61,578 nucleotides of DNA. Origin: Candidatus Zixiibacteriota bacterium. GTDB lineage: Bacteria > Zixibacteria > MSB-5A5 > SM23-73-2. How positions within the stretch are numbered: the stretch's first letter is position 1; each line of letters starts with the position of its first letter. The stretch covers positions 1 through 61,578 of the forward strand of contig JAUWYR010000010.1 in NCBI GenBank assembly GCA_030615745.1, given 5' to 3'. The notes below the pieces were generated by a model that was not told where the DNA came from, made no database searches, and saw only the letters and a program-made list of their open reading frames with translations. Positions 1 to 61,578 of the stretch are shown here, in pieces. A program made the translations under genes and the position numbers.

Positions 1-1353
1 CTGGACACTCTTTATACTGAAGATGAATGGTTCAGCCCAATAGATTACTCGGATGGCAAATTGCTCTGCAACAGATGGTTTTCTTGGTCAGAGAGTCAGT
101 TGTTTGTTTTTGAACCGGAGACTAAAAAAAGCTGGAACCTAACTGATAAAGGTCTTTTTTATGGAGGAAGATTTACACTGGATGGTAAAGTGGTCACCTT
201 AACTTCAGCCTTTTCAAAAGAGAATGAATTCACAAAATTTGCTACTGTTAATCTGAATAAGCCTAAAAAGCTGAAACTTTTATATGACCCAAAAATGGAG
301 ACCGATGATTATTATCTTGTTAAAAAGGCTGAGACTGTGGTTGCTTTGCTTAACAGGGATGGATATTCTCAATTAGTAGCATTTGATTTAAATGGTAACC
401 CGGTCGATTGTCCTCAACTTGATATTGGGGTGGTAAGGAGCATTTCGGGTAATGACTATGGGGACTTAGTTTTAGATTTCTCCTCTCCTAAAACTTCTCC
501 TAACTGTTTTAAGTTTCGCTTAGGAGACGAGAGTATTGAAAAGGTTGCAGATGTTGCTACCTTTGGATTCGATTTTTCCAATGTTAACGTTGAGGTAATT
601 CATTATAAATCCTCAGATGGAGTTGAGATCCCTGCACTTTTATATACTCCTCTGGATGCGAAAAAAGATGGTTCTAATCCAGCCATAGTGGTTTATCATG
701 GTGGTCCACTCCGTCAGTCCAGACCCTATTTTCAAAGAAACATAGCCTTTGCTTTAAGTCGTGGTATAGTCCTTTTATTTCCCAATGTGAGAGGCTCCAC
801 CGGTTACGGTCCTTCCTGGGAGCGTGCTGATAATCTTGAGGGAAGGGAACAGTCTTTAGTCGATTGCGAGAAGGCATTAGATTTCCTTTTTGATAATGGT
901 TGGTCTAATCCAGAAAAAACAGCTATCTGGGGTGCTTCCTATGGTGGGTATGTTGTCGATTATTTAAGTGTAAAGGTTCCCGATAAGTTTGCATGTGCAG
1001 TTTCTGATGCAGGGTTCTCGGATATAGACCACACCAATACCCACGCTGATGTTACCTTTCAGAAGGGCTGGGAAAGGGAGATGGGTCCTACAGGAAGCGA
1101 GCTTACCCGTAAACTTTCTCCGATATGGTACGCAGAAAATGTCAAGAAGCCTATTCTCGTAACTGCTGGATTTTACGACCGCAGGGTTCCGGGCAGTGAT
1201 CCTCGAAGATTCGGTTGGGTTCTTAACAAACTGGGGAAGGATGTGCTCTATTATGAGGAGACCGAGGCAGGACACGGTGCGGCTAAAAAGAGTCAATCGA
1301 TAAAAGAGTACGCACGGATGTATGTTTTTATGCTTGAGCATATCGCTGATTAG
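1..1353 (+). CDS. S9 family (prolyl oligopeptidase-type) serine peptidase, 5' truncated by window edge
   Basis: The reading frame is open from base 1, so the true start lies outside the window; 450 residues are present. The N-terminal part is beta-rich, as in the propeller of acyl-aminoacyl/prolyl oligopeptidases. The C-terminal half is an alpha/beta hydrolase with the nucleophile Ser in G-A-S-Y-G-G (Ser codon 937-939), the acid in GFYDRRVP (Asp codon 1177-1179) and the base in AGHG (His codon 1273-1275); the oxyanion segment YHGGP is also present. The family cleaves short peptides, often at Pro or acyl-amino acids. A terminator follows directly, so it is the last gene of its unit. Family assignment is firm; substrate is unknown. 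Confidence 0.9.
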   Translation: MDTLYTEDEWFSPIDYSDGKLLCNRWFSWSESQLFVFEPETKKSWNLTDKGLFYGGRFTLDGKVVTLTSAFSKENEFTKFATVNLNKPKKLKLLYDPKMETDDYYLVKKAETVVALLNRDGYSQLVAFDLNGNPVDCPQLDIGVVRSISGNDYGDLVLDFSSPKTSPNCFKFRLGDESIEKVADVATFGFDFSNVNVEVIHYKSSDGVEIPALLYTPLDAKKDGSNPAIVVYHGGPLRQSRPYFQRNIAFALSRGIVLLFPNVRGSTGYGPSWERADNLEGREQSLVDCEKALDFLFDNGWSNPEKTAIWGASYGGYVVDYLSVKVPDKFACAVSDAGFSDIDHTNTHADVTFQKGWEREMGPTGSELTRKLSPIWYAENVKKPILVTAGFYDRRVPGSDPRRFGWVLNKLGKDVLYYEETEAGHGAAKKSQSIKEYARMYVFMLEHIAD

Positions 1354-1373
1354 ATATATAAAAATTTAAGATG

Positions 1374-1410
1374 AAAAGAGGCTTTCGAGATATTTCGGAA
1401 GCCTCTTTTT
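1374..1410 (+). terminator. Rho-independent terminator of the S9 peptidase gene
   Basis: An inverted repeat (AGAGGCTTTC pairing with GGAAGCCTCT, one G-T pair) is followed by a run of five T. It starts 20 bases after the stop codon. Confidence 0.85.
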
Positions 1411-1513
1411 GGTTTGATTAAGAAGAAAATCTTACCATAGAAAAAAAGATTTAGATTTCTTTTTGGGGATTTGATTTTTGAGGGATGGAGGTGAAGTAAT
1501 CTTTTGTCTTGTT

Positions 1514-1978
1514 CTATTTATCCCCAACTTTGAATTCTTTGTTTAAAGCTTCGAGGACTTTTGAGGCATCTGCCTCTGCAATCATACAGGTAAGAGAAGT
1601 TCCTGAGGAGGAAACCGCATGCACGTTGATTTTGTTAGCGGATAAGACCTCAAAAAGACGTTTGCCGATTCCAGAGGTGAAGGCTAAGTCTGGACTTTCA
1701 AGACAGATCAATGCCACGTTGAAATCGGTGGATAGGCTGTATGCGCCTATGTCGTGCTGGACCTTTTTCAGTGTAACGATGGCTGGCTCAAGGTCTTTTT
1801 TACTCACAGATAGGGTGATGTTCGATTTTCCTTCGGTTAAAGGGGTGGAGGAGACTAAAAAGACGTTTATCCCCCGAGTCCACAAACTTCCAAAGACCTG
1901 AGCCCCGATTCCCGGGCGATCCGGCACCTGATTTAATGTGATCGCAGCTATCTCAGTATTAGCGGTTATCTGAAACAT
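1514..1978 (-). CDS. Stand-alone tandem ACT-domain protein, aspartokinase regulatory type
   Basis: The 154-residue product holds two ACT domains (about residues 8-75 and 83-150) resembling the amino-acid-binding regulatory tail of aspartate kinase: PDRPGIGAQVFGSLWTRGIN in the first and a LICLESPDL...GIGKRLFEVLSANKINV stretch in the second. No kinase domain is present. I chose the ATG at 1978 because AGGAGG lies 11 bases upstream; an in-frame start further upstream would add 24 unlikely residues. Such proteins are thought to sense amino acids and act on a partner, but no partner is visible here. The function is inferred from fold only. Confidence 0.8.
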   Translation of the reverse strand: MFQITANTEIAAITLNQVPDRPGIGAQVFGSLWTRGINVFLVSSTPLTEGKSNITLSVSKKDLEPAIVTLKKVQHDIGAYSLSTDFNVALICLESPDLAFTSGIGKRLFEVLSANKINVHAVSSSGTSLTCMIAEADASKVLEALNKEFKVGDK

Positions 1979-2157
1979 CGGTATAATATCCTCCTGCAGA
2001 AGTGTTATAAACTGTTTTAAAAACCTTTTGAAGCTAACTATAGAATACAAAATTTTTCTTATAAGTCAACTGTTTTTGATCTGAACCTAAAGGTTTTTTG
2101 CTGGGCAAAGGTTTATCCATTTCCCAGCTTTAAAAGAACGATTGACCTACTTTTTGC

Positions 2158-2196
2158 TAAAAGGAGTGCAATCCATATGGATTGCACTCCTTTTTT
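2158..2196 (+). terminator. Perfect palindromic hairpin with T-tract
   Basis: GGAGTGCAATCC and GGATTGCACTCC form a 12-bp stem around ATAT, preceded by A residues and followed by six T. It lies between divergent genes, so no gene on the + strand obviously uses it. It may insulate the following gene from read-through or end a short unannotated transcript. Confidence 0.6.
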
Positions 2197-2318
2197 GGTT
2201 GCTAACAGTGGTGATTCAAGTCTACCTCGGGTTGGAGTATTGTATATAATTTTATGTTGTCTGTTGGTCTTAAGACCAACAGAAAGCAAAAAAAGTGTTA
2301 ATTCACTTTCAAAAGCTC

Positions 2319-2347
2319 TTGACAAAAGTCGACAAATTTTTAATAAT
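2319..2347 (+). promoter_or_regulatory. Candidate sigma-70 promoter upstream of the P5C dehydrogenase gene
   Basis: TTGACA at 2319-2324 and AATAAT at 2342-2347 are separated by 17 bp. The start codon is about 220 bases downstream, so the leader would be long. The rest of the 2051-2565 gap holds a TTGGTC/GACCAA hairpin at 2261-2282 and nothing else recognisable. Confidence 0.45.
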
Positions 2348-2565
2348 ATGCTTCAATTGTGTTCCTTGGTACTTTTAGAGAGGTTTGAATTTTTTTTGAG
2401 AAATTGGCTTTTAGATTTCAACTGGAGTGCCCACTGTAGACAAAGGCAAAGAGAAATATCCGCATTTTGCATAGGCTTATAAGTAAAGCTAAAGCTTTAC
2501 AATCCAGTAATTCTAACCTCTGCATTTGATTTTTTCAGAAGTCTCTTAAATGAAAGGAGTAAACG

Positions 2566-4170
2566 ATGGATTTGACTTACTCGGGTATTTCCAAGCCAAC
2601 AAACGAACCTGTTTTTTCTTATCCTGAAGGGTCGGAGCAGAGGGAGAAGTTAAATCAGGCTATAAAAAAGTTCACTCAACAAAAAGAGCCTAAGATTCTT
2701 TTCCCTATAATCGATGGCAAGGAGGTTACAACTGGAAATTTAGCTGAGACAAGACGTCCCGGAGATTGGTCTTCTGTTTTGGCAAAACATCACCTTTGTT
2801 CTGAGGAGCAAATAAATTTGGCTATCGATTCTGCATTGAGGGCAAAAAAAACCTGGTCCTCCCTTTCACCATTTGAAAGGGCTCAGATTTTCTGGAGGGC
2901 TGGGGAGGTGATGAGAAAAAGAAGATATGAATTAGTTGCAGGTGCGATGTTAGAGGTGGACAAGATTGCTTTTGAGGCGGATGGTGATCTGGCTGAGCTT
3001 ATTGACTTTTTTGATTTTAATCCGTATTGGGCTTTAACAAAGATATATCCTGAACAGCCAGATTCAGTAAAGGGTGAAACCAATACCTGCGTTTGGAGAC
3101 CTTTAAAGGGTTTTGTCGCGGCGATAACTCCCTGGAATTTTCCTTTGGCAATTGGTGGTAACCTTCCCACCTCACCTGCTATAATGGGTAATGTTGTGGT
3201 CTGGAAGCCATCATCTGATTCTGTTTTGACTGCATCTTTGATTATGGATTGTCTTTTAGAGGCGGGTCTCCCCTCAGGGGTTATCAATCTAGTATTTGGT
3301 CGAGGCAGTGTTATGGGTAAAGGTTTGATAGGTGACGAGAGATTGGGCGGTATTCATTTTACAGGCTCTTTGGAGGTCGGGAGATGGCTAGCTGAAAAGG
3401 TTGGTGCTAATACTTCAAGAGGTTTTCCTCGAATAGTTGCGGAGTGTGGTGGAAAGGATTTCATCTTCGCACATGAATCTGCAAATCTTGAAGCTTTAGC
3501 CTGGGGAATTGTGGCTGGTGGATATGGTTATCAGGGTCAGAAATGCAGTGCAGCATCAAGAATATATGTTCCCCAAAAGATATGGCAAAAGTTAAAAAAG
3601 CTTTTAGTGGAGAGGTTATCTAAGCTCAAAGTTGGAGATGTTACTGACCCTGAGGTTGTGATGGGCGCAGTGATTAATAAAGCTTCCTGGGAAAGTATCA
3701 AAGGATATATTGACAAAGCTATTGGTGACCCTGATTGTGAGATAGTTTTCGGTGGAAAGTGCTGGAATGAGCCAGGTTGGTTTGTTGAGCCGACTTTGAT
3801 TTTGACCAAAAATCCGAGACATAAACTGATGACAGAGGAGATCTTCGGACCGGTGGTAACAGTTTATCTTTTCGATGAGAATGATTATGATAAGGCTTTG
3901 TCTGAGGTGGTTGAGTCGACCAACTATGCTTTGACCGGCTCACTTTATTCCGAGGATTTGAGTTTCACTAACAAGGCAATTCCGATTTTAATGAATGGAG
4001 CTGGTAACCTCTACATAAATGATAAGCCAACCGGTGCTATTGTTTCCCGTCAGTGGTTTGGCGGTGATGGAAGCTCTGGAACAAATAATAAGGCTGGTAG
4101 CTTTTTGAATCTATTAGTCTGGACCAGCCCATCTGTTATCAAATGGGCAACCTATCCGAGGAAGGAGTAG
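2566..4170 (+). CDS. pruA: 1-pyrroline-5-carboxylate dehydrogenase (L-glutamate gamma-semialdehyde dehydrogenase)
   Basis: This 534-residue cytosolic enzyme belongs to the aldehyde dehydrogenase superfamily and should oxidise glutamate semialdehyde/P5C to glutamate with NAD(P), the second step of proline catabolism. Visible motifs are ITPWNFPLAI, FTGSLEVG, ECGGKD (general base Glu), GQKCSAASR (catalytic Cys) and EEIFGPV. The P5CDH-type C-terminus GGDGSSGTNNKAG...LNLLVWTSP distinguishes it from other ALDHs. Length matches the usual 510-545. AAAGGAG lies 6 bases before the ATG. No proline dehydrogenase is adjacent, so the partner must be elsewhere. The P5CDH assignment is strong. Confidence 0.93.
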   Translation: MDLTYSGISKPTNEPVFSYPEGSEQREKLNQAIKKFTQQKEPKILFPIIDGKEVTTGNLAETRRPGDWSSVLAKHHLCSEEQINLAIDSALRAKKTWSSLSPFERAQIFWRAGEVMRKRRYELVAGAMLEVDKIAFEADGDLAELIDFFDFNPYWALTKIYPEQPDSVKGETNTCVWRPLKGFVAAITPWNFPLAIGGNLPTSPAIMGNVVVWKPSSDSVLTASLIMDCLLEAGLPSGVINLVFGRGSVMGKGLIGDERLGGIHFTGSLEVGRWLAEKVGANTSRGFPRIVAECGGKDFIFAHESANLEALAWGIVAGGYGYQGQKCSAASRIYVPQKIWQKLKKLLVERLSKLKVGDVTDPEVVMGAVINKASWESIKGYIDKAIGDPDCEIVFGGKCWNEPGWFVEPTLILTKNPRHKLMTEEIFGPVVTVYLFDENDYDKALSEVVESTNYALTGSLYSEDLSFTNKAIPILMNGAGNLYINDKPTGAIVSRQWFGGDGSSGTNNKAGSFLNLLVWTSPSVIKWATYPRKE

Positions 4171-4654
4171 AAAGGAGAGAGTTTATTTAAAAATTGTAAA
4201 ATTTTATCAAGTATCTTTTACTTGTTAGAGCGGGGTACCCTTACCCTGCTCTTATAGGTCAAGGGTGAGGGCACCTTTGACTAACTCCTTGAATCTTGTG
4301 GATGCCTGCCCGGCCAGGGATAACATCCACAAGGAGCAACTAACAATAAACGGAAAACGGTTAACGGAAAACAGTAAACGGTTAACGGTAAACGGAAAAC
4401 AGAAAACAGAATACCTTAAATCTTTATCTGCCTGCTGTTTACTGCCTGCTGAAACTTTTCTTTCTCAAATTCATTAACCAGCTCGGACAAGGGTTGAACC
4501 ATTATCCAGTCAAGCTAAAGTCGTAGATCCCGTTTATGCGGGGCTTGACACTCCAGTTAAAATTTGGCTTGCTATGACCTATGAATTATTATATCATTAA
4601 AATCCTGTTGAAGAAATTTATGAAATTTTTGCTTTTAATCTGAAAGAATCGTAA
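4171..4654. repeat. Intergenic gap with two-hairpin module, nomadic palindrome and heptamer array
   Basis: No gene is seen. 4228-4251 is a GAGCGGGGTA/TACCCTGCTC hairpin and 4258-4284 a GTCAAGGGTG/CACCTTTGAC hairpin; this pair recurs at 7.8, 40.2, 47.6 and 50.05 kb. At 4304-4319 the palindrome CCTGCCCGGCCAGG sits inside the loop of a GTGGATG/CATCCAC hairpin. 4344-4415 is a degenerate 7-bp array (GGAAAAC, GGTAAAC, GGTTAAC, AGTAAAC). 4481-4503 resembles 50218-50240. Confidence 0.8.
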
Positions 4655-5887
4655 ATGAGCCTTTTTAATCTATCCAGACTTTTTAAAGAATATGATTACC
4701 GGCTGTGGATTTTAGCTTTTGGGTGGATGGTCTCGGCTATGGGATTTGCTATGATTATTCCTTTTATTAGCATCTATTTTTATCAGGAATTAAAAATTCC
4801 TATGAGTATTGTGGGTGCAGTATTTGGTATCGCCTCTTTAGGCAGGGCTTTGTTCGGTGTAATCGGAGGGGAGATTTCTGACCGATTGGGGAGAGTAAAG
4901 GTTATGGGTTATGCCCAGATTCTTCGAGGGATAGCTTTTCTTGTAGTCTCCTGGGTTATCTCAAAGGGTGGAGGATTTTTACCTATAGCTTTTTTAGTGG
5001 TTTTCAGTTCTCTTTTAGGAGGTTTTTTTCAGCCGGTAGCTCATGCTATGGTCGCAGATGTGGTCGGAAAGGAGAAAAGGGTTGAAGGGTTCAGTATAGT
5101 AAGAATTGGGGGGAACTTGGGCTGGGCTATTGGTCCTGCTATCGGGGGTTTTGTCTCTGCTGTGTCCTATTCGCTTCTTTTTCTTATTGCAGCTTTTTTC
5201 ACTTTTATCTCCTCGTCTCTGATTCTATCTTTTATTAAAGAGACTCTTCGAAAAAATGAAGGTTTGACAAGATTCAAATTTAAAGACCTCCTGGAGATAA
5301 GAAAGGATAGGCTTTTTTTCATCTATTGCGGGATTACCCTGGTTTTATTTATTGTTGTTGCTCAACTGATAGCTACATTTTCGGTTTACTCTGTGGAATG
5401 GGTTGGAATCTCGAAAAATCAATTAGGGCTCCTTTATACTTTGAATGGACTTATTGTGGTTTTTTTTCAGTTTCCTATGTCCAAGCTTATTGGAAGATAT
5501 AAATTGACCAGGGTTTTGTTTTTTGGTTCCTTAATTTATATGGTCGGATATTCATCTGTGGGTTTTGCTAATTCATTTTTTTGGCTTTTTTTGAGTATGG
5601 GGGTTATTACCTTAGCTGAGATTGTGGTTATGCCCGCTTCTATGGCAATTGTGGCTAATATGTCAAAAGAATCACACTATGGCAGATATATGGGGACTTT
5701 CGGACTATTTAATTCTTTTGCCTGGTCCTTAGGTCCTTTTATAGGAGGTGTTCTTTTGGATGTTTTAGCTGAAAACTCTGTGTTTATCTGGTCAGGAATA
5801 TCGATTTTAGCGTTATTTTCATCTTTTGGATATAAATGGCTCGGAAGTAAGTTGCCCGAATCTTTTAACTTGCAATCCAAAGTTTGA
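4655..5887 (+). CDS. Major facilitator superfamily transporter
   Basis: The 410-residue product shows about 12 hydrophobic segments and the MFS loop 2-3 signature GGEISDRLGRVKV near residue 70, so it is an inner-membrane secondary transporter of the drug/sugar efflux type. A second-half partner motif is weak (KLIGRYKLTR). The start ATG has only a poor ribosome site (AAAGAA). The gene is followed 29 bases later by the pyruvate kinase C-domain gene, with which it may be co-transcribed. The substrate cannot be told from sequence. Confidence 0.85.
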   Translation: MSLFNLSRLFKEYDYRLWILAFGWMVSAMGFAMIIPFISIYFYQELKIPMSIVGAVFGIASLGRALFGVIGGEISDRLGRVKVMGYAQILRGIAFLVVSWVISKGGGFLPIAFLVVFSSLLGGFFQPVAHAMVADVVGKEKRVEGFSIVRIGGNLGWAIGPAIGGFVSAVSYSLLFLIAAFFTFISSSLILSFIKETLRKNEGLTRFKFKDLLEIRKDRLFFIYCGITLVLFIVVAQLIATFSVYSVEWVGISKNQLGLLYTLNGLIVVFFQFPMSKLIGRYKLTRVLFFGSLIYMVGYSSVGFANSFFWLFLSMGVITLAEIVVMPASMAIVANMSKESHYGRYMGTFGLFNSFAWSLGPFIGGVLLDVLAENSVFIWSGISILALFSSFGYKWLGSKLPESFNLQSKV

Positions 5888-5916
5888 ATGTTTAAATTTT
5901 AAAAAAGGAGATTTTT

Positions 5917-6489
5917 ATGTTTGATCAAGAAGTTTTATATTTTGAAACACCAGGACCACAGAACACTGATTTGACATTGGAGTTTGCAAAAAAGAGGGCT
6001 CAAAAATTGGGTATCAAGGATATAGTTGTTGCGAGCACAAAGGGTGATACCGGTATTAAGGCGGCGAAGTTGTTTTTAGGTTTTAACCTAATTGTTGTGT
6101 CTCATTCTACAGGATTTAAAGAGCCTAATTTACAAGAATTGAGTCAAAAGAATGAAGAACAGATAAAAAAAGAAGGGGGAAAGGTTTTAACCTGTTTGCA
6201 TCCTTTTGGTGGAATAGGAAGAGCAATAAGAAAAAGGCTTGATACCTATCAGACAGATGAGATAATCGCATATACTCTTAGAACTTTTGGTGAAGGGACT
6301 AAGGTCGCAGTGGAAATCTGTATGATGGCTTGTGATGCGGGTCTTATCCCTTCTAAAAAAGATATTATTTCTATTGGCGGAACCAAATCAGGGGCTGATA
6401 CTGCTTTGCTTTTAAAATCAGCAAATACTCAGAGCTTTTTTGAGCTCGAGATAAAAGAGATTATCTGTAAGCCGAGGGTTTGCAGATAA
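5917..6489 (+). CDS. Stand-alone pyruvate kinase alpha/beta (C-terminal) domain protein
   Basis: The 190-residue product matches the C-terminal allosteric domain of pyruvate kinase (PF02887 type) without the catalytic barrel. It begins with a KKRAQKLGIKDIVVASTKGDTGIKAAKL-like Rossmann motif and ends with ISIGGTKSGADTALLLK. Single-domain members are widespread in bacteria and archaea and are of unknown function. AAGGAG lies 7 bases before the ATG. It is not a pyruvate kinase fragment by decay, since it has its own ribosome site and normal ends. Confidence 0.8.
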   Translation: MFDQEVLYFETPGPQNTDLTLEFAKKRAQKLGIKDIVVASTKGDTGIKAAKLFLGFNLIVVSHSTGFKEPNLQELSQKNEEQIKKEGGKVLTCLHPFGGIGRAIRKRLDTYQTDEIIAYTLRTFGEGTKVAVEICMMACDAGLIPSKKDIISIGGTKSGADTALLLKSANTQSFFELEIKEIICKPRVCR

Positions 6490-6727
6490 TTTGAGGTTGT
6501 TGCCGAAATCAACAAATGTCACCCTGAACGAAGTGAAGGGTCTTTTATGTCGCAGGAAAAATGAGATTCTTCCCCCGCCAAAGGCGGGGTCAGAATGACA
6601 CAATGGAGTTGAGCAACAGCCCCATTTAACACTTTTACTAAATTATTAAAAGAGATCTAAAAGAAAGTTGGAACCTTTCCAAAAGATGGTTGTAGAAAAA
6701 TAAAAAACCTAAAGATAGGAGGTAGAG

Positions 6728-7753
6728 ATGTTTAAAAAAACTTTGATTTTAAGTTTAATCCTTTTCTTTGTAACTGGTTTGGTTGTATCCCCTTCTGTTT
6801 TCTCTCAAGAATCTTATAAACAAGCAAAAAAAGGCTGGCTGGGTGTTTATATTGATAACGTTGAATGGGATATGGTAGAAGCTTTAGATTTGGAATCTGA
6901 TGAAGGTGTCTTGATCTCTGAAGTGGTGGATGAAAGCCCTGCGAAAAAAGCTGGACTTCAAGCGGGTGATGTTGTTTTATCTTTCAACAAGAAAAAAGTT
7001 GAGGATGTGAGCCAGTTTATGAAATTGGTAGAGAAAACTAAGCCTGGACAAAGGGTAGAAATCAAAGTTATCCGAGATGGGGAAAAGAAAGTTATTTTTG
7101 TAAAGATAGGGAAAAGACCAAAAGAGGGTCTTCATTATTCAATTATTGAAAAGGAGAAGGGGATTAAACCATGGTTTTATAGTATGCGGATATCTTTTAT
7201 GGGAAAAGTTGGTCTGAAGATGCAGGATTTAACTGAACAATTGGGTGAGTATTTCGGGGTGAAGGATGGAGAAGGTGCTTTGATAACTGATGTGGATGAG
7301 GATGGACCAGCACAAAAATCTGGACTTAAGGCAGGGGATGTCATAGTTAAAGTTGATGGAGAAAAGATTGAGGATACCGATGATGTCTGGGATATCTTAT
7401 CTGAGAAAGAGGAAGGTGATAGGGTTAAAATCGAGGTTCTGAGAAGGCATAAGAAAAGGGTTTTTACTCTAAAAATAGAGGAGGATGAGGAGTGGTTTTC
7501 TAAGTTTTTCCCTGAAGTCCCCAAAGTTGTGGTTCCCGAAGTTCCCAGAGTTGTTGTTCCTGAAAAGAAGAAATTGAGAGTTCAGTTAAAAGAGGAATTT
7601 AAAGAAGAAGCACTGCGAAAAAAAATGGAGAGTCTGAAAAGAGAATTAGATCAATTTTGGGAAAAAGACTTACGCAAAGAGATGGAGAAATTGAAAAGGG
7701 AATTAAATGAGTTAAAAGAGGAGCTTGAAGAGCTGAAGAAGGAGATTTATTAG
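6728..7753 (+). CDS. Exported protein with two PDZ domains and a C-terminal coiled coil
   Basis: Residues 1-27 are a Sec signal peptide (cleavage after VFS). PDZ domains lie at about 35-130 (GWLGVYID...SPAKKAGLQAGDVVLSF) and 165-255 (GPAQKSGLKAGDVIVKVDG). A Pro-Val linker (PKVVVPEVPRVVVPE) leads to a charged coiled coil at about 285-341. The layout resembles the PDZ part of HtrA/DegQ proteases, but no trypsin-like domain is present, so it is probably a periplasmic scaffold or adaptor. AGGAGG lies 6 bases before the ATG. Confidence 0.85.
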   Translation: MFKKTLILSLILFFVTGLVVSPSVFSQESYKQAKKGWLGVYIDNVEWDMVEALDLESDEGVLISEVVDESPAKKAGLQAGDVVLSFNKKKVEDVSQFMKLVEKTKPGQRVEIKVIRDGEKKVIFVKIGKRPKEGLHYSIIEKEKGIKPWFYSMRISFMGKVGLKMQDLTEQLGEYFGVKDGEGALITDVDEDGPAQKSGLKAGDVIVKVDGEKIEDTDDVWDILSEKEEGDRVKIEVLRRHKKRVFTLKIEEDEEWFSKFFPEVPKVVVPEVPRVVVPEKKKLRVQLKEEFKEEALRKKMESLKRELDQFWEKDLRKEMEKLKRELNELKEELEELKKEIY

Positions 7754-7756
7754 TTT

Positions 7757-7786
7757 TTGGGCGGAGAAAAACTCCGCCCCTACGTG
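7757..7786 (+). terminator. Hairpin terminator of the PDZ gene
   Basis: GGGCGGAG and CTCCGCCC pair around five A directly after the stop codon; a TTTTT run follows seven bases later, which is slightly distant for a classical terminator. Confidence 0.5.
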
Positions 7787-7902
7787 TTTTTATTGAGGCA
7801 CTGTTGGTCAAGGGTACCTTACCCTTGACCGTTTTGCATCGGGGTAGGGTACCCCGATGGAACAAGGGAGGTGATAAGGTAGCCCGATGGAACAAGGAAA
7901 AA

Positions 7903-7964
7903 GGTGTCAGGACTTCCACCGAAGGTGGATCCGCCTTTGGCGGAGAGGTCCCGACACAACACAA
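7903..7964. repeat. 62-bp direct repeat, left copy (3' side of the M48 gene)
   Basis: It matches 8813-8874 at 60 of 62 positions. Outer arms TGTCAGGAC/GTCCTGACA enclose two hairpins, CCACC-GAA-GGTGG and CCGCC-TTT-GGCGG, so the element can form a three-way junction. It ends one base before the stop codon of the M48 gene. Confidence 0.9.
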
Positions 7965-7965
7965 G

Positions 7966-8769
7966 TTATTTTAAGCGATCTTTTATTTTTTGATAGTTAT
8001 CTGCAAAGAAAGGTAGGTTTTCTACTTTAGGGTCAAAAGCTCTTATCTGATTTTCCACTTTTTTTATTCTCTGATCTGTTGGAGGATGAGAGGCTAAAAG
8101 TTTTTCGAAAAATTTAGGGTCGCTTTTGGATAATTTTTTAAGTTTTTCAAGAAGCTGAACCATTCCCTCGGGGTTATATCCAGAGTTGGTCATATAATAT
8201 GTTCCGAATTCATCCGCCTCGAATTCATTTTCTCTACTATATCCCTGAAGGAGAATTGCCACCCCTGCGCTTATTGCATTTTGGGTTAACTGGCTTGATT
8301 CACCTAAGGCTATAGATAAAAGAATCTGAAATCCTAATACCTTTTGAAGCCTTTTTATTCCATGTCTTGCCACAATATGAGAAATCTCATGGGCTATAAC
8401 TCCTGCAAGCTGTGCCTCGTTGTCCATTATATTCAAAAGCCCGGTATATATGTAAATGAATCCTCCTGGACAGGCGAAGGCGTTGACTATGGGGGTGTCT
8501 ATGACTGAAAAATGATATTTCAGATCGGGTCGGTCTGATATTTTTGCTATTTTTTGACCGACCTGATTAACATAGCTATTTAGAATTTCGTCTTTTGAGA
8601 TCGGATTTGTGCTATCAATCTCTTGTGCGAACTCTTTGCCAAGGGATACCTCCTGTTTGGTTGAGATCAAAATCAGGCTCTTTTTTCCACCAGGACCGGT
8701 GGTGGCACAAAATAAGAGTAAGAGAGTTGAGAGAAGAGATATGAGGATAATTATTTTTGGTCTATGCAT
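7966..8769 (-). CDS. M48-family zinc metalloprotease, predicted lipoprotein
   Basis: The 267-residue product begins with a lipoprotein signal (residues 1-20, lipobox LLF-Cys21) and carries the HExxH zinc site HEISH with the third ligand in ENEFEADEFG, as in LoiP/BepA-type periplasmic peptidases that survey outer-membrane assembly. The ligand spacing and length are normal. The ribosome site is weak (AAAGAAA). The gene is framed on both sides by near-identical 62-bp repeats. Family firm; role in outer-membrane quality control is inferred from the family. Confidence 0.9.
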   Translation of the reverse strand: MHRPKIIILISLLSTLLLLFCATTGPGGKKSLILISTKQEVSLGKEFAQEIDSTNPISKDEILNSYVNQVGQKIAKISDRPDLKYHFSVIDTPIVNAFACPGGFIYIYTGLLNIMDNEAQLAGVIAHEISHIVARHGIKRLQKVLGFQILLSIALGESSQLTQNAISAGVAILLQGYSRENEFEADEFGTYYMTNSGYNPEGMVQLLEKLKKLSKSDPKFFEKLLASHPPTDQRIKKVENQIRAFDPKVENLPFFADNYQKIKDRLK

Positions 8770-8812
8770 TTTCTTTAAAACCTTTAAATAGTTGCGTCAG
8801 GAGCTTTAAAAT

Positions 8813-8874
8813 GGTGTCAGGACTTCCACCGAAGGTGGATCCGCCTTTGGCGGAGAGGTCCTGACATAACACAA
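8813..8874. repeat. 62-bp direct repeat, right copy (5' side of the M48 gene)
   Basis: Second copy of the element at 7903-7964, same orientation, two substitutions. Confidence 0.9.
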
Positions 8875-9105
8875 AGAAACTTCGTTTGTTATTCAATTTC
8901 GCAGAGGGATAAACCCTCTGCTACGCGTAGTAGCCGCAACCTTCAGGTTGCGTAAGTGATTTATCGCCCCGCTAAGCGGGGCGGCTACCACTAATGATCA
9001 ATAGTGCCATTCCAATTAAATAATGTAAATTGTTCAGTAGGGGAGGGGCTCGTCCCCTCCCAGCCACCGGTGGGAGACCACAAGGGTCTTCCCTACATAT
9101 TAGGT
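8875..9105. repeat. Intergenic palindromic repeats
   Basis: No gene is seen. Short hairpins follow one another: GCAACC-TTCA-GGTTGC near 8937-8951, CGCCCCGCTAAGCGGGGCG near 8966-8984, GGGGAGGGG/CCCCTCCC near 9041-9060 and CCACCGGTGG near 9063-9072. They look like REP-type elements. Confidence 0.6.
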
Positions 9106-11565
9106 TTATTTTTTATCCTTTGATTTTTCTTCGACTCCGAACTCTTTTGATTTTTTTGCTAACTCTTTTAATTTTTTTTCGACTAAGAAGTCCACAGTCC
9201 CCTGTTCAAATGTCCCGTCTTTTTTTCTTTTCCCTGCTTTTACTCCTGTTAGAATCTGAATTCCTTCATCTATTGTCTTTATTGGGTAGATATGAAATTT
9301 CTTATTATTTACTGCTTCTGTAACCTCTTTTTTCAACATCAGGTCTTCAACATTTTGATGAGGGATTATAACTCCCTGGGTCCCGGTCAGCCCTTTCAAC
9401 TTACATACCTCGAAAAAGCCCTCGATTTTCTCATTTACCCCACCTATTGGCTGAATCTCCCCTTTTTGATTTACAGAGCCTGTTACCGCTATGTCCTGAC
9501 GAATGGGTAGCTCTGCTAAGCTTGAAAGGATGGCATAGACCTCTGTGGAGGAGGCGGAATCTCCATCCACTCCAGTATAGGATTGCTCAAAACAGATGCT
9601 TGCGTTCATAACCAAAGGTTTATCCTGTCCGTATTTGCCATTTAAATATCCGGATAGAATCAAAACACCTTTATTATGTGTCCTCCCGGATAGCTCAGCC
9701 TCTTTCTCGATATTTATCACCCCAGCTTTTCCAACTGAGGTCTGAGCTGTGATACGGGTGGGCTTTCCGAATATGTAGTCTCCAAGATCGAGAATGGAGA
9801 GTCCATTTATCTGTCCCACCACCTCACCCTTTGTGTCGATCATTATAGTTCCCTGATCGATCAGCTCCTGGATTTTATCCTCAACCAGACTCACTCTTCT
9901 TATCCATTCCTCTATGGCTTTGTCCACATGCTCTTTTTTCGCAAATTTGCTTTTATCCTTATCTGCCCAATAGCTTGCTTCTCTTATCAGGTCAGCGATG
10001 TGGGTAAACCTGGCGGAGAGCTTGTTTTTCCGTCCAGCTAATCTGACCCCGAACTCGATCACTCCACCGATTCCAGAGGCGTCGAAGGGCAAAAGCTTTT
10101 CATCATCTGTTATCTTTTTGACAAATGAAGCATATTCGTTGATATATTTTTCATCCTTTGGCAGAACTGAATCAAAATCCGCCTTTATCTTAAAAATCTT
10201 TTTAAAGTCCTCATCCCTTAAGTATAAAAGGCGGTAGATGGAATCATCTCCGATCATAACGACCTTAACATCGATTTGCACAGGCTCCGGCTTGATAGCA
10301 GATGTGGCAAGAAGATAGAAGGGATCATAGGCTTGGATTTCAACTATAGAGTTTCTCAAAGTTCGTTTCAAAGCCTGCCATACCCCTGGCTCCACTAAAG
10401 CATCTAAGGCATTGAAGACCAGATACCCCCCATTTGCCTGTAAGATTGAGCCTGCGCTAATTTTGGTGAAATCCGTTTTCCATACTCCTCCTCTGGATAA
10501 GGTTCTTTCAACTGTTCCGAAGAGGTTCTTATAGGTTGGGTTGGTCTCGATGATCACCGGGGGACCTTTGGTCTCGGAATTGTCCACAACTACATTGACC
10601 TGATACTCTAAGAATTGTTCCTCCGGCTCTCCAAATGGTAAACTTAGAATAGGAGGCTCCGGCTGAGCTTTTTTTTGTTTGAATTTATCGAACTCTGTTA
10701 TCAGGTTTTCAGAAACTTCATCCAAATAGGAATTCACCTTTTCGTTTTTGTATTTGTTTTTTATATCGTTAATAATGTCTGTTATCATAGGAAGGATAGT
10801 CTCCTTATCCATAGCTGAAAGTGCTTCCTGAGTCTTTTTAGCAATGTTTCTTGACTTTTTGAATGCACCCTCCATCTCAGATATTAAAGCCTTATGTTTT
10901 TCAACTAAGGTCTTATACTCCTGTTCGGAGAATTTTTTCTGTTCAACGATCTTTTCAAGCTTGGAGAGATCTATGGGCTTATTATCTACTAAAGGTTGGA
11001 CATCAGGTCTTACAAAAGTTCCTACCCGAACCTGCACCAAAGCGAAATTTTGTTCCTTTATCTTACTTTCGAACTCCTTAATTATCTCCTTCTGTTGATT
11101 ATCAAAGCTTTGGATCAGCTCTTTTCTTCGTTGTTGATAATCCTCTGACTCAAATACTTTTGGTATGTTACTCTTCAAAGAGTCTATTAAATTCTCCATG
11201 TCTTTCTTGAAGCTTTTTCCTTTTCCTGCAGGAAGTGAGATCATCTTGGGCCGGTCTGAGTTTTTGAAGTTGTTGACGTAGAGGATGTCATCAGGTGACT
11301 TCTCTTTTTTCTCGAGCTGTTCTAAAAGGTGTTTTATTGTAGTAGTTCTTCCAGTCCCTACCAGACCAACAACAAATATGTTATAACCCTTGCTTTTCAT
11401 CTCCAGCCCTAATCTTATGGCATCGGTTGCCCTTTTCTGGCCAATGATCTCAGTGCAGGGAGGGATATCATCTGTTGATTTTATTTTCAGAAGCGAGGGC
11501 TCACATCTCCATCTTAGCTTTTCTGGGGGAACCTCTGAAAAATTACTCTCTTTTTTGTTTAACAT
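9106..11565 (-). CDS. LonB-like ATP-dependent protease (AAA + S16 domain)
   Basis: The 819-residue product has the N-terminal segment of bacterial Lon-family LonB-like proteins, a P-loop GLVGTGRTT near residue 67, an inserted coiled-coil region (about 110-300), an AAA lid and a C-terminal S16 protease domain. The Ser-Lys dyad is visible in GDSASST and GGVNEKIEGF. It should unfold and degrade cytosolic proteins with ATP. AAGGAGG lies 7 bases before the ATG. The MscS gene lies 33 bases upstream in the same direction, so the two probably share a transcript. Confidence 0.92.
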   Translation of the reverse strand: MLNKKESNFSEVPPEKLRWRCEPSLLKIKSTDDIPPCTEIIGQKRATDAIRLGLEMKSKGYNIFVVGLVGTGRTTTIKHLLEQLEKKEKSPDDILYVNNFKNSDRPKMISLPAGKGKSFKKDMENLIDSLKSNIPKVFESEDYQQRRKELIQSFDNQQKEIIKEFESKIKEQNFALVQVRVGTFVRPDVQPLVDNKPIDLSKLEKIVEQKKFSEQEYKTLVEKHKALISEMEGAFKKSRNIAKKTQEALSAMDKETILPMITDIINDIKNKYKNEKVNSYLDEVSENLITEFDKFKQKKAQPEPPILSLPFGEPEEQFLEYQVNVVVDNSETKGPPVIIETNPTYKNLFGTVERTLSRGGVWKTDFTKISAGSILQANGGYLVFNALDALVEPGVWQALKRTLRNSIVEIQAYDPFYLLATSAIKPEPVQIDVKVVMIGDDSIYRLLYLRDEDFKKIFKIKADFDSVLPKDEKYINEYASFVKKITDDEKLLPFDASGIGGVIEFGVRLAGRKNKLSARFTHIADLIREASYWADKDKSKFAKKEHVDKAIEEWIRRVSLVEDKIQELIDQGTIMIDTKGEVVGQINGLSILDLGDYIFGKPTRITAQTSVGKAGVINIEKEAELSGRTHNKGVLILSGYLNGKYGQDKPLVMNASICFEQSYTGVDGDSASSTEVYAILSSLAELPIRQDIAVTGSVNQKGEIQPIGGVNEKIEGFFEVCKLKGLTGTQGVIIPHQNVEDLMLKKEVTEAVNNKKFHIYPIKTIDEGIQILTGVKAGKRKKDGTFEQGTVDFLVEKKLKELAKKSKEFGVEEKSKDKK

Positions 11566-11598
11566 TTTGAACCTCCTTAAAAATTAACTTTTAGCTCG

Positions 11599-12498
11599 TT
11601 AAGAGCCTTCAGATATTCTATTTTTAGACATATATGGCAAAGGAACAGATGAACGAATGTGTAGGTCCCTTTGGGGAAAGGGGATGGTTATGTTATTCTT
11701 TCTGAAGGTGTCATCTATTTTTATGTTCAAATCACTTATAACATCGGGTCTTCGTTTTGGGTCAGGTATCCAGGCTAAAAGCTCAAAATTTAGTGAGGAG
11801 TTCCCGAACTCTTTGAACCAGACCTTGGGCTCAGGGGTTTTTAAGACCTCAGGGTGATTTTGTGCGACCTCTAAAAGTAGGCGAATCACCAGGTGGATAT
11901 CCGAGCCATAAGCGACTCCTACCGGAACATGAAGTCTTATCTTGGGATCGCGGTGGGACCAGTTGATAACCCGAGAGGAGATGAACTCTGAATTGGGGAC
12001 TATTATTGAGACGTTGTCTATTGTCCTTATATGGGTTGCCCTTAAACTTATGTTTTCGACGTCTCCCAAGACCTCCCCTACTGTGATCCGGTCCCCTATC
12101 TTTATGGGTCTTTCAAAAAGAATTATGAGTCCGGAGACAAAATTCGCCGCGATATTTTGGAGCCCAAATCCAATTCCTACGCTCAAAAGCCCGAATACTA
12201 CAGCTAAGGAGGTGAGATTTAAACCTATGAACTGAACCCCTAATATTATGCCTAATCCGATTACCAAATAATGAAGTATTCTTAAGATGGCAAGCTGAAT
12301 CCCCTCATCTAATTTATATTTGGGGAAGATTTTATTTTTTATAAGCTTTCTTAAACCTCTGGAGATGAAATAAAAAATTAAAAGGAATATTATCCCTACG
12401 ATGATGGAGGTCAGACTTATCGGCTTCTGGTTGATATAGAAGAGTGGGTAGTCTATTATTTGCCCTATCTTTTTTAAGATCAGTCCTAAATTCTCCAT
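11599..12498 (-). CDS. Small-conductance mechanosensitive channel, MscS family
   Basis: The 299-residue product has about four membrane segments; the pore helix and following beta domain match MscS (GIGFGLQNIAANFVSGLIIL, then FERPIKIGDRITVG and VPNSEFISSRVINWS). It should act as an osmotic safety valve in the inner membrane. GAGG lies upstream of the ATG. It is transcribed toward the LonB-like gene and divergently from the phage-derived cassette. Confidence 0.93.
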   Translation of the reverse strand: MENLGLILKKIGQIIDYPLFYINQKPISLTSIIVGIIFLLIFYFISRGLRKLIKNKIFPKYKLDEGIQLAILRILHYLVIGLGIILGVQFIGLNLTSLAVVFGLLSVGIGFGLQNIAANFVSGLIILFERPIKIGDRITVGEVLGDVENISLRATHIRTIDNVSIIVPNSEFISSRVINWSHRDPKIRLHVPVGVAYGSDIHLVIRLLLEVAQNHPEVLKTPEPKVWFKEFGNSSLNFELLAWIPDPKRRPDVISDLNIKIDDTFRKNNITIPFPQRDLHIRSSVPLPYMSKNRISEGS

Positions 12499-12599
12499 AC
12501 CCTTACCTCTTTTCTTACTTAACTCTATTTACTATAAATTATATGGTGAAAGAGGTCAAAAGTAAAGAAAATTTTGAAAAAGAAGAGTTGAAAAAATTC

Positions 12600-12636
12600 C
12601 AAAATCGCTACAATTTGAGTGGTGAAAAGGATAGGG
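12600..12636 (+). promoter_or_regulatory. 37-bp motif repeated at 17662-17698
   Basis: CAAAATCGCTACA, seven variable bases, then TGGTGAAAAGGATAGGG (17 of 17 identical in the second copy). One copy is 28 bases before the portal start and the other about 280 bases before the protease-ligase start. No known promoter class matches. A cassette-specific regulatory or packaging site is possible. Confidence 0.4.
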
Positions 12637-12664
12637 AACGTGTTTAAGAAGGGAAAATTTTGAT

Positions 12665-14011
12665 ATGAGTCCTTTGTCTATATTTAAAAAGTTTTTATCA
12701 AAAGTTAAAAAGAAAGAGGTTTTGCCGGATGAATTAAAAGGGATGGGTCTTTCTTTTAACAAAAGCTCTAAGTTTTCAGGGTTTCCTACTTCTCCGGTTT
12801 CAAAAAGGGGTGATGATTTTTATTTTAATCAGATGGCTTTTCCTGCTGAAAGATACGACCATAGTTTCAGAATTAAATTGTATAGATTTTTAAGGGATAA
12901 TATTCCGGTTTTAAATTCTGCTGTTTGGGTGTGGACCAGGTTCTGTTCCTCGCCGGGATATTTTGAGCTTAAGGGCTCAGATGACAAAAAACTTTTGGAT
13001 TCGGCAAAAAAGGTGATAGATGATTTGGACCAAAGGATTTTTCGCCACTCATATCAGAAGTTCGGAGGTGTTGAGGCGATGCTTTTTCAGTTTTTCAGCT
13101 CCCTTTTCACAGATGGAGCGGTTTGCGGTGAGCTAACAGTTTCACCTAACAAAGAAGGGCTGGATAAGTTCTTTTTTATAGACCCTGCTACAATCAGGTT
13201 TAAGCTAAAAGATGGAATAGAATGGGAGATTTATCAAGAGCAAAATGGAGGGTTGGTTAAACTCAACCCCTTCTCAACTTTCTACTATGGACTGGATGTT
13301 GACCCTTCTGACCCAAAGGGTAAAAGCATATTCTCCTCTGTTCCTTTTGTAGTGAGAATCGAACAGAGGCTTTTGGAGGATATGCATAAGACAATGCACA
13401 ATGCAGGTTATCATAGATTACATGTTAAAATCAAACCTCCGGAAAGATTCTCCTTTGAATCGGATAAGGCTTATCTTGAGAGGGCAAACAACTATTTTGA
13501 GGATACAGTTGAGATGATGAGAAAGATTGCGCCTGAGGATAATCCGGTAACGTGGAACGATGTGGAGATAACCTATATCGGTCCATCCGGACAACGTTCA
13601 CAAGCAACCTCCTGGTATATAAATCATAAATCTCTGGTAGAAGATATTTGTGCAGGAGTTCATCTTGACCCCTTTATGTTAGGATATTCCTATGGTCCTC
13701 CTTACAATTGGGCTCAGATAAAATATGAACTTGTCTTAAGATTTGTGGTCTCAATTCAATCCCCAGCTAAAAAATTTTTGGAGTGGTTAAGGAATTTAGA
13801 ACTTTCTCTCAAGGGTATTCCTTTAAGGTGTGTTCATCATTTTGATAACAGAAAGACTTTTGGTCTTTTGGAAAAATATCAGGCTGAGAAGATAAGATTG
13901 GAAAATACTCTGAAAAAGATTGAAGCTGGATTTATCACAAAAGAGCAGGGGAAAAGGGAGATTGAGAGTTTAGAATTGAGATTTGAGAAAGAGGGAGAAA
14001 GTAGGCAGTAG
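12665..14011 (+). CDS. Phage portal protein
   Basis: The 448-residue product has the portal layout: N-terminal charged region, a segment describing the clip/stem with GKSIFSSVPFVVRIEQRLLED followed by an aromatic-rich stretch, and a C-terminal helical region with coiled-coil character (EKYQAEKIRLENTLKKIEAG). It would form the dodecameric DNA-entry vertex and dock the terminase. The length is typical (400-550). The call rests on pattern and on its place next to TerL rather than on a diagnostic motif. Its last residues (ESRQ, stop) are encoded by an AGTAGGC heptamer array that continues past the stop codon. Portal preceding TerL is the reverse of the usual order. Confidence 0.72.
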   Translation: MSPLSIFKKFLSKVKKKEVLPDELKGMGLSFNKSSKFSGFPTSPVSKRGDDFYFNQMAFPAERYDHSFRIKLYRFLRDNIPVLNSAVWVWTRFCSSPGYFELKGSDDKKLLDSAKKVIDDLDQRIFRHSYQKFGGVEAMLFQFFSSLFTDGAVCGELTVSPNKEGLDKFFFIDPATIRFKLKDGIEWEIYQEQNGGLVKLNPFSTFYYGLDVDPSDPKGKSIFSSVPFVVRIEQRLLEDMHKTMHNAGYHRLHVKIKPPERFSFESDKAYLERANNYFEDTVEMMRKIAPEDNPVTWNDVEITYIGPSGQRSQATSWYINHKSLVEDICAGVHLDPFMLGYSYGPPYNWAQIKYELVLRFVVSIQSPAKKFLEWLRNLELSLKGIPLRCVHHFDNRKTFGLLEKYQAEKIRLENTLKKIEAGFITKEQGKREIESLELRFEKEGESRQ

Positions 14012-14480
14012 GCAGTATACAGTAAGCAGAGGAGATTTGAGAGTTGAGATTTGAGGAGAGTAGGCAGTAGGCAGATGAGAGAGTAGATTGTGGGTTTTAT
14101 GCCTGATGAATGATCTTTGGTGTTGGGTCAGGAGACGTGGGATGCACTGAAAGTTAGAAAAGTATAAAGAGTTTAAGGGTTCAAAGGTTCAAGGGTTTAA
14201 AGGTTCAGAGGTTTGAGAGTTGAGATTTGTGGAGAGTAGGCAGTATGCAGTAAGCAGATGAGAGAGTAGATTGTGGGTTTTATGCCTGATGATTAATTTT
14301 TTGTATCGGGTCAGGGGACGTGGGATGCACTAAAAGTTAGAAAAGTATAAAGAGTTTAAAAGTTTAAAGGTTTAAGTGGTTCAAAGGTTAAAAGGTTCAA
14401 AGATTTAAAAGGTTCAAAGATTTGAGAGTTGAGATTTGAGAAAAGACTGTAAAGTGTTTCGTTTAGAAAGTGTTTGAAAA
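14012..14480. repeat. Intergenic gap: heptamer/octamer arrays and a ~177-bp tandem duplication
   Basis: No gene is seen. The block 14041-14216 is repeated at 14217-14400 with moderate divergence, both containing GAGAGAGTAGATTGTGGG, TTTTATGCCTGATGA and ACGTGGGATGCACT. Inside are 7-bp arrays (AGTAGGC, GAGATTT/GAGAGTT) and 8-bp arrays (GTTTAAAG, GTTCAAAG). Confidence 0.85.
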
Positions 14481-15812
14481 TTGGCAAAAAAGAGTATCTG
14501 GAGAAGGTGTATATCTGATCCGATTTTGTTTGCAAAAGAGATTTTAGAGATAGAGCCTCATCCTGGTCAGGTGAGGTGGCTTTGTTATTCAATAAAACCT
14601 GAAAATGCTCTGCACACTGGAAACAGATGGGGAAAATCTCAAGTTCAGGCAATAAAAATCCTTCATCGCTGTTTTTTTAAAATCAGAAAATTAAAATACA
14701 ACACAACTGATAAATATGAAGCTGTCAATGCATCAATAACTCTGGATCAGGCTAAAATAGTTTTTGAAAAAGTTATAAAACTTTTAAAAGGGAAAAGGGA
14801 AGCTGAGGCTTTAGTTAAAGATATTAAGTTCAGTCCATTTCCACATATCATCTTTGGAAATGACTCTGTTTTCTGGGCAAGATCTACTCAAAGAAGAGGG
14901 GAGTATCTTTTAGGTCATGATTATGACTATTTTAACTTCGATGAAGTAGCATTTGAGCCTCATCCTGAGTATGTTGTGGAGCAAGTTATAATGATGAGAC
15001 TTGCTGATAGAGCGGGGATGCTCGATTATATCTCGACACCTAAGGGGAGAAACTGGTTTTACAAGAAATGTGAGTGGCTTAAAACTCATCCAAAATCAGG
15101 CTATGTTCAAAATGGTGATACTCGTGAAAATCCTTATATATCCAGAAAATATTTAGAAAGGAAGATAAAGACTTTATCTCCAAACAAGGTTGCACAGAAC
15201 ATCTATGGTGATTTCGTGGATGACCCTGACCAGGTGATTTTGGAAAAATATGTATCTGAGGCAACATCAAAATCTTGGGGTCTTTCACCTCCGGTATTGG
15301 GACACACGTATTGTCATGGTTGGGATTTAGCCAGGAAAAGGACATATACAGTTGGAATAACCTTAGATATTACTGAAATACCTTATCAGGTTGTAGCACT
15401 CCAACGTTTCCAACGTGAATGGAAGGATGTTTATTCAGCTATAAGAAAAAGGAAAAAAGAATATGAAGGACAGGTGATAATAGATTCAACTGGTTTAGGT
15501 GATGTGGTCTTAGCTGAGCTTTCTGATATTAAGCCTGTAGGTTTCAATTTCGGGGAAAGGGGAGGAAAGGCTAAATCTGAGTTGATCTCGAACCTGCAAC
15601 AAGCACATGCTTTGGGTCAGATTGCTTATCCCTATATTGAACAGACCGATGCGGATGGAGAGGTATGGTCTTTGCAGGATGAGTTGAGGAATTTCTACTG
15701 GGATTCAAAAAAAGATTGTGATGCGGTGATGGCGTTGGGGTTGGCTTTGTGGCTTGTTAGAGGAAGGGTAGAAAAGCCGATTGTGGTTTTGCCGAGGATT
15801 GAAAGAGTATAA
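14481..15812 (+). CDS. terL: Phage terminase large subunit
   Basis: The 443-residue product is a two-domain packaging motor. The ATPase shows a Walker A variant GNRWGKS at residues 47-53, Walker B YFNFDEVAF with the catalytic Glu near 150 and the coupling motif ISTPKGRNW near 203. The RNase-H-like nuclease shows acidic residues in GWDLARKRTYT, VIIDSTGLGD and DCDAVMALGLAL. All key residues are present, so it looks functional. It starts with TTG; a stop codon two codons upstream excludes an earlier start and the ribosome site is weak. No small terminase is adjacent. Its stop codon lies in a GTATAAAAGTTTAAAGGTTC repeat also seen in non-coding DNA at 14.16 kb. Confidence 0.93.
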   Translation: MAKKSIWRRCISDPILFAKEILEIEPHPGQVRWLCYSIKPENALHTGNRWGKSQVQAIKILHRCFFKIRKLKYNTTDKYEAVNASITLDQAKIVFEKVIKLLKGKREAEALVKDIKFSPFPHIIFGNDSVFWARSTQRRGEYLLGHDYDYFNFDEVAFEPHPEYVVEQVIMMRLADRAGMLDYISTPKGRNWFYKKCEWLKTHPKSGYVQNGDTRENPYISRKYLERKIKTLSPNKVAQNIYGDFVDDPDQVILEKYVSEATSKSWGLSPPVLGHTYCHGWDLARKRTYTVGITLDITEIPYQVVALQRFQREWKDVYSAIRKRKKEYEGQVIIDSTGLGDVVLAELSDIKPVGFNFGERGGKAKSELISNLQQAHALGQIAYPYIEQTDADGEVWSLQDELRNFYWDSKKDCDAVMALGLALWLVRGRVEKPIVVLPRIERV

Positions 15813-16451
15813 AAGTTTAAAGGTTCAAAGTTTAAAGGTTTAAGGGTTGAGGGTTGAGAAAGAGAAAGATAATAGGCAGTATACAGTATACAGTAGCAGT
15901 GGGCAGATAAAAGAAGAAATTCTTGACTCTGGAGTGTAAAGCCCCGCCTAAGGCGGGATCTTCGACTTCAGCTTTACTTTAAACGAGAAGCTCTCTATGA
16001 TTTAAGTCGGTAATCCCTATATGGGCGTAAATTATTGAAAATTAATGCAACATTTCGCCCATATGGGCGGCTACCAATTCAGAGGATATCAAAGACTAAG
16101 GCACGGGTTGGGACAAGCTGTGCTACTAAAGATAAGAGCATAGAGAGTTGAGAGTTGAGAAAGAGGAAGCAGTAGGCGGTAAACAGTAGGCAGATAAAAG
16201 TAATGGAGGCTTTGCGAAGCATTCTTCGAATATCCTCGCTGAATAATCTTCTAAAATTGCTGGGCTGGGACCCCAGCACTATTATTGAACTAACGAGAAA
16301 TTTTCGATAGTTTTTAAGATTAGGCGCAAAATAAAATGCCCCTCCGCCTTTGGCAGGAGGGGCTATCCCGATGGAGGGGTTGTTACTCCCTGGTGGTTAG
16401 GAGTCTTTTTAGTTGTTTCTGCATTTTAAATGCAGAAACAACACATCTCAA
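15813..16451. repeat. Repeat-filled gap inside the phage-derived cassette
   Basis: No gene is seen on the + strand. It holds heptamer/octamer arrays at 15806-15905 and 16139-16200, a CCCCGCCTAAGGCGGG hairpin near 15941, a TATGGGCG/CGCCCATA pair bounding about 60 bases near 16020-16075, a GCCCCTCC/GGAGGGGC hairpin near 16339, and the palindrome GTTGTTTCTGCAT/ATGCAGAAACAAC at 16414-16442. Confidence 0.7.
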
Positions 16452-16883
16452 TTAAAAATTCAAACTCAAATATAAATTCAAGGTTATCTTCTCCTGGTCA
16501 TATAAACATAGAACCTTATATTTATGATTATCGAAAGTGGCTGAGGTTATCCCTAAAATATCTACAAATATGTCCCTTGCACTCCAGCCTTCCCGATAAG
16601 CATCCTCCCACTCTTTCAAAATACCTAAAGACAAAAGTATTGCTCCTGAAAGATATTTGTTGTAACTTTTTGATAAGATTTTTTGAGAAATATATATACC
16701 GGTGAAATGCTGCCATTTGTCCGGAGCTTTTATATCCCAGCGCTGGTCTGTATAAAACCAAGAGTCCCTGTGGGGAGGAAGCTGTTTGAATCTTCCATCT
16801 TTCGGATAGTTCCAGCTCAAGGCTTTGCCATAAGAGAAAAGTATTACTGAGATGAGAACCAAAACAATTATTTTGAACTTCAT
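16452..16883 (-). CDS. YfiM/DUF2279-like exported protein
   Basis: The 143-residue product has a signal peptide (IIVLVLISVILFSYGKALS) followed by DKWQHFTG and, 30 residues on, GILKEWEDAYREGWSARDIFVDILG, the His-plus-acidic pattern of the YfiM/DUF2279 family of envelope proteins with membrane-embedded helices. The family's function is unknown. It is transcribed against the cassette, between TerL and the protease-ligase gene, so it is probably a host-type or moron gene. A TTG six bases upstream is an alternative start; no strong ribosome site is seen. Confidence 0.65.
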   Translation of the reverse strand: MKFKIIVLVLISVILFSYGKALSWNYPKDGRFKQLPPHRDSWFYTDQRWDIKAPDKWQHFTGIYISQKILSKSYNKYLSGAILLSLGILKEWEDAYREGWSARDIFVDILGITSATFDNHKYKVLCLYDQEKITLNLYLSLNF

Positions 16884-16984
16884 CTTCAACCCAAAGTTTG
16901 ACTTTCTTTTTTAACATTTCCCCCTCACTTTTGAAATGTGATGTTTTCTACTTCTATTTTGAGCAAATAATATGCCCGGGTGAT

Positions 16985-17262
16985 TTTAGGTGGTAGGTGT
17001 TAGGTAATGGGTTGTAGGGTAAGAGGATAAGAGATTTGAGAAAGGGATTTGAGGAAAAAGGACTGTGAAGAAGAATGCATAGGTTCAGTAGTCCTGTTCA
17101 CGATAGATTTGAGAAATGAGATTTGAGAGTTGAGAAATGAGATTCGAGATTTGAGAAAGAGGGAAATAGTAGGCAGTAGACAGAAAACGGGAAACGGGAA
17201 ACGGGAAACGGTAAACGGTAAACAGAAAACGGTAAACGGAAAACGGTAAACGGTAACCGGGT
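16985..17262. repeat. Multi-family heptamer arrays
   Basis: 16985-17020 is TAGGTGN-like, 17040-17165 alternates GAGATTT, GAGAGTT and GAGAAAT, and 17185-17262 is a nearly pure 7-bp array of AAACGGG, AAACGGT and AAACAGA units. A GCGGGG/CCCCGC hairpin with surroundings follows near 17288-17310. The rest of 16890-17347 holds nothing recognisable. Confidence 0.9.
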
Positions 17263-17347
17263 CTCTTTAATTGAGATAAGACTAAAAGAGGGGCAACCCC
17301 GCCCGAAGGCGGGGTTGTAGGGGAGCATTGTAAAACCGGGGGATTTT

Positions 17348-17497
17348 TTAGGAAAAGCTTTTTATGGCTTTTCCTACAGAAAGAAGCAAGTTATGACACC
17401 TTTCCCCTATGGCGTGGTCAAATGTTAATAGGACAAATAATGTCACGATTATGATAATTAATACAAAGATTAAATTTTTTGAAATCTGATTTTTCAT
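17348..17497 (-). CDS. 49-residue single-span membrane protein under a sigma-54 promoter
   Basis: A short frame reads MKNQISKNLIFVLIIIVTLF and continues VLLTFDHAIGERCHNLLLSV to a Ser-Lys-rich end. Residues 9-25 form one membrane helix with positive residues before it, so it should insert N-in. A canonical sigma-54 promoter lies 48 bases upstream of the ATG on the same strand, giving a leader of about 35 bases; GTGAT is a possible ribosome site. A GGAAAAGC/GCTTTTCC hairpin overlaps the 3' end. I do not recognise the family. The promoter placement is the main argument that it is real. Confidence 0.5.
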   Translation of the reverse strand: MKNQISKNLIFVLIIIIVTLFVLLTFDHAIGERCHNLLLSVGKAIKSFS

Positions 17498-17544
17498 TTT
17501 TTACATCACTTTTTTCGTTAGAAATTTTTATCTAACTTTTTTTA

Positions 17545-17561
17545 GTGCAACTTTTGTGCCA
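17545..17561 (-). promoter_or_regulatory. Sigma-54 (RpoN) promoter, minus strand
   Basis: On the minus strand the bases read TGGCAC-AAAAG-TTGCAC, a full match to the -24/-12 consensus with GG and GC ten bases apart. It lies in a non-coding AT-rich gap and points at the 49-residue membrane protein gene. The upstream side (17562-17690) contains a half-site-like ACTTAAAA. Confidence 0.75.
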
Positions 17562-17699
17562 ACATAGTATTTTTTAATTTATTCAAAATCATATACTTAA
17601 AACTCTCCTTTTTTTGTCACAAATGAATTTTTGCAATTTTTTGCACAATTTTTTTAAAACTCAAAATCACTACATAAAAGATGGTGAAAAGGATAGGGG

Positions 17700-17905
17700 G
17701 AGGGGAAGTGAAGAGTGGAGTGATTTGAGAGTTGAGATTTGAGAAAAGTAGCCAGTAGGCAGTAAGCAGTAGGCAGATAAGAGATTTGAGATTTGAGGAA
17801 GAAAAGAAAAGTAAACAGTAGGCAGTAGGCAGATAAGAGAGTTGAGAGAAGTAAGCAATAGGCAGTGGGCAGACAAGAGAGTTGAGATTTGAGATAAAGA
17901 GAAGA
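17700..17905. repeat. Heptamer arrays upstream of the protease-ligase gene
   Basis: Alternating GAGATTT/GAGAGTT and AGTAGGC/AGTAAGC/AGTAAAC units with a 7-bp period fill most of this stretch. A copy of the 37-bp motif (17662-17698) precedes it. Confidence 0.85.
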
Positions 17906-17981
17906 TTAATGCTTTAGGTGAAAAAATATGGTTTTAAAGGTTGACTTTAAAAAGTTAAATTAGAAGAGGGTAAGGGGTTAA

Positions 17982-20186
17982 ATGTTAGAGGAATTGTTGG
18001 GAAATTTAGAGGGGAGATTGACTGAAAAGCAAGAGGTGGTTTCTGATGATTTGGTTTTTTTGATAAACTCGAAAATTAAACCCTTGGTGTCTGTTAAAAA
18101 AGACCAGATTTTCATCCGTGCGATGTTTTTGGTATCGGATGAGGTTAATACCTATGGAGGATGTTTTCCTTCAGATGAACATAAAGGATTAGCTTCTCTT
18201 CTTGTTGACTCTCCGGTCCTTGTCGGTCATAAAAAAGATAAGCTTCCAATAGCGAGGAATTTTAAAGCTGAATCGGTTAAAAAGGATGGGCATAACTGGA
18301 TAAAGGTGTGGTTTTACTGGTTAACATCTTCTGAGGGAGCTTTTTCTTTGAAGGAAAACATTGACCATGGAATCTACAAGGAGTGTTCATTAGGTTTTTT
18401 GTTTGAATTTCCTGAGTGCTCAGTGTGCGGTCAGGATATGAGATATTGTGAGCACATTCCTTTTAAAACCTACCAAAAAGATGGGGGTTTTGTTCAGGCA
18501 TTTTTTAACTACAGAAAAATAAATAAGGTTCTGGAGACCTCTTTGGTCTATCGAGGTGCTGTGCCTAATACCTCGATGACCAATGAGTTTATCTATCAAA
18601 AACATCAGTGCAAAGATGATTTATGTAAGTTGAAAAGATTATACCGGGAGGTGGTGGAGGGGTCTTTAAAAAGGATGGGACTAAAAGATCAAGTTGAGCT
18701 GGCTGGGAGTATAAAGGATAAAGGATACTCAGACCATCATATCGATATGGTCTGTAAACCAGAGCTAAAAGATAAGATATTATCTTTTTTGCCAGCCAGC
18801 TACAAAGATAAAATACACTTTGTCGAGGAGACTTCTAAAGAAGAAAAAAATATAATCCCTTTAAATTTTGTTCCTCCTACAAATCCTGAGAAAAAAGAAA
18901 AAAGTTCAAATGAGTTTTTCTATCTCGATGATTTAAAACTTTTATCTGGCGAGTTTATAGTTGAGCCAAAATATGATGGAGTGAGATTACAGCTCCATAA
19001 AAAAGAAGATAAATTTGAGATTTTTACCGGTGATGGAAAATCTGTAAAGGATAAATTTCCAAATTTGACAAAGCATTTTTTAAAATCTCCTCACACTTCT
19101 TTTATCCTCGATGGTGAGATGGTTAAATACAGAGGAAAGACAAGGCTTTCTTATAAGGATGTGTCAGAATATATTTTAAATAAAGATTTTCTTTTTGATT
19201 CACATTTCAGATATAAGGTTTTCGATATTTTGTATTTAGATGGAAAGGATTTAACTTCAAGTCCATTAAGTGAAAGAAAAGAGATTTTACAAAAAAGTTT
19301 TGAAGAGAGCCAATTTTTAAATATAGTGAAATTTGAGAAAGTATCTGAAGATAAAATCACAGATGTTATAGAGAAAGTCTCCACTTCTGAAGGGGCGATA
19401 ATAAAAGCTTCAACTTCTGGATATTTTGACTCAAAAGATTGGTTCAAATGGAAAAAAGATTTCCAACTCGATGTTCTGGTTACCAAGGTTATAAAGAACA
19501 AGGGTAGCACATTTAATTACCTCTGTGCAGTGGGATCAAGAGAGGTTCCTTTTGTTTTAGGCACCACATATTCGACAAATATTCAAGCAGATGCCGGTGA
19601 AATCTTAAGAGTCCAGATAGATTATTTGACCAAAACCAAGGATGGCTTTACCTGGTATGCTCCAAAGGTTTTGGATAAAAGGGAGGATAAAAAAGAGCCT
19701 GACCCCTTCTCTGTTTTGGAGAGGATGATTAAGAAAAAAGAAAGAGATTTGAGATTTGAGAAAGAGAAAAAAGAGCGGTTTGTTCTTCAACTTCATTTTT
19801 GGGGAAAATCAAGACATCATAATCTGAGGTTTGAGAAGGGAAATAGCTTAATTGGGCTGACTCTGTTTAAACTAAATTTAGCTGACCTAAAAAATGGGAG
19901 AAGGTTTTTGTGTGAATGGAAGGATTGCCAGGATTTGAAATGGCTCGATTTCGAAGGTGAGATTCCTCCTGAAGAGGACTCTGAGGGAAAACCGAGCAAA
20001 AACAAGGTTTCCTATATGAAGATTCTGGATAAAGGGGAATATGAGATTTTAGAAGAAGACCCCGATTTTCTTAGCTTTAAAATTTCAGGAAAAATCTTAA
20101 ATGGAGTCTATCTGGTGAGGAAAGTTAAGCTCAATGGAATTGATAGGTGGCTTTTCTGGAAAAAGAAAGAAGAGGTTAAAAATTAA
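17982..20186 (+). CDS. Four-part fusion: phage maturation protease, nucleotidyltransferase-like segment, ATP-dependent DNA ligase, LigD-type phosphoesterase-like domain
   Basis: Residues 35-200 resemble an HK97-type prohead protease: His in VLVGH near 84 and Ser in ECSLGF near 136 fit the family His/Ser pair, followed by a zinc-knuckle-like CSVCGQDMRYCEH. Residues 212-285 (ELAGSIKDKGYSDHHIDMV) resemble a minimal nucleotidyltransferase with an altered metal site. Residues 312-570 are a full ATP-dependent DNA ligase core: KYDGVR (acceptor Lys330), FILDGEMV, FDILYLDG, EGAIIK, WFKWKKD, then an OB-fold. Residues 598-734 (LQLHFWGKSRHHNLRFE, FEGEIPP, RWLFWKKK) resemble the LigD 3'-phosphoesterase, here C-terminal to the ligase. 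The ATG follows GAAGAGGGTAAGGGG. Ligase assignment is strong; protease good; the other two are inferred. Confidence 0.8.
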   Translation: MLEELLGNLEGRLTEKQEVVSDDLVFLINSKIKPLVSVKKDQIFIRAMFLVSDEVNTYGGCFPSDEHKGLASLLVDSPVLVGHKKDKLPIARNFKAESVKKDGHNWIKVWFYWLTSSEGAFSLKENIDHGIYKECSLGFLFEFPECSVCGQDMRYCEHIPFKTYQKDGGFVQAFFNYRKINKVLETSLVYRGAVPNTSMTNEFIYQKHQCKDDLCKLKRLYREVVEGSLKRMGLKDQVELAGSIKDKGYSDHHIDMVCKPELKDKILSFLPASYKDKIHFVEETSKEEKNIIPLNFVPPTNPEKKEKSSNEFFYLDDLKLLSGEFIVEPKYDGVRLQLHKKEDKFEIFTGDGKSVKDKFPNLTKHFLKSPHTSFILDGEMVKYRGKTRLSYKDVSEYILNKDFLFDSHFRYKVFDILYLDGKDLTSSPLSERKEILQKSFEESQFLNIVKFEKVSEDKITDVIEKVSTSEGAIIKASTSGYFDSKDWFKWKKDFQLDVLVTKVIKNKGSTFNYLCAVGSREVPFVLGTTYSTNIQADAGEILRVQIDYLTKTKDGFTWYAPKVLDKREDKKEPDPFSVLERMIKKKERDLRFEKEKKERFVLQLHFWGKSRHHNLRFEKGNSLIGLTLFKLNLADLKNGRRFLCEWKDCQDLKWLDFEGEIPPEEDSEGKPSKNKVSYMKILDKGEYEILEEDPDFLSFKISGKILNGVYLVRKVKLNGIDRWLFWKKKEEVKN

Positions 20187-20193
20187 AAAAGTT

Positions 20194-20490
20194 ATGATTG
20201 GGAATAATAATAAATTCTTTTCAAAAGTTCATCTACTTCAGTTTCTTTTTGCCTTTTTTGTGACAGCTTTTGGAATCATAACCGCATACCATACTGCTAT
20301 TTTTGGAATAAAATTAGACCTAACAAAAAAAGCTGAGTCTGAGATTGTAAATCAACTCGATAAAAAGCTTTCAAGAATTGAGATACATATAAATGAAAAT
20401 CTTTTGACCAAAAACGATTTTTACCAATTCAAAGAGCAAATGGATAAAAGATTGACCAGAATAGAATATAAGCTAAAGATAAAAAAATAA
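20194..20490 (+). CDS. Small membrane protein with C-terminal coiled coil (holin/spanin-like position)
   Basis: The 98-residue product has one strong membrane helix (LLQFLFAFFVTAFGIITAYH) near residues 11-30, a second weaker hydrophobic stretch, then an amphipathic coiled coil ending KLKIKK. I chose the ATG 8 bases after the preceding stop; a longer frame overlapping the fusion gene is possible. Small proteins of this shape in phage clusters are often lysis accessory or membrane-anchoring proteins, but this is inference. It sits between the protease-ligase and the presumed scaffold gene. Confidence 0.6.
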   Translation: MIGNNNKFFSKVHLLQFLFAFFVTAFGIITAYHTAIFGIKLDLTKKAESEIVNQLDKKLSRIEIHINENLLTKNDFYQFKEQMDKRLTRIEYKLKIKK

Positions 20491-20509
20491 AAATTTTAAG
20501 AGGTGAGAT

Positions 20510-20944
20510 ATGAAAGAGGTCGAGTTAGCGAATAAGTTAAAAGGATATGCAGAGATATTAGAAGATGAGAGCGTTGAGAAAATCGAGTTCGATTCTTTAA
20601 AAGACGCTCTTAAAAAAGCGGCTACAAACCTTGTCCAATTAGAAGGAACAAAAAAACTGTGTGAGAGGCTTCTTTGTGATTTCAAATCGGAGTTAAAAAG
20701 ATTAGCCAATTTTTTATCCTTTGCCAAAAGTGATAGCTCTACTTTAAACTTGGTTGAAAACCTTTTAAGCTCAGAAAACTTGGATTTCGATGATTTAATT
20801 CTTTTAAGGAAAAAACTAAAAGCGGAGTTCGATAGCGCGTTTCCTTCAAGGCCACTTTCGAGGGCGGTTGAGAAAATCGACGATCAAGGGAAAGATATTT
20901 TTGAATCCAAAATCGGGGAGTTCAGAGTAGGTGGTAGGTTATAG
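20510..20944 (+). CDS. Coiled-coil protein, possible capsid scaffold
   Basis: The 144-residue product is highly charged and almost wholly helical, without domain signatures. Its place between the maturation protease and the capsid gene, and its helical nature, fit a scaffolding protein, though the capsid protein also appears to carry its own N-terminal delta-like region. AGAGGTGAG lies just before the ATG. The last residues (RVGGRL, stop) are encoded by a TAGGTGG heptamer array that continues to about 20975, so the natural C-terminus may have been replaced by repeat expansion. Confidence 0.55.
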   Translation: MKEVELANKLKGYAEILEDESVEKIEFDSLKDALKKAATNLVQLEGTKKLCERLLCDFKSELKRLANFLSFAKSDSSTLNLVENLLSSENLDFDDLILLRKKLKAEFDSAFPSRPLSRAVEKIDDQGKDIFESKIGEFRVGGRL

Positions 20945-21047
20945 GTGATAGGTAGTAGGTATTAGGTGTGGGTTTGAAAACCCTAAGATGTTGTCTTCAA
21001 AGACAGGTTAAAATTTTAAAGTTTTAAAAAGATGAAAGGAGAAAATG

Positions 21048-21467
21048 ATGGGAATAAGAGAGCAAGATTTAGAGGGATTGGGTGCAGTCTATGCCAGCTT
21101 TGAGATCAAACAGACCGGTGGGGTTGATGATTTGAAGGATGAGGATATTGGAAAAGCGGTCAAGATTTCGGATGATAATCAGGTGTGTCTGTCCATCGAT
21201 GGTTCTATGTTTTTGGGGAAATTAGTTGATCTTTCCTTGACCGATGCTGATTCCGGGAAAAGGGTGGCTACTGTTCAGATAAAAGGAGTGATGACCGTTC
21301 CAATAACCACCACCTATCCAGAAATTGGAGATCGGGTAGTTGGGGGTGCAGATGGAACTGTTAAGAAGGCTCCGGCTTTGACAGGTTATGACCCTGCTGG
21401 CGGAAATATTGCCAGGGGAACTGTGGTCTGTGTGAATGGGACTTCTGAGTGTACCCTTGTTATGTAA
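21048..21467 (+). CDS. Capsid decoration-like protein
   Basis: The 139-residue product is beta-rich, with a DIGKAVKIS...VCLSIDGSMFLGKLVDLS stretch and a C-terminal YDPAGGNIARGTVVCVNG...CTLVM. Small beta proteins directly before the major capsid gene are usually head-stabilising or decoration proteins; the VGGADGTVKKAP turn resembles such proteins. Of two ATG codons three bases apart, the second has the better spacing to AAAGGAG. The function is inferred from position and size. Confidence 0.55.
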   Translation: MGIREQDLEGLGAVYASFEIKQTGGVDDLKDEDIGKAVKISDDNQVCLSIDGSMFLGKLVDLSLTDADSGKRVATVQIKGVMTVPITTTYPEIGDRVVGGADGTVKKAPALTGYDPAGGNIARGTVVCVNGTSECTLVM

Positions 21468-21491
21468 CCCTTAAATTTATTGGAGAAAAAA

Positions 21492-22607
21492 ATGACAGAG
21501 GATAGATTTTTCAATGAAAATTCACCTGAATTCCAAAGGCTTTTGGAGCTTGCCTCCAAAGAGAAGCCTATCTCAGGGACCATCGATCTGTCCAGGGCAA
21601 AAGAGATAAAAGTGACAAAGGACATGTATCTTGAGGCTCAGAAAAGGGGTATGACTTTATCTGAGCTTTTAGAGACTGGGGATTATGACCCTTCTTTTGT
21701 GGGGTCCCCTCTGGATGCTTTTGAGAAACAACTTCTACTTCATGGGATAAAGGTGAGTGGTAAAAATGCAGTCTCTGTGGAGCTTTTCTATCAAGGGGCT
21801 CCAGCTCTTCTTCCTGAGTTCATGATGAGAGAGATCAAAAAGGGACAGAGGATGAGACCTGAGTTGGAAAAAATTGTCTCAAGCTCCAACCAGATCTCAA
21901 ACTCCAGATACACACCTTTCTATGTTGATGTTACCCCTACGGATAGAAAGCTCTCCTTGCGCCCAATAGGTGACCTTTCCCATATTCCAACAATCACTGT
22001 GGCTGAGCAAGTTCATACAATAACTGTGCCGGATTATGGAGTGACTCTCAAAACCTCTTACAAAGCCCTGAGGTCAAAAAGCACAGCCCAGTTTAAGGTT
22101 TTATTATGGTATATCGGGTTCAGATTGCAGGCGGATAAGATGGCTTTGGTTGTGGATACGATAATCAATGGAGATGGAAATCAGAATCCAGCAAAAGTTG
22201 TTAATACCGAGACATCAGGAACCCTTTCTTATTCGGACTTAGTTGGATTATATAACGAATTTTTTCCCTTTGAGATGAACACCATCCTATGCCATAAGGA
22301 TAAGATCAACAAAATTTTGAATATGGATGAATTCAAAGATCCGATGGCTGGTTTTAAATTCCAAAAGACCGGTGAGCTTGTCTCTCCTTTGGGCTCAACT
22401 CTGATCCGATGCGATGATGTGCCATCTGACTTACTTTTAGGACTGGATAATCGGTTTGCTATTGAAGAGGTTGTCTCCTCTCCACTTATGGTGGAGTATG
22501 ACAAAGTTATTGAGCAAAAGTTAGAGGAGGCGGTTATCTCTGAATCTGTGGCTTATGCTAAGGTGATAAAGGAAGCATCTCTGATTTTAGATTCAGTCTG
22601 GACTTAA
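21492..22607 (+). CDS. Major capsid protein, HK97-fold type
   Basis: The 371-residue product has the length and order of HK97-type coat proteins: an N-terminal helical delta-like region (about 1-85), a conserved FMMREIKKGQRM helix, a long central domain with LRPIGDLSHIPTITVAEQVHTI, a QADKMALVVDTIINGDG spine-helix segment, and a C-terminal beta tongue ending LDSVWT. The maturation protease upstream would remove the delta region. GGAG lies 6-7 bases before the ATG at 21492. A strong hairpin follows at 22631. The call is good on context and pattern, without an exact motif. Confidence 0.75.
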   Translation: MTEDRFFNENSPEFQRLLELASKEKPISGTIDLSRAKEIKVTKDMYLEAQKRGMTLSELLETGDYDPSFVGSPLDAFEKQLLLHGIKVSGKNAVSVELFYQGAPALLPEFMMREIKKGQRMRPELEKIVSSSNQISNSRYTPFYVDVTPTDRKLSLRPIGDLSHIPTITVAEQVHTITVPDYGVTLKTSYKALRSKSTAQFKVLLWYIGFRLQADKMALVVDTIINGDGNQNPAKVVNTETSGTLSYSDLVGLYNEFFPFEMNTILCHKDKINKILNMDEFKDPMAGFKFQKTGELVSPLGSTLIRCDDVPSDLLLGLDNRFAIEEVVSSPLMVEYDKVIEQKLEEAVISESVAYAKVIKEASLILDSVWT

Positions 22608-22630
22608 ATAACAGATAAAAGAAAATAAAA

Positions 22631-22661
22631 AGCGTGGTTCTGTTTTCTACAGAACCACGCT
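22631..22661 (+). other. mRNA hairpin after the capsid gene
   Basis: AGCGTGGTTCTGT and ACAGAACCACGCT form a 13-bp stem with a 5-base loop. No T-run follows; instead AAAGGAG, the ribosome site of the next gene, begins at once. It looks like a 3'-end stabiliser or partial attenuator that sets capsid above downstream expression. Confidence 0.65.
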
Positions 22662-22675
22662 AAAGGAGAAAAAAA

Positions 22676-22864
22676 ATGTCTAAGATTTTTGTGAAGTTTT
22701 CTGGTAGCTATGATTTTGTTCTTTTCGACCCTGAGCAAGGGATTTTGAGAAGAAAAGGTAAGGGTGAGCAACCTTCAATTGAGGTGAGAAGAACTTCTTT
22801 TGTTGAAGCCAGGATAAAGGAGGGGCTTTTGGTTGAAGCTCCTAAGAGAACTAAGGATAAATAA
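22676..22864 (+). CDS. Small basic phage-cluster protein of unknown function
   Basis: The 62-residue product (FVKFSGSYDFVLFDPEQG, then a Lys/Arg-rich RRKGKGEQ and a helical KEGLLVEAP end) is short, begins after a good AAAGGAG and is followed two bases after its stop by the next ATG, so it is translationally coupled. Small head-completion or head-fibre proteins occur at this position in many phages, but I recognise no family. Confidence 0.6.
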   Translation: MSKIFVKFSGSYDFVLFDPEQGILRRKGKGEQPSIEVRRTSFVEARIKEGLLVEAPKRTKDK

Positions 22865-22866
22865 AA

Positions 22867-24288
22867 ATGGAAAGACTTCTAGAGAAATCAAGCTCTTTTT
22901 ATGGCACAGGGATTGGGCCACAGGCTAAGTTATTCAAAGTTTTATCAGGACAATACAAGAACAGAATCTTAGCCCTATATCCTAAGGATCCGGACACCTT
23001 GGTCTACTCTTGGGCTGACCCTCCTTATTTTAACTGGTCAGAGCCGGAAAATATTGCAACCGATTCTGCTGATTATCCCTGTTCTGGTCTTATGGATGAG
23101 GATGGGAATTTATATGTTGTTTATACTGTGAAGACCACTTTAGCTTTAGCTTTTGTGAAATTATCATTTTCCTCTGGGAGCTGGTCTTTGGGCACTGTTC
23201 ATATAATCTGTAGTGTGGAGAAAAATTATTACCCGAGCATTACAAAAGATAGTTTGGGAAGACTATGGGTATCGTGGTCATACTATGACTCATCTTTATA
23301 CAGATACTATGTTCACGTTAAAAACTCAGTTGACCATGGAGTTACCTGGGGTTTAGGTGAGACAGACCCGGGGACCTCTTTGACCAATGGAGAAACATCC
23401 TGTTTTTCACAACTAATTTTTCTATCACCTCATATATATTGCTTTTACTCAGATGGTGGAACAAAATTAGCTTACAGAAGGATCGAGCTTTCAGAAGGTT
23501 TCTGGGAATCTGAGAACCAGATATATTCTGGCTCAGATATTAATTCTAACTTTTGCGCTTGTGTGTCTAAGGATAGAAGGATCGGAGTTGTCTTTCCTGG
23601 AGTTTCATCTCTTTTATACAAAGAATATGACGGGAGCAGTTGGAGTGGGATCTTCACTGTGGAGTCTGTTTTGCCGGTGAGTCCAGCTTTGAGGTTTTTT
23701 GAGGAGGTCCCATATATATTCTATGGTAAAAATATCGGAGAAAAGCAAAATCAGATTTTTTTCACCTATTTTAAAAATGGGGTTTTTGTTCAACCTCTCC
23801 CTTTAGTTTGCGGTGCAAAGACATTTGATAAAGTCTTCTGCTATGATGAGTCTGCTTCTGAAAAACATCATGATAGAACCTCTGAGGCAGGTGATACAAC
23901 CCCTGCTGATCTTTTTCATCCGGAATCTTTTGCCTTGATTAAAGATTCGGATGATTGTTTGTATTTAGGTTTGGATTGTAAGTTCAATCTGGTGAACATA
24001 ATCTTATCCACACCTGGTGTGGGAGGAGAGGTGATCTGGCAATACTGGGATGGAGAAGATTGGATAAGCTTTGTTCCATACTCCGGTTCTTATAATTTTG
24101 ATTCAGAGCATTTGATTGTGCTTTTATGGGAGGATTTATCATCTTGCCCATCTTTCTGGCAGAGGTGCAAAGTTTGTGAAGAGGATAAGTTCTGGATAAG
24201 AGTTAAAGTGAGCATAACTTATACAACTGCTCCTGTCGGAACCCAGATCACCGGTGTGCCTGAGGGAAAATATATAAATGTTATTTAA
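22867..24288 (+). CDS. Sialidase-like beta-propeller with baseplate/fibre-type C-terminus
   Basis: The 473-residue product has repeated propeller blades (SADYPCSGLMDEDGNLYVVY; YPSITKDSLGRLWVSWSYYD; VSKDRRIGVVFPG) of the BNR/sialidase kind, but without a complete Asp-box series or catalytic set. The last 110 residues contain IWQYWDGEDWISF and FWQRCKVCEEDKFWIRVKV, a pattern seen in phage baseplate and fibre proteins. It has no signal peptide. A virion surface, receptor-binding or decoration role is likely. The start is coupled to the previous gene. Confidence 0.6.
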   Translation: MERLLEKSSSFYGTGIGPQAKLFKVLSGQYKNRILALYPKDPDTLVYSWADPPYFNWSEPENIATDSADYPCSGLMDEDGNLYVVYTVKTTLALAFVKLSFSSGSWSLGTVHIICSVEKNYYPSITKDSLGRLWVSWSYYDSSLYRYYVHVKNSVDHGVTWGLGETDPGTSLTNGETSCFSQLIFLSPHIYCFYSDGGTKLAYRRIELSEGFWESENQIYSGSDINSNFCACVSKDRRIGVVFPGVSSLLYKEYDGSSWSGIFTVESVLPVSPALRFFEEVPYIFYGKNIGEKQNQIFFTYFKNGVFVQPLPLVCGAKTFDKVFCYDESASEKHHDRTSEAGDTTPADLFHPESFALIKDSDDCLYLGLDCKFNLVNIILSTPGVGGEVIWQYWDGEDWISFVPYSGSYNFDSEHLIVLLWEDLSSCPSFWQRCKVCEEDKFWIRVKVSITYTTAPVGTQITGVPEGKYINVI

Positions 24289-24323
24289 AAAAGCGCGTAG
24301 GCGTCAAAAGATTTGAGGAGGAT

Positions 24324-25163
24324 ATGGCATTCACCAATTTGGAAAAGGTTAAAAAGCATATAATAGAACATCATCTTGAATTTGACCTGGTAAGAAATCT
24401 TTCCTTTCAGTTTCAAGGTGATGATTATACAAAGCTCCCTCATGCTAATTTGAAAACTTACTCGGAGAAGGTGAAGGGAAAAGAGAGTTTTTCACCTTCA
24501 AAGGAAGAGGTGAGCTTTGAATCCGATGAATCCGCTTTTCTTTCCCATACCGAGCTGATACCAGATTCTGTGGTCGTGGCATCTGATTCATCACTTGGTG
24601 AGATCTATACCGAGAATGTTGATTATTCTGTTGATTATGATTTAGGCAAAATCAAAAGGATAGAATCTGGCTCTATTCCAGATGGTAAAACTGTTGTGGT
24701 ATGGTATCTTTTTTACCGGGTCTATCAAAGGGATGCAGATTATAAAATAGATTATTCGAATGGTAAAATCAAAAGGCTTACATCCGGTGTTATAGAGGAT
24801 GGTCAATGGGTTTTGTTGGATTATCAGATAGAATTTGGCTCTCTTTTAGATGAGGTTGTTGAAAATGCTATCTGCGAGGCACATGAGAGGGTTTTAAAAT
24901 TCATCGACCCCTCATATCATAATTCCACAGATCAAGGATTGGTAACAGCTGAAACTTATCTTGTTGTTTCCATTGTTTGCAATATAAAAGCTTCAGAGGC
25001 TAAAAGTGGAAAGGTATTATCTGGTTCTCAGGCAGATTCTTTGTCAAAAGCCTGGGAGAGATTGGCAGATTCTTATAGAAGACAAGCTTATTTGATCTTA
25101 AGTGATTTCGCTAAAAAAATTGGAGGGCTTTTTTCACCCAAGGCGGTGAAGAGTAAAAATTAA
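24324..25163 (+). CDS. Head-tail connector-like protein with duplicated beta module
   Basis: The 279-residue product contains two copies of a beta unit, NVDYSVDYDLGKIKRIESGS and ADYKIDYSNGKIKRLTSGV, each followed by a DG(K/Q).VVVWY-like strand, as seen in phage baseplate/neck proteins. The C-terminal 110 residues are helical (SLLDEVVENAICEAHERVL...WERLADSYRRQAYLIL), resembling gp6/gp36-type connector subunits. GAGGAGG precedes the ATG. I infer a neck or stopper role; no exact family is recognised. Confidence 0.5.
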   Translation: MAFTNLEKVKKHIIEHHLEFDLVRNLSFQFQGDDYTKLPHANLKTYSEKVKGKESFSPSKEEVSFESDESAFLSHTELIPDSVVVASDSSLGEIYTENVDYSVDYDLGKIKRIESGSIPDGKTVVVWYLFYRVYQRDADYKIDYSNGKIKRLTSGVIEDGQWVLLDYQIEFGSLLDEVVENAICEAHERVLKFIDPSYHNSTDQGLVTAETYLVVSIVCNIKASEAKSGKVLSGSQADSLSKAWERLADSYRRQAYLILSDFAKKIGGLFSPKAVKSKN

Positions 25164-25172
25164 GGAAGGGTT

Positions 25173-25547
25173 ATGGCTAATTTGACCTTGGATTATCTCA
25201 GGGGGAGGAGGATGTGGTTGGTTCAAAATTTTGTGGTGTGGGGTGGTTGTTGTGGAGAGGACTTCTATTTTCTTTACACTCAGGTTGATTCACAAGAAAA
25301 AAGGATTGTTTTCAACTCAACTTTTTTAGGTGGAGAAACACAGGATATTAGTTTTTCTTCTCTTTATGATTTCAAGGGAAACCAACTACCGGCTACAATC
25401 AATCATCCTAAGGTAGTTGTCCTGTCAAAAAAAGAGTTGTTTTGTTTTGTCTTAGGTTCGGAGACAGACTCCAGTTTTAAAATCGCAAAGGAAAAAGGGT
25501 TAAAAGAAGATGGATTGGTGGATCTTCTAATTGTGGAGATGGGTTAA
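25173..25547 (+). CDS. Phage-cluster protein of unknown function
   Basis: The 124-residue product is predicted beta-rich, with an unusual WGGCCGEDFYFLYTQVDS segment and a C-terminal helix. It starts 10 bases after the previous stop with GGAAGG before the ATG, so it is in the same unit. Its size and place fit a head-closure or tail-terminator protein, but nothing in the sequence proves this. Confidence 0.5.
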   Translation: MANLTLDYLRGRRMWLVQNFVVWGGCCGEDFYFLYTQVDSQEKRIVFNSTFLGGETQDISFSSLYDFKGNQLPATINHPKVVVLSKKELFCFVLGSETDSSFKIAKEKGLKEDGLVDLLIVEMG

Positions 25548-25610
25548 AGTTTATTTTTTTAAATTTTTAATTTAGTTCCGAAGGATTCATCGAAGATCAA
25601 GAGATAGAGT

Positions 25611-25865
25611 ATGAAAGTAAAAAGAAAAAATCGAAGATCAAAAGAGAGAAAGCAAAAAGTAGTCTCTGAAGAAGACTTTTTAGAGAAGCTTTTAAAAAAA
25701 CTTCTGAAAAAACTCAATAACAAAGATTACAAGCCAACAGTTTCTGATGCGATCAAGGCGATACAGCTGAAAGAGAAATTGAAAAAGACCTCTGAGGCAG
25801 AAAAGATTTTCTGGGAGTTGATTGAAAAGATAAGATTGGAGGAGTTGGGGAAAATTGAGAACTGA
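25611..25865 (+). CDS. Small basic helical protein, possible DNA-binding (small-terminase-like)
   Basis: The 84-residue product begins with a very basic segment (KVKRKNRRSKERKQK) and continues as amphipathic helices with YKPTVSDAIKAIQLKEKL and FWELIEKIRLEEL. The basic head plus helical tail recalls short small-terminase or DNA-binding proteins, and no other small-terminase candidate exists in the cassette, but the match is weak. The ribosome site is poor. Confidence 0.45.
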   Translation: MKVKRKNRRSKERKQKVVSEEDFLEKLLKKLLKKLNNKDYKPTVSDAIKAIQLKEKLKKTSEAEKIFWELIEKIRLEELGKIEN

Positions 25866-25913
25866 AAGAAATTTAAAGTTTAAAATGAAAAATTCAAAAT
25901 TGAAAATTAAAAA

Positions 25914-27215
25914 ATGAATGATAATAAAGTTCAAAAGTGCATATGCATCAAGAGATGGTGCTGGTGGATAAGTATAGGGCTTTTCTTTTTGCTTTTGTCT
26001 CTTGATCCATTCGGACTTATATGCTCAAAGGCACAGGCTGGTGTTATAAACTCCGCCCACGATGCTAATTGCTGTTCGGTCTGGGTATCGGGTGAAAATC
26101 CGACCTGGCTTGTCTCATTTGATAAATCTAAAGGTGGGGTGATAAGAACATTAAGACAGCCCTACGATGGTTCTAATATAGCTTCAACACATACTGATAA
26201 TGGTGGTTGGGGTAACTGCGAAACCAACTTTCTAACTGGTGGTGCGGGTAGGTGGTATCACAATATAGAAGATGAGAGTCCTTCAGTCACGGTAGTTGAG
26301 AGCACAAGCACCCGGTTCAGGTTCTATTTAGAAGCGGATTTAATATATGATGTATATGATTCTGGTGATGTAAAAGATACTATTACTTGCTACTATAATC
26401 GGATAATTTATGATAGAACGATAGTTACAACGGGACAGAATCGAGCAGGTGGCTGGCGACCCCACGTTTTTGCCTGGCTTCAATCAGCTATTGAAGATAG
26501 CATAATCTTTGCAGATGATGACGAGATAGATATTGTGAATAATATAACGCATACTGGAAATAAGTCTTTACCTACTGGTCAGGATACAGTTCACGCACAA
26601 GAGTTTATTAGAGAGGGTGCAGGGGATACGACTTTTTTATGCATCAATTATAGAAATCTATATCCAGGTAATATAGATATGTATGTATCACACGATGAGG
26701 CAACAAGACGTGGTAGCGGACACGCAGCAGGTGAGGGGGCAGTTGCTGGAACTTACGAGCTTAAGTTCTTTTATGAATTTGGCACATTAAATCACGATGG
26801 GACAGATGCTCAGGATAGATTTGTGGATTATATGTTTCCTTCTCCCATAACTATGACTTATGGAACTGGTGGAACGTGGGTAGAGACAAGGGGTTGTTAT
26901 CAAGTAATAGATGGTGGAGTCGATTCAGTTATCTTTACTTTTGTTAGGGACAGCTGGACAGACTCCACAGTTTACAATCCTGTAATAGAAGTTGCAAGCT
27001 GGGATGGTTTTATACCAGATACAATCTCAGTGGGTGGAGTTAAAAAAATCAAGGATACAGATTTTTACGCAGATACTGTGGATGCTAAGAATTTTCTAAT
27101 AGTGCATTATTTGGGTGATATATCAGGTTCTGATACGGAGATTATAATTCCAATTAGGGCAGGGGTAGCAGAAGGAATAAATAAACTTTTAGTTAAAAGA
27201 CAACAGAGGAAATAG
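25914..27215 (+). CDS. Exported beta-rich protein of unknown function inside the cassette
   Basis: The 433-residue product begins with a basic, Cys/Trp-rich N-terminus and a Sec signal/membrane helix (WISIGLFFLLLSLD...) with likely cleavage after KAQA. The remainder is beta-rich with many Gly, Asp and Thr and no domain I recognise; HAAGEGAVAGTYELKFFYEF and the Asp-rich turns suggest a secreted beta-sandwich or propeller. A signal peptide is unusual for a virion part, so it may act at the cell surface. The start region carries a copy of the TGCATATGCATCAAGAGA element (25938-25955). No good ribosome site is seen. Confidence 0.55.
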   Translation: MNDNKVQKCICIKRWCWWISIGLFFLLLSLDPFGLICSKAQAGVINSAHDANCCSVWVSGENPTWLVSFDKSKGGVIRTLRQPYDGSNIASTHTDNGGWGNCETNFLTGGAGRWYHNIEDESPSVTVVESTSTRFRFYLEADLIYDVYDSGDVKDTITCYYNRIIYDRTIVTTGQNRAGGWRPHVFAWLQSAIEDSIIFADDDEIDIVNNITHTGNKSLPTGQDTVHAQEFIREGAGDTTFLCINYRNLYPGNIDMYVSHDEATRRGSGHAAGEGAVAGTYELKFFYEFGTLNHDGTDAQDRFVDYMFPSPITMTYGTGGTWVETRGCYQVIDGGVDSVIFTFVRDSWTDSTVYNPVIEVASWDGFIPDTISVGGVKKIKDTDFYADTVDAKNFLIVHYLGDISGSDTEIIIPIRAGVAEGINKLLVKRQQRK

Positions 27216-27285
27216 CAATGAGATTTGAGAGCTGAGATTTGAGGAAAATTGATGCAAGAGACAAGAGATAAAATGAGGGAATGAT

Positions 27286-29151
27286 ATGAAAAAGATTATC
27301 TTTAGTTTGATTTTTATTCTTTTACTTTTCAGCACAGCTCAGGCGGACTTCTTTGGCACTTTTGGGACTGCTACTGAAGTGGATGATACCTGCAGACTTT
27401 ATTTTGAAACTTTTGATACGCTCGGACATTCAGCTAATCCAGTTGGTGATTCTATTTATGTTTTAAGGTTTGTGCGGGGAACACTTGTAGATTCCACCTC
27501 TGCTTCAAAGTTAAGGGAATATTACTGGGGTATCACAAAGAAAGCCTACGATGGAACTAATCTTGGACAATATAGTGTGGTAGCTTACTGGCGACCCTGT
27601 GTAGGCAAGTGGTATAATGATGCTGGATATTATATTGTCGAACCCGAGACGGTTTCTTATGCGAGGGGAGATACTATTCAAAGAGATGCTTCTACTTTTG
27701 ACAACACCTCTGATTATATTAAAATCTCAGAAGGCACAGGCACAGGGCAATTAGACCTATCTTCTGGAAAGGTGAAATTAGCGGGAATTACGCACACTGG
27801 AGCGACGATCCCAACGGTTACTTCGGTAACTAATAATGTTAATATAAATTCCAATGCAGATATAACAGACATAAAAAATCAGACTGATAAGCTCACTTTT
27901 GATGGGTCTAATAATATTTATTCCACACCACAGACCAATGTAACCGTCGGCACAAACAATGATAAGACAGGATATTCTTTGACTACTGATTATATAACTA
28001 AATCTGATTCGGGTTCAACTGGAGCTTCTTATCTCAGGACAAAATATGTAGAGGATAAAACAGGTTACACGGTCTCAACGGTTCAAGATAAAACAGGCTA
28101 TGCCCTTACTTCAGATTATCATACCAAAGCGGATACAACAGGCGATACTTCTTACCTTCGGACAAAACAGGTTGATGACAAAACGGGTTATTCTTTAACC
28201 AGCGACTATCCACAAAAATCCGATTCTACATCTTTCCAGGCTAAAGGCTTTTTAACAAAGGGTGATACTACATCTTGTCAGGCAAAGGGTTTTTTAACTT
28301 TATCAGATCTACCAACAATGGCAGATATTTTCTGGCTGAAGGATACAACAGATTATAAAGATTCATCTGGAACTATGGGAGAGTATCTGGTGCACAAATC
28401 TGGTGGTGGAGCTACAGCACAGGAGATATGGGAATATCAGGGAGAGATTACCTTACAGGATACTATCCCGAAAGTTTATGCGGTGAATATAACTGCTGGA
28501 ACTGACCCTGATAGCATAGCAAATCATGTTTGGAGTTGGTCTACAAGGACATTGACCACAGGATGTGGAACCGGGGCAAATCAGGTCAAAATAAAGGTAT
28601 TGCAATCCTCAGATTCAGCAGAGATTGTTGGAGCACAGGTTCAAATACTCAATCTAACTCAGACCTCGACTTTGGGACTTTTGACCACCAATGCAGAAGG
28701 ATGTGTGGTCTTTGCTCTGGATAATGATACTTTGTTAGTTAGAATATACAAGCCCGGATGGATGTTTACAGTTCCAGAAACCCTGAAAGTATCTGGTGAT
28801 ACAGATACAACGTATTACGGAGGACTTTTTGACCCTGGTTATCCTCCAGCTCCAGAGCTTTGTCGAGTCTATGGATGGGTTAAGGATATAAATGACTTAC
28901 CTGTTTCCGGAGCGAAAGTTCAAGCTAAAATCGATGAGATACCTTTAAGGTATCAGAGCGTTTTAATCAGTCCCTATTATAAAAAGACCACGACTGATTC
29001 GGATGGATACTGGTATCTGGACCTTTTCCCAAATTCAATCTTAAACCCGGACACCACCTCTTATATAATAATTATCTATGGCTCAAGGGGGACAATACTA
29101 AATTTGAAGACCGAGGTTCCTTTTCAAGGATCCTGGGAGTTAAGTTTCTGA
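27286..29151 (+). CDS. Tail-fibre-like repeat protein with signal peptide and regulatory-like Ig domain
   Basis: The 621-residue product starts with a clear signal peptide (IIFSLIFILLLFSTAQA). Residues about 190-350 contain a repeat with core DKTGYSLTSDY (variants DKTGYALTSDY, DKTGYTVS), a module common in phage side-tail fibres, interleaved with TKSDS/TKADT units. The last 95 residues (CRVYGWVKDINDLPVSGAKV...TTTDSDGYWYLDLFP) form a carboxypeptidase-regulatory-like Ig domain found in phage fibres. The mixture of fibre repeats and Sec signal is odd. The stop overlaps the ATG of the endolysin gene by one base. Confidence 0.65.
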   Translation: MKKIIFSLIFILLLFSTAQADFFGTFGTATEVDDTCRLYFETFDTLGHSANPVGDSIYVLRFVRGTLVDSTSASKLREYYWGITKKAYDGTNLGQYSVVAYWRPCVGKWYNDAGYYIVEPETVSYARGDTIQRDASTFDNTSDYIKISEGTGTGQLDLSSGKVKLAGITHTGATIPTVTSVTNNVNINSNADITDIKNQTDKLTFDGSNNIYSTPQTNVTVGTNNDKTGYSLTTDYITKSDSGSTGASYLRTKYVEDKTGYTVSTVQDKTGYALTSDYHTKADTTGDTSYLRTKQVDDKTGYSLTSDYPQKSDSTSFQAKGFLTKGDTTSCQAKGFLTLSDLPTMADIFWLKDTTDYKDSSGTMGEYLVHKSGGGATAQEIWEYQGEITLQDTIPKVYAVNITAGTDPDSIANHVWSWSTRTLTTGCGTGANQVKIKVLQSSDSAEIVGAQVQILNLTQTSTLGLLTTNAEGCVVFALDNDTLLVRIYKPGWMFTVPETLKVSGDTDTTYYGGLFDPGYPPAPELCRVYGWVKDINDLPVSGAKVQAKIDEIPLRYQSVLISPYYKKTTTDSDGYWYLDLFPNSILNPDTTSYIIIIYGSRGTILNLKTEVPFQGSWELSF

Positions 29152-29636
29152 TGTCGAAGATTAAGAGATTTTGTCGAAGATCAAAAGATTTGGAGATTGG
29201 ATTTAAAATTAAAAGATTAGAAAAGGAGTTTGAAAGAGCAGACCCTCGGTTAAGGGCGATTTTGTTTGAGCTTGCTTTTTTGGCCAAAAGTCGTTTAAAA
29301 AAAAAGCTTTTAATAACCCATATAGAGAGAACTCAAAAAGAGCAAAATCTTTTACACCGGGAGAGAATAGCTCAGGGATTTTTTGTCTGGGTAAATGGTG
29401 AAAAATTCTATTCTGAGGATAGGAAAAAACCAACCCTATCCCCACATCAGTCAAAGTCTTGTAGAGCAGTTGATCTGAGAAACAGAGATTTCATAGATGA
29501 GGAGATATTTAAGATGAAAAAACATTTAGATTTCTGGTTTCCTTATGGTGGGGGGAGACCGACTTTTCTCTGTCATAAAAACTCAGATGAGCATATTCAT
29601 CTGCAGGTGCCGGGTGAGATAGGTGGTAGGTTGTAG
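29151..29636 (+). CDS. M15-type peptidase endolysin
   Basis: The 161-residue product shows the zinc-ligand pattern of M15 D-Ala-D-Ala carboxypeptidase-like lysins: SPHQSKSCRAVDLRN (His and Asp ligands) and EHIHLQV (third His), preceded by LITHIERTQKEQNLLH. It should cleave cell-wall peptide cross-links. The N-terminus is basic and helical, without a signal peptide, so release would need the holin. It overlaps the fibre gene by one base. The final residues (IGGRL, stop) are encoded by a TAGGTGG heptamer array that runs on to about 29690. Confidence 0.78.
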   Translation: MSKIKRFCRRSKDLEIGFKIKRLEKEFERADPRLRAILFELAFLAKSRLKKKLLITHIERTQKEQNLLHRERIAQGFFVWVNGEKFYSEDRKKPTLSPHQSKSCRAVDLRNRDFIDEEIFKMKKHLDFWFPYGGGRPTFLCHKNSDEHIHLQVPGEIGGRL

Positions 29637-29698
29637 GTGTTAGGGAAAAAACTAACAACTAATAACTAATAACTAACAACTAAAAGATGGAGGTTAAG

Positions 29699-30010
29699 AT
29701 GTTACATTCGATTCAATCCTGGCTTTTATCTGGACTGGGAAGCATTATTGTTTTTTTGGTAGCATGGCTTACCAAGGAGTATCTGTTGCCTTATCTTTCC
29801 ACAGAAAGAAAAAGGAAGATGGCAAAGTATATTCTTTTGATTGCGGATGAGGTAACAGATTATTTTCTTCTAAAATGTCCTAAAAAGAGTTGGACAAAAT
29901 GGATAGACCAGGCAGTTGATAAGATAATAGAGATAACCGGGGTTAACAGGGAAATTGCTTTAAGAGCTGCCCAGGCAGCTTTAGCAAGAAAGTCAAAGAG
30001 TAAAAAATAG
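29699..30010 (+). CDS. Holin-like membrane protein
   Basis: The 103-residue product has one N-terminal membrane helix (SWLLSGLGSIIVFLVAWLTK), a basic middle (STERKRKMAKY) and amphipathic helices at the end, the layout of LL-H/r1t-type holins. It follows the endolysin and is the last gene of the cassette. I chose the ATG at 29699 because GGAGG lies 5 bases upstream. Before it, 29648-29683 is an AACTAAY 7-bp array. Confidence 0.65.
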   Translation: MLHSIQSWLLSGLGSIIVFLVAWLTKEYLLPYLSTERKRKMAKYILLIADEVTDYFLLKCPKKSWTKWIDQAVDKIIEITGVNREIALRAAQAALARKSKSKK

Positions 30011-30040
30011 AAGGTTCTTTCAGTTCCAAGATCACCTCCT

Positions 30041-30075
30041 AAATCCTCCCGCCTTTGGGTGGGAGGATTTTTTAG
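30041..30075 (+). terminator. Terminator closing the phage-derived cassette
   Basis: AATCCTCCC pairs with GGGAGGATT (CCCGCCTTTGGGTGGG core) and is followed by six T. It is 30 bases after the holin-like gene. Confidence 0.85.
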
Positions 30076-30127
30076 TAGTGTCTTAATTTGAGTTTTTTAC
30101 CCAATTCTAAAAAGTGAATTTGTTCTC

Positions 30128-30155
30128 TTGACATAATTTAATTTTTGATTATACT
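30128..30155 (+). promoter_or_regulatory. Sigma-70-type promoter for the DUF2283 pair
   Basis: TTGACA (30128-30133), a 16-bp AT-rich spacer and TATACT (30150-30155). The first gene of the pair starts 112 bases downstream. Confidence 0.6.
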
Positions 30156-30266
30156 GTAATTGAGCCGATAATAGAAAGTTTTCAAACAAGCTAAATTTTC
30201 GAATCGTTTTCTCTGTGAGGGATTTAAATAGTTGCAAAATTTGGTCGATATGAAGGAATAGAATGA

Positions 30267-30629
30267 GTGCGAGAGCCTAAATTTGATAAACGTGGCTATC
30301 TCAAACTGATTGGTTACGACGGGAAAACGTATTGCTTAATACGAAAAACGTGGGAAACAAAAACCAAACGTCCAGAAAGAGAATTTTTAAAATTAAATTT
30401 TGATAAAATCGAATTAACAATAACTTATCCCGAGGAGGTAAGGAGAAGCACTCAAAGAGCCTATTCAAAGATTCTTTACAGGAAGTTCTCTCGGATGACC
30501 ATTAGGGAAGGCATTACTATTCCGTGGCAAGGCTATATTGCCGTAGTGATAGATGAAAAGCAGAATCGGATTCAAAGCATTTATCCTACCCGGAAAATAA
30601 AAAAGGGTAAAAAATTATGGCCGAAATGA
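30267..30629 (+). CDS. Possible toxin: small basic protein upstream of DUF2283 partner
   Basis: The 120-residue basic product ends in a beta hairpin WQGYIAVVIDEKQNRIQSIYPTRK that resembles the final strands of BECR-fold RNases such as RelE or DUF4258 proteins. It starts at GTG, fixed by a stop codon directly upstream, with AAGGA at good distance. Its 3' end overlaps the DUF2283 gene by 13 bases, a toxin-antitoxin-like arrangement. Function is inferred from layout and a weak fold resemblance. Confidence 0.5.
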   Translation: MREPKFDKRGYLKLIGYDGKTYCLIRKTWETKTKRPEREFLKLNFDKIELTITYPEEVRRSTQRAYSKILYRKFSRMTIREGITIPWQGYIAVVIDEKQNRIQSIYPTRKIKKGKKLWPK

Positions 30630-30928
30630 AGATGAATATAAAATTTGATTACGATAAAGAAGCGGATGTCTTATATATTACTTTGGGCACTGGAGAGCCT
30701 TCTTATTGCGAAGAGATCGATGATATATTATTGGTAGAAAGGGGCTTTATTACCAATAACATTACTGGTTTTCGTGTTTTGGATGTTAAACATCACGGAA
30801 TTAAAGCCGTGGAAATTAGGGTTTTCCGAGTGTTAAAACAAGAAAAACCTCCACTTTGGGTTCCTTATTTTGGTGCACTTAAAGAAAGGCTCGAATCAGA
30901 ACAGTTAAAAAATATGATTTCTGCATAG
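30617..30928 (+). CDS. DUF2283 domain protein, antitoxin-like
   Basis: The 103-residue product matches DUF2283: KFDYDKEADVLYITLGTG, a LLVERGFITNNITGFRVLDVK strand pair and a helical end. Proteins of this family commonly stand next to DUF4258-type nuclease toxins. The ATG lies inside the 3' end of the upstream gene, with AAAGGG as ribosome site, so the two are co-expressed. The C-terminal helix (FGALKERLESEQLKNMI) could neutralise the partner. Confidence 0.75.
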   Translation: MAEMKMNIKFDYDKEADVLYITLGTGEPSYCEEIDDILLVERGFITNNITGFRVLDVKHHGIKAVEIRVFRVLKQEKPPLWVPYFGALKERLESEQLKNMISA

Positions 30929-31045
30929 TATTTTGATTAAGTTTCTCCCCTTAAAAGTTCCCCCTAACTCTATATATGACTTGCAATTCCTGAAGCCATA
31001 GCTGGTGTAATCCCAAGAGTTTGGTTTATTCACATAAAGTTATAA

Positions 31046-31498
31046 TCAATAAAGTGCAGAGCAAGATGGAATCTCTTAGAGGAAACTGCCCACTTAAAAA
31101 TCCTTAAGCCCGGCGGCGGTTTTCTGGATTCCACTCATTATTCACTTATTACTTTAGGTCCTGTCACATATTATGGAGTTTGGAGAGTTGAACTTTATAC
31201 TGATGGGCTCGAATTCGAAAGATATTACATTGTTTTTAGGGCACGCGATGAGTTTATGGCCTGGGGTGAGTGTGTAACTCCAGCTTATTACACTCGAAGA
31301 GGAGATGCTGATTGCGATTACGATGTGGATTTAGGTGATGTGATCTATTTGGCAAATTATTTGTTAAAAGGAGGAGATTCTCCTTTATTTTTAGAATTAG
31401 GGGATGTGAATTGCAATGGTGGTATTGCCTTGGATGACGTGATCTATCTGGCTAATTATCTGCTTAAAGGCGGACCAGAGCCCTGTGCTGAGCCATAG
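31046..31498 (+). pseudogene. Decayed secreted protein with intact dockerin-like tail
   Basis: The frame is open from 31046 (after a TAA) but offers no start codon with a ribosome site before 31256. It reads LLEETAHLKILKPGGG, then a beta-sandwich-like YYGVWRVELYTDGLEFERYY, and ends with two EF-hand-like units with the core DVIYLANYLLKGG, as in the two large propeller proteins at 40-44 kb. The upstream part and signal peptide are missing. An 80-residue product from the ATG at 31256 is possible but would lack export signals. Confidence 0.65.
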
Positions 31499-31695
31499 GA
31501 TTTAAGAATAAAACTGCTTAGAGTCCTATAACTCATTTTTATAAAAAGGGTTAGCTTCAAATTCATTTTTTCTAATAATTTTTATTTGCAAAAGAAGTTT
31601 GCAAAGTATGTGATTTTCTTTGCATCACGTTTTTTTACTTAAAGAAAAGCCCTTATCAGTTCTAAAAAATAACTAAATTTAGCGAAAAAAAATAC

Positions 31696-31723
31696 TTGAC
31701 AAGTTTTAAAGATTAACTATATT
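31696..31723 (+). promoter_or_regulatory. Possible sigma-70 promoter upstream of the RNA gene
   Basis: TTGACA at 31696-31701 and TATATT at 31718-31723 with 16 bp between. It would give a longer form of the transcript made from the sigma-54 promoter, or a separate constitutive start. Confidence 0.4.
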
Positions 31724-31775
31724 TAGATTAGAGAATTAGAGGGTTTTTTTAAACTTTAAGTTTATGGAGAGACAA

Positions 31776-31798
31776 GACTTAAAGTTATACTTTAAGTC
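31776..31798. promoter_or_regulatory. Palindromic operator next to the sigma-54 promoter
   Basis: GACTTAAAG-TTATA-CTTTAAGTC is a perfect 9-bp inverted repeat ending 12 bases before the -24 box. A related AAACTTTAAGTTT lies at 31751-31763. Similar ACTTAA dyads precede the sigma-54 promoter at 53.2 kb. A binding site for the activator or another regulator is likely. Confidence 0.55.
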
Positions 31799-31810
31799 GA
31801 AAAAAAGTTT

Positions 31811-31827
31811 GGCACAGGAGTTGCATA
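31811..31827 (+). promoter_or_regulatory. Sigma-54 (RpoN) promoter
   Basis: TGGCAC-AGGAG-TTGCAT matches the -24/-12 consensus completely, GG and GC ten bases apart. The expected start is about 31837. No protein gene follows before a strong terminator. Confidence 0.8.
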
Positions 31828-31836
31828 AGGATATAA

Positions 31837-31961
31837 ATTGAAGAAAGGGATTTCTAAAAATGTGATGTTGTTGAGGAAAATGGGAGTGGTGTGTGCTGGC
31901 GAAAAACCCCAGCCACCCCGAAGGACTCGGGGCATCCCCCCTCCACCACTCCCACTTTTTT
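31837..31961 (+). ncRNA. Sigma-54-dependent structured small RNA (about 125 nt)
   Basis: Between the promoter and a T6 run at 31956-31961 lies a compact RNA. Outer stem: TGGGAGTGGTG (31881-31891) with CACCACTCCCA (31944-31954), 11 bp. Inside are GCTGG/CCAGC (31895-31899 with 31909-31913) and CCCCG/CGGGG (31916-31920 with 31928-31932), so the 3' half is a two-armed junction that also serves as terminator. The 5' 44 bases are single-stranded, purine-rich and could pair with targets. A 33-codon frame runs through it but lacks a ribosome site and reads into the terminator. No known RNA family is recognised. Confidence 0.65.
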
Positions 31962-31964
31962 ATT

Positions 31965-32012
31965 AGGTGGTAGGTGGTGGGTGGTAGGTGATAGGTCATA
32001 GGTGATAGTTCC
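31965..32012. repeat. TAGGTGN heptamer array after the RNA gene
   Basis: About seven 7-bp units TAGGTGG, TGGGTGG, TAGGTGA, TAGGTCA follow the T-run directly. 31499-31690 and 32013-32095 hold nothing recognisable beyond AT-rich DNA. Confidence 0.85.
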
Positions 32013-32095
32013 CCGCCCTACCCCCTCCCAAAAAAAATTTAAATAAAATAAAAATCTTTATTATGAAAATATCCCCTCTTTTTTTAGAGTTTATT

Positions 32096-33289
32096 TTAGT
32101 GGGAATTTTCTTTTTCAATTCTTTTTATTATAACTAATGTAGAGTCGTCTTGCAATTTTTTATCTTTTTCAAAAGAGAAGACCGATTCTAAAATCTCCTC
32201 GGCTGACCTATCTTTATTTTTATAGACCACTTGGAAAAGATGTTGAATTCCAGAGTCGAGATTATCCAATCCTCTTCTCTCCAAAAGACCATCAGTATAA
32301 AGGAGAAGGCTATCACCCGGGTTAAGATATGCAAAGCCTCTTTTGAATTGCACTTCAGGAACTGCTCCGATCACAGTTCCACCCACATCGAGTTTTTCTA
32401 TATTTTCTCTTAAGAAAAGAATTGGTGGAGGATGACCAGCATTGACATAAAACAAAGAGCCATCTTTTTCCAGCTCAGCCAAAAACAGTGAGGTGAAACC
32501 TTTGGTTCTGTTTCTGTATATTACTCGATTGAGATTTTCCAAAACATGGACAAGTTTCATCTGCTTCTCATACCCCACCCTGAGTCCCATAACCACATCT
32601 CTTGCAACAAGGGCAGCAGGAAGGTCATGCCCACTTGCGTCTCCGATAACAAGTCCCAAAAGATCGGGATCAAAACTGAAAAAATCGTAGAAATCTCCTC
32701 CTACCATCTTAGCAGGAAGGGTTTTTGCAGCAATTTGATAGTCTGAAAATTTCGGAACTTTTCTTGGAAGGAGACTTTTTTGGATTTTGGCTGCCTGGGT
32801 GAGATTTTCTTTCAAACTCTGTGAAGATATCCGGTCATTGAGTATGCTCCTGATAATATTAAGGCAGACCTCGATCTCCACCCGCTCCCAACCGGGGTTA
32901 AGCTCGAATATAAGTATCCAAAAAGTCTCCTCTCCTACATAGAATCCAGCTAAGGTTGTTTCTTTTTGAGTCCTTAAATCAGGGATGATTTGAACCTCAG
33001 GATTATCGTAGATATAGCTTCCATGCTGGAGTAAAAGCTTTATTGCTTCCTGATTAGAATCAAGTATAGGGTGGGAGGAGCTCTCTTTTTGAAATTTTAA
33101 ATCTTTAACTAAAACAAATTGGTCCCCCTGCTCTTGGTAAAGTTTACCTCCACTGATATGGAGGTCTTTAACACAAGAACTAACTATCTCTTTCAACACA
33201 GAGGTCAAAAGTTTTGTCGGCTCCTCCCCTTTATCTATTTTCGAGAGGAGTGCATCCAACTCTCTGTAAAAAAGTTTAGGCTCTATCAT
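32096..33289 (-). CDS. SpoIIE/RsbU-type PP2C serine phosphatase with GAF-like sensor region
   Basis: The 397-residue product has an N-terminal GAF-like domain (about 15-165) and a C-terminal PPM phosphatase: QKSLLPRKVP, MVGGDFYDFF (metal Asp), IGDASGHDLPAAL, VNAGHPPPIL and LLLYTDGLLE. Such phosphatases dephosphorylate anti-anti-sigma factors in partner-switching stress pathways. No anti-sigma kinase or STAS protein is adjacent. AAAGGAG lies about 20 bases upstream and GAAAGAG nearer the ATG. Family firm, partner unknown. Confidence 0.9.
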   Translation of the reverse strand: MIEPKLFYRELDALLSKIDKGEEPTKLLTSVLKEIVSSCVKDLHISGGKLYQEQGDQFVLVKDLKFQKESSSHPILDSNQEAIKLLLQHGSYIYDNPEVQIIPDLRTQKETTLAGFYVGEETFWILIFELNPGWERVEIEVCLNIIRSILNDRISSQSLKENLTQAAKIQKSLLPRKVPKFSDYQIAAKTLPAKMVGGDFYDFFSFDPDLLGLVIGDASGHDLPAALVARDVVMGLRVGYEKQMKLVHVLENLNRVIYRNRTKGFTSLFLAELEKDGSLFYVNAGHPPPILFLRENIEKLDVGGTVIGAVPEVQFKRGFAYLNPGDSLLLYTDGLLERRGLDNLDSGIQHLFQVVYKNKDRSAEEILESVFSFEKDKKLQDDSTLVIIKRIEKENSH

Positions 33290-33704
33290 AATTTAGCTCT
33301 TTCGTTCTCCTTTTAAAATTAATAGCTTTACTTATACTCTGCTTATACGGAAAAAGTTTAAGTAGATTGGATTTTTTATCAGTCTTTTGAAAAATCAACT
33401 TTAAGAGGGGAACTTGGGTGCAAGCCTTTCTGGCCAGACAGGTAGGTTTGTTTGTTTTTAAGGTAAAGCTGACGTATATTATCAACCTACATCGATGACA
33501 GAATTATCAAATCACATGGGTAACACTTTTTGCATGTCATTTTATCCCGCCAAAGGTGGGAGAGGTAGACATGCCACGGGATAATAAAGTCATAGTCGAA
33601 CAGCCGCGTAGCGGAGGGTTTATCCCTCCGCGCAGAGCCATAAAGGCTCTGCTACGCGTGCTTTTACAAAGGTAATTTTAATGAAAAGTCTGTTTATCAA
33701 AAAA
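33290..33704. repeat. Intergenic gap with palindromic repeats
   Basis: No gene is seen. 33426-33446 contains TGGCCAGACAGG, a variant of the nomadic CCTGYCYGGYCAGG palindrome. 33601-33660 holds nested hairpins around GCGGAGGG/CCCTCCGC and AGAGCC/GGCTCT with CGCGTAGC/GCTACGCG ends. Confidence 0.6.
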
Positions 33705-33809
33705 TTACTGAGTTTTCTTTTTTCTTAAAGCGATAAAGACACAGATTCCGATGCCTCCGAAAAGTATTAGTGAGGTTAAGACGAGCATTATAACAGCAGA
33801 GGCTGGCAT
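33705..33809 (-). CDS. MetS-like small subunit of NSS transporter
   Basis: A 34-residue frame reads MPASAVIMLVLTSLILFGGI followed by GICVFIALRKKKTQ: one membrane helix with a basic end, the shape of the MetS/small-subunit peptides that accompany bacterial NSS symporters. Its ATG follows the symporter stop codon without a gap (TAA then ATG) and AGGAGGGG lies 9 bases upstream, so it is coupled to the symporter. Confidence 0.75.
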   Translation of the reverse strand: MPASAVIMLVLTSLILFGGIGICVFIALRKKKTQ

Positions 33810-35276
33810 TTATTTTCCCCTCCTTTTCACCAACATAAGGATTATTCCAATTATAGGTAAAAGGATTATGACCAACCATCCACCTAAAAACTCTGCTAAT
33901 CTCGGATAACCTTCATAAGAGGATATTATCCTATCTTTTAACTCCATTATGATTAAAAAAAGCAAAACTATTGGTGTTATAAATCTGATGAAGAAATCCC
34001 ACCACTTTCCTATGGAGAACTCTGATAAAGAGTTTACATATTCTCTTATTTTACCACTTCCAAATACCCACCCTATGAGTATGCATTCACCCAAGCAGAT
34101 TAAGGAAAGTCCGAATTTGTTAATGAAATTATCTACTATGTCCAGCCACAGAAGACCTGCACCAAATGTTAAGGGAATACCCAAAATCAATGCAATCGCT
34201 CCCACAGATAGGTTTGTGGTTAAATGTGAAAGCTTCCACTTATCCCTGACCCCGGCAGCAACAGCCTCAACCAAGGAAAAGGCTGAGTCTATACCTAAGG
34301 TCAGAAGCATCAGGAAAAACAGGACTCCAAAAAGTGGCTGCCAGAAAGGAAGATTAGATATGATATGAGGATAGGTTACAAAGGCTAAACCCGGACCCGC
34401 TGCAACCACATCAGCTACCGGTTTGCCCAAAAGATTTGCATAATAGCCCAATGCGCCAAAGATGGCAAAGCCTGCTAAAAAGGAGGTGGCGCAATTTGCC
34501 ATGCTGATTATAAAAGCATTATTTACAATGTCCGATTTTCGGGGCAGAAAACTGGAGTAGGCTATCATTATCCCAAAGCCGACTGATAAGGAGAAGAAAA
34601 CCTGGGTGTAAGCAGCTAACCACACCCCTGGTTTTAGCAGTTTGGCGAATTCGGGTTTTAGGTAAAAGATTAAACCATCAACTGCGCCTGGTAGGGTAAC
34701 ACCCCGGATGATGAAGACGATAATCAAAATCCAGGGAATGATAACAGTGGCATAGACAACCTTCCCCACAGTCTTCACCCCTTTCCAGACAGACAGGACG
34801 ATGAAGATCCAACTGGTCAAAAGACCTAAAAAGATATATTTTTTAAAGCCACCCATCTCAAAAGGGCTTTGAGTCAAGCCGATAGTCTTTTCAAAAAATT
34901 TAGCTGTGTTTTCTCCCCAGGCTAAGGTAAAAGAATGAATGCCATAGTTGAAACAATAACTCATAATCACAGCATAATAACATACAATGAAAAATCCCAC
35001 CAGGATAGCCATCCAGCCAAACCATTCGAATTTTTTGTTCACTTTATAAAAGGCTTCAGAAGCAGCTCCCTGCATCTTGTGTCCTAATCCGAACTCTAAG
35101 ATCATGAGTGGAATCCCGGCAGTGAACAATGCCACTAACCAGGCGATTAAAAAAGCCCCTCCCCCATTGGCATAACAGATATAGGGAAATCTCCAGACGT
35201 TTCCCAAACCTATTGCAGAGCCAATAGAAGCTAAAACAAAAGAAGTTCTCGAACCCCACCGGTCACGAACTTCCAT
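33810..35276 (-). CDS. Neurotransmitter:sodium symporter family (SNF) transporter
   Basis: The 488-residue product has 11-12 membrane helices and the family signature in helix 1, RTSFVLASIGSAIGLGNVWRFPY split over residues 9-31, plus GPGLAFVTYP in the middle. Bacterial members (LeuT, TnaT, MhsT) import amino acids with sodium; the short form and small-subunit gene behind it suggest a MetP-like methionine/alanine importer. AGGAGG lies 5 bases before the ATG. Confidence 0.93.
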   Translation of the reverse strand: MEVRDRWGSRTSFVLASIGSAIGLGNVWRFPYICYANGGGAFLIAWLVALFTAGIPLMILEFGLGHKMQGAASEAFYKVNKKFEWFGWMAILVGFFIVCYYAVIMSYCFNYGIHSFTLAWGENTAKFFEKTIGLTQSPFEMGGFKKYIFLGLLTSWIFIVLSVWKGVKTVGKVVYATVIIPWILIIVFIIRGVTLPGAVDGLIFYLKPEFAKLLKPGVWLAAYTQVFFSLSVGFGIMIAYSSFLPRKSDIVNNAFIISMANCATSFLAGFAIFGALGYYANLLGKPVADVVAAGPGLAFVTYPHIISNLPFWQPLFGVLFFLMLLTLGIDSAFSLVEAVAAGVRDKWKLSHLTTNLSVGAIALILGIPLTFGAGLLWLDIVDNFINKFGLSLICLGECILIGWVFGSGKIREYVNSLSEFSIGKWWDFFIRFITPIVLLFLIIMELKDRIISSYEGYPRLAEFLGGWLVIILLPIIGIILMLVKRRGK

Positions 35277-35322
35277 CCATACCTCCTGAGTTTTTTTCAG
35301 ACTTAAAAGCCTGAGTTACAAA

Positions 35323-35694
35323 TCAAGTAGTTGTTTTCGTTCTTTTCCAGCACTGGGTGAACAAATATCCTGAGAACAGAGGGGGAAAGCTTAAGGTTAA
35401 AAATAATATAAGCGCAACCCACCAGGGTGCCTTGCCTGTTAAAAAAGGTATTAAGATAAGGGCTAAAGCGATTCCACCTTCCAAAAGCAAAAGCATACCT
35501 CCCACAAGTTCAGATTTATATGCGATCAAAGTTGAAACCAAAAGAAAAATGCCTAAAAGCATTCCTCCTAACATTCCACTGAATTTTCCCCCCATGGTTA
35601 ATGATAGAATCAAGCCAAATACAATCCAGAATAATCCTGCCCCAATCCCAAAAACTCTTGCGGTGTTTCTTTTTGTTTTTATATGGTTAGCCAT
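35323..35694 (-). CDS. Small four-helix membrane protein of unknown function
   Basis: The 123-residue product has four hydrophobic helices (GAGLFWIVFGLILSL, GMLLGIFLLVSTLIAY, ALALILIPFL, WVALILFLTLSFPPLFSGYLF), like the DUF7670-type proteins common in candidate phyla. It lies upstream of the symporter gene on the same strand, 46 bases away. I chose the ATG at 35694; a TTG 30 bases further upstream is possible. No good ribosome site is seen. Confidence 0.65.
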   Translation of the reverse strand: MANHIKTKRNTARVFGIGAGLFWIVFGLILSLTMGGKFSGMLGGMLLGIFLLVSTLIAYKSELVGGMLLLLEGGIALALILIPFLTGKAPWWVALILFLTLSFPPLFSGYLFTQCWKRTKTTT

Positions 35695-36120
35695 ATTATT
35701 TTTATTTTTCGGATGCAAGCTCAAGGATGAAAAATTTGTCTTTTATGATATAAAAAATGAAGGGTTTGTCAATAAGAATTTTGATAAAACACGCTTTAAG
35801 AAAAACTCATTCCTGAGCAATAACTGAGTTCACCCGCCAGGTCGGGGGACCTGGCGGGCACAATTTTGTTTTACCAATTTTGAAAACACATTTAAAAAAA
35901 AGCTTATTCCTGAGCAGAACAGAGTTCATCCGTTAATGTAGTGTCTCACAAATAGTTTTACTGTCCTGTCATTCCTCAGCTTTGCGAGGAATCTCGGTAA
36001 GAGATTGCTTCGCAATGATAGTGTAAAGAAATGTTAGAGACACCACACTTGCGGGCACAAAGGTAGTTCGTCGTGACAAGTTTTCGCTTGATGGGTGAAG
36101 CTTAAAGGGCAAAGTGTGAA
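35695..36120. repeat. Intergenic gap with hairpins
   Basis: No gene is seen. CCCGCCAGGTC/GACCTGGCGGG forms a hairpin at about 35831-35856. 35960-36030 holds the repeats ATTCCTC...GAGGAAT and ATTGCTTCGCAAT. Confidence 0.6.
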
Positions 36121-36153
36121 AATAAAAAGTCACGGAGGCAACCTCCGTGACTT
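36121..36153 (-). terminator. Terminator of the sorting-domain protein gene
   Basis: On the minus strand AAGTCACGGAGG pairs with CCTCCGTGACTT around TTG and runs into TTTTTATTTT. Confidence 0.85.
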
Positions 36154-36193
36154 CAATCCCTATGTCTTAGCTAAAGCTGTAATTTAAAGTTTC

Positions 36194-37594
36194 CTATTTT
36201 ATCAAAGCCATCTTTTTAATTTCTGATTTATTGTTTGCTTGAACTCGACAGAAATATATCCCGCTGGAAACTCTTTTCCCTGAAAAGTCCTTTCCATTCC
36301 AATGAATTGTTTTCAAACCCTTAGTCTGTTTTTGATCCAATAATGTTATGACCTTTTGACCAAGGAGGTTGTATATTTCAACCTTGACAAAAGCATCCTC
36401 AGCCAGGTAATAACTTATCTCTGTATTAGGATTGAATGGATTAGGGTAATTTCCCAAAAGAATAAAGTTTTTTGCGGTTTTTTCCAGCTCTTCCTCATTT
36501 ACCCAGGATCCTAAGGTTGTGCACCTAACTGCAAAGGAATCAGAGGAGGTAAGTATTAGATCACAGTCGAGAAGTTCTAAGGTGGCTGCGTTTTTGATCA
36601 TAGTAGTGCAAGATCTTTGATGGCAACTGACCGTGCCAGCGAGCTCGTAATTATACTCTGTTCCAGGAGTTCCGGTGAAAAATAAGGTGTCTAACAAGGA
36701 ACCAGAGCTAAGTTCTATGCAATCCTCGGATGAGGAAAAAGCTCCTAAATCGGAAAGGATAGCAGTGGTGCATAGAGTATCTGCGCATAGAGGGAAGGAG
36801 AATGTTCCTCTCTGAGGTACAGTTCTAATGTCCTCTTCTGATTCGTTGACCATCTCTGTTGCAGGATCGTCTGGATCGATGGTTCCATTGCAGTTGACAT
36901 CAGTGGTGCAGCTTCTTCCACCTGCTCCGTTAAAAGTGACCAGGATCTCAAACCTAACCTCATCAAAGGTTGTATCAGTGATATCGAATTCTCCCTCGAA
37001 GTTGAACTTGATTGCATTGTCGCATTCCGGATCGTCTGTGGGAGGCACGAGAGATAGGTCAGCCAAATTAATCTGGTCGTTGGTTAAATAATCGTAAAGA
37101 GTTAACTTGGAACCCGATGAACCGGTGAAATCTCCAAAACAGGTTTTAGCAATATTACTTTGAGTACACAATTCAGATGCGTTGGCTATGGCGCTCTGAA
37201 CCGTTGTCCAGGAAATTTCACCTAACCCAGGTAGAATGCCAACACCTTCTAATTGGAGATTCAAAACGACGCTGGTTAAACCTGCGGAGAGTTCTTCGCC
37301 GGTGTTCACGATTATCAGGGTGCCGTCAACTGTTAATATCCTTCTGGGTTCATTTTCGGTGACCTTAACCTCGAATGAGAATGATTTCTGATTGGGATGA
37401 ATTAAGATAGTTTCATCAGTCCATTTGTCCAGGGTCCAATCGGCTCTGTAATTACAGTCAGGTGGATTGAAAAAAGTCGGACAATCCGGGTAGTCTATGT
37501 CCAGACTCGATTGCTGGGCTAAAGTTGCACCAGAGGAAAAGATGAGTAAAACACTTAAAGCTAAGACCAAAAAGCTCGCTTTCTTTTTTGACAT
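36194..37594 (-). CDS. Secreted protein with Por-type (T9SS-like) C-terminal sorting domain
   Basis: The 466-residue product has a signal peptide (SFLVLALSVLLIFSSGATLAQ) and a C-terminal domain of about 80 residues with GNYPNPFNPNTEISYYL, VEIYNLLGQKV and SGIYFCRVQ, the classic type-A sorting/FlgD-like Ig signature of the FCB group. The middle is Cys-rich (about 18 Cys) and contains NCNGTIDPDDPATE, a calcium-loop-like segment. The protein is probably exported across the outer membrane and anchored. AGGGAGG precedes the ATG. The central region is not recognised. Confidence 0.85.
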   Translation of the reverse strand: MSKKKASFLVLALSVLLIFSSGATLAQQSSLDIDYPDCPTFFNPPDCNYRADWTLDKWTDETILIHPNQKSFSFEVKVTENEPRRILTVDGTLIIVNTGEELSAGLTSVVLNLQLEGVGILPGLGEISWTTVQSAIANASELCTQSNIAKTCFGDFTGSSGSKLTLYDYLTNDQINLADLSLVPPTDDPECDNAIKFNFEGEFDITDTTFDEVRFEILVTFNGAGGRSCTTDVNCNGTIDPDDPATEMVNESEEDIRTVPQRGTFSFPLCADTLCTTAILSDLGAFSSSEDCIELSSGSLLDTLFFTGTPGTEYNYELAGTVSCHQRSCTTMIKNAATLELLDCDLILTSSDSFAVRCTTLGSWVNEEELEKTAKNFILLGNYPNPFNPNTEISYYLAEDAFVKVEIYNLLGQKVITLLDQKQTKGLKTIHWNGKDFSGKRVSSGIYFCRVQANNKSEIKKMALIK

Positions 37595-38060
37595 AATTTC
37601 CTACCTCCCTTAAAAAGGTAAATAGTTTAAATATATTTTTCCTCTACCCTGTCGTAAATTATTCTTTTTGAACCTCAAACAAAAAACTTTAACTAATTAT
37701 TTCCTCCTTCCAGTTAAATCTACTACAGTTTAAACCACCCGATTCAAACTTTTTCTATTTTCAATATAATAAAAAAAAGAAATTTGGCAAGAAAAATTTT
37801 GCTTTTTTCATTGATATGTGCAAAAGATTGCATAATAAAGTATATATAATATTAGCTTATTTAACGGAAAAATTTATGTATTATAAAAGCTGACCTAATA
37901 AGGTTCTTCTGTTTATCAGGAAGTTGGCAGGCACAAGAATTTGACTAAATGAGTATGATTATCGAAATGTTTTATCTCATAAGGGGTTTGATATTTTAAG
38001 TCCTTTAAAAGACGAAAAACTTAAAAATTTAATCCATTTTTTCAAAGACAGAAGAAAATA
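37595..38060. other. AT-rich intergenic region
   Basis: Between divergent genes; no open frame with a ribosome site, no repeat array and no clear promoter for the minus-strand gene is seen. 37921-37937 holds a short GGCAGGCAC motif only. Confidence 0.5.
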
Positions 38061-38063
38061 AAC

Positions 38064-38092
38064 TTGACAAAGATTTAATTTTTTCATAAAGA
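38064..38092 (+). promoter_or_regulatory. Sigma-70 promoter before the truncated symporter gene
   Basis: TTGACA (38064-38069), 17 bp, TAAAGA (38087-38092). The ATG at 38106 lies about 6 bases after the expected start, so the mRNA would be nearly leaderless. Confidence 0.45.
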
Positions 38093-38105
38093 TAGCCTTA
38101 AGTTT

Positions 38106-38624
38106 ATGGAACAAATCCTTGCTAAATTAGAAGTGATCGACAGCTATGTTTGGGGACCTTTTTTAATTGTTTTCCTTTTAGGAACAGGTGTATTTCTCAC
38201 CATAATATACAGGTTTGTTCAACTTGTTAAATTCAGGCATGGGGTTGCACTTATCTCAGGTAGGTATGATAATCCTCGGGATGCTGGAGATGTTACCCAT
38301 TTTCAGGCACTTTCTGCTGCCTTGTCTGCTACCATAGGAACAGGAAATATTGCAGGGGTTGCCACAGGTGGTCCAGGAGCGGTTTTCTGGATGTGGGTCA
38401 CAGGTGCTTTGGGGATGGCGAACAAATTCGCCTCAGCTATGCTTGGATTGAGATATAGGATTCTGCACCCTGATGGAACCGCATCTGGAGGTCCTATGTA
38501 TTATCTGGAAAAAGGATTGGGCCAAAGATGGCTCGGTTTTCTGTTTGCTTTATTCACAGCAATTGCTTCATTCGGAATCGGTGATATGGTTCAGGCTAAC
38601 TCAGTTGCTAAACCTTTGCGCTGA
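38106..38624 (+). pseudogene. Sodium:alanine symporter (AGCS family), C-terminally truncated
   Basis: The 172 residues match the N-terminal third of AGCS transporters: FQALSAALSATIGTGNIAGVATG, GPGAVFWMWVTGALGMA and ASGGPMYYLEKGLG. Family members are about 440-500 residues with 11 helices; here the frame stops (KPLR, stop) within helix 5 and only 29 bases separate it from the next gene. The remaining helices are absent from the window, so a deletion is likely. The N-terminal part is undamaged, which suggests the event is recent. Confidence 0.8.
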
Positions 38625-38653
38625 GTTTAAAAAATTTTTAAGCTGAAGGAACT

Positions 38654-39481
38654 ATGGAAAGAAAAATAAAAGTTGCCTGCGCTCAGATAAAGATTGTCTC
38701 AGGTGACTATGAAGGTAATTTAAAAAGAGCTTTGGAGATGATAAAGGAGGCGAAAGATAAAGGGGCAGACATTGTTGGATTACCAGAGTTTTTCTCAACT
38801 GGTGTTCCAATTTTTAAAGAGGAACCTATTCCTGGACCAACCACAGATTTTTTACGTGCAAAGGCAAAAGAGCTTAATATAAATATTGTGGGAGGGACTT
38901 TAAGGGAAAAAAGAGATAACAGAGTTTATAACACCTGTTGTTTTATTGGTCGCCAGGGTAAGATATTAGGAAAGTATTCTAAGATTCATCTCTGGATAAA
39001 AGAACAAGGCTATGTTACTCCTGGAAATTTTTGGGTTGTTTTAGATACTTTTCAGTGCAAGGTCGGTTTGTGTATCTGTTGGGACTTGTGGTTTCCTGAG
39101 TCAACACGGATATTAGCATTAAAAGGAGCTGAGGTAATTTTCTGTCCCACCTGGGTGGAGGATTGGGGAGGAGAGAGTGGTGTTCCCCAGGACCGAGAAA
39201 ATTTAGTAAAGGTCAGAGCAGGGGAGAACCTTTTGTATATCGTAGATATTGTCTCCTGCGGAAAGACAGAAGTTCCTGAAGTGGGAGAGATGAGATTAGC
39301 GGGTCACTCAAGAATTATAGGATTAGGCGAGAGGATGATGGCTGAAGTCTATGCTGAGGCAGGTTATAAACCAGAGTTAATCATAGCTGAATTGGATTTG
39401 GATCTGATCAAAAAGAAAAGGGAGGAGTTCAAAATCTTTCAAACCAGAAATCCTGAAGTTTATGGAGATTTAATTTTATAA
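38654..39481 (+). CDS. Carbon-nitrogen hydrolase (nitrilase superfamily amidase)
   Basis: The 275-residue product carries the Glu-Lys-Cys triad: GLPEFFS (Glu about 44), KIHLW (Lys about 113) and VGLCICWDLWFPE (nucleophile Cys in CICWD). It is most like omega-amidases and N-carbamoyl/aliphatic amidases. It is cytosolic, hydrolysing an amide to acid and ammonia; the exact substrate is unclear. GAAGGA precedes the ATG. The GGESGVPQDRENLVKVRA segment is typical for the family. Confidence 0.9.
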   Translation: MERKIKVACAQIKIVSGDYEGNLKRALEMIKEAKDKGADIVGLPEFFSTGVPIFKEEPIPGPTTDFLRAKAKELNINIVGGTLREKRDNRVYNTCCFIGRQGKILGKYSKIHLWIKEQGYVTPGNFWVVLDTFQCKVGLCICWDLWFPESTRILALKGAEVIFCPTWVEDWGGESGVPQDRENLVKVRAGENLLYIVDIVSCGKTEVPEVGEMRLAGHSRIIGLGERMMAEVYAEAGYKPELIIAELDLDLIKKKREEFKIFQTRNPEVYGDLIL

Positions 39482-39663
39482 AAATTTTTGTAGTTGGGTC
39501 GGGAATTGGATTTCCCGACCCAGATTTGAAGTGCGGGAATTCCCTGGCCAGGCAGGTCAATTCCGGCACGAGCAAAGGAAAAGGGAGACTACCCTGGCCG
39601 GGCCTGCCCGGCCGGGGCAGGCAAGGGTTTCCCCTACATTTTAAAAAGATTTAGGAGGAGATT
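39482..39663. repeat. Intergenic copies of the nomadic CCTGSCCGGGCAGG palindrome
   Basis: CCCTGGCCAGGCAGGTC at 39543-39559 is bordered by GGAATT and AATTCC, and a longer compound copy lies at 39583-39612. A GTCGGGAA/TTCCCGAC hairpin near 39496-39521 may end the amidase gene. Confidence 0.65.
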
Positions 39664-40155
39664 ATGAACACAGCTACTATGATAATGGGGATTATAGCAG
39701 TTATATTGCTAATTTTAGCATATTTTATTGCTACAGACCTCCCTTTATCTGGACTAAGAACTGGGGGGAAGATGTTTTTGGAAATATTGCCCTTATTGAT
39801 CTTTGCCTTTATCATTGCTGGGATGGTTCAGGTTTTAATTCCAAAAGAGTTCATACTGAAATATTTAGGTGCAGAGGCTGGTTTTAAAGGAATATTGATA
39901 GGTTGCATTGCTGGAGGTTTAACCCCAGGAGGTCCTTATGTTTCATTTCCGATAGTTGCTTCGATCTGGAAGTCAGGTGCAGGGATTGGAACAGTTGTTG
40001 CTTATGTAACCGCCTGGTCATTATGGGCAGTGGGAAGACTTCCTTACGAGATAAGCCTGATCGGTCCCAAATTTGCCCTGATAAGATTTCTGTCTACCTT
40101 GATTTTCCCTCCGATAGCTGGTTTAATAGCGCAGAGCTTTTTTTCGAAATTGTGA
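39664..40155 (+). CDS. Permease half-protein (YraQ/DUF318 type)
   Basis: The 163-residue product has four to five membrane helices with GGLTPGGPYVSFPI and the LPLLIFAFIIAGMVQVLIP segment, as in permeases of the ArsP/YraQ family. Full members have about 300 residues made of two such halves; single-half proteins exist and probably pair. GGAGGAG precedes the ATG and the C-terminus (LIAQSFFSKL) looks natural, so this is probably not a fragment. The substrate is unknown. Confidence 0.8.
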   Translation: MNTATMIMGIIAVILLILAYFIATDLPLSGLRTGGKMFLEILPLLIFAFIIAGMVQVLIPKEFILKYLGAEAGFKGILIGCIAGGLTPGGPYVSFPIVASIWKSGAGIGTVVAYVTAWSLWAVGRLPYEISLIGPKFALIRFLSTLIFPPIAGLIAQSFFSKL

Positions 40156-40192
40156 TTTCGAATTAAACTTGAATTTCTTAGCATCGCTAAAG

Positions 40193-40250
40193 TTGGTCAA
40201 GGGTGCCCTCACCCTTGACACAAAACGGCGGGGTATGGGTACCCCACCGC
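40193..40250. repeat. Two-hairpin module
   Basis: GTCAAGGGTG/CACCCTTGAC followed by GGCGGGGTA/TACCCCACC, the same pair as at 4.2, 7.8, 47.6 and 50.05 kb but in the other order. 40347-40378 is a CCGTTTA heptamer array. Confidence 0.75.
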
Positions 40251-40378
40251 GGAACATAGATATTCGTAACGGGTAGCCCATGGTGCCTCTACCGTGGGCT
40301 AAAATAAGTCCCACCTTGTGGGCAAGGCGGGTCTACGATTATTTCACTGTTTACCGTTTTCCGTTTACCGTTTACTTT

Positions 40379-41926
40379 CTAAGGTTCGTAGTTTTGACAA
40401 TTATGCGGCACAGGTCCACCTTTTAACTTATAGTTCGCCAAGTATATAACGTCACCCAGATTTATTACTCCATCCCCATTGGCATTGGCTCGACAAATTG
40501 GGACTGGTGGTGGGTCTCCGCTTTTCAAGAGATAGTTTGCTAAGTAGATGACATCTGATAAGTCTATGCTTCCATCATTATTAACATCACCACACAAAAA
40601 CTGCACATACTTTATGGTGGCATAATCATGATCTGTCCCGCTGCCGTAGCTTCTGCCGGTCACATACACATTCCCAGGAGCATCTACGGCTATGGCATAA
40701 ACCTGATCCCGTTCGTTTCCGGGCCCGTTATAGCGTCTTACCCAGAGCTCATTTCCGGAGGAATCATACTTTATGGTGGCAAAATCCAAATATGTCCCAA
40801 TACTCCACCCCGTCACATAGATATTGCAGGAACCATCCAAGGCCATGGCATAAGCCCAATCAGCACTATTAGCTGACCCATTATATCTTTGAACCCAGAG
40901 CTCATCACCATTAGGGCCATATTTTATAGTGAGATAATCGTAGGATGTTCCCATACTCCATCCGGTGACGTATACATTACCAGAATCATCAGCGGCTACG
41001 GCATAAGCCCCGTCATACCAGTTGTCCGGTCCGTTATAGCGTCTCACCCAGGCAGTATCTCCATTGGGATAATACTTTATAGTAGCAAAGTCATCATATG
41101 TTCCACTGTCGTAACTTTCTCCAGTTACATAAACGTTGCCGGAACAATCTACGGCTATGGCCTTAACACCTTCATCGCTGTTCCCGGGTCCGTTGTATCT
41201 TCTCACCCAAGCGGTGTCTCCATTGGGATAGTACTTTATGGTGGCATAGTCAGAGCCTGTCCCGCTGCCGATACTACTTCCGGTGACGTAGACATTGCCA
41301 GAACCATCAACTGCTATGGCACGAGCTTGATCCCAGCCGTTTGTCGGTCCGTTGTACCTTCTTACCCAGGCGGTGTCCCCGTCAGGATAATACTTTATGG
41401 TGGCATAGTCATCGTATGTCCCACTGCTGAAACTCCATCCGGTCACATAGACATTGCCAGATCCATCCACCGCCAGAGCTATAGCGTGATCATTACCGTT
41501 TCCCGGTCCGTTGTATCTCATAACCCATAGCTCGTTGCCAGATGAGTCATACTTTATGGTAGCATAGTCATAGGATGTCCCACTGCCGCTACTATATCCT
41601 GTCACATAGACATTGTTAGAATCATCAACAGCGATGGCGTAAGCTTCATCACGGCTGCGTCCAGGTAGGCTATATCTTCGTAACCAAGCAGTATCTCCGT
41701 TGGGATAATATTTTATGGTAGTATAATCACCTGATAGACTGGTATCATAACTTTGTCCAGTCACATAGACATTGCCGTAATTATCTACAGCCAAAGCTCG
41801 GCTCTCATCTGAAGCATATCCCAGTGGACCGTTGTATCTTCTCACCCAGGCAGTGTCAACGGATTGAGCAAAGGTAGGAACACCTGTTACAAGTAGAATC
41901 GCCAAAATCAAAAGCTTTTTAGTCAT
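40379..41926 (-). CDS. Secreted SBBP beta-propeller protein with dockerin-like tail (copy A)
   Basis: The 515-residue product has a signal peptide (LLILAILLVTGVPTFAQ) and about eight repeats of some 53 residues with the core DGSGNVYVTGWS...DYATIKYYPNGDTAWVRRYNGP, typical SBBP propeller repeats. The tail carries two EF-hand-like units, GDVNNDGSIDLSDVIYLANY and ANGDGVINLGDVIYLANY, like type I dockerins. It should be exported; dockerin-like tails may dock to cohesin-like partners, none seen here. It is a tandem paralogue of the next gene. The second tail unit has YKLKGG instead of YLLKGG. Confidence 0.88.
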   Translation of the reverse strand: MTKKLLILAILLVTGVPTFAQSVDTAWVRRYNGPLGYASDESRALAVDNYGNVYVTGQSYDTSLSGDYTTIKYYPNGDTAWLRRYSLPGRSRDEAYAIAVDDSNNVYVTGYSSGSGTSYDYATIKYDSSGNELWVMRYNGPGNGNDHAIALAVDGSGNVYVTGWSFSSGTYDDYATIKYYPDGDTAWVRRYNGPTNGWDQARAIAVDGSGNVYVTGSSIGSGTGSDYATIKYYPNGDTAWVRRYNGPGNSDEGVKAIAVDCSGNVYVTGESYDSGTYDDFATIKYYPNGDTAWVRRYNGPDNWYDGAYAVAADDSGNVYVTGWSMGTSYDYLTIKYGPNGDELWVQRYNGSANSADWAYAMALDGSCNIYVTGWSIGTYLDFATIKYDSSGNELWVRRYNGPGNERDQVYAIAVDAPGNVYVTGRSYGSGTDHDYATIKYVQFLCGDVNNDGSIDLSDVIYLANYLLKSGDPPPVPICRANANGDGVINLGDVIYLANYKLKGGPVPHNCQNYEP

Positions 41927-42192
41927 TTTTTCCCTCCTGTTTAAGGTCAGGGCTGAGCAAATTCTATTCCTCTTATATATTTGAATTCAATATTATTATA
42001 ACTCAAAAATAGGAAAAAGTCAAGGGAAATCCTTGAAACTTTTCAGTGCTGTCGGGAGTTACCTCCCGACAGAATCTTAGGCGTCAGGAGAAAACTCCTG
42101 ACGTCACCGTTAGAAAAATAAGCCCCACCTTGAGGGCAAGGTGGGGCTACGATTATTTCACTGTTTACCGTTTTCCGTGCACTGTTTTCTGT

Positions 42193-43755
42193 TTATCGAT
42201 CACGGTTGGTAGTTTTCCCAATTATGGGCGCAGGTCCACCTTTCAACAAATAGTTGGCTATGTATATCACGTCTCCGAGATTGATAGCATCATCCCCATT
42301 GGCGTCGGCTCGAGAAATTGGAACTGGTGGTGGATCTCCGCATTTCAACAAATAGTTTGCTAAGTAGATGACATCACCTAAATTTATTGTTCCATCTGCA
42401 TTAACATCCCCACACAGAAACTGCACATACTTTATGGTCGCATAATCCCTTTCTGTCCCAGAGCCGTTACTTTGCCCGGTCACATAAACATTGCCTGAAC
42501 TGTCAACTGCTATAGCATAAGCGTAATCATCGTAGTTTCCCGGTCCGTTGTATCTTCTGACCCAGCCGCTATCTCCTTTCGCATAATACTTTACAGTCGC
42601 ATAGTCATGATCTGTCCCACTACCCCAACTCAATCCGGTGACATAGACATTGCCAGAATCATCTACGGCTATGGCCAAAGCTTCATCAAAGTAGTTTCCG
42701 AGGCCGCTATATATTCTCACCCAAGCGGTATCTCCATTGGTATAATACTTTATAGTAGCATAGTCCAAGCCAGTTTCATTTCTGTAACTTCGTCCGGCTA
42801 CATATACATTTCCCGAACCATCTACGGCCATTGCATTAGCCACTTCAGTGGAGTCTCCCGGTCCGTTGTATCTTCTCACCCAGGCAGTATCTCCATTGGG
42901 ATAATACTTTATCGTGGCATAGTCATACCGTGTTCCACTGCCGTAACTATATCCTGTCACATAGATATTGCCAGAGTCATCTAAAGCTACAGCACAAGCA
43001 CAATCCCGGTCGTTTCCCGGTCCGTTGTATCTCCTAACCCAGGCTGTGTCTCCATTGGGACAATACTTTATGGTAGCATAGTCCTCGGCTGTCCCAATGC
43101 CGATGCTTACTCCGCTCACATAAACATTGCCAGAATCATCTACTGTTATATCACGACCCCAATCAGTTGAGTCTCCCGGTCCATTGTATCTTTTTACCCA
43201 AAGCTCATTACCAGATGAATCATACTTTATGGTCGCATAATCAATGTCTGTTCCAGTGCTGTCACTTGACCCAGTTACATAGACATTGCCGAAACCATCC
43301 AGCGCTATAGCCCAAGCTCCATCATACTCGTTGCCCGGTCCGTTGTATCCTCTCATCCATGCAGTATCTCCATTGGGATAATACTTTATAGTAGTGTAGT
43401 CGTAAGATGCCCCTGTGACATAACTACGTCCAGTCACATAAACATTGCCAGAACCGTCGACGACTATCGCAAAAGCCTGATCACCGCCCTTTCCTTGTCC
43501 GTCGTATCTTCTCACCCATGCGGTATCTCCATTGGGATAATACTTTATAGTAGCGTAGTCGTAGGATGCCCCAGTGGCGTAACTCCATCCGGCCACAAAG
43601 ATATTGCCAGAGCAATCTACTGCTATGGCATTAGCCTCATCATTGTCGTTTCCTGGTCCGTTGTACCTTCTTACCCAGGCAGTATCAACTGATTGAGCAA
43701 ATGCAGAAACACTAACGAAAAGCAGAATCACTAAAATCAAAAGCTTTTTTGCCAT
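42193..43755 (-). CDS. Secreted SBBP beta-propeller protein with dockerin-like tail (copy B)
   Basis: The 520-residue paralogue of the preceding gene has the same signal peptide type (LLILVILLFVSVSAFAQ), about eight SBBP repeats (GSGNVYVTGRSY...DYTTIKYYPNGDTAWMRGYNGP) and the tail GDVNADGTINLGDVIYLANY plus ANGDDAINLGDVIYIANYLLKGG. Its stop codon (TAA) lies in a TAAACAG-family heptamer array, so the last residues GKTTNRDR may derive from repeat DNA. Upstream, GAATAGAATTTGCTC gives a GG-N10-GC spacing reminiscent of sigma-54, but the -24 box is poor. Confidence 0.88.
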   Translation of the reverse strand: MAKKLLILVILLFVSVSAFAQSVDTAWVRRYNGPGNDNDEANAIAVDCSGNIFVAGWSYATGASYDYATIKYYPNGDTAWVRRYDGQGKGGDQAFAIVVDGSGNVYVTGRSYVTGASYDYTTIKYYPNGDTAWMRGYNGPGNEYDGAWAIALDGFGNVYVTGSSDSTGTDIDYATIKYDSSGNELWVKRYNGPGDSTDWGRDITVDDSGNVYVSGVSIGIGTAEDYATIKYCPNGDTAWVRRYNGPGNDRDCACAVALDDSGNIYVTGYSYGSGTRYDYATIKYYPNGDTAWVRRYNGPGDSTEVANAMAVDGSGNVYVAGRSYRNETGLDYATIKYYTNGDTAWVRIYSGLGNYFDEALAIAVDDSGNVYVTGLSWGSGTDHDYATVKYYAKGDSGWVRRYNGPGNYDDYAYAIAVDSSGNVYVTGQSNGSGTERDYATIKYVQFLCGDVNADGTINLGDVIYLANYLLKCGDPPPVPISRADANGDDAINLGDVIYIANYLLKGGPAPIIGKTTNRDR

Positions 43756-44025
43756 TTTTCCCCTCCTGTTTAAGGTCAGGACTGAGCAAATTCTATTCCT
43801 CTTATATATTTGAATTCAATATTATTATAACTCAAAGATAAAAAAAGTCAAGGAAAATCCTTGAAACTTTTCAGCTCTGTCGGGAGTTACCTCCCGACAG
43901 AATCTTAGGCGTCAGGAGGAAATTCCTGACGCCACTAATTAAAAAATAAATCTGATTTTTTATTTAACTTGTTTTTCTGGTTAAAAAATATTATATTTAA
44001 AAAAACAAAAATGGTTTTTTAGAAG

Positions 44026-45156
44026 ATGAGATTTGTTCATATTTCTGATTCACATCTTGGGGCACAGACTTTCACGAGAAAGCTATCTCCATCCGGGATT
44101 AACCAGAGGGAGGAGGATATTTGCAACTCTTTTTCCTTTGCAATTGATAAAATCACAGAACTCAAGCCAGATTTTGTGCTTCACTCAGGGGACCTTTTCC
44201 ACTCAGTTAGACCAACCAATAGGATTGTTCATTTTGGTATCCAAGAATTATTAAAATTAAAATTAGCTAATATCCCTGTGGTGATTATATCGGGGAATCA
44301 CGATACACCTAAACAGACCGGAGTTGGCTCTGTGTTCAGACTTTTTACACTTTTTGATGGTATTTACCCTGTTTATAAAGACAGTTATGAAAAAATCAAA
44401 ATAAAGGATACTACAGTCCATGCGATACCTCACTGTGTTAAAAAAGAAAACTTTCAAGAAGAGTTAGAAAAAATAGAACTTGAATCAGATACAAAATATA
44501 ATATTTTGATGTTACACGGTGTTGTGGCTGGGATACCTGAATTCTCAATGGGAGAGCTATCTGAACAGGAGATATCGAGTTCATATTTTAAAGTTGGCTT
44601 CGATTATGTTGCCTTGGGTCATTACCACAGATTCTGTGAAGTTGATGAAAATATTTATTATGCTGGTTCAACTGAGAGGCTTTCGATGGCTGAATTAGGT
44701 GAAGAAAAGGGATTTTTGGAAATAGATTTAAAGGAAAAGAAAGTGAAGTTTCATCAGGTCTCCACAAGGGATATGATTGAACTTTTAGAGGTCGATGCAA
44801 CATCTTTTGATCCGGATGAAATCTACAAAAAGATTAAACAAGGGATTTTTTCACAAGAGATAAAGGAGAAGATAGTGAGATTGAGGGTGAAAAATATTGA
44901 CCCTTATGTTTACAACTCATTGAGCTTCAGAAAAATTGCAGAGTTGAAAAAGGAGGCATTCTACTTTGATTTGAAACTCGAAAGAAAAGAAGAAAAGGGA
45001 AAAGAATTTTTAGCCAAACCATCGATTGGAAAGTTAAATTTAGAATTTGAGGAATATATCAAAAATTTGGTGATCGAAGGACTGGATAAAGATAAGCTTT
45101 TGGAATTGGGTCTTGGGTATCTTTTGCAGGAAAAGAAGGTGGTAGGTGATAGGTAG
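44026..45156 (+). CDS. sbcD: Exonuclease SbcCD nuclease subunit (Mre11-like)
   Basis: The 376-residue product has the phosphoesterase motifs ISDSHLGAQ (Asp, His), SGDLFH, SGNHDTP, LMLHGVVAG and LGHYHRF that bind two manganese ions. With SbcC it trims hairpins and blocked double-strand ends. The C-terminal residues KKVVGDR and the stop codon are encoded by a TAGGTGN heptamer array. The sbcC gene follows after 19 bases, so they form an operon. Upstream DNA is AT-rich with a weak start region. Confidence 0.93.
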   Translation: MRFVHISDSHLGAQTFTRKLSPSGINQREEDICNSFSFAIDKITELKPDFVLHSGDLFHSVRPTNRIVHFGIQELLKLKLANIPVVIISGNHDTPKQTGVGSVFRLFTLFDGIYPVYKDSYEKIKIKDTTVHAIPHCVKKENFQEELEKIELESDTKYNILMLHGVVAGIPEFSMGELSEQEISSSYFKVGFDYVALGHYHRFCEVDENIYYAGSTERLSMAELGEEKGFLEIDLKEKKVKFHQVSTRDMIELLEVDATSFDPDEIYKKIKQGIFSQEIKEKIVRLRVKNIDPYVYNSLSFRKIAELKKEAFYFDLKLERKEEKGKEFLAKPSIGKLNLEFEEYIKNLVIEGLDKDKLLELGLGYLLQEKKVVGDR

Positions 45157-45175
45157 TAGGTGATAGGGGAAAAGG

Positions 45176-47569
45176 ATGTATTTGAGAGGTATTCAGCTTG
45201 AAAATTACAGGAGATTTGAGTCCTCCCAGACTGAGTTTCCTGATGGAATAGTTGGGATACTTGGTAACAACGGAGCAGGCAAGTCAACTTTGGTGGAGGC
45301 ATTAGCCTGGGCTTTATACGGGAATGAGGCTTCGAGAACAGGAAAGGATGAGATAAAAAGAATCACAGCAAGACCTTCTGATGTTTGCAGGGTGATTTTA
45401 GACTTCCAGATCCAGGGGGATAACTTCAGGGTTGTTAGACAGCTCAAAGGAAAATCTAATACTGCTGATGCCTCAGTCATTGTGAACAATAAAATCTGCG
45501 CCAGAGGAACAAGCGCTGTTACAGATTTTGTTGCAAAAAGTCTGGAAATGGATTATCGTGCATTCATCACCAGCTTCTATGCTCCCCAAAAAGAGCTTAA
45601 CATCCTCTCAGATTTTCAACCATACAGGCGCAAAGAGCTTTTAGCAAGGATGTTAGGGATTGAGAACATCGATTTTGCTTTAAAAAATTTAAGAACTGAC
45701 AAAAGGGAAATAGAGATAAAAACAGAGCTTATGGAGCTGCATCTGAAAGACAAAGATAAGTTAGCTCTGGAGAAAAGAGAAAGAGAGTTGAGAGTTGAAA
45801 ACTTAGAAAGTGAGATAATCAAAAAGAGAGCAAATTTTGCTGAATTAAAAGAAGAATTTGAGAGATTTGAAGATAAAGTCAAGAAGTTGAGAGAAAAATT
45901 TGAGGAATATAATCTTTTAGAGAAAAAACTGACTGAGAAAAGAACTGAAAAGAAAGGTCTTTTATCCCAGCTTGAAAATAATGAGGATGAAAGAAAAAGA
46001 CTTTTGAGTTTATCAGACGAAAAAGAAAGCCTAAAACCTAAGGTCTCTTTTTACAAAAAGACAAAAGGGACTCTTGAAGAACTTGAGGAAAAAAGGGTTA
46101 AAGCTGAAAGAGAAAAGATGATTCAGGAGCAGATTTTGAATTTAGGCAAATCTATTAAAGTTTTTGAAAATCGTTTAAAAGAACTCGATTTAAAACTCAA
46201 GGAAGGGGAAAATATTCCCAACAGATTAAACAGATTAAAAGATGAACTGGATCAAACCGAAAAAGATTTAGAAGATACAAGAAAAACCTATGTCTATTTT
46301 CAAACATCTTACAAATCTTTATCCGCTGAAAGAGCAAAGCTGAAAAAACAGCTTGAGAATATAGAAGAGCTTGGTCCAGATTCTGTGTGCGACCGTTGCT
46401 TAAGACCTATGGGAGATGATTATGAAAAGATCAGATCCCATCTTTTAAATGAACAAAACCAGATAGATGAAAAGTTAAATAGTTTAAAAGGGAAAAAAGA
46501 AAAGAAAGAAATTAGTGGTGTAAAGTTGAAAGAAAAGAGAGTTGAGATAGAGAAAGAGAAAGAGAAAATTCAAAAAATCCTGGAAGAATTTTTAAAATTA
46601 AAAGGGGAGAAGGAAAGTCTTGAAAAATCGCTTACAGAAAAACAAAAAGATTTAACCTCCTTAGAAGAAGTACTGAAAAGAAAAGGTTTTGTCGAATATG
46701 ATAATATCTTGCACCAGAATTTAAAAAAGGAATTTAAGGAGCTGGAAAAAATTAAAGAGAAATATACCCGGATAGAACAGGATATAAAAAAACTTCCAGA
46801 ATTAGAGGAAAAGATAAGAGATTTGAGAAAGAGGGTTGAGAACTTTGAAAGAGAAGAAAAAGAGCTAAATGATAAAATAGAGGGACTTTCTTTTTCTGAG
46901 AATGAGTTTAAAGAAAATCAAAAAGAGTTAGAACAGAAAAAAGAAACCCTACATCAGTTAGAACTTTGTTTGAAGGATATCTTACATCAGAAAGAGATGA
47001 GCCTGAAAGAAGTGGAGAGACTGGAGAAAGAGATAGAGAGGGCGAAAGAAATTGAGAAAGAGAAAAGAGATTTGAGTAAAGAGAGATTGTATTTGGAAAA
47101 GCTCGATATAATATTTTCCGATTTCAAAGTCTCCTTGATAGACCGGATAAAGCCAACCTTATCCTCTTATGCCAAAGAGCTTTTTGTAGAGCTCACCGAT
47201 GGAAGATATCTTGATTTTGAATTGGATGAGGATTATGAGATTTTCATATATGACCAGGGCGAGAGGTTTTCAGTGGAGCGTTTTTCCGGTGGTGAAAAAG
47301 ATTTAGCCAATTTGTGTTTAAGACTTGCGATCTCTTTGATGATCTCAGAGTCATCCGGAGTTGATTTCTCATTTATAATATTGGATGAGATCTTCGGCTC
47401 ACAGGATCAGTCCAGAAAAGAGAATATCTTAAATGGATTAGCAAGGTTGAAAAACAGGTTCAGGCAGATATTTTTGATCACTCATATTGATGACATAAAA
47501 GACTCAGTGGAGAATCTGATTTTGGTAACAGAGAACGAGGATGGGACAAGCCAGCTGGTGCTGCAATAA
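45176..47569 (+). CDS. sbcC: Exonuclease SbcCD ATPase subunit (Rad50-like)
   Basis: The 797-residue product has an N-terminal half-ATPase with Walker A GNNGAGKST near residue 28, two long coiled-coil arms (about 180-410 and 430-660) separated by the zinc hook VCDRCLRPMG, and a C-terminal half with signature FSGGEKDLANL and Walker B FIILDEIFG. It binds DNA ends and drives SbcD. Length is at the short end for the family (800-1050) because the arms are short. Several coiled-coil stretches are encoded by GAGATTT/GAGAGTT-like heptamer DNA. It partners sbcD directly upstream. Confidence 0.93.
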   Translation: MYLRGIQLENYRRFESSQTEFPDGIVGILGNNGAGKSTLVEALAWALYGNEASRTGKDEIKRITARPSDVCRVILDFQIQGDNFRVVRQLKGKSNTADASVIVNNKICARGTSAVTDFVAKSLEMDYRAFITSFYAPQKELNILSDFQPYRRKELLARMLGIENIDFALKNLRTDKREIEIKTELMELHLKDKDKLALEKRERELRVENLESEIIKKRANFAELKEEFERFEDKVKKLREKFEEYNLLEKKLTEKRTEKKGLLSQLENNEDERKRLLSLSDEKESLKPKVSFYKKTKGTLEELEEKRVKAEREKMIQEQILNLGKSIKVFENRLKELDLKLKEGENIPNRLNRLKDELDQTEKDLEDTRKTYVYFQTSYKSLSAERAKLKKQLENIEELGPDSVCDRCLRPMGDDYEKIRSHLLNEQNQIDEKLNSLKGKKEKKEISGVKLKEKRVEIEKEKEKIQKILEEFLKLKGEKESLEKSLTEKQKDLTSLEEVLKRKGFVEYDNILHQNLKKEFKELEKIKEKYTRIEQDIKKLPELEEKIRDLRKRVENFEREEKELNDKIEGLSFSENEFKENQKELEQKKETLHQLELCLKDILHQKEMSLKEVERLEKEIERAKEIEKEKRDLSKERLYLEKLDIIFSDFKVSLIDRIKPTLSSYAKELFVELTDGRYLDFELDEDYEIFIYDQGERFSVERFSGGEKDLANLCLRLAISLMISESSGVDFSFIILDEIFGSQDQSRKENILNGLARLKNRFRQIFLITHIDDIKDSVENLILVTENEDGTSQLVLQ

Positions 47570-47584
47570 TATATCTTAAGTTCT

Positions 47585-47637
47585 GGCGGGGTACCCTTAC
47601 CCCGCCGTTTTTGTCAAGGGTGAGGGCACCCTTGACA
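47585..47637. repeat. Two-hairpin module
   Basis: GGCGGGGTAC/TACCCCGCC at 47585-47606 and GTCAAGGGTG/CACCCTTGAC at 47613-47637, as in the other copies in the window; it could double as terminator of sbcC. Confidence 0.75.
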
Positions 47638-47658
47638 AACCAGATGATGGCCGTTTTC

Positions 47659-47756
47659 GGTCAAGGGTGAGGACACCCTTGGGAAACTGCCTCCTTTTGT
47701 TGCTGCCGAATTTATAATTCGGTAGTTCTTTGCTGAATTTCAAATTCAGCAATAAC
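47659..47756. repeat. 98-bp direct repeat, left copy
   Basis: It matches 50072-50169 at 96 of 98 positions in the same orientation. It contains TCAAGGGTG/CACCCTTG and the twin hairpins CCGAATT/AATTCGG and GCTGAATTT/AAATTCAGC. The two copies bracket the AIPR gene and its small neighbour. Confidence 0.92.
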
Positions 47757-47780
47757 ACTGGCGAGGTTGCTCTGTATTAC

Positions 47781-48044
47781 TTACTGTTTCCCAAAAAATG
47801 AAGTTATATCAAAGAATATTGTTTTCCTTGTTCCATCAGGAAATCTCAAGTCCATTTTATCGTAGCATTTGTTATCCTTCTTAATAAAAGATTGCATATC
47901 TAGTTCCCAATCTTTTTCAAGCTTTCCAAATTTTGTTTCAAGATATCTGTACTCTGCAAGTACACCTTCAAACTTATTTTTCGCATCTAAGATTATAATT
48001 GCTTCCTCTATTGATACACCACTTCTTTCTACATACCTTACCAT
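47781..48044 (-). CDS. Small protein of unknown function next to the AIPR gene
   Basis: The 87-residue product (N-terminus VRYVERSGVSIEEAIIILDA, a helical LETKFGKLEKDWELD middle and a C-terminal RFPDGTRKTIFFDITSFFG strand pair) starts with ATG after a strong AAGGAGG. It is downstream of the AIPR gene in the same direction, within the same pair of direct repeats. No family is recognised. Its place suggests an accessory or neutraliser of the AIPR protein, or an independent cassette, since an attC-like site lies between them. Confidence 0.7.
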   Translation of the reverse strand: MVRYVERSGVSIEEAIIILDAKNKFEGVLAEYRYLETKFGKLEKDWELDMQSFIKKDNKCYDKMDLRFPDGTRKTIFFDITSFFGKQ

Positions 48045-48073
48045 TTCTTATTCCTCCTTAATTGAATAATGTC

Positions 48074-48134
48074 ACCTAATGTTGGCAGCATAAAAGAAGT
48101 CCGCCGAAGCGAATCTGCGTAAATGCTGTTAGGC
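48074..48134 (-). other. Integron attC-like site (tentative)
   Basis: Read on the minus strand it runs from GCCTAAC (fits RYYYAAC) to ATTAGGT (one mismatch to GTTRRRY) over 61 bp, with an imperfect internal palindrome AGCAT...ATGCT and a TTCG-like centre next to GCGGAC. A second GCCTAAC is at 48153-48159. It lies after the AIPR gene and before the 87-residue gene, as attC sites do between cassettes. No integrase is in the window. Confidence 0.35.
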
Positions 48135-48197
48135 ACGAACCTTCTATGTTGTGTTAGGCGACCGTTTTGGTAGGCCATAATATCTCTCATACCTTTT

Positions 48198-49868
48198 CTA
48201 TATTGAGCCATAATTAGTTTTGAAAGCTTCTTTGAATTTATCAAATCCTTCCCTTGATTTAGCGCTTTTAGGTAGTTCAAATCCACCCCCAATACTCTGA
48301 AGATTTGTATATGCTAACTTACAAGCTTGTAAAGTCTTTTCTCTCCTCTCATTGAAGATCTGTTCCGCAAATTTATCAGCATCTCTATGATTCAACTTAT
48401 CTAATTCTATTTTCTCTACCGCGCATGCCTGTTTAAATGCCCATAGTGTATGGTACATCAATGCCAATGGTATAAAAGATGGGATTTGTTTTATGTGATT
48501 CCTAACTAACTGTAATAATTTATGAGATAGGAGATATTGAGACAACAATTTGTTAATTTCTTCTTCTTTATCGCCAAGAATTGTCTTTGGGAAAACATTC
48601 TCATAATAATCATTTTTGCTAAAAACTTCATTTACACGAGAATATGCTGTATATGGTTCATCCATATAGAAAGGTACATAAGCTTGAGCAAGGTCTTTCA
48701 TGAAGATCGTTTTCTCGGTCTTTTTAATTCTTATTCCACGACGACGAATATACAAATACCCAATATCTTTAAATTTTTGTTCCAATGTCTTTTGAACTCT
48801 ATCCACAGATCTCAAATCTCTTGTATTAGTTGGATTCTGACTGTTAGCGGCTAATGTTATCCTCCCTATTAAATCAAACTTATCGGGCTCAGGTATTTTA
48901 CTTAGGTTGACCACCTTCAACAAAATTCCAACATCGGTTAAGGTGAAGACAGATTTGTTAATATCACTTACTATGTGAGCTGTTTGCGCCCCGTTAACTA
49001 TTGAGAAATTTTTAAAAATAATTTTATTTTCTTCTTCCTCAAAATCTTCACATACACCCACTATACCGTTGTTATAAAACCAGAACAGCTTTCGTTCTTC
49101 CTCATCTTCAAGAGTTTTTCTAATTCCTTTATTGATATTCCCTCGAAAACCGAGAAATCTTCGGACGTTATTCTCAAATAAATCTTCCGCGAACTTCTCT
49201 ACAAAATCACCAAGTTTGGGGCCATCTATGGTGAGTACGGCCGCTGACTTATCATGTTTTATAAAGAATTCATCTTTGTAAAGTGGGAAAGATACATTCT
49301 CGATTCCCGGTAGTTCTCCAAGAACTTCGGATATAGTACGAAAATCAAATATTTTAAATTCTGCTTCAATACCAAGACCCCTTTCTTCCAGAAATTTCTC
49401 TAAGTTTCTTAAGTGCTTCTTCTCAACCTTTCTTTTTTCTTCCTTAGTGGTTCCAACTTTAGCCGAAGTAATAAAAACTGCATTAAGTTTTAAATCATCT
49501 GTAGCCATAAGGGGCTCCACTTCAAGTTTTTTAATCTTCTCATCCAATCTGGGAGCTGGCTTCTTCCTTTCGCCGGCTACGTACTTTATTCCTCTTATTA
49601 AATCTCTTATCCCGTTCTCAAGCGTATTGCTGTCGATATTTTCTGTATATTTACTCTGTAGAAGTAAGAGTTCTTTATCCTCCTTGTTGGGATAGATTAC
49701 GTCGATCCCTCCATCATAAGGTCCATCAGTTATGTATTCTTCTGCTTCTTCTCGGCTTAGATCCTTTAACTCCTCAAGTACAAAGTAGATGAAAGCCTTG
49801 TGTTCTTCCAACCCCACTTCTTCTGAACATTCCTTAACCCTCTGTTTAAGATCCTCAAAGGTTATCAT
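48198..49868 (-). CDS. AIPR-family abortive phage infection protein with nuclease-like N-terminus
   Basis: The 556-residue product matches the AIPR family (PF10592 type): NNVRRFLGFRGNINKGIRKTL, then FWFYNNGIVGVCEDF, FSIVNGAQTAHIV and LAANSQNPTNTRDLRSVD. The N-terminal 100 residues contain DGPYDGGIDVIYPN followed by LLLLQSKYTE, the Asp...Gln-x-Lys pattern of PD-(D/E)xK restriction-type nucleases. AIPR proteins protect against phage, often by abortive infection. The gene sits between 98-bp direct repeats with one small neighbour, like a mobile defence islet. AGGTAAG precedes the ATG. Confidence 0.88.
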   Translation of the reverse strand: MITFEDLKQRVKECSEEVGLEEHKAFIYFVLEELKDLSREEAEEYITDGPYDGGIDVIYPNKEDKELLLLQSKYTENIDSNTLENGIRDLIRGIKYVAGERKKPAPRLDEKIKKLEVEPLMATDDLKLNAVFITSAKVGTTKEEKRKVEKKHLRNLEKFLEERGLGIEAEFKIFDFRTISEVLGELPGIENVSFPLYKDEFFIKHDKSAAVLTIDGPKLGDFVEKFAEDLFENNVRRFLGFRGNINKGIRKTLEDEEERKLFWFYNNGIVGVCEDFEEEENKIIFKNFSIVNGAQTAHIVSDINKSVFTLTDVGILLKVVNLSKIPEPDKFDLIGRITLAANSQNPTNTRDLRSVDRVQKTLEQKFKDIGYLYIRRRGIRIKKTEKTIFMKDLAQAYVPFYMDEPYTAYSRVNEVFSKNDYYENVFPKTILGDKEEEINKLLSQYLLSHKLLQLVRNHIKQIPSFIPLALMYHTLWAFKQACAVEKIELDKLNHRDADKFAEQIFNERREKTLQACKLAYTNLQSIGGGFELPKSAKSREGFDKFKEAFKTNYGSI

Positions 49869-50071
49869 ATTTTCTTACCTCCATATTGGCATGCAAAATG
49901 TCATCTAACATTGTTTATCATCGCTTAATATTGTTAACAGAAAAAATTAAAAAGTCAAGTCATTTTTAAAACTTTTTCAGGAAAGTTGGAAGGATACCTT
50001 GAATGTGTTTGAAATAGCTATTAAAATGGCTCTCCACATGTTATGGCGGGATACCTCATCCCGCTATTTTT
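49869..50071. repeat. Upstream of AIPR gene; two-hairpin module
   Basis: 49869-50040 is AT-rich and holds the presumed AIPR promoter region without a clear consensus. 50044-50066 is a GGCGGGATA/TCCCGC hairpin, first half of the module whose second half opens the right 98-bp repeat. Confidence 0.55.
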
Positions 50072-50169
50072 GGTCAAGGGTGAGGGCACCCTTGGGAAAC
50101 TGCCTCCTTTTGTTGCTGCCGAATTTATAATTCGGTAGTTCTTTGCTGAATTTCAAATTCAGCAACAAC
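50072..50169. repeat. 98-bp direct repeat, right copy
   Basis: Second copy of 47659-47756 (96/98 identical). Beyond it, 50218-50290 repeats DNA seen at 4.3-4.5 kb, including CTTTTGGATG/CATCCAAAAG, there without the inserted palindrome. Confidence 0.92.
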
Positions 50170-50384
50170 AGTTAATATGGTTAATGGTTGATGGTTCATA
50201 GTTTCTCCACCCTCTACCCAGCTCGGACAGGGGTTCAACCTCTGTCCGAACAGAATCTTTTGGATGATAACATCCAAAAGGAGCAAAGGGAACTTTTTGA
50301 GAACACATTGAATATATGATTGTCGATTTTAGAAAATCGACCTACTCTTGCTTTCTAATGATTTTTTTTATTTCGAAAAAATTC

Positions 50385-50413
50385 TTGACAAAGAAGTTTT
50401 CTTTTTTTAGAAT
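50385..50413 (+). promoter_or_regulatory. Sigma-70 promoter of the first WYL gene
   Basis: TTGACA (50385-50390), 17 bp, TAGAAT (50408-50413). The ATG is 98 bases downstream; a GTCGATTTT/AAAATCGAC hairpin precedes it at about 50322-50341. Confidence 0.6.
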
Positions 50414-50510
50414 GTTGAAAGAATAATTAGTTTTCTTGAAGCAGTTTTTTTATTTTTTGGTTTTAAAAAGTATTGTAACATTAGGGGGTTAGTAAAGAAA
50501 AGGGAAGGGC

Positions 50511-51464
50511 ATGTCGAAATATGATCGTCTTTTATATATTCTTAATCTTCTCCGCACCAGAAGAGGTTTAAAAGCCTTTGATCTTGCAAAGGAGTGTGAA
50601 GTATCTGAAAGAACTATCTATCGCGATATAATAGATTTGTCCTCAGCCAACATCCCTATCTATTTTGATGATGGATATAAATTTTTAACCGATGCTTTCC
50701 TACCCCCTTTGAATTTCAGCTTAGAAGATTATCTTTTATTAAAATCGAGTCTTACCTCCTCCCCTTTATTCCAGAAAAGCCCAAAAACTTTACCAGCCAA
50801 AAGGGTTTTAACCAAAATAGAAGCAAATCTTAGCTCCCAGTTGAAAAACAAAATAGAGGCAACCAGAGAACCCACTAAGATAGAGTTGAAACAGACCTCC
50901 GATTTCTCAAAATCGACTTTATGGTTCAACATCATCGAACAGTCGATCTTAAATCATAAAAGTATAAAAATCACATACGAATCTTTAGAGTCAGGTAAGA
51001 GGTTAAGGGAAGTCGATCCTTATTCTTTAGTCTTCAGAAGACACGCCTGGTATTTGATAGGTTTCTGTCACCTGAGATGTCAGATAAGAATCTTCAGGCT
51101 TAATCGAATAAAAAAAATAACATTACTTGACAAGGAATTCAAAAGGAAACCCGATTTTTCTTTATCAGATTTTTTCAAAGATAGCTGGGAGATTTTTCAA
51201 GGGGAGCTGAAAAAGGTGGAGGTTAGATTCTATGGTAAGGCAGTTAAGGTCATAGAATCAGGAGATTATCATCCCTCAGAGAGGGTTAAGAAGTTAAAGG
51301 ATGGTTCTGTAATCTATAATGTGAAAGTTAAAGGGACCGATGAGATCCTGAGGTGGATTTTAGGATTTGGCGAAGATGCAGAGGTCTTAAAACCAGAAGA
51401 ACTGAGGGAAAAGTTGAAATCTATAGCAGTTAGATTGCATAATCTTTATCAAAAGACTCCTTAG
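50511..51464 (+). CDS. WYL-domain transcriptional regulator (copy A)
   Basis: The 317-residue product has an N-terminal HTH_11 domain (LRTRRGLKAFDLAKECEVSERTIYRDIIDL) and a WYL ligand-binding domain around KITYESLESGKRLREVDPYSLVFRRHAWYLIGFC, then a WCX tail (FYGKAVKVIESGDYHPSERV...ILRWILGFGEDAEV). WYL regulators often sense nucleotides or DNA damage and control defence and mobile elements. It is a clear paralogue of the gene at 53361 and lies 2.4 kb from the AIPR gene. The ribosome site is GAAGGG. Confidence 0.9.
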   Translation: MSKYDRLLYILNLLRTRRGLKAFDLAKECEVSERTIYRDIIDLSSANIPIYFDDGYKFLTDAFLPPLNFSLEDYLLLKSSLTSSPLFQKSPKTLPAKRVLTKIEANLSSQLKNKIEATREPTKIELKQTSDFSKSTLWFNIIEQSILNHKSIKITYESLESGKRLREVDPYSLVFRRHAWYLIGFCHLRCQIRIFRLNRIKKITLLDKEFKRKPDFSLSDFFKDSWEIFQGELKKVEVRFYGKAVKVIESGDYHPSERVKKLKDGSVIYNVKVKGTDEILRWILGFGEDAEVLKPEELREKLKSIAVRLHNLYQKTP

Positions 51465-51613
51465 GTGAAAACTGAGGGATGAATTTTCAAAAAATAAGGA
51501 GGAGAGGTAATTGAAAGAATACCTGAATATGTGTTAGGTTTATAATAATCATTCCTCTTTTGTGAAGAATTACACAGCCTTTTAGGTGGTAAGAGGATTT
51601 ACCAGGAGGAAAG

Positions 51614-51673
51614 ATGAAGAACGAGCCTTCAAAAAATAGGGGGGAGATTGAAAGAATCCGAGAAAAGATATAA
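51614..51673 (+). CDS. Possible 19-residue leader peptide
   Basis: ATG follows AGGAGG by 4-5 bases and opens the frame MKNEPSKNRGEIERIREKI to a TAA 60 bases before the NtrC-like gene. The DNA around TTCAAAAAATAGG...GATTGAAAGAAT repeats, degenerately, a stretch at about 51487-51520 just after the WYL gene. It may be a leader that couples translation, or a remnant. Evidence is the strong ribosome site only. Confidence 0.3.
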   Translation: MKNEPSKNRGEIERIREKI

Positions 51674-51733
51674 GTTTTTGCTAAAGGGAATTTCTTTTTT
51701 TAAGTGCGTATGCATCAAGAGAAAGGAATTTTT

Positions 51734-53110
51734 ATGATCTCCTTGCTTTTAGTTGACGACAATAGCTCTTTTAGAAAAGCTCTGGCTATATTCTTAAAGA
51801 ACAAAAAGTTTATTGTGGACCAAACTGAAAGTGGTGAGGAAGCTATATCTAAGTTAAAACAAAAAAATTTCGACCTTGTCTTAACTGATCTTAAGATGGA
51901 AAAAAAATCAGGAATCGATGTCTTAAAAGAGTCCAAGAAAATAAATCCTGATACTGAGGTGATACTTTTAACTGCTTTTGGTTCTATCCCTTCAGCGGTG
52001 GAAGCGGTGAAAATGGGTGCTTTTGATTATCTGACCAAGCCGTGCGATAATCAAAAACTTCTTCTTGTTTTGGAAAGGGCACTGGACAAAAAAAAGCTTC
52101 TATCTGAGGCTAAATCTTTTATGCAAAAGCCCAAAGTTAGGTTCGATTTTTCAAATATAGTATATAAATCCAAAAGCATGAAAAAAATCTTAAAAACTAT
52201 AAAAAAGATTGCACAAACTGATATAACAGTTTTTATTCAAGGAGAATCCGGAACCGTGAAGGAGTTTTTGGCAATTGCTATTCATCGAAATAGCCTGAGA
52301 TTTAATAAGCCTCTGGTGGTGGTGAATTGCAGTATACCGGAGACCCCTCTGGAGAGCGAACTTTTTGGATACGTTAAGGGAGCTTTCACCGGAGCTTTTA
52401 CTGATAAGAAGGGTATGTTTGAACAAGCAGATGGTGGCACTGTATTTTTGGATGAGATCTGCGATACCTCCCCTGCTCTGCAGTCAGGGCTTTTGAGAGT
52501 AATACAGGAGAAAGAGTTAAGGAGAGTCGGAGATAACAGTTATACCAGAATTGATGTTCGTCTGATAGCAGCCACTAACAAAGATTTATTATCTTTAGCC
52601 AAGCAAGGTAGATTCAGGGAGGATTTGTATTATCGACTTAATGTTATACCCATCTACATTCCCCCTTTGAGGGAAAGAAAAGAAGATATCATTCCCTTGG
52701 CTGAGCATTTCATAAAAAAATATTCGCAGAAGCTCGGAAAAAAACCTGGGCAGATCACTCCCCAGATGGAAGATACTCTTTTGAAGTACCACTGGCCCGG
52801 TAATGTCCAAGAGTTAGAAAACGCCATTGAAGGATCTGTTGCTTTAGCCCCTTCAAATAAATTGGATTCTTCTTTTCTCTTGATCGATACCGATATCTCT
52901 TTTTTGAAAGGAGTAAAAAGTAGCTGGAGTTTCTCAGTAGCAGATTCAAGTAAGGATTCACTAAAAGGTAAAGAAAAAGAACATATTCTTTCGATACTGG
53001 AGAAGCATAGAGGGAATAAAAGTAAAACTGCAAAAGAGTTGGGCATAGGAAGAACCACCCTTTATCGTAAATTGAAAGGATTTCAAAATGATGAAGATGT
53101 TTCAAAATAA
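51734..53110 (+). CDS. NtrC-type sigma-54 activator with altered P-loop
   Basis: The 458-residue product has a receiver domain (LVDDNSSF; phospho-Asp in LVLTDLKM; LLTAFG; YLTKPCD), an AAA+ domain with the sigma-54 contact loop GAFTGAF, Walker B GTVFLDEI and the RLNVIPIYIPPLRERKEDI segment, and a Fis-type HTH (GNKSKTAKELGIGRTTLYRKLK). The Walker A motif reads GESGTVKE where the family has GESGTGKE; the GTG codon at 52256-52258 replaces a glycine codon by one base. ATP binding may be lost, or this is a sequencing error. I chose the ATG at 51734 with AAAGGA before it. It is bracketed by two WYL genes. Confidence 0.92.
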   Translation: MISLLLVDDNSSFRKALAIFLKNKKFIVDQTESGEEAISKLKQKNFDLVLTDLKMEKKSGIDVLKESKKINPDTEVILLTAFGSIPSAVEAVKMGAFDYLTKPCDNQKLLLVLERALDKKKLLSEAKSFMQKPKVRFDFSNIVYKSKSMKKILKTIKKIAQTDITVFIQGESGTVKEFLAIAIHRNSLRFNKPLVVVNCSIPETPLESELFGYVKGAFTGAFTDKKGMFEQADGGTVFLDEICDTSPALQSGLLRVIQEKELRRVGDNSYTRIDVRLIAATNKDLLSLAKQGRFREDLYYRLNVIPIYIPPLRERKEDIIPLAEHFIKKYSQKLGKKPGQITPQMEDTLLKYHWPGNVQELENAIEGSVALAPSNKLDSSFLLIDTDISFLKGVKSSWSFSVADSSKDSLKGKEKEHILSILEKHRGNKSKTAKELGIGRTTLYRKLKGFQNDEDVSK

Positions 53111-53197
53111 AACAAAAATGTTTCAGAATGGAACTTTAAAATAAGAGAGAAAAACAACTTCAGAGCACCCCCGTTTACTTCAACTCCTTCATTTTCA

Positions 53198-53241
53198 TTA
53201 AGTTAACTAATTAACTTAAATATTTGGCATATTCTTTGCAT
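53198..53241 (+). promoter_or_regulatory. Sigma-54 promoter with adjacent palindrome, upstream of second WYL gene
   Basis: TGGCAT-ATTCT-TTGCAT (53225-53241) has GG and GC ten bases apart. Five bases upstream lies the perfect inverted repeat TTAAGTTAA-CTAA-TTAACTTAA (53198-53219), related to the dyad beside the sigma-54 promoter at 31.8 kb. The leader of about 110 bases contains an ACTGACA/TGTCAGT hairpin (53298-53316). Confidence 0.65.
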
Positions 53242-53360
53242 TTTCTTATTAAACTTTTTATAAGAATTATGTTCTTTTAAAATTTTTTTACATATCTACT
53301 GACAGGCATTGTCAGTGGACTAATTTAGTTTATCGATAAATAAATTAGGGGGAGGACAGG

Positions 53361-54347
53361 ATGACCAAATACGAACGTCTTTTACATGAGATCAATTTAC
53401 TGAAGAGCAGGCAGAGGTTTTTCGCATCTGATTTAGCAAAAGAGTGCAGTGTGTCTCGACGCACCATATATCGGGATATACTCTCCTTATCCTCTGCTGG
53501 GATTCCTGTTTATTTCGACGATGGATACAAGATTTTATCCGATGCTTTCCTGCCATCCTTGAATTTCACCACAGATGAATACACGGTATTAAGGTTAGCT
53601 TTAACCTCTTCTTTTTTTGAGGAAAGTCCATTTTCAAAATTAGCCAAAAGCGCATTAGCCAAGATAGAAGGGAATCTGAGCAGTCAGATCAAAAGTGCAG
53701 AAAGAAAAAAGAGTGATGAGTTAAAAATCTACCTTGCTCCACAAAAGACTTATTCGCCTAACCCTCTTTTTTTTAATCTGATAAGGCAGGCGATTTCAAA
53801 ATCTGTTGTGCTCAGGCTGAAATACAAACCAAAAAGCTTCAAAAAGACTATATGTGAGGATATAAAGCCTTATTCCTTAGTGTTTTTATCCGGTTCATGG
53901 AGACTTTTGGGTTATTGTGATTTTCACCAGAAGTATCATCTTTTTGACCTTTGCGGGATAAAAAAGATAATGCTTGCAGATAGAAATTTTGAGCGTCAAA
54001 AGGATTTCAATTTAGACGAGGTTTTAAAAAAACTCGGTATCGATCAAGAGATTTGTCAGCCTTTTGATGCTCTTGAATCTGATGAACTCTCTGGGAAATC
54101 TTTTAATGTTAAGATTGAATTCTCAAAATCTGCAAAAAAATACTTGAAATCAAAAAAGCACCATCCTATAGAGAAGGTCTGGTTGACAAAAAGTGGGGAT
54201 ATTATCTATACCGCGAAGGTTAATGGACTGGATAGTGTCTTAAGATGGATCTTGGGCTTCGGGGATAAAGCAAAGGTTCTTGAACCTCCTGAATTGAGAG
54301 AAAAAGTTAAGAAAACCATCACCAGAGTAAAATCTATCTATTCGTAG
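53361..54347 (+). CDS. WYL-domain transcriptional regulator (copy B)
   Basis: The 328-residue product parallels the gene at 50511: HTH_11 (LKSRQRFFASDLAKECSVSRRTIYRDILSL), WYL core (VLRLKYKPKSFKKT...IKPYSLVFLSGSWRLLGYC) and WCX tail (SKSAKKYLKSKKHHPIEKV...VLRWILGFGDKAKVL). GGGGGAGG lies before the ATG. It would be transcribed from the sigma-54 promoter just upstream, unusual for a WYL regulator. The 3' end is followed by the palindrome GAATGC-TTC-GCATTC. Confidence 0.9.
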   Translation: MTKYERLLHEINLLKSRQRFFASDLAKECSVSRRTIYRDILSLSSAGIPVYFDDGYKILSDAFLPSLNFTTDEYTVLRLALTSSFFEESPFSKLAKSALAKIEGNLSSQIKSAERKKSDELKIYLAPQKTYSPNPLFFNLIRQAISKSVVLRLKYKPKSFKKTICEDIKPYSLVFLSGSWRLLGYCDFHQKYHLFDLCGIKKIMLADRNFERQKDFNLDEVLKKLGIDQEICQPFDALESDELSGKSFNVKIEFSKSAKKYLKSKKHHPIEKVWLTKSGDIIYTAKVNGLDSVLRWILGFGDKAKVLEPPELREKVKKTITRVKSIYS

Positions 54348-54489
54348 AATGCTTCGCATTCATAGAATCCCTTAAATAAAATTTAACCAAAATTTTTTTA
54401 GGGTGTGACAGGTTCTGACAGAGGGTAAAGGCGATATTTTTAAAAAATAAAACAGAGTCTTCTATATGGTGAAAAAAATCTGAATTTTT

Positions 54490-54840
54490 ATGAATCAAAA
54501 AGTAAAAGAAAACTTTTTTGAGAAAAGAGAAGAAGAAGTATCTTTTGAGTCCTTATCTCTTGATGCGTCCGCAAAAAATCTTTTGGATGCTATCTCCTTT
54601 CATTTAGCTGATCCGGTGACAGTTCTTTTGGGAAGAACGGAATTAGCTTTAGATCAAATAAATAATGGGGGAATGAAACAAAAAGAGATGAAGGATTTTG
54701 TTAAGCTCTGCAAAGAGGAGCTGAAAGATATTCGTATGAATGCTTCGCATATGCTTTGTATTCGATGCCTTGAGAAGTATTTCAGAGATAGAAAACAAAA
54801 ATCTTCCAACGAGATTAGAATCATCAGATGGAATAAATAA
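54490..54840 (+). CDS. Stand-alone histidine-kinase dimerisation (DHp)-like protein
   Basis: The 116-residue product contains ISFHLADPVTVLLGRTELAL, which matches the phospho-acceptor H-box of HisKA domains (SHELRNPLT-type; candidate His38), followed by the second DHp helix (MKDFVKLCKEELKDIR). No ATPase domain follows, so it cannot self-phosphorylate; it could serve as phosphotransfer partner for the NtrC-like regulator or be a remnant. Residues 23-28 (SLDASA) are one of three copies of an 18-bp element. The ribosome site is weak. Confidence 0.55.
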   Translation: MNQKVKENFFEKREEEVSFESLSLDASAKNLLDAISFHLADPVTVLLGRTELALDQINNGGMKQKEMKDFVKLCKEELKDIRMNASHMLCIRCLEKYFRDRKQKSSNEIRIIRWNK

Positions 54841-55009
54841 CCTGAAAGTGGAGAAATTTTTGAAAAAATCGGGGAGTTTAGATGACCTGTCCGGTCAGGA
54901 AAGGAATCATCTGTAAACCAATCCCTCAGGGGGGCTGGGGACTGGTTTCTCCCGAAAAATTCCCTTCTATTTGCCTCTAACTGAAAAATGGAGTTCCTCA
55001 CTCCAAAAA

Positions 55010-55040
55010 GGGCTGTCTGAAGGGGAGGCAGTCCTTTTTT
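55010..55040 (+). terminator. Terminator after the DHp-like gene
   Basis: GGGCTGTC pairs with GGCAGTCC (two G-T pairs) and is followed by six T. 54882-54899 holds CCTGTCCGGTCAGG, a copy of the nomadic palindrome, flanked by AGATGA and TCATCT. Confidence 0.65.
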
Positions 55041-55119
55041 CTTTGGTCAAAAGATGCCTCACCCCTACCGAATAATTTGTATTATTTAATTGGAATAGCA
55101 CTAAAAAACTTATTTATTA

Positions 55120-55147
55120 TTGCAAAAGAAAATTAATTTATTATATT
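55120..55147 (+). promoter_or_regulatory. Possible sigma-70 promoter of the efp operon
   Basis: TTGCAA (55120-55125), 16 bp, TATATT (55142-55147); the ATG lies 28 bases further on. Confidence 0.4.
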
Positions 55148-55175
55148 AATTAAAAAAAATAATGGAGGTTTGAGA

Positions 55176-55733
55176 ATGATATCCACAACAGATTTTCGCA
55201 AAGGATTAAAGATCAAAGTCGATGGTGAGCCATATTATATCATCGATTTTCAACACGCCAGAACTGCGCAGAGAAGAGCTTTTGTAAGGACTAAACTAAA
55301 AAATATAAAAACTGGCGCAGTCTTAGAAAAAACATTTGCTGCTGGAGAAACCTTTGAAAAGCCAGATTTTGAGGATAAGAATATGCAGTATCTTTATTCC
55401 TCAAAGGATGAATATTTCTTTATGGATACCAAAACCTTTGAACAGACAACTCTTCCACAAGAAAAATTGGGCGATTACAAATGGTATCTTAAGGAAAATA
55501 AGGAATACAAGATACTCTTTTTCGAGGGGAATCCGATCAGCATAGATATACCGAGCTCTGTTGTTTTGAAAATTGTTTCAACTGAGCCAGGTATAAGGGG
55601 AGATACTGCAACCAATGTCACCAAAAACGCCACTTTGGAAACTGGTCTTGTGGTCAAAGTCCCACTTTTCATAAAGGAGGGGGAGTTGATAAAAATCGAT
55701 ACCCGAACCGGAGAATATATTGAGAGAGCTTGA
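55176..55733 (+). CDS. efp: Elongation factor P with atypical tip loop
   Basis: The 185-residue product has the three beta domains of EF-P and the C-terminal signature (VVLKIVSTEPGIRGDTATNV...IKIDTRTGEYIERA). EF-P relieves ribosome stalling at proline runs. The tip loop, normally KPGKG with a modified Lys or Arg, reads ARTAQRRAF here; Gln32 aligns with the E. coli Lys34 position. Thus lysylation at that residue is impossible, and another residue or no modification must be used. GGAGG is 7 bases before the ATG at 55176. RNase HIII and an eIF2B-like gene follow. Confidence 0.95.
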   Translation: MISTTDFRKGLKIKVDGEPYYIIDFQHARTAQRRAFVRTKLKNIKTGAVLEKTFAAGETFEKPDFEDKNMQYLYSSKDEYFFMDTKTFEQTTLPQEKLGDYKWYLKENKEYKILFFEGNPISIDIPSSVVLKIVSTEPGIRGDTATNVTKNATLETGLVVKVPLFIKEGELIKIDTRTGEYIERA

Positions 55734-55759
55734 AGGCTTTTCGAAGATCCTTCGGAAAA

Positions 55760-56458
55760 ATGGGAAAAAATTTCAAAAAAAATAAAATGGGAAATTTGAC
55801 TTATCCTTTAAGGATCGGTTATAAAGGATGGATCGGGACAGATGAATCTGGCAAAGGTGATTATTTTGGTCCACTGGTGATTGCAGGTTTACATATGAAC
55901 AAAGACAGATTGGAACAACTGAGCTATTTAAATATTCGCGACAGTAAAAAGATCTCTGAGGGAAAAATTTTTGAGCTCGATTTCAAGATAAGAACTTTGT
56001 GTCCTTATTCTGTGGTGGTGATTGGTCCTGAGAAATATAATATCCTCTATCAGAAGATGAAAAACCTGAATCGTATTTTAGCCTGGGGACATGCCAGGGT
56101 TATTGAGAATATCCTTTTGAGACTCGATTGTGATAAGGTGGTATCTGACAAGTTTGGAGATGAGAAATTCATAAAAAATGCATTGATGGAGAAAGGGAAA
56201 AAGATCACGTTAAAGCAGATGCATCAGGGTGAGAGAGATTTTGCTGTGGCGGGTGCATCTATTTTGGCTCGAGCTGAATTTTTAAGAAGGCTAACATATC
56301 TTTCAAAGGAGAGTGGGTTTGAATTGCCCAAGGGTTCTTCTTTTTTAGCAGATGAGGTTGGCAAAAAGATATTGGAGAAGTGGGGCAAGGAAAATCTGGT
56401 AAGATTCGTCAAGCTACATTTCAAAAATACAGAAAAAATTCTATGCGCATCCGGGTGA
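55760..56458 (+). CDS. rnhC: Ribonuclease HIII
   Basis: The product (232 residues from the ATG at 55760; a TTG at 55730 overlapping the efp stop is possible) has the HII/HIII catalytic motif GTDESGKGDYFGPLV, NIRDSKKIS, a DKFG metal ligand and FLADEVGKKI. DESGKGD is the HIII form. It cleaves RNA in RNA-DNA hybrids. The usual N-terminal substrate-binding domain of HIII is nearly absent, so the protein is short (family about 300). It is co-transcribed with efp and overlaps the next gene by 16 bases. Confidence 0.9.
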   Translation: MGKNFKKNKMGNLTYPLRIGYKGWIGTDESGKGDYFGPLVIAGLHMNKDRLEQLSYLNIRDSKKISEGKIFELDFKIRTLCPYSVVVIGPEKYNILYQKMKNLNRILAWGHARVIENILLRLDCDKVVSDKFGDEKFIKNALMEKGKKITLKQMHQGERDFAVAGASILARAEFLRRLTYLSKESGFELPKGSSFLADEVGKKILEKWGKENLVRFVKLHFKNTEKILCASG

Positions 56459-57438
56459 ACCGCAAAGACAAATCTAAAAGACATTCAAAGATTTTCAAGG
56501 ATATAGGAAAAGACCATCTTTCAGGTGCATCTGAGCTTTCAAGAAAAACTGCAAAAGCTTTCGAAATCTATGCTGAGGTTGTGGATGCGAAAAACCCATC
56601 TGAGTATTTTAAAAAGCTTTTAGAATTAAGTAAAGACTTAATTTCTTATCATCTCTTTATCACACCTATTTTCAACCTATCTAATTTGATTTTATCTTCT
56701 TTATCTCTTGATGCGTCCGCAGAACAAAAAAGAAAAGATTCAACAGTGCCAGAACTAAAAAAATTGACTAAAAATTTAGCAAAAGATTTTTATGAAAAAT
56801 CTTTTCTTGCAGAAGATAAAATTGGAGAGATAGGTCAGAATTTGATAAAAAACGATTCAGTTATTCTAACCAATAGCTTCTCATCCTCGGTTTTTTCGAT
56901 TCTTAAAAGGGCAAGATCTCTTGATGCGTCCGCACAAAAAAGAAAAAAAATCAAGGTGAGAGTGCTTGAGTCTCGTCCTTTATACGAGGGGAGAAATCTG
57001 GCCAAGAAATTAGGTAACTTAGGCATAGATGTTACCCTGATAGTGGACTCTGCAATGGGTCTTTTTATAAAAGATGCGGATTTTGTTTTAGTCGGGGCTG
57101 ATTGTGTTTCAGAAAGATTTTTCGTTAACAAAATCGGAACCCATCCTCTGGCTCTTTTAGCGAAAAATAAAAAAATTCCTTTGTATGTTGCATCCGAAAA
57201 AAGCAAGTTTATTCCTGAAAAGTACAGGTTTAAATCAACTCATCAGGGTGAAATCACTGAGGTATATGAAAAGAAACTTTTGAATGTGAAGGTTGAAAAT
57301 CCTTATTTTGAGGAAATTCCTATATCCTGGTGTGAAAGGATTATAACTGAGGATGGTCTTTTGATGCCTGGAGAGGTTTCTAAACTAATTAGAAAAATTA
57401 AGGTGAGCAAAGAGTTGATGAATAAATTGGCTTGGTAG
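56443..57438 (+). CDS. eIF2B/MtnA-like sugar-phosphate isomerase family protein
   Basis: The 331-residue product belongs to the eIF-2B alpha/beta/delta family, with HLSGASELSRKTAKAF, LESRPLYEGRNLAKKL, VDSAMGLFIKDADFVLVGAD and NKIGTHPLALLAKNKKIPLYV. Bacterial relatives are ribose-1,5-bisphosphate or methylthioribose-1-phosphate isomerases, so a metabolic role is likelier than translation. Two in-frame copies of an 18-bp element encode SLDASA (56704-56721 and 56917-56934), both in likely surface loops. The ATG lies inside the end of rnhC. Confidence 0.8.
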   Translation: MRIRVNRKDKSKRHSKIFKDIGKDHLSGASELSRKTAKAFEIYAEVVDAKNPSEYFKKLLELSKDLISYHLFITPIFNLSNLILSSLSLDASAEQKRKDSTVPELKKLTKNLAKDFYEKSFLAEDKIGEIGQNLIKNDSVILTNSFSSSVFSILKRARSLDASAQKRKKIKVRVLESRPLYEGRNLAKKLGNLGIDVTLIVDSAMGLFIKDADFVLVGADCVSERFFVNKIGTHPLALLAKNKKIPLYVASEKSKFIPEKYRFKSTHQGEITEVYEKKLLNVKVENPYFEEIPISWCERIITEDGLLMPGEVSKLIRKIKVSKELMNKLAW

Positions 57439-57461
57439 CTTGCCTAAAAAGTGTATCCTTT

Positions 57462-57487
57462 CGTTGTTGGTCAAAAGACCAACAACG
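57462..57487. terminator. Hairpin between convergent genes
   Basis: CGTTGTTGGTC and GACCAACAACG pair around AAAA. There is no long T-run on either strand, so bidirectional termination is only likely by position. A TTGGTC/GACCAA hairpin of the same type lies at 2261-2282. Confidence 0.4.
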
Positions 57488-57525
57488 AACAAAGAGCAAA
57501 AATAAATTTTTGCACTCCATTTTTG

Positions 57526-59958
57526 CTACAGGCTCCACCAGTAGTTGGCTTTGATTAAAAAAGTATTGCCTGGCTCAGTATCGAAAAGGTTGTCCCAATC
57601 TCTTCTTAATTTGAAATCGCCTAAGTTATCGTAGGTGTCCCGAGACTGAGTCCAGACCAAAAATAAGGTGCTTCCCGGTCGATACTCCCAGCGTAATACC
57701 ACATTGGAGTTAAAGGAGGTCCAGTTGAAATCAGGCTGCTCTTTTTTTTCGTCATACATAGTAGAATCCACATACTCGAACCTGTCTGGTGGAATGAGCT
57801 TTTTAAAGTTCTTATAATCTCCAGCAGCTATAAAAGGCTGAGCATAAACCTGCAAGGTCAAGTTTTTGCTGAAGGTAAAAGTTCCTCTGAAGGTCATATC
57901 AAACCTCCGGGTGTCCAGCTCACCAAAGATGTCGTCGGTCCTTTCTCCATTCTCATCTGTCAAATAGGTTACCCATCTTGAAATACCGTCAGAACGCATA
58001 TACCCGGGACCTCCGCTGAGTTCGATGTTGGATCTGGGGTGGAAGTTAAACCAGATACCGTAGTAGTTATAATGTCCATCCCAATTATCTCCTCCCTCTA
58101 TATTGGGATTGATCTGCCACCACTTACGACTATCAGTGTTCAGCCAGAGCCACCAGCTCTGTCCCCTGGGGATTTTCACCGGAGGTCCTCCCCTGGTCTC
58201 ATAATCATCATACATATTATCATAATCCATCCAGATTCCCCCACCGATATTCCAGTTGTTTACCAGCTCAATGGAATTGTTGAAGTTTCCTCCACGAGTC
58301 AGTTTTACTCCGGACAGGTTGTCAGTGAATTCGATATAGATATTATTCCATGTTTTTCTTATAATCCACCACTTCTTTGTGGTTTTGTATTGCACCCAGC
58401 CAGAAATTTCTTTTATATCAGCCCGTCTCAAGAATCCCAGACGATTCAGCTCCAATCCTCTATCCAGGTATACTCCCTGGATTTCTCCATGGATATGTTC
58501 TCCTCCCTCTTTTCCAAAGTACAACCATCCACCCCAACCATCCTGGTCAGGTCCGGTTTTGGAACCAATCAACTGTCCTTTGGATTGGTAGTCGCCGTTA
58601 TGGAAACGTAAAGTCCAGTCCACTCCCCCGGTGTAGGCGGGATGAAAACTTTTCTGGTTAACAGCAGTTGCCATTATTCCCACAGTAGAGTTTTTGAAAA
58701 TATCCTGCATAACTCGTGCCACGAAATAATTAGCTTCAGGCTCTGTCACCCCTTTTTTTCTATACCCGTCCTCATGCATAAACTTTGCTTTTTCTCTCTG
58801 GGTAACCGCCTCCAGAATTCCGATTGAGGTTCCACCCTTTGTTTTTCCGCTGACCTTGCCGGCAAATAAGATGGTGGTGGAGGTTGGTCTGTCTATGTAG
58901 TAATCCACGCCATCAGGCCACTGAGAAGGACTTTTCCCTATTCTGCGCGAATAGAAAAGGTCAAAAGGGGTCTCAAAGATTTTAAATCCCTCCAAAAAGA
59001 ACGGACGCTTCTCCTGATACCAGGTCTCAAAAGTGGATAAGTTCAGAATGGTCTGATCTGCCTCCACCTGTCCAAAGTCAGGATTGATCGTGGCATCTAA
59101 AGTGATATTGGAGGTGATCCCATATTTGATATCAAAACCTAAATTCCCAAAGAAATCCCTGCCATCCGGGTTGCCTAGGCTTTTTTGTTCGGTCTGTTCG
59201 TAGGATACAACGTAAGGTAAAATCTCCAATCTCTTTGGAGGGGTGAGATTCTTCAATCCCTTGAGGTGACCGAAATGAGAGACAAAGCCACTGGCGCTCT
59301 CGGGAATATATATCCACCTGTCCAGCTCATTCTTACGGCTGATGCGTCGGCTAAAGTAGATTCCCCAGACTGGATTCTCCTCACAAGCGAAACGTAGACA
59401 ATGAAACGGTATTTTCAGTTCAGCTGTCCAGCCAAAATTGGTTCTTTGAGTAGCTGATTCCCATACCGCATCCCAGTTGAAATCACTCCAGTTGTCATTA
59501 TAGTAGTATTCGTCCTTTTGAGTTCCGGATACATACGCGGTAAATGCATAAGCGGTCTGATGATCGTGGTGGCTGTCGATGATCACATTAATCAAATCAG
59601 ATTCCACCCATCTGTCTCTTCGGGTCAATCGGCTTATGATTTTGTCCGGCTCCGAATCATACATCTCCATCCCCACATAAAGGGCATCGTCATCGAAAGC
59701 TACCCTGACGAAAGTGGACTCAGTAGCAGGCTCTCCCTCATCTGGTTCATATTGAATGAAATCTCCTGACCGGGGAGCTTTCTCCCAGAACTCCTCATCT
59801 AATATTCCGTCAATTTTTGCTACCCCATCTATTTTGATAGCAGTGATACTTTTTACAGTATCTTCCTCTGCTTCTTGAGCGAGCAAGTCGGGATTGCTCA
59901 AGAGTAGAAAGAAAAGGAATATCAAAGACGAGAACAAAACCCATTTCAAATTTTGCAT
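57526..59958 (-). CDS. DUF5916 outer-membrane protein with CBM9-like N-terminal domain
   Basis: The 810-residue product has a signal peptide (WVLFSSLIFLFFLLLSNPDLLAQ), a carbohydrate-binding family 9-like domain (KIDGILDEEFWEKAP...ALYVGMEMYDSEPDKI...WTAELKIPFHCLRF) and a long C-terminal beta-barrel region with alternating aromatic strands ending in WWSL, as in DUF5916 proteins. It is probably an outer-membrane barrel with a periplasmic or surface lectin-like domain; its function is not established. I chose the ATG at 59958 with AAAGGA 5 bases upstream; an ATG 48 bases earlier has no ribosome site. Confidence 0.85.
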   Translation of the reverse strand: MQNLKWVLFSSLIFLFFLLLSNPDLLAQEAEEDTVKSITAIKIDGVAKIDGILDEEFWEKAPRSGDFIQYEPDEGEPATESTFVRVAFDDDALYVGMEMYDSEPDKIISRLTRRDRWVESDLINVIIDSHHDHQTAYAFTAYVSGTQKDEYYYNDNWSDFNWDAVWESATQRTNFGWTAELKIPFHCLRFACEENPVWGIYFSRRISRKNELDRWIYIPESASGFVSHFGHLKGLKNLTPPKRLEILPYVVSYEQTEQKSLGNPDGRDFFGNLGFDIKYGITSNITLDATINPDFGQVEADQTILNLSTFETWYQEKRPFFLEGFKIFETPFDLFYSRRIGKSPSQWPDGVDYYIDRPTSTTILFAGKVSGKTKGGTSIGILEAVTQREKAKFMHEDGYRKKGVTEPEANYFVARVMQDIFKNSTVGIMATAVNQKSFHPAYTGGVDWTLRFHNGDYQSKGQLIGSKTGPDQDGWGGWLYFGKEGGEHIHGEIQGVYLDRGLELNRLGFLRRADIKEISGWVQYKTTKKWWIIRKTWNNIYIEFTDNLSGVKLTRGGNFNNSIELVNNWNIGGGIWMDYDNMYDDYETRGGPPVKIPRGQSWWLWLNTDSRKWWQINPNIEGGDNWDGHYNYYGIWFNFHPRSNIELSGGPGYMRSDGISRWVTYLTDENGERTDDIFGELDTRRFDMTFRGTFTFSKNLTLQVYAQPFIAAGDYKNFKKLIPPDRFEYVDSTMYDEKKEQPDFNWTSFNSNVVLRWEYRPGSTLFLVWTQSRDTYDNLGDFKLRRDWDNLFDTEPGNTFLIKANYWWSL

Positions 59959-60006
59959 TTTTCCTTTACTCCAAATTAAAGTTGATTTTTTAAAAGCCTC
60001 ATCCAT

Positions 60007-60330
60007 TCAATAAATTTCAAAAGGTCCAGATTTTTTTCATTTTTATTATTCCCTAAGAATGACATCCAAAGAATTCTTAGAATTTACTTTCAGCCTCTCA
60101 GATAAGTTGATAAAGAACTGACAGAACTTAAAATATATAATTTTCTACTACAGAATTCAACGAAAGTTTCAAAGTTTTTTGTTGATAGATGTAAAAAAGA
60201 GAATATATTAAACTAATTAACTAAGATGCGAAGCATTTTGACGATTTGGCTGAGCTTCTTGAGGAGTTTAAATTCAAAGGCTTAAATGCCGAAAACAAAA
60301 TAAAGGACTTATTTTGGAAGAAGATGGATA
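60007..60330. other. Intergenic region with a frame fragment
   Basis: A frame open from 60225 to a TAA at 60339 reads KHFDDLAELLEEFKFKGLN and on to KDLFWKKMDNGS, without a start codon or ribosome site; it may be the end of a lost gene. GATGCGAAGCAT at 60226 resembles short palindromes at 54.35 and 54.74 kb. Nothing else is seen. Confidence 0.4.
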
Positions 60331-61578
60331 ATGGTAGCTAAAAAAAAGCTTTCTATTCTAAGTGTTTTCATTTTGATAATTCTGTTTCCTTTTTCACAGG
60401 CTTTGGGCTGGGATCAGGGGGCCTGCCCGGCCAGGGATTTCTCGAACAGATGGGAGAAATTAAAACAGGGGCTTTTATCAAAAAGAGCTCTGTTAGAAAA
60501 TAAAGGTTACACTCCAAAAGAGATTTTAAAAAAGCGTCTCGATTTTATTCGGATTCCAGAGAAAAGAAGAGGTGTTTCTATAAATAAGATTAGTAAAGCT
60601 TTTTTTCCAACGATTGATTTTATGAATATATCAGATTTTCAAATAAATCAAGAAGAAGATTCTTCAACTTTTGAGCAATTTTTACCCTCTGTTTTTGTTT
60701 TCAAAGATCACAGTTATCTTTTAGTATGGGAAGACGAAAGGAACGGAGATTGGGATCTGTTCTGCCAGAAAATCGATTCTTCTGGTGCATTTGTAGGTAC
60801 AAATACAAAAATAGTTTCAGACTCTTTGTTTTCAGACCAGATTCAGCCTGATCTGGCAAGAATTGGTGATTCGAGCTTTGTTCTGGTATGGATAGATGGA
60901 GCCGAGTTAGATTTATATCTCCAGCTTTTTAATCCTGATTTAACTTCAATAACAGAAAAAATCGAAGTTAGCCAAGGTGTTTGTTTCTCTCCTGAAGTTG
61001 CTTGTTTTGATGATTCGACTTTTGTGGTTGTCTGGAAGGATGAAAGCGATGATATTTACGCAAGGAGATTTAATTTTTCAGGAATCCCTTTTAGTCCAAG
61101 TTTCAAAGTGAATGATTCAAGTGAAGAATGGAGAGTTTCTCCTTCAGTTGATGTTCAATCTGACAGCGGTTTTGTGGTGGTATGGGAGGATTACAGAGAC
61201 TCAGATGCAGACATATACTTTCAGAGATTCAACTACTCAGGGAGCAAAATAGACACAAATATCCTCGCTAACTCTGATCTGGGTGATGAGGACCAATACC
61301 AGCCAGAAGTTTCTTTTGGGAAAGATGGTGGGTTTATGATAAGCTGGGTGGATACCAGAAATGATAATCCCGACATTTATGCAAAGATATTTTTATGGGA
61401 TGGGACAGTTAAAAAGCCAGATTTCAAAGTGAACACTGATTTGGGCTCTGATTATCAGTGGGACCCTTGTGTGGGTTCATATTCTGAAGGGAAATATGTA
61501 GTTTGTTGGACCGATTTAAGGGATGGGTGGGCAATTTACAATCAAATTTTTGATACTGCGGGAACTCGTGTGGGAATT
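60331..61578 (+). CDS. Secreted repeat protein, 3' end beyond the window
   Basis: 416 residues are present and the frame is open to the last base. A signal peptide (LSILSVFILIILFPFSQALG) is followed by GACPARDF, encoded by a copy of the CCTGCCCGGCCAGG element (60421-60437) at the start of the mature protein. From about residue 120 come repeats of roughly 50 residues with FVVVWEDYRDSDADIYFQRF, FMISWVDTRNDNPDIYAKIF and YVVCWTDLRDGWAIYNQIF, a propeller-like family often found in secreted proteins of candidate phyla, frequently with a sorting domain at the end. The ribosome site is GGAAGAAG. Confidence 0.75.
   Translation, partial: MVAKKKLSILSVFILIILFPFSQALGWDQGACPARDFSNRWEKLKQGLLSKRALLENKGYTPKEILKKRLDFIRIPEKRRGVSINKISKAFFPTIDFMNISDFQINQEEDSSTFEQFLPSVFVFKDHSYLLVWEDERNGDWDLFCQKIDSSGAFVGTNTKIVSDSLFSDQIQPDLARIGDSSFVLVWIDGAELDLYLQLFNPDLTSITEKIEVSQGVCFSPEVACFDDSTFVVVWKDESDDIYARRFNFSGIPFSPSFKVNDSSEEWRVSPSVDVQSDSGFVVVWEDYRDSDADIYFQRFNYSGSKIDTNILANSDLGDEDQYQPEVSFGKDGGFMISWVDTRNDNPDIYAKIFLWDGTVKKPDFKVNTDLGSDYQWDPCVGSYSEGKYVVCWTDLRDGWAIYNQIFDTAGTRVGI

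Follow-up and report, generated by a model that had tools for sequence, protein, structure and literature searches.

Several described systems bear on the locus analysed here. Our comparison for the gene transfer agent (GTA) pattern of vertical retention and purifying selection is RcGTA of Alphaproteobacteria (PMC9836097), and FpGTA of Faecalibacterium is a short-tailed GTA that makes particles from a similarly small, podovirus-like cluster with genes for terminase large subunit (TerL), portal, scaffold and major capsid protein (MCP) (PMC12946183). Bacterial LigD carries an ATP-dependent DNA ligase and a phosphoesterase (PE) domain in one chain, the 3'-phosphoesterase residues being His42, His48, Asp50, Arg52, His84 and Tyr88 (PMC8656161). 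In the ANMV-1 virus (KP703175), a polypeptide annotated as 'ATP-dependent DNA ligase' lies directly after the portal and combines nucleotidyltransferase-like (NTase-like), ligase and PE-like parts in that order.

A head gene cluster with a fusion ORF

The window, by which we mean the whole 61,578 bp stretch of a Zixibacteria contig that was analysed, contains on its forward strand a head and packaging cluster ordered portal-TerL-protease-scaffold-MCP. At the protease position lies one long ORF without internal stop, whose domains are listed below together with the genes around it.

12665 to 14011, + strand: portal protein (phrog_3753, E=2.5e-35; homologue at 46 of the 64 loci examined)
14481 to 15812, + strand: TerL (phrog_2, E=8.6e-30)
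17982 to 20186, + strand: fusion ORF, protease - NTase-like - DNA ligase - PE-like, 734 aa
17982 to 18602, + strand: prohead maturation protease domain, aa 1-207 (His83, Ser136; zinc knuckle C146/C149/C156/H158 at 18417-18455)
18603 to 18881, + strand: NTase-like domain, aa 208-300 (motif by eye and alignment to ANMV-1)
18933 to 19736, + strand: ATP-dependent DNA ligase core with OB fold, about aa 318-585 (catalytic Lys330 at 18969-18971)
19776 to 20165, + strand: LigD 3'-phosphoesterase-like domain, aa 599-728 (Asn614 is the Asp50 equivalent, Gln650 the His84 equivalent)
20134 to 20490, + strand: small membrane/coiled-coil protein conserved in the cluster (57 of 64 loci; true start probably about 20194)
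20510 to 20944, + strand: scaffold-like protein (fused directly to the protease in RBG-1, L003)
21045 to 21467, + strand: virion structural (decoration-like) protein (phrog_4588, E=5e-8; 61 of 64 loci)
21480 to 22607, + strand: MCP (phrog_3922, E=4e-63; in 74 of 79 good genomes)
22867 to 24288, + strand: beta-propeller-like structural protein, proposed tail nozzle (Reg_prop, E=4e-4; 56 of 64 loci)
24324 to 25163, + strand: connector/adaptor-like conserved protein (phrog_18315, function unknown, E=9e-12; 56 of 64 loci)
25173 to 25865, + strand: two small conserved cluster genes of 124 and 84 aa (54 and 50 of 64 loci)
27286 to 29151, + strand: fibre-like protein with signal-peptide-like N-terminus (50 of 64 loci; identity by eye)
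29151 to 30010, + strand: lysis-like pair, peptidase-like and holin-like (identity by eye)

The propeller, connector, fibre and lysis assignments are putative, and the lysis-like pair drew no confirmation from Pfam or NCBIfam. Neither a tail tube nor a tape measure was identified in the cluster. Reading of the cluster, together with a Pfam search of ten neighbouring genes, brought up no integrase or replication family; the neighbours tested all belong to the host (M48 peptidase, Lon-like protease, MscS channel, SpoIIE phosphatase, symporter). Searched against Rfam and for tRNA genes, the window gave no match.

Some further features of the region may be recorded here. The stretch of 2.2 kb that separates TerL from the fusion gene (15813-17981) contains no convincing gene, the 129-aa minus-strand ORF there having no NCBIfam match. 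Two large distal cluster genes (25914-29151) start with signal-peptide-like sequence, which is unusual for virion proteins, and at 40379-43755 two adjacent paralogues carry repeated 'SGNVYVTG' propeller-like units and dockerin-like C-termini. In RBG-1 (L003, 2256-9830) several secreted dockerin-type genes are inserted between the cluster's portal and protease.

An assembly chimera, which the original prediction had named as a possible refutation, is ruled out as the origin of the fusion ORF by independent full-length relatives: a counterpart 73% identical is found in an independent MAG, and full-length fusion proteins 55-60% identical occur in three genomes of the same order. Low-confidence, linker-like stretches fall at the domain borders in the AF2 model of the protein (191-215, 283-293 and 585-596; viral NTase segments were trimmed from the input alignment and, untrimmed, aligned onto the protease).

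The protease domain matches phrog_16951 (E=5e-14) and, by tblastn, the 'major head and protease protein' of Flavonifractor phage Cormatin; a fused viral homologue matches the 'head maturation protease' of Enterococcus phage fHoEfm07 in the same kind of search. The protease profile had no match among PDB sequences. The protease fold expected of the N-terminal part was recovered in its AF2 model, for which a viral 'Prohead serine protease' is a structural match (target TM 0.71, E=9e-14), and the His of VLVGH and Ser of ECSLGF on which the assignment had been based are invariant in 47 of 47 aligned homologues (H74 and S127 in alignment A1). The CxxC...CxH motif, read earlier as zinc-knuckle-like, is invariant too; it belongs to the protease domain and does not form a separate one. 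Fold, conserved His and Ser, position between portal and MCP, and linkage of protease to scaffold are all as in HK97-type prohead proteases (phrog_16951, phage Cormatin), which, unlike the window protein, have no large C-terminal ligase module. Profile, motif and fold matches thus bear out a maturation protease fused to a complete ligase within a head gene cluster. The literature searched gave no description of a protease-ligase fusion, in keeping with the earlier statement that no system of this architecture was known.

Inheritance of the cluster across Zixibacteria

Besides the window, the Zixibacteria loci include those of SM23_73_2 (L002) and RBG-1 (L003). The protease is present in 120 and the MCP in 112 of the 133 Zixibacteria genomes searched; for the 79 good genomes the numbers are 75 and 74, almost always in single copy, and the regions from 18 families are largely syntenic. 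Trees of eight cluster genes and of RpoB (49 genomes, FastTree) have 34 of 46 splits in common, compared with a mean of 0.2 and a maximum of 2 after shuffling; the Mantel correlation is r=0.88, and the strongly supported splits are without conflict. Mean identity across the phylum is 64% for the MCP and 69% for RpoB. In most comparisons of structural genes (portal, TerL, MCP) dN/dS is about 0.01-0.1, with higher values, up to 0.3, in some scaffold, decoration, propeller and fibre comparisons and in one MCP comparison.

The host-congruent tree, the purifying selection and the absence of a recognised integrase together indicate that the cluster is a vertically inherited, phylum-wide gene-transfer-agent-like element, with the pattern of a GTA and not of prophages. 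The head and packaging cluster in which the fusion lies is not that of an ordinary phage. We know of no earlier account of a phylum-wide Zixibacteria GTA-like element, and the literature searched contained no paper pairing gene transfer agents with Zixibacteria. With RcGTA (PMC9836097) and FpGTA (PMC12946183) the element shares vertically retained head and packaging genes, purifying selection, small cluster size and the lack of recognised replication or integration genes; it differs in its phylum, in its conservation across that whole phylum, in a protease bearing a ligase or pseudo-ligase, and in being known from genes alone.

Fate of the DNA-directed domains

The ligase region matches Pfam PF01068 (E=3.6e-30, aa 322-491), and the nearest solved sequences are archaeal and human DNA ligases (Sulfolobus DNA ligase 2hiv, E=4e-13). 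Structure prediction, put forward earlier as a check, agrees: the AF2 model, with pLDDT mostly 80-94 over this region, matches archaeal and human DNA ligases in Foldseek at E about 1e-17. The complete motif set reported between KYDGVR and WFKWKKD is confirmed, with motifs I, III, IIIa, IV, V and VI and the OB fold all present and K330, D332, R335, E379, F414, E470, K475, K489, K491 and R567 invariant in the five full-length proteins aligned from families f1 and f3. No other PF01068 ligase was found in the source genome, so that the fusion is the only ATP-dependent ligase there. That genome, 98.6% complete, also gave no match to Ku (PF02735), and non-homologous end joining (NHEJ) as in LigD, which had been raised as a precedent, is for this reason unlikely.

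The other two domains have fared differently in the window lineage. A LigD likeness of the C-terminal domain finds some support in a weak Pfam LigD_N match (E=0.041 in the window protein, 0.0021 in its relative L034), but the LigD 3'-phosphoesterase catalytic set is incomplete in the window protein, with Asn614 in place of Asp50, Gln650 of His84 and Trp654 of Tyr88; relatives L034 and L035 keep the His, His, Asp, Arg and His and not the Tyr88 equivalent. The nucleotidyltransferase-like motif is likewise supported by the alignment with ANMV-1, but the stretch has no Pfam family match and the first Asp of its DxD is lost, leaving HxD (HHID) in the window and KxD in sister L002; the G-S/G plus DxD signature of pol-beta-type nucleotidyltransferases is thus not found in the window, and the DxD is intact in the f3 relatives L034 and L035 (HDLD/HDVD) and in ANMV-1. 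Because both domains have lost catalytic residues, the proposed cleaning of DNA ends is unlikely in this lineage, and with its motifs complete the ligase alone of the three DNA-directed domains still looks catalytic.

Across the phylum the module occurs in every stage of completeness from whole to absent. The protein is complete in families f1 and f3, except that one f3 member (G108) has no NTase-like part; f2 keeps the protease, NTase-like and PE-like parts and has no ligase, and f5 keeps the PE-like part. A ligase region is recognisable in f4, f8-f13 (not in every f12 member) and f18, and absent from f6, f7, f15-f17 and f19. The ligase catalytic residues are present in 5 of 5 proteins of f1 and f3, whereas the motif-I Lys is present in none of about 38 members having a residue at that position in eight other families, whose pseudo-ligases have also lost the motif III Glu and the motif IV Lys. 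The kinship of these remnants with true ligases is apparent from hhalign (f8 pseudo-ligase against intact ligases, 97.4%, E=1e-11) and from the model of an f4-type protein, L143, which matches DNA ligases at E=3e-10 from an alignment that contained intact ligases. Estimates of dN/dS are 0.13-0.14 for the intact ligase, 0.18-0.30 for two pseudo-ligase pairs and 0.04-0.10 for the protease. The pseudo-ligases are under weaker constraint than the intact ligase or the protease, and the comparison shows selection evidently maintaining the intact ligase in f1 and f3. On the host tree the pattern is most simply read as an ancestral fusion with repeated decay; the f1/f3 ancestor may have gained its intact ligase secondarily, from a phage. 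As judged from these sequences, the distribution shows the ligase to be dispensable for the element: since it lacks the catalytic Lys in most of the phylum, the element does not depend on bringing a ligase to the recipient, contrary to what the original prediction implied.

Viral relatives and competing explanations

Searching viral contigs with the whole fusion gave no match, and viral relatives were found with alignments of its pieces, the ligase module included. The contigs L145/L148/L287 and L147 have the order portal - protease-ligase - scaffold-like - decoration - MCP with intact ligase motifs; their proteases are 32-44% identical to that of the window in the best segment, the ligase motif residues are kept in viral fusions only about 30% identical, and L287 (of phage contig L145/L287) carries a Dit tail gene (phrog_33, E=9e-18). 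The suggested search for the same domain order beside terL or portal has returned it in f1 and f3 Zixibacteria, the viral contigs having a portal-adjoining protease-ligase. The NTase-ligase-PE order occurs in ANMV-1 and others too and so is not unique, the ANMV-1 polypeptide differing from the window protein in having no protease domain.

In other contigs (L099, L101, L104) the portal is followed, immediately or after a short interval, by a ligase polyprotein, and in L099 and L101 the MCP lies downstream. In L101, L102 and L107 the C-terminus of this polyprotein is an XkdF-family protease (PF14550; E=7e-14, 1e-17 and 1e-28), XkdF being a proposed head-processing peptidase (PMC7824862); these fusions resemble the window protein in joining a ligase-PE module and a maturation protease in one polypeptide, and differ in that the protease is C-terminal and of an unrelated family. 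In L105 and L115 the gene next downstream of the ligase-PE module carries a head maturation protease domain. By these domain assignments the ligase module has joined maturation proteases from two or more unrelated families, sometimes ahead of the protease and sometimes behind it. The examples are matches to the ligase module, with no background rate of ligases lying close to proteases set against them, and phage ligases of 280-470 aa that stand alone came up in the same search. Recurrence beside or fused to different maturation proteases makes a particle-associated ligase, as originally proposed, more likely, and favours a ligase that is part of the procapsid or acts there. We found no description of such a recurrent association in tailed viruses in the literature searched.

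The best explanation of the whole, which we hold to be probable though far from certain, is that the fusion ORF encodes the maturation protease of a phage-derived GTA-like particle with a built-in ligase. A tailed phage would have integrated before the phylum diversified and become the inherited GTA-like particle of Zixibacteria, and at the protease position this phage ancestor would already have carried an NTase-ligase-PE module or have come from a lineage in which one was readily acquired there. Co-translation with the protease would bring the ligase into the procapsid; once the protease fired, the ligase would probably be cut free at flexible linkers and would close nicks or ends in the packaged DNA, either inside the particle or once the DNA has been delivered. 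Since packaging normally follows the exit of an HK97-type protease from the shell, it is uncertain whether the C-terminal part would be encapsidated. In the rest of the phylum the catalytically dead fold survives, presumably in a structural role, or the domain is lost, a decay that would fit an element needing no genome circularisation or repair and keeping the fold for assembly. More tentatively, tailed viruses and the phylum-wide element may both carry a ligase in their particles through its link to the maturation protease (from two or more unrelated families), with the result that packaged DNA is repaired, or has its ends joined, inside the particle or on arrival, domestication usually losing catalysis and keeping the fold.

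The ligase fold could instead have been recruited as the assembly (core or scaffold) domain of the protease, catalysis in f1 and f3 being incidental or serving another cellular task. This would suit the eight families in which the domain, where it can be detected, has lost its catalytic residues yet remains under constraint, as well as the direct fusion of protease to scaffold in RBG-1; we consider it unlikely given that all ligase motif residues are retained in every f1 and f3 member aligned and in the distant viral fusions. A PBSX-like killer or other particle, in which host DNA is packaged and not delivered and the ligase only repairs nicks during packaging, would agree with a conserved portal and TerL, which imply packaging, and with the lack of tail tube or adsorption genes recognised with certainty. 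The conserved fibre-like and propeller proteins, however, would fit a short tail and make this reading quite improbable.

Two further readings touch the origin of the gene. Homologous fusions in phage contigs, and the tails of some free relatives, might suggest an ordinary Zixibacteria prophage with an unusual ligase gene fusion, but the cluster is single copy and phylum-wide, its tested flanks are only host genes, no integrase or replication gene was recognised, and the congruence of cluster and RpoB trees contradicts the idea, which we regard as very unlikely. That a host LigD-type end-joining enzyme captured a protease domain is scarcely credible: the ligase and PE domains are of LigD type, but the gene lies inside a head cluster, the nearest relatives with the full module are viral, the PE residues have been replaced, and Ku-dependent NHEJ is rejected for lack of Ku. 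Compared with bacterial LigD, the window protein also has no POL domain and has gained protease and NTase-like parts.

The finding goes beyond what was first stated: it takes in both a GTA-like element that spans the phylum and a protease-ligase association recurring in tailed viruses. Capsid maturation and DNA sealing are not known to go together; a ligase inside the particle would make DNA repair a part of virion and GTA biology, directly testable with one protein. A GTA-like element across an entire, largely uncultured phylum would extend the few known cases, and its intact, decayed and lost ligases offer a natural series for studying domestication.

Three minor observations concern the viral contigs. 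One ORF (L096:3-2384) encodes a ligase-PE module, then a weakly matched protease (phrog_15531, E=0.0037) and a coiled-coil scaffold, an order reversed with respect to the window. The L102 polyprotein (3072-6854) carries ligase, PE-like, Dam-type DNA methyltransferase and XkdF protease domains in one chain. Many viral contigs (L154-L233), several from gut, have an MCP 31-37% identical to that of Zixibacteria, often with portal, protease and decoration genes, and are possibly kin to the Faecalibacterium GTAs.
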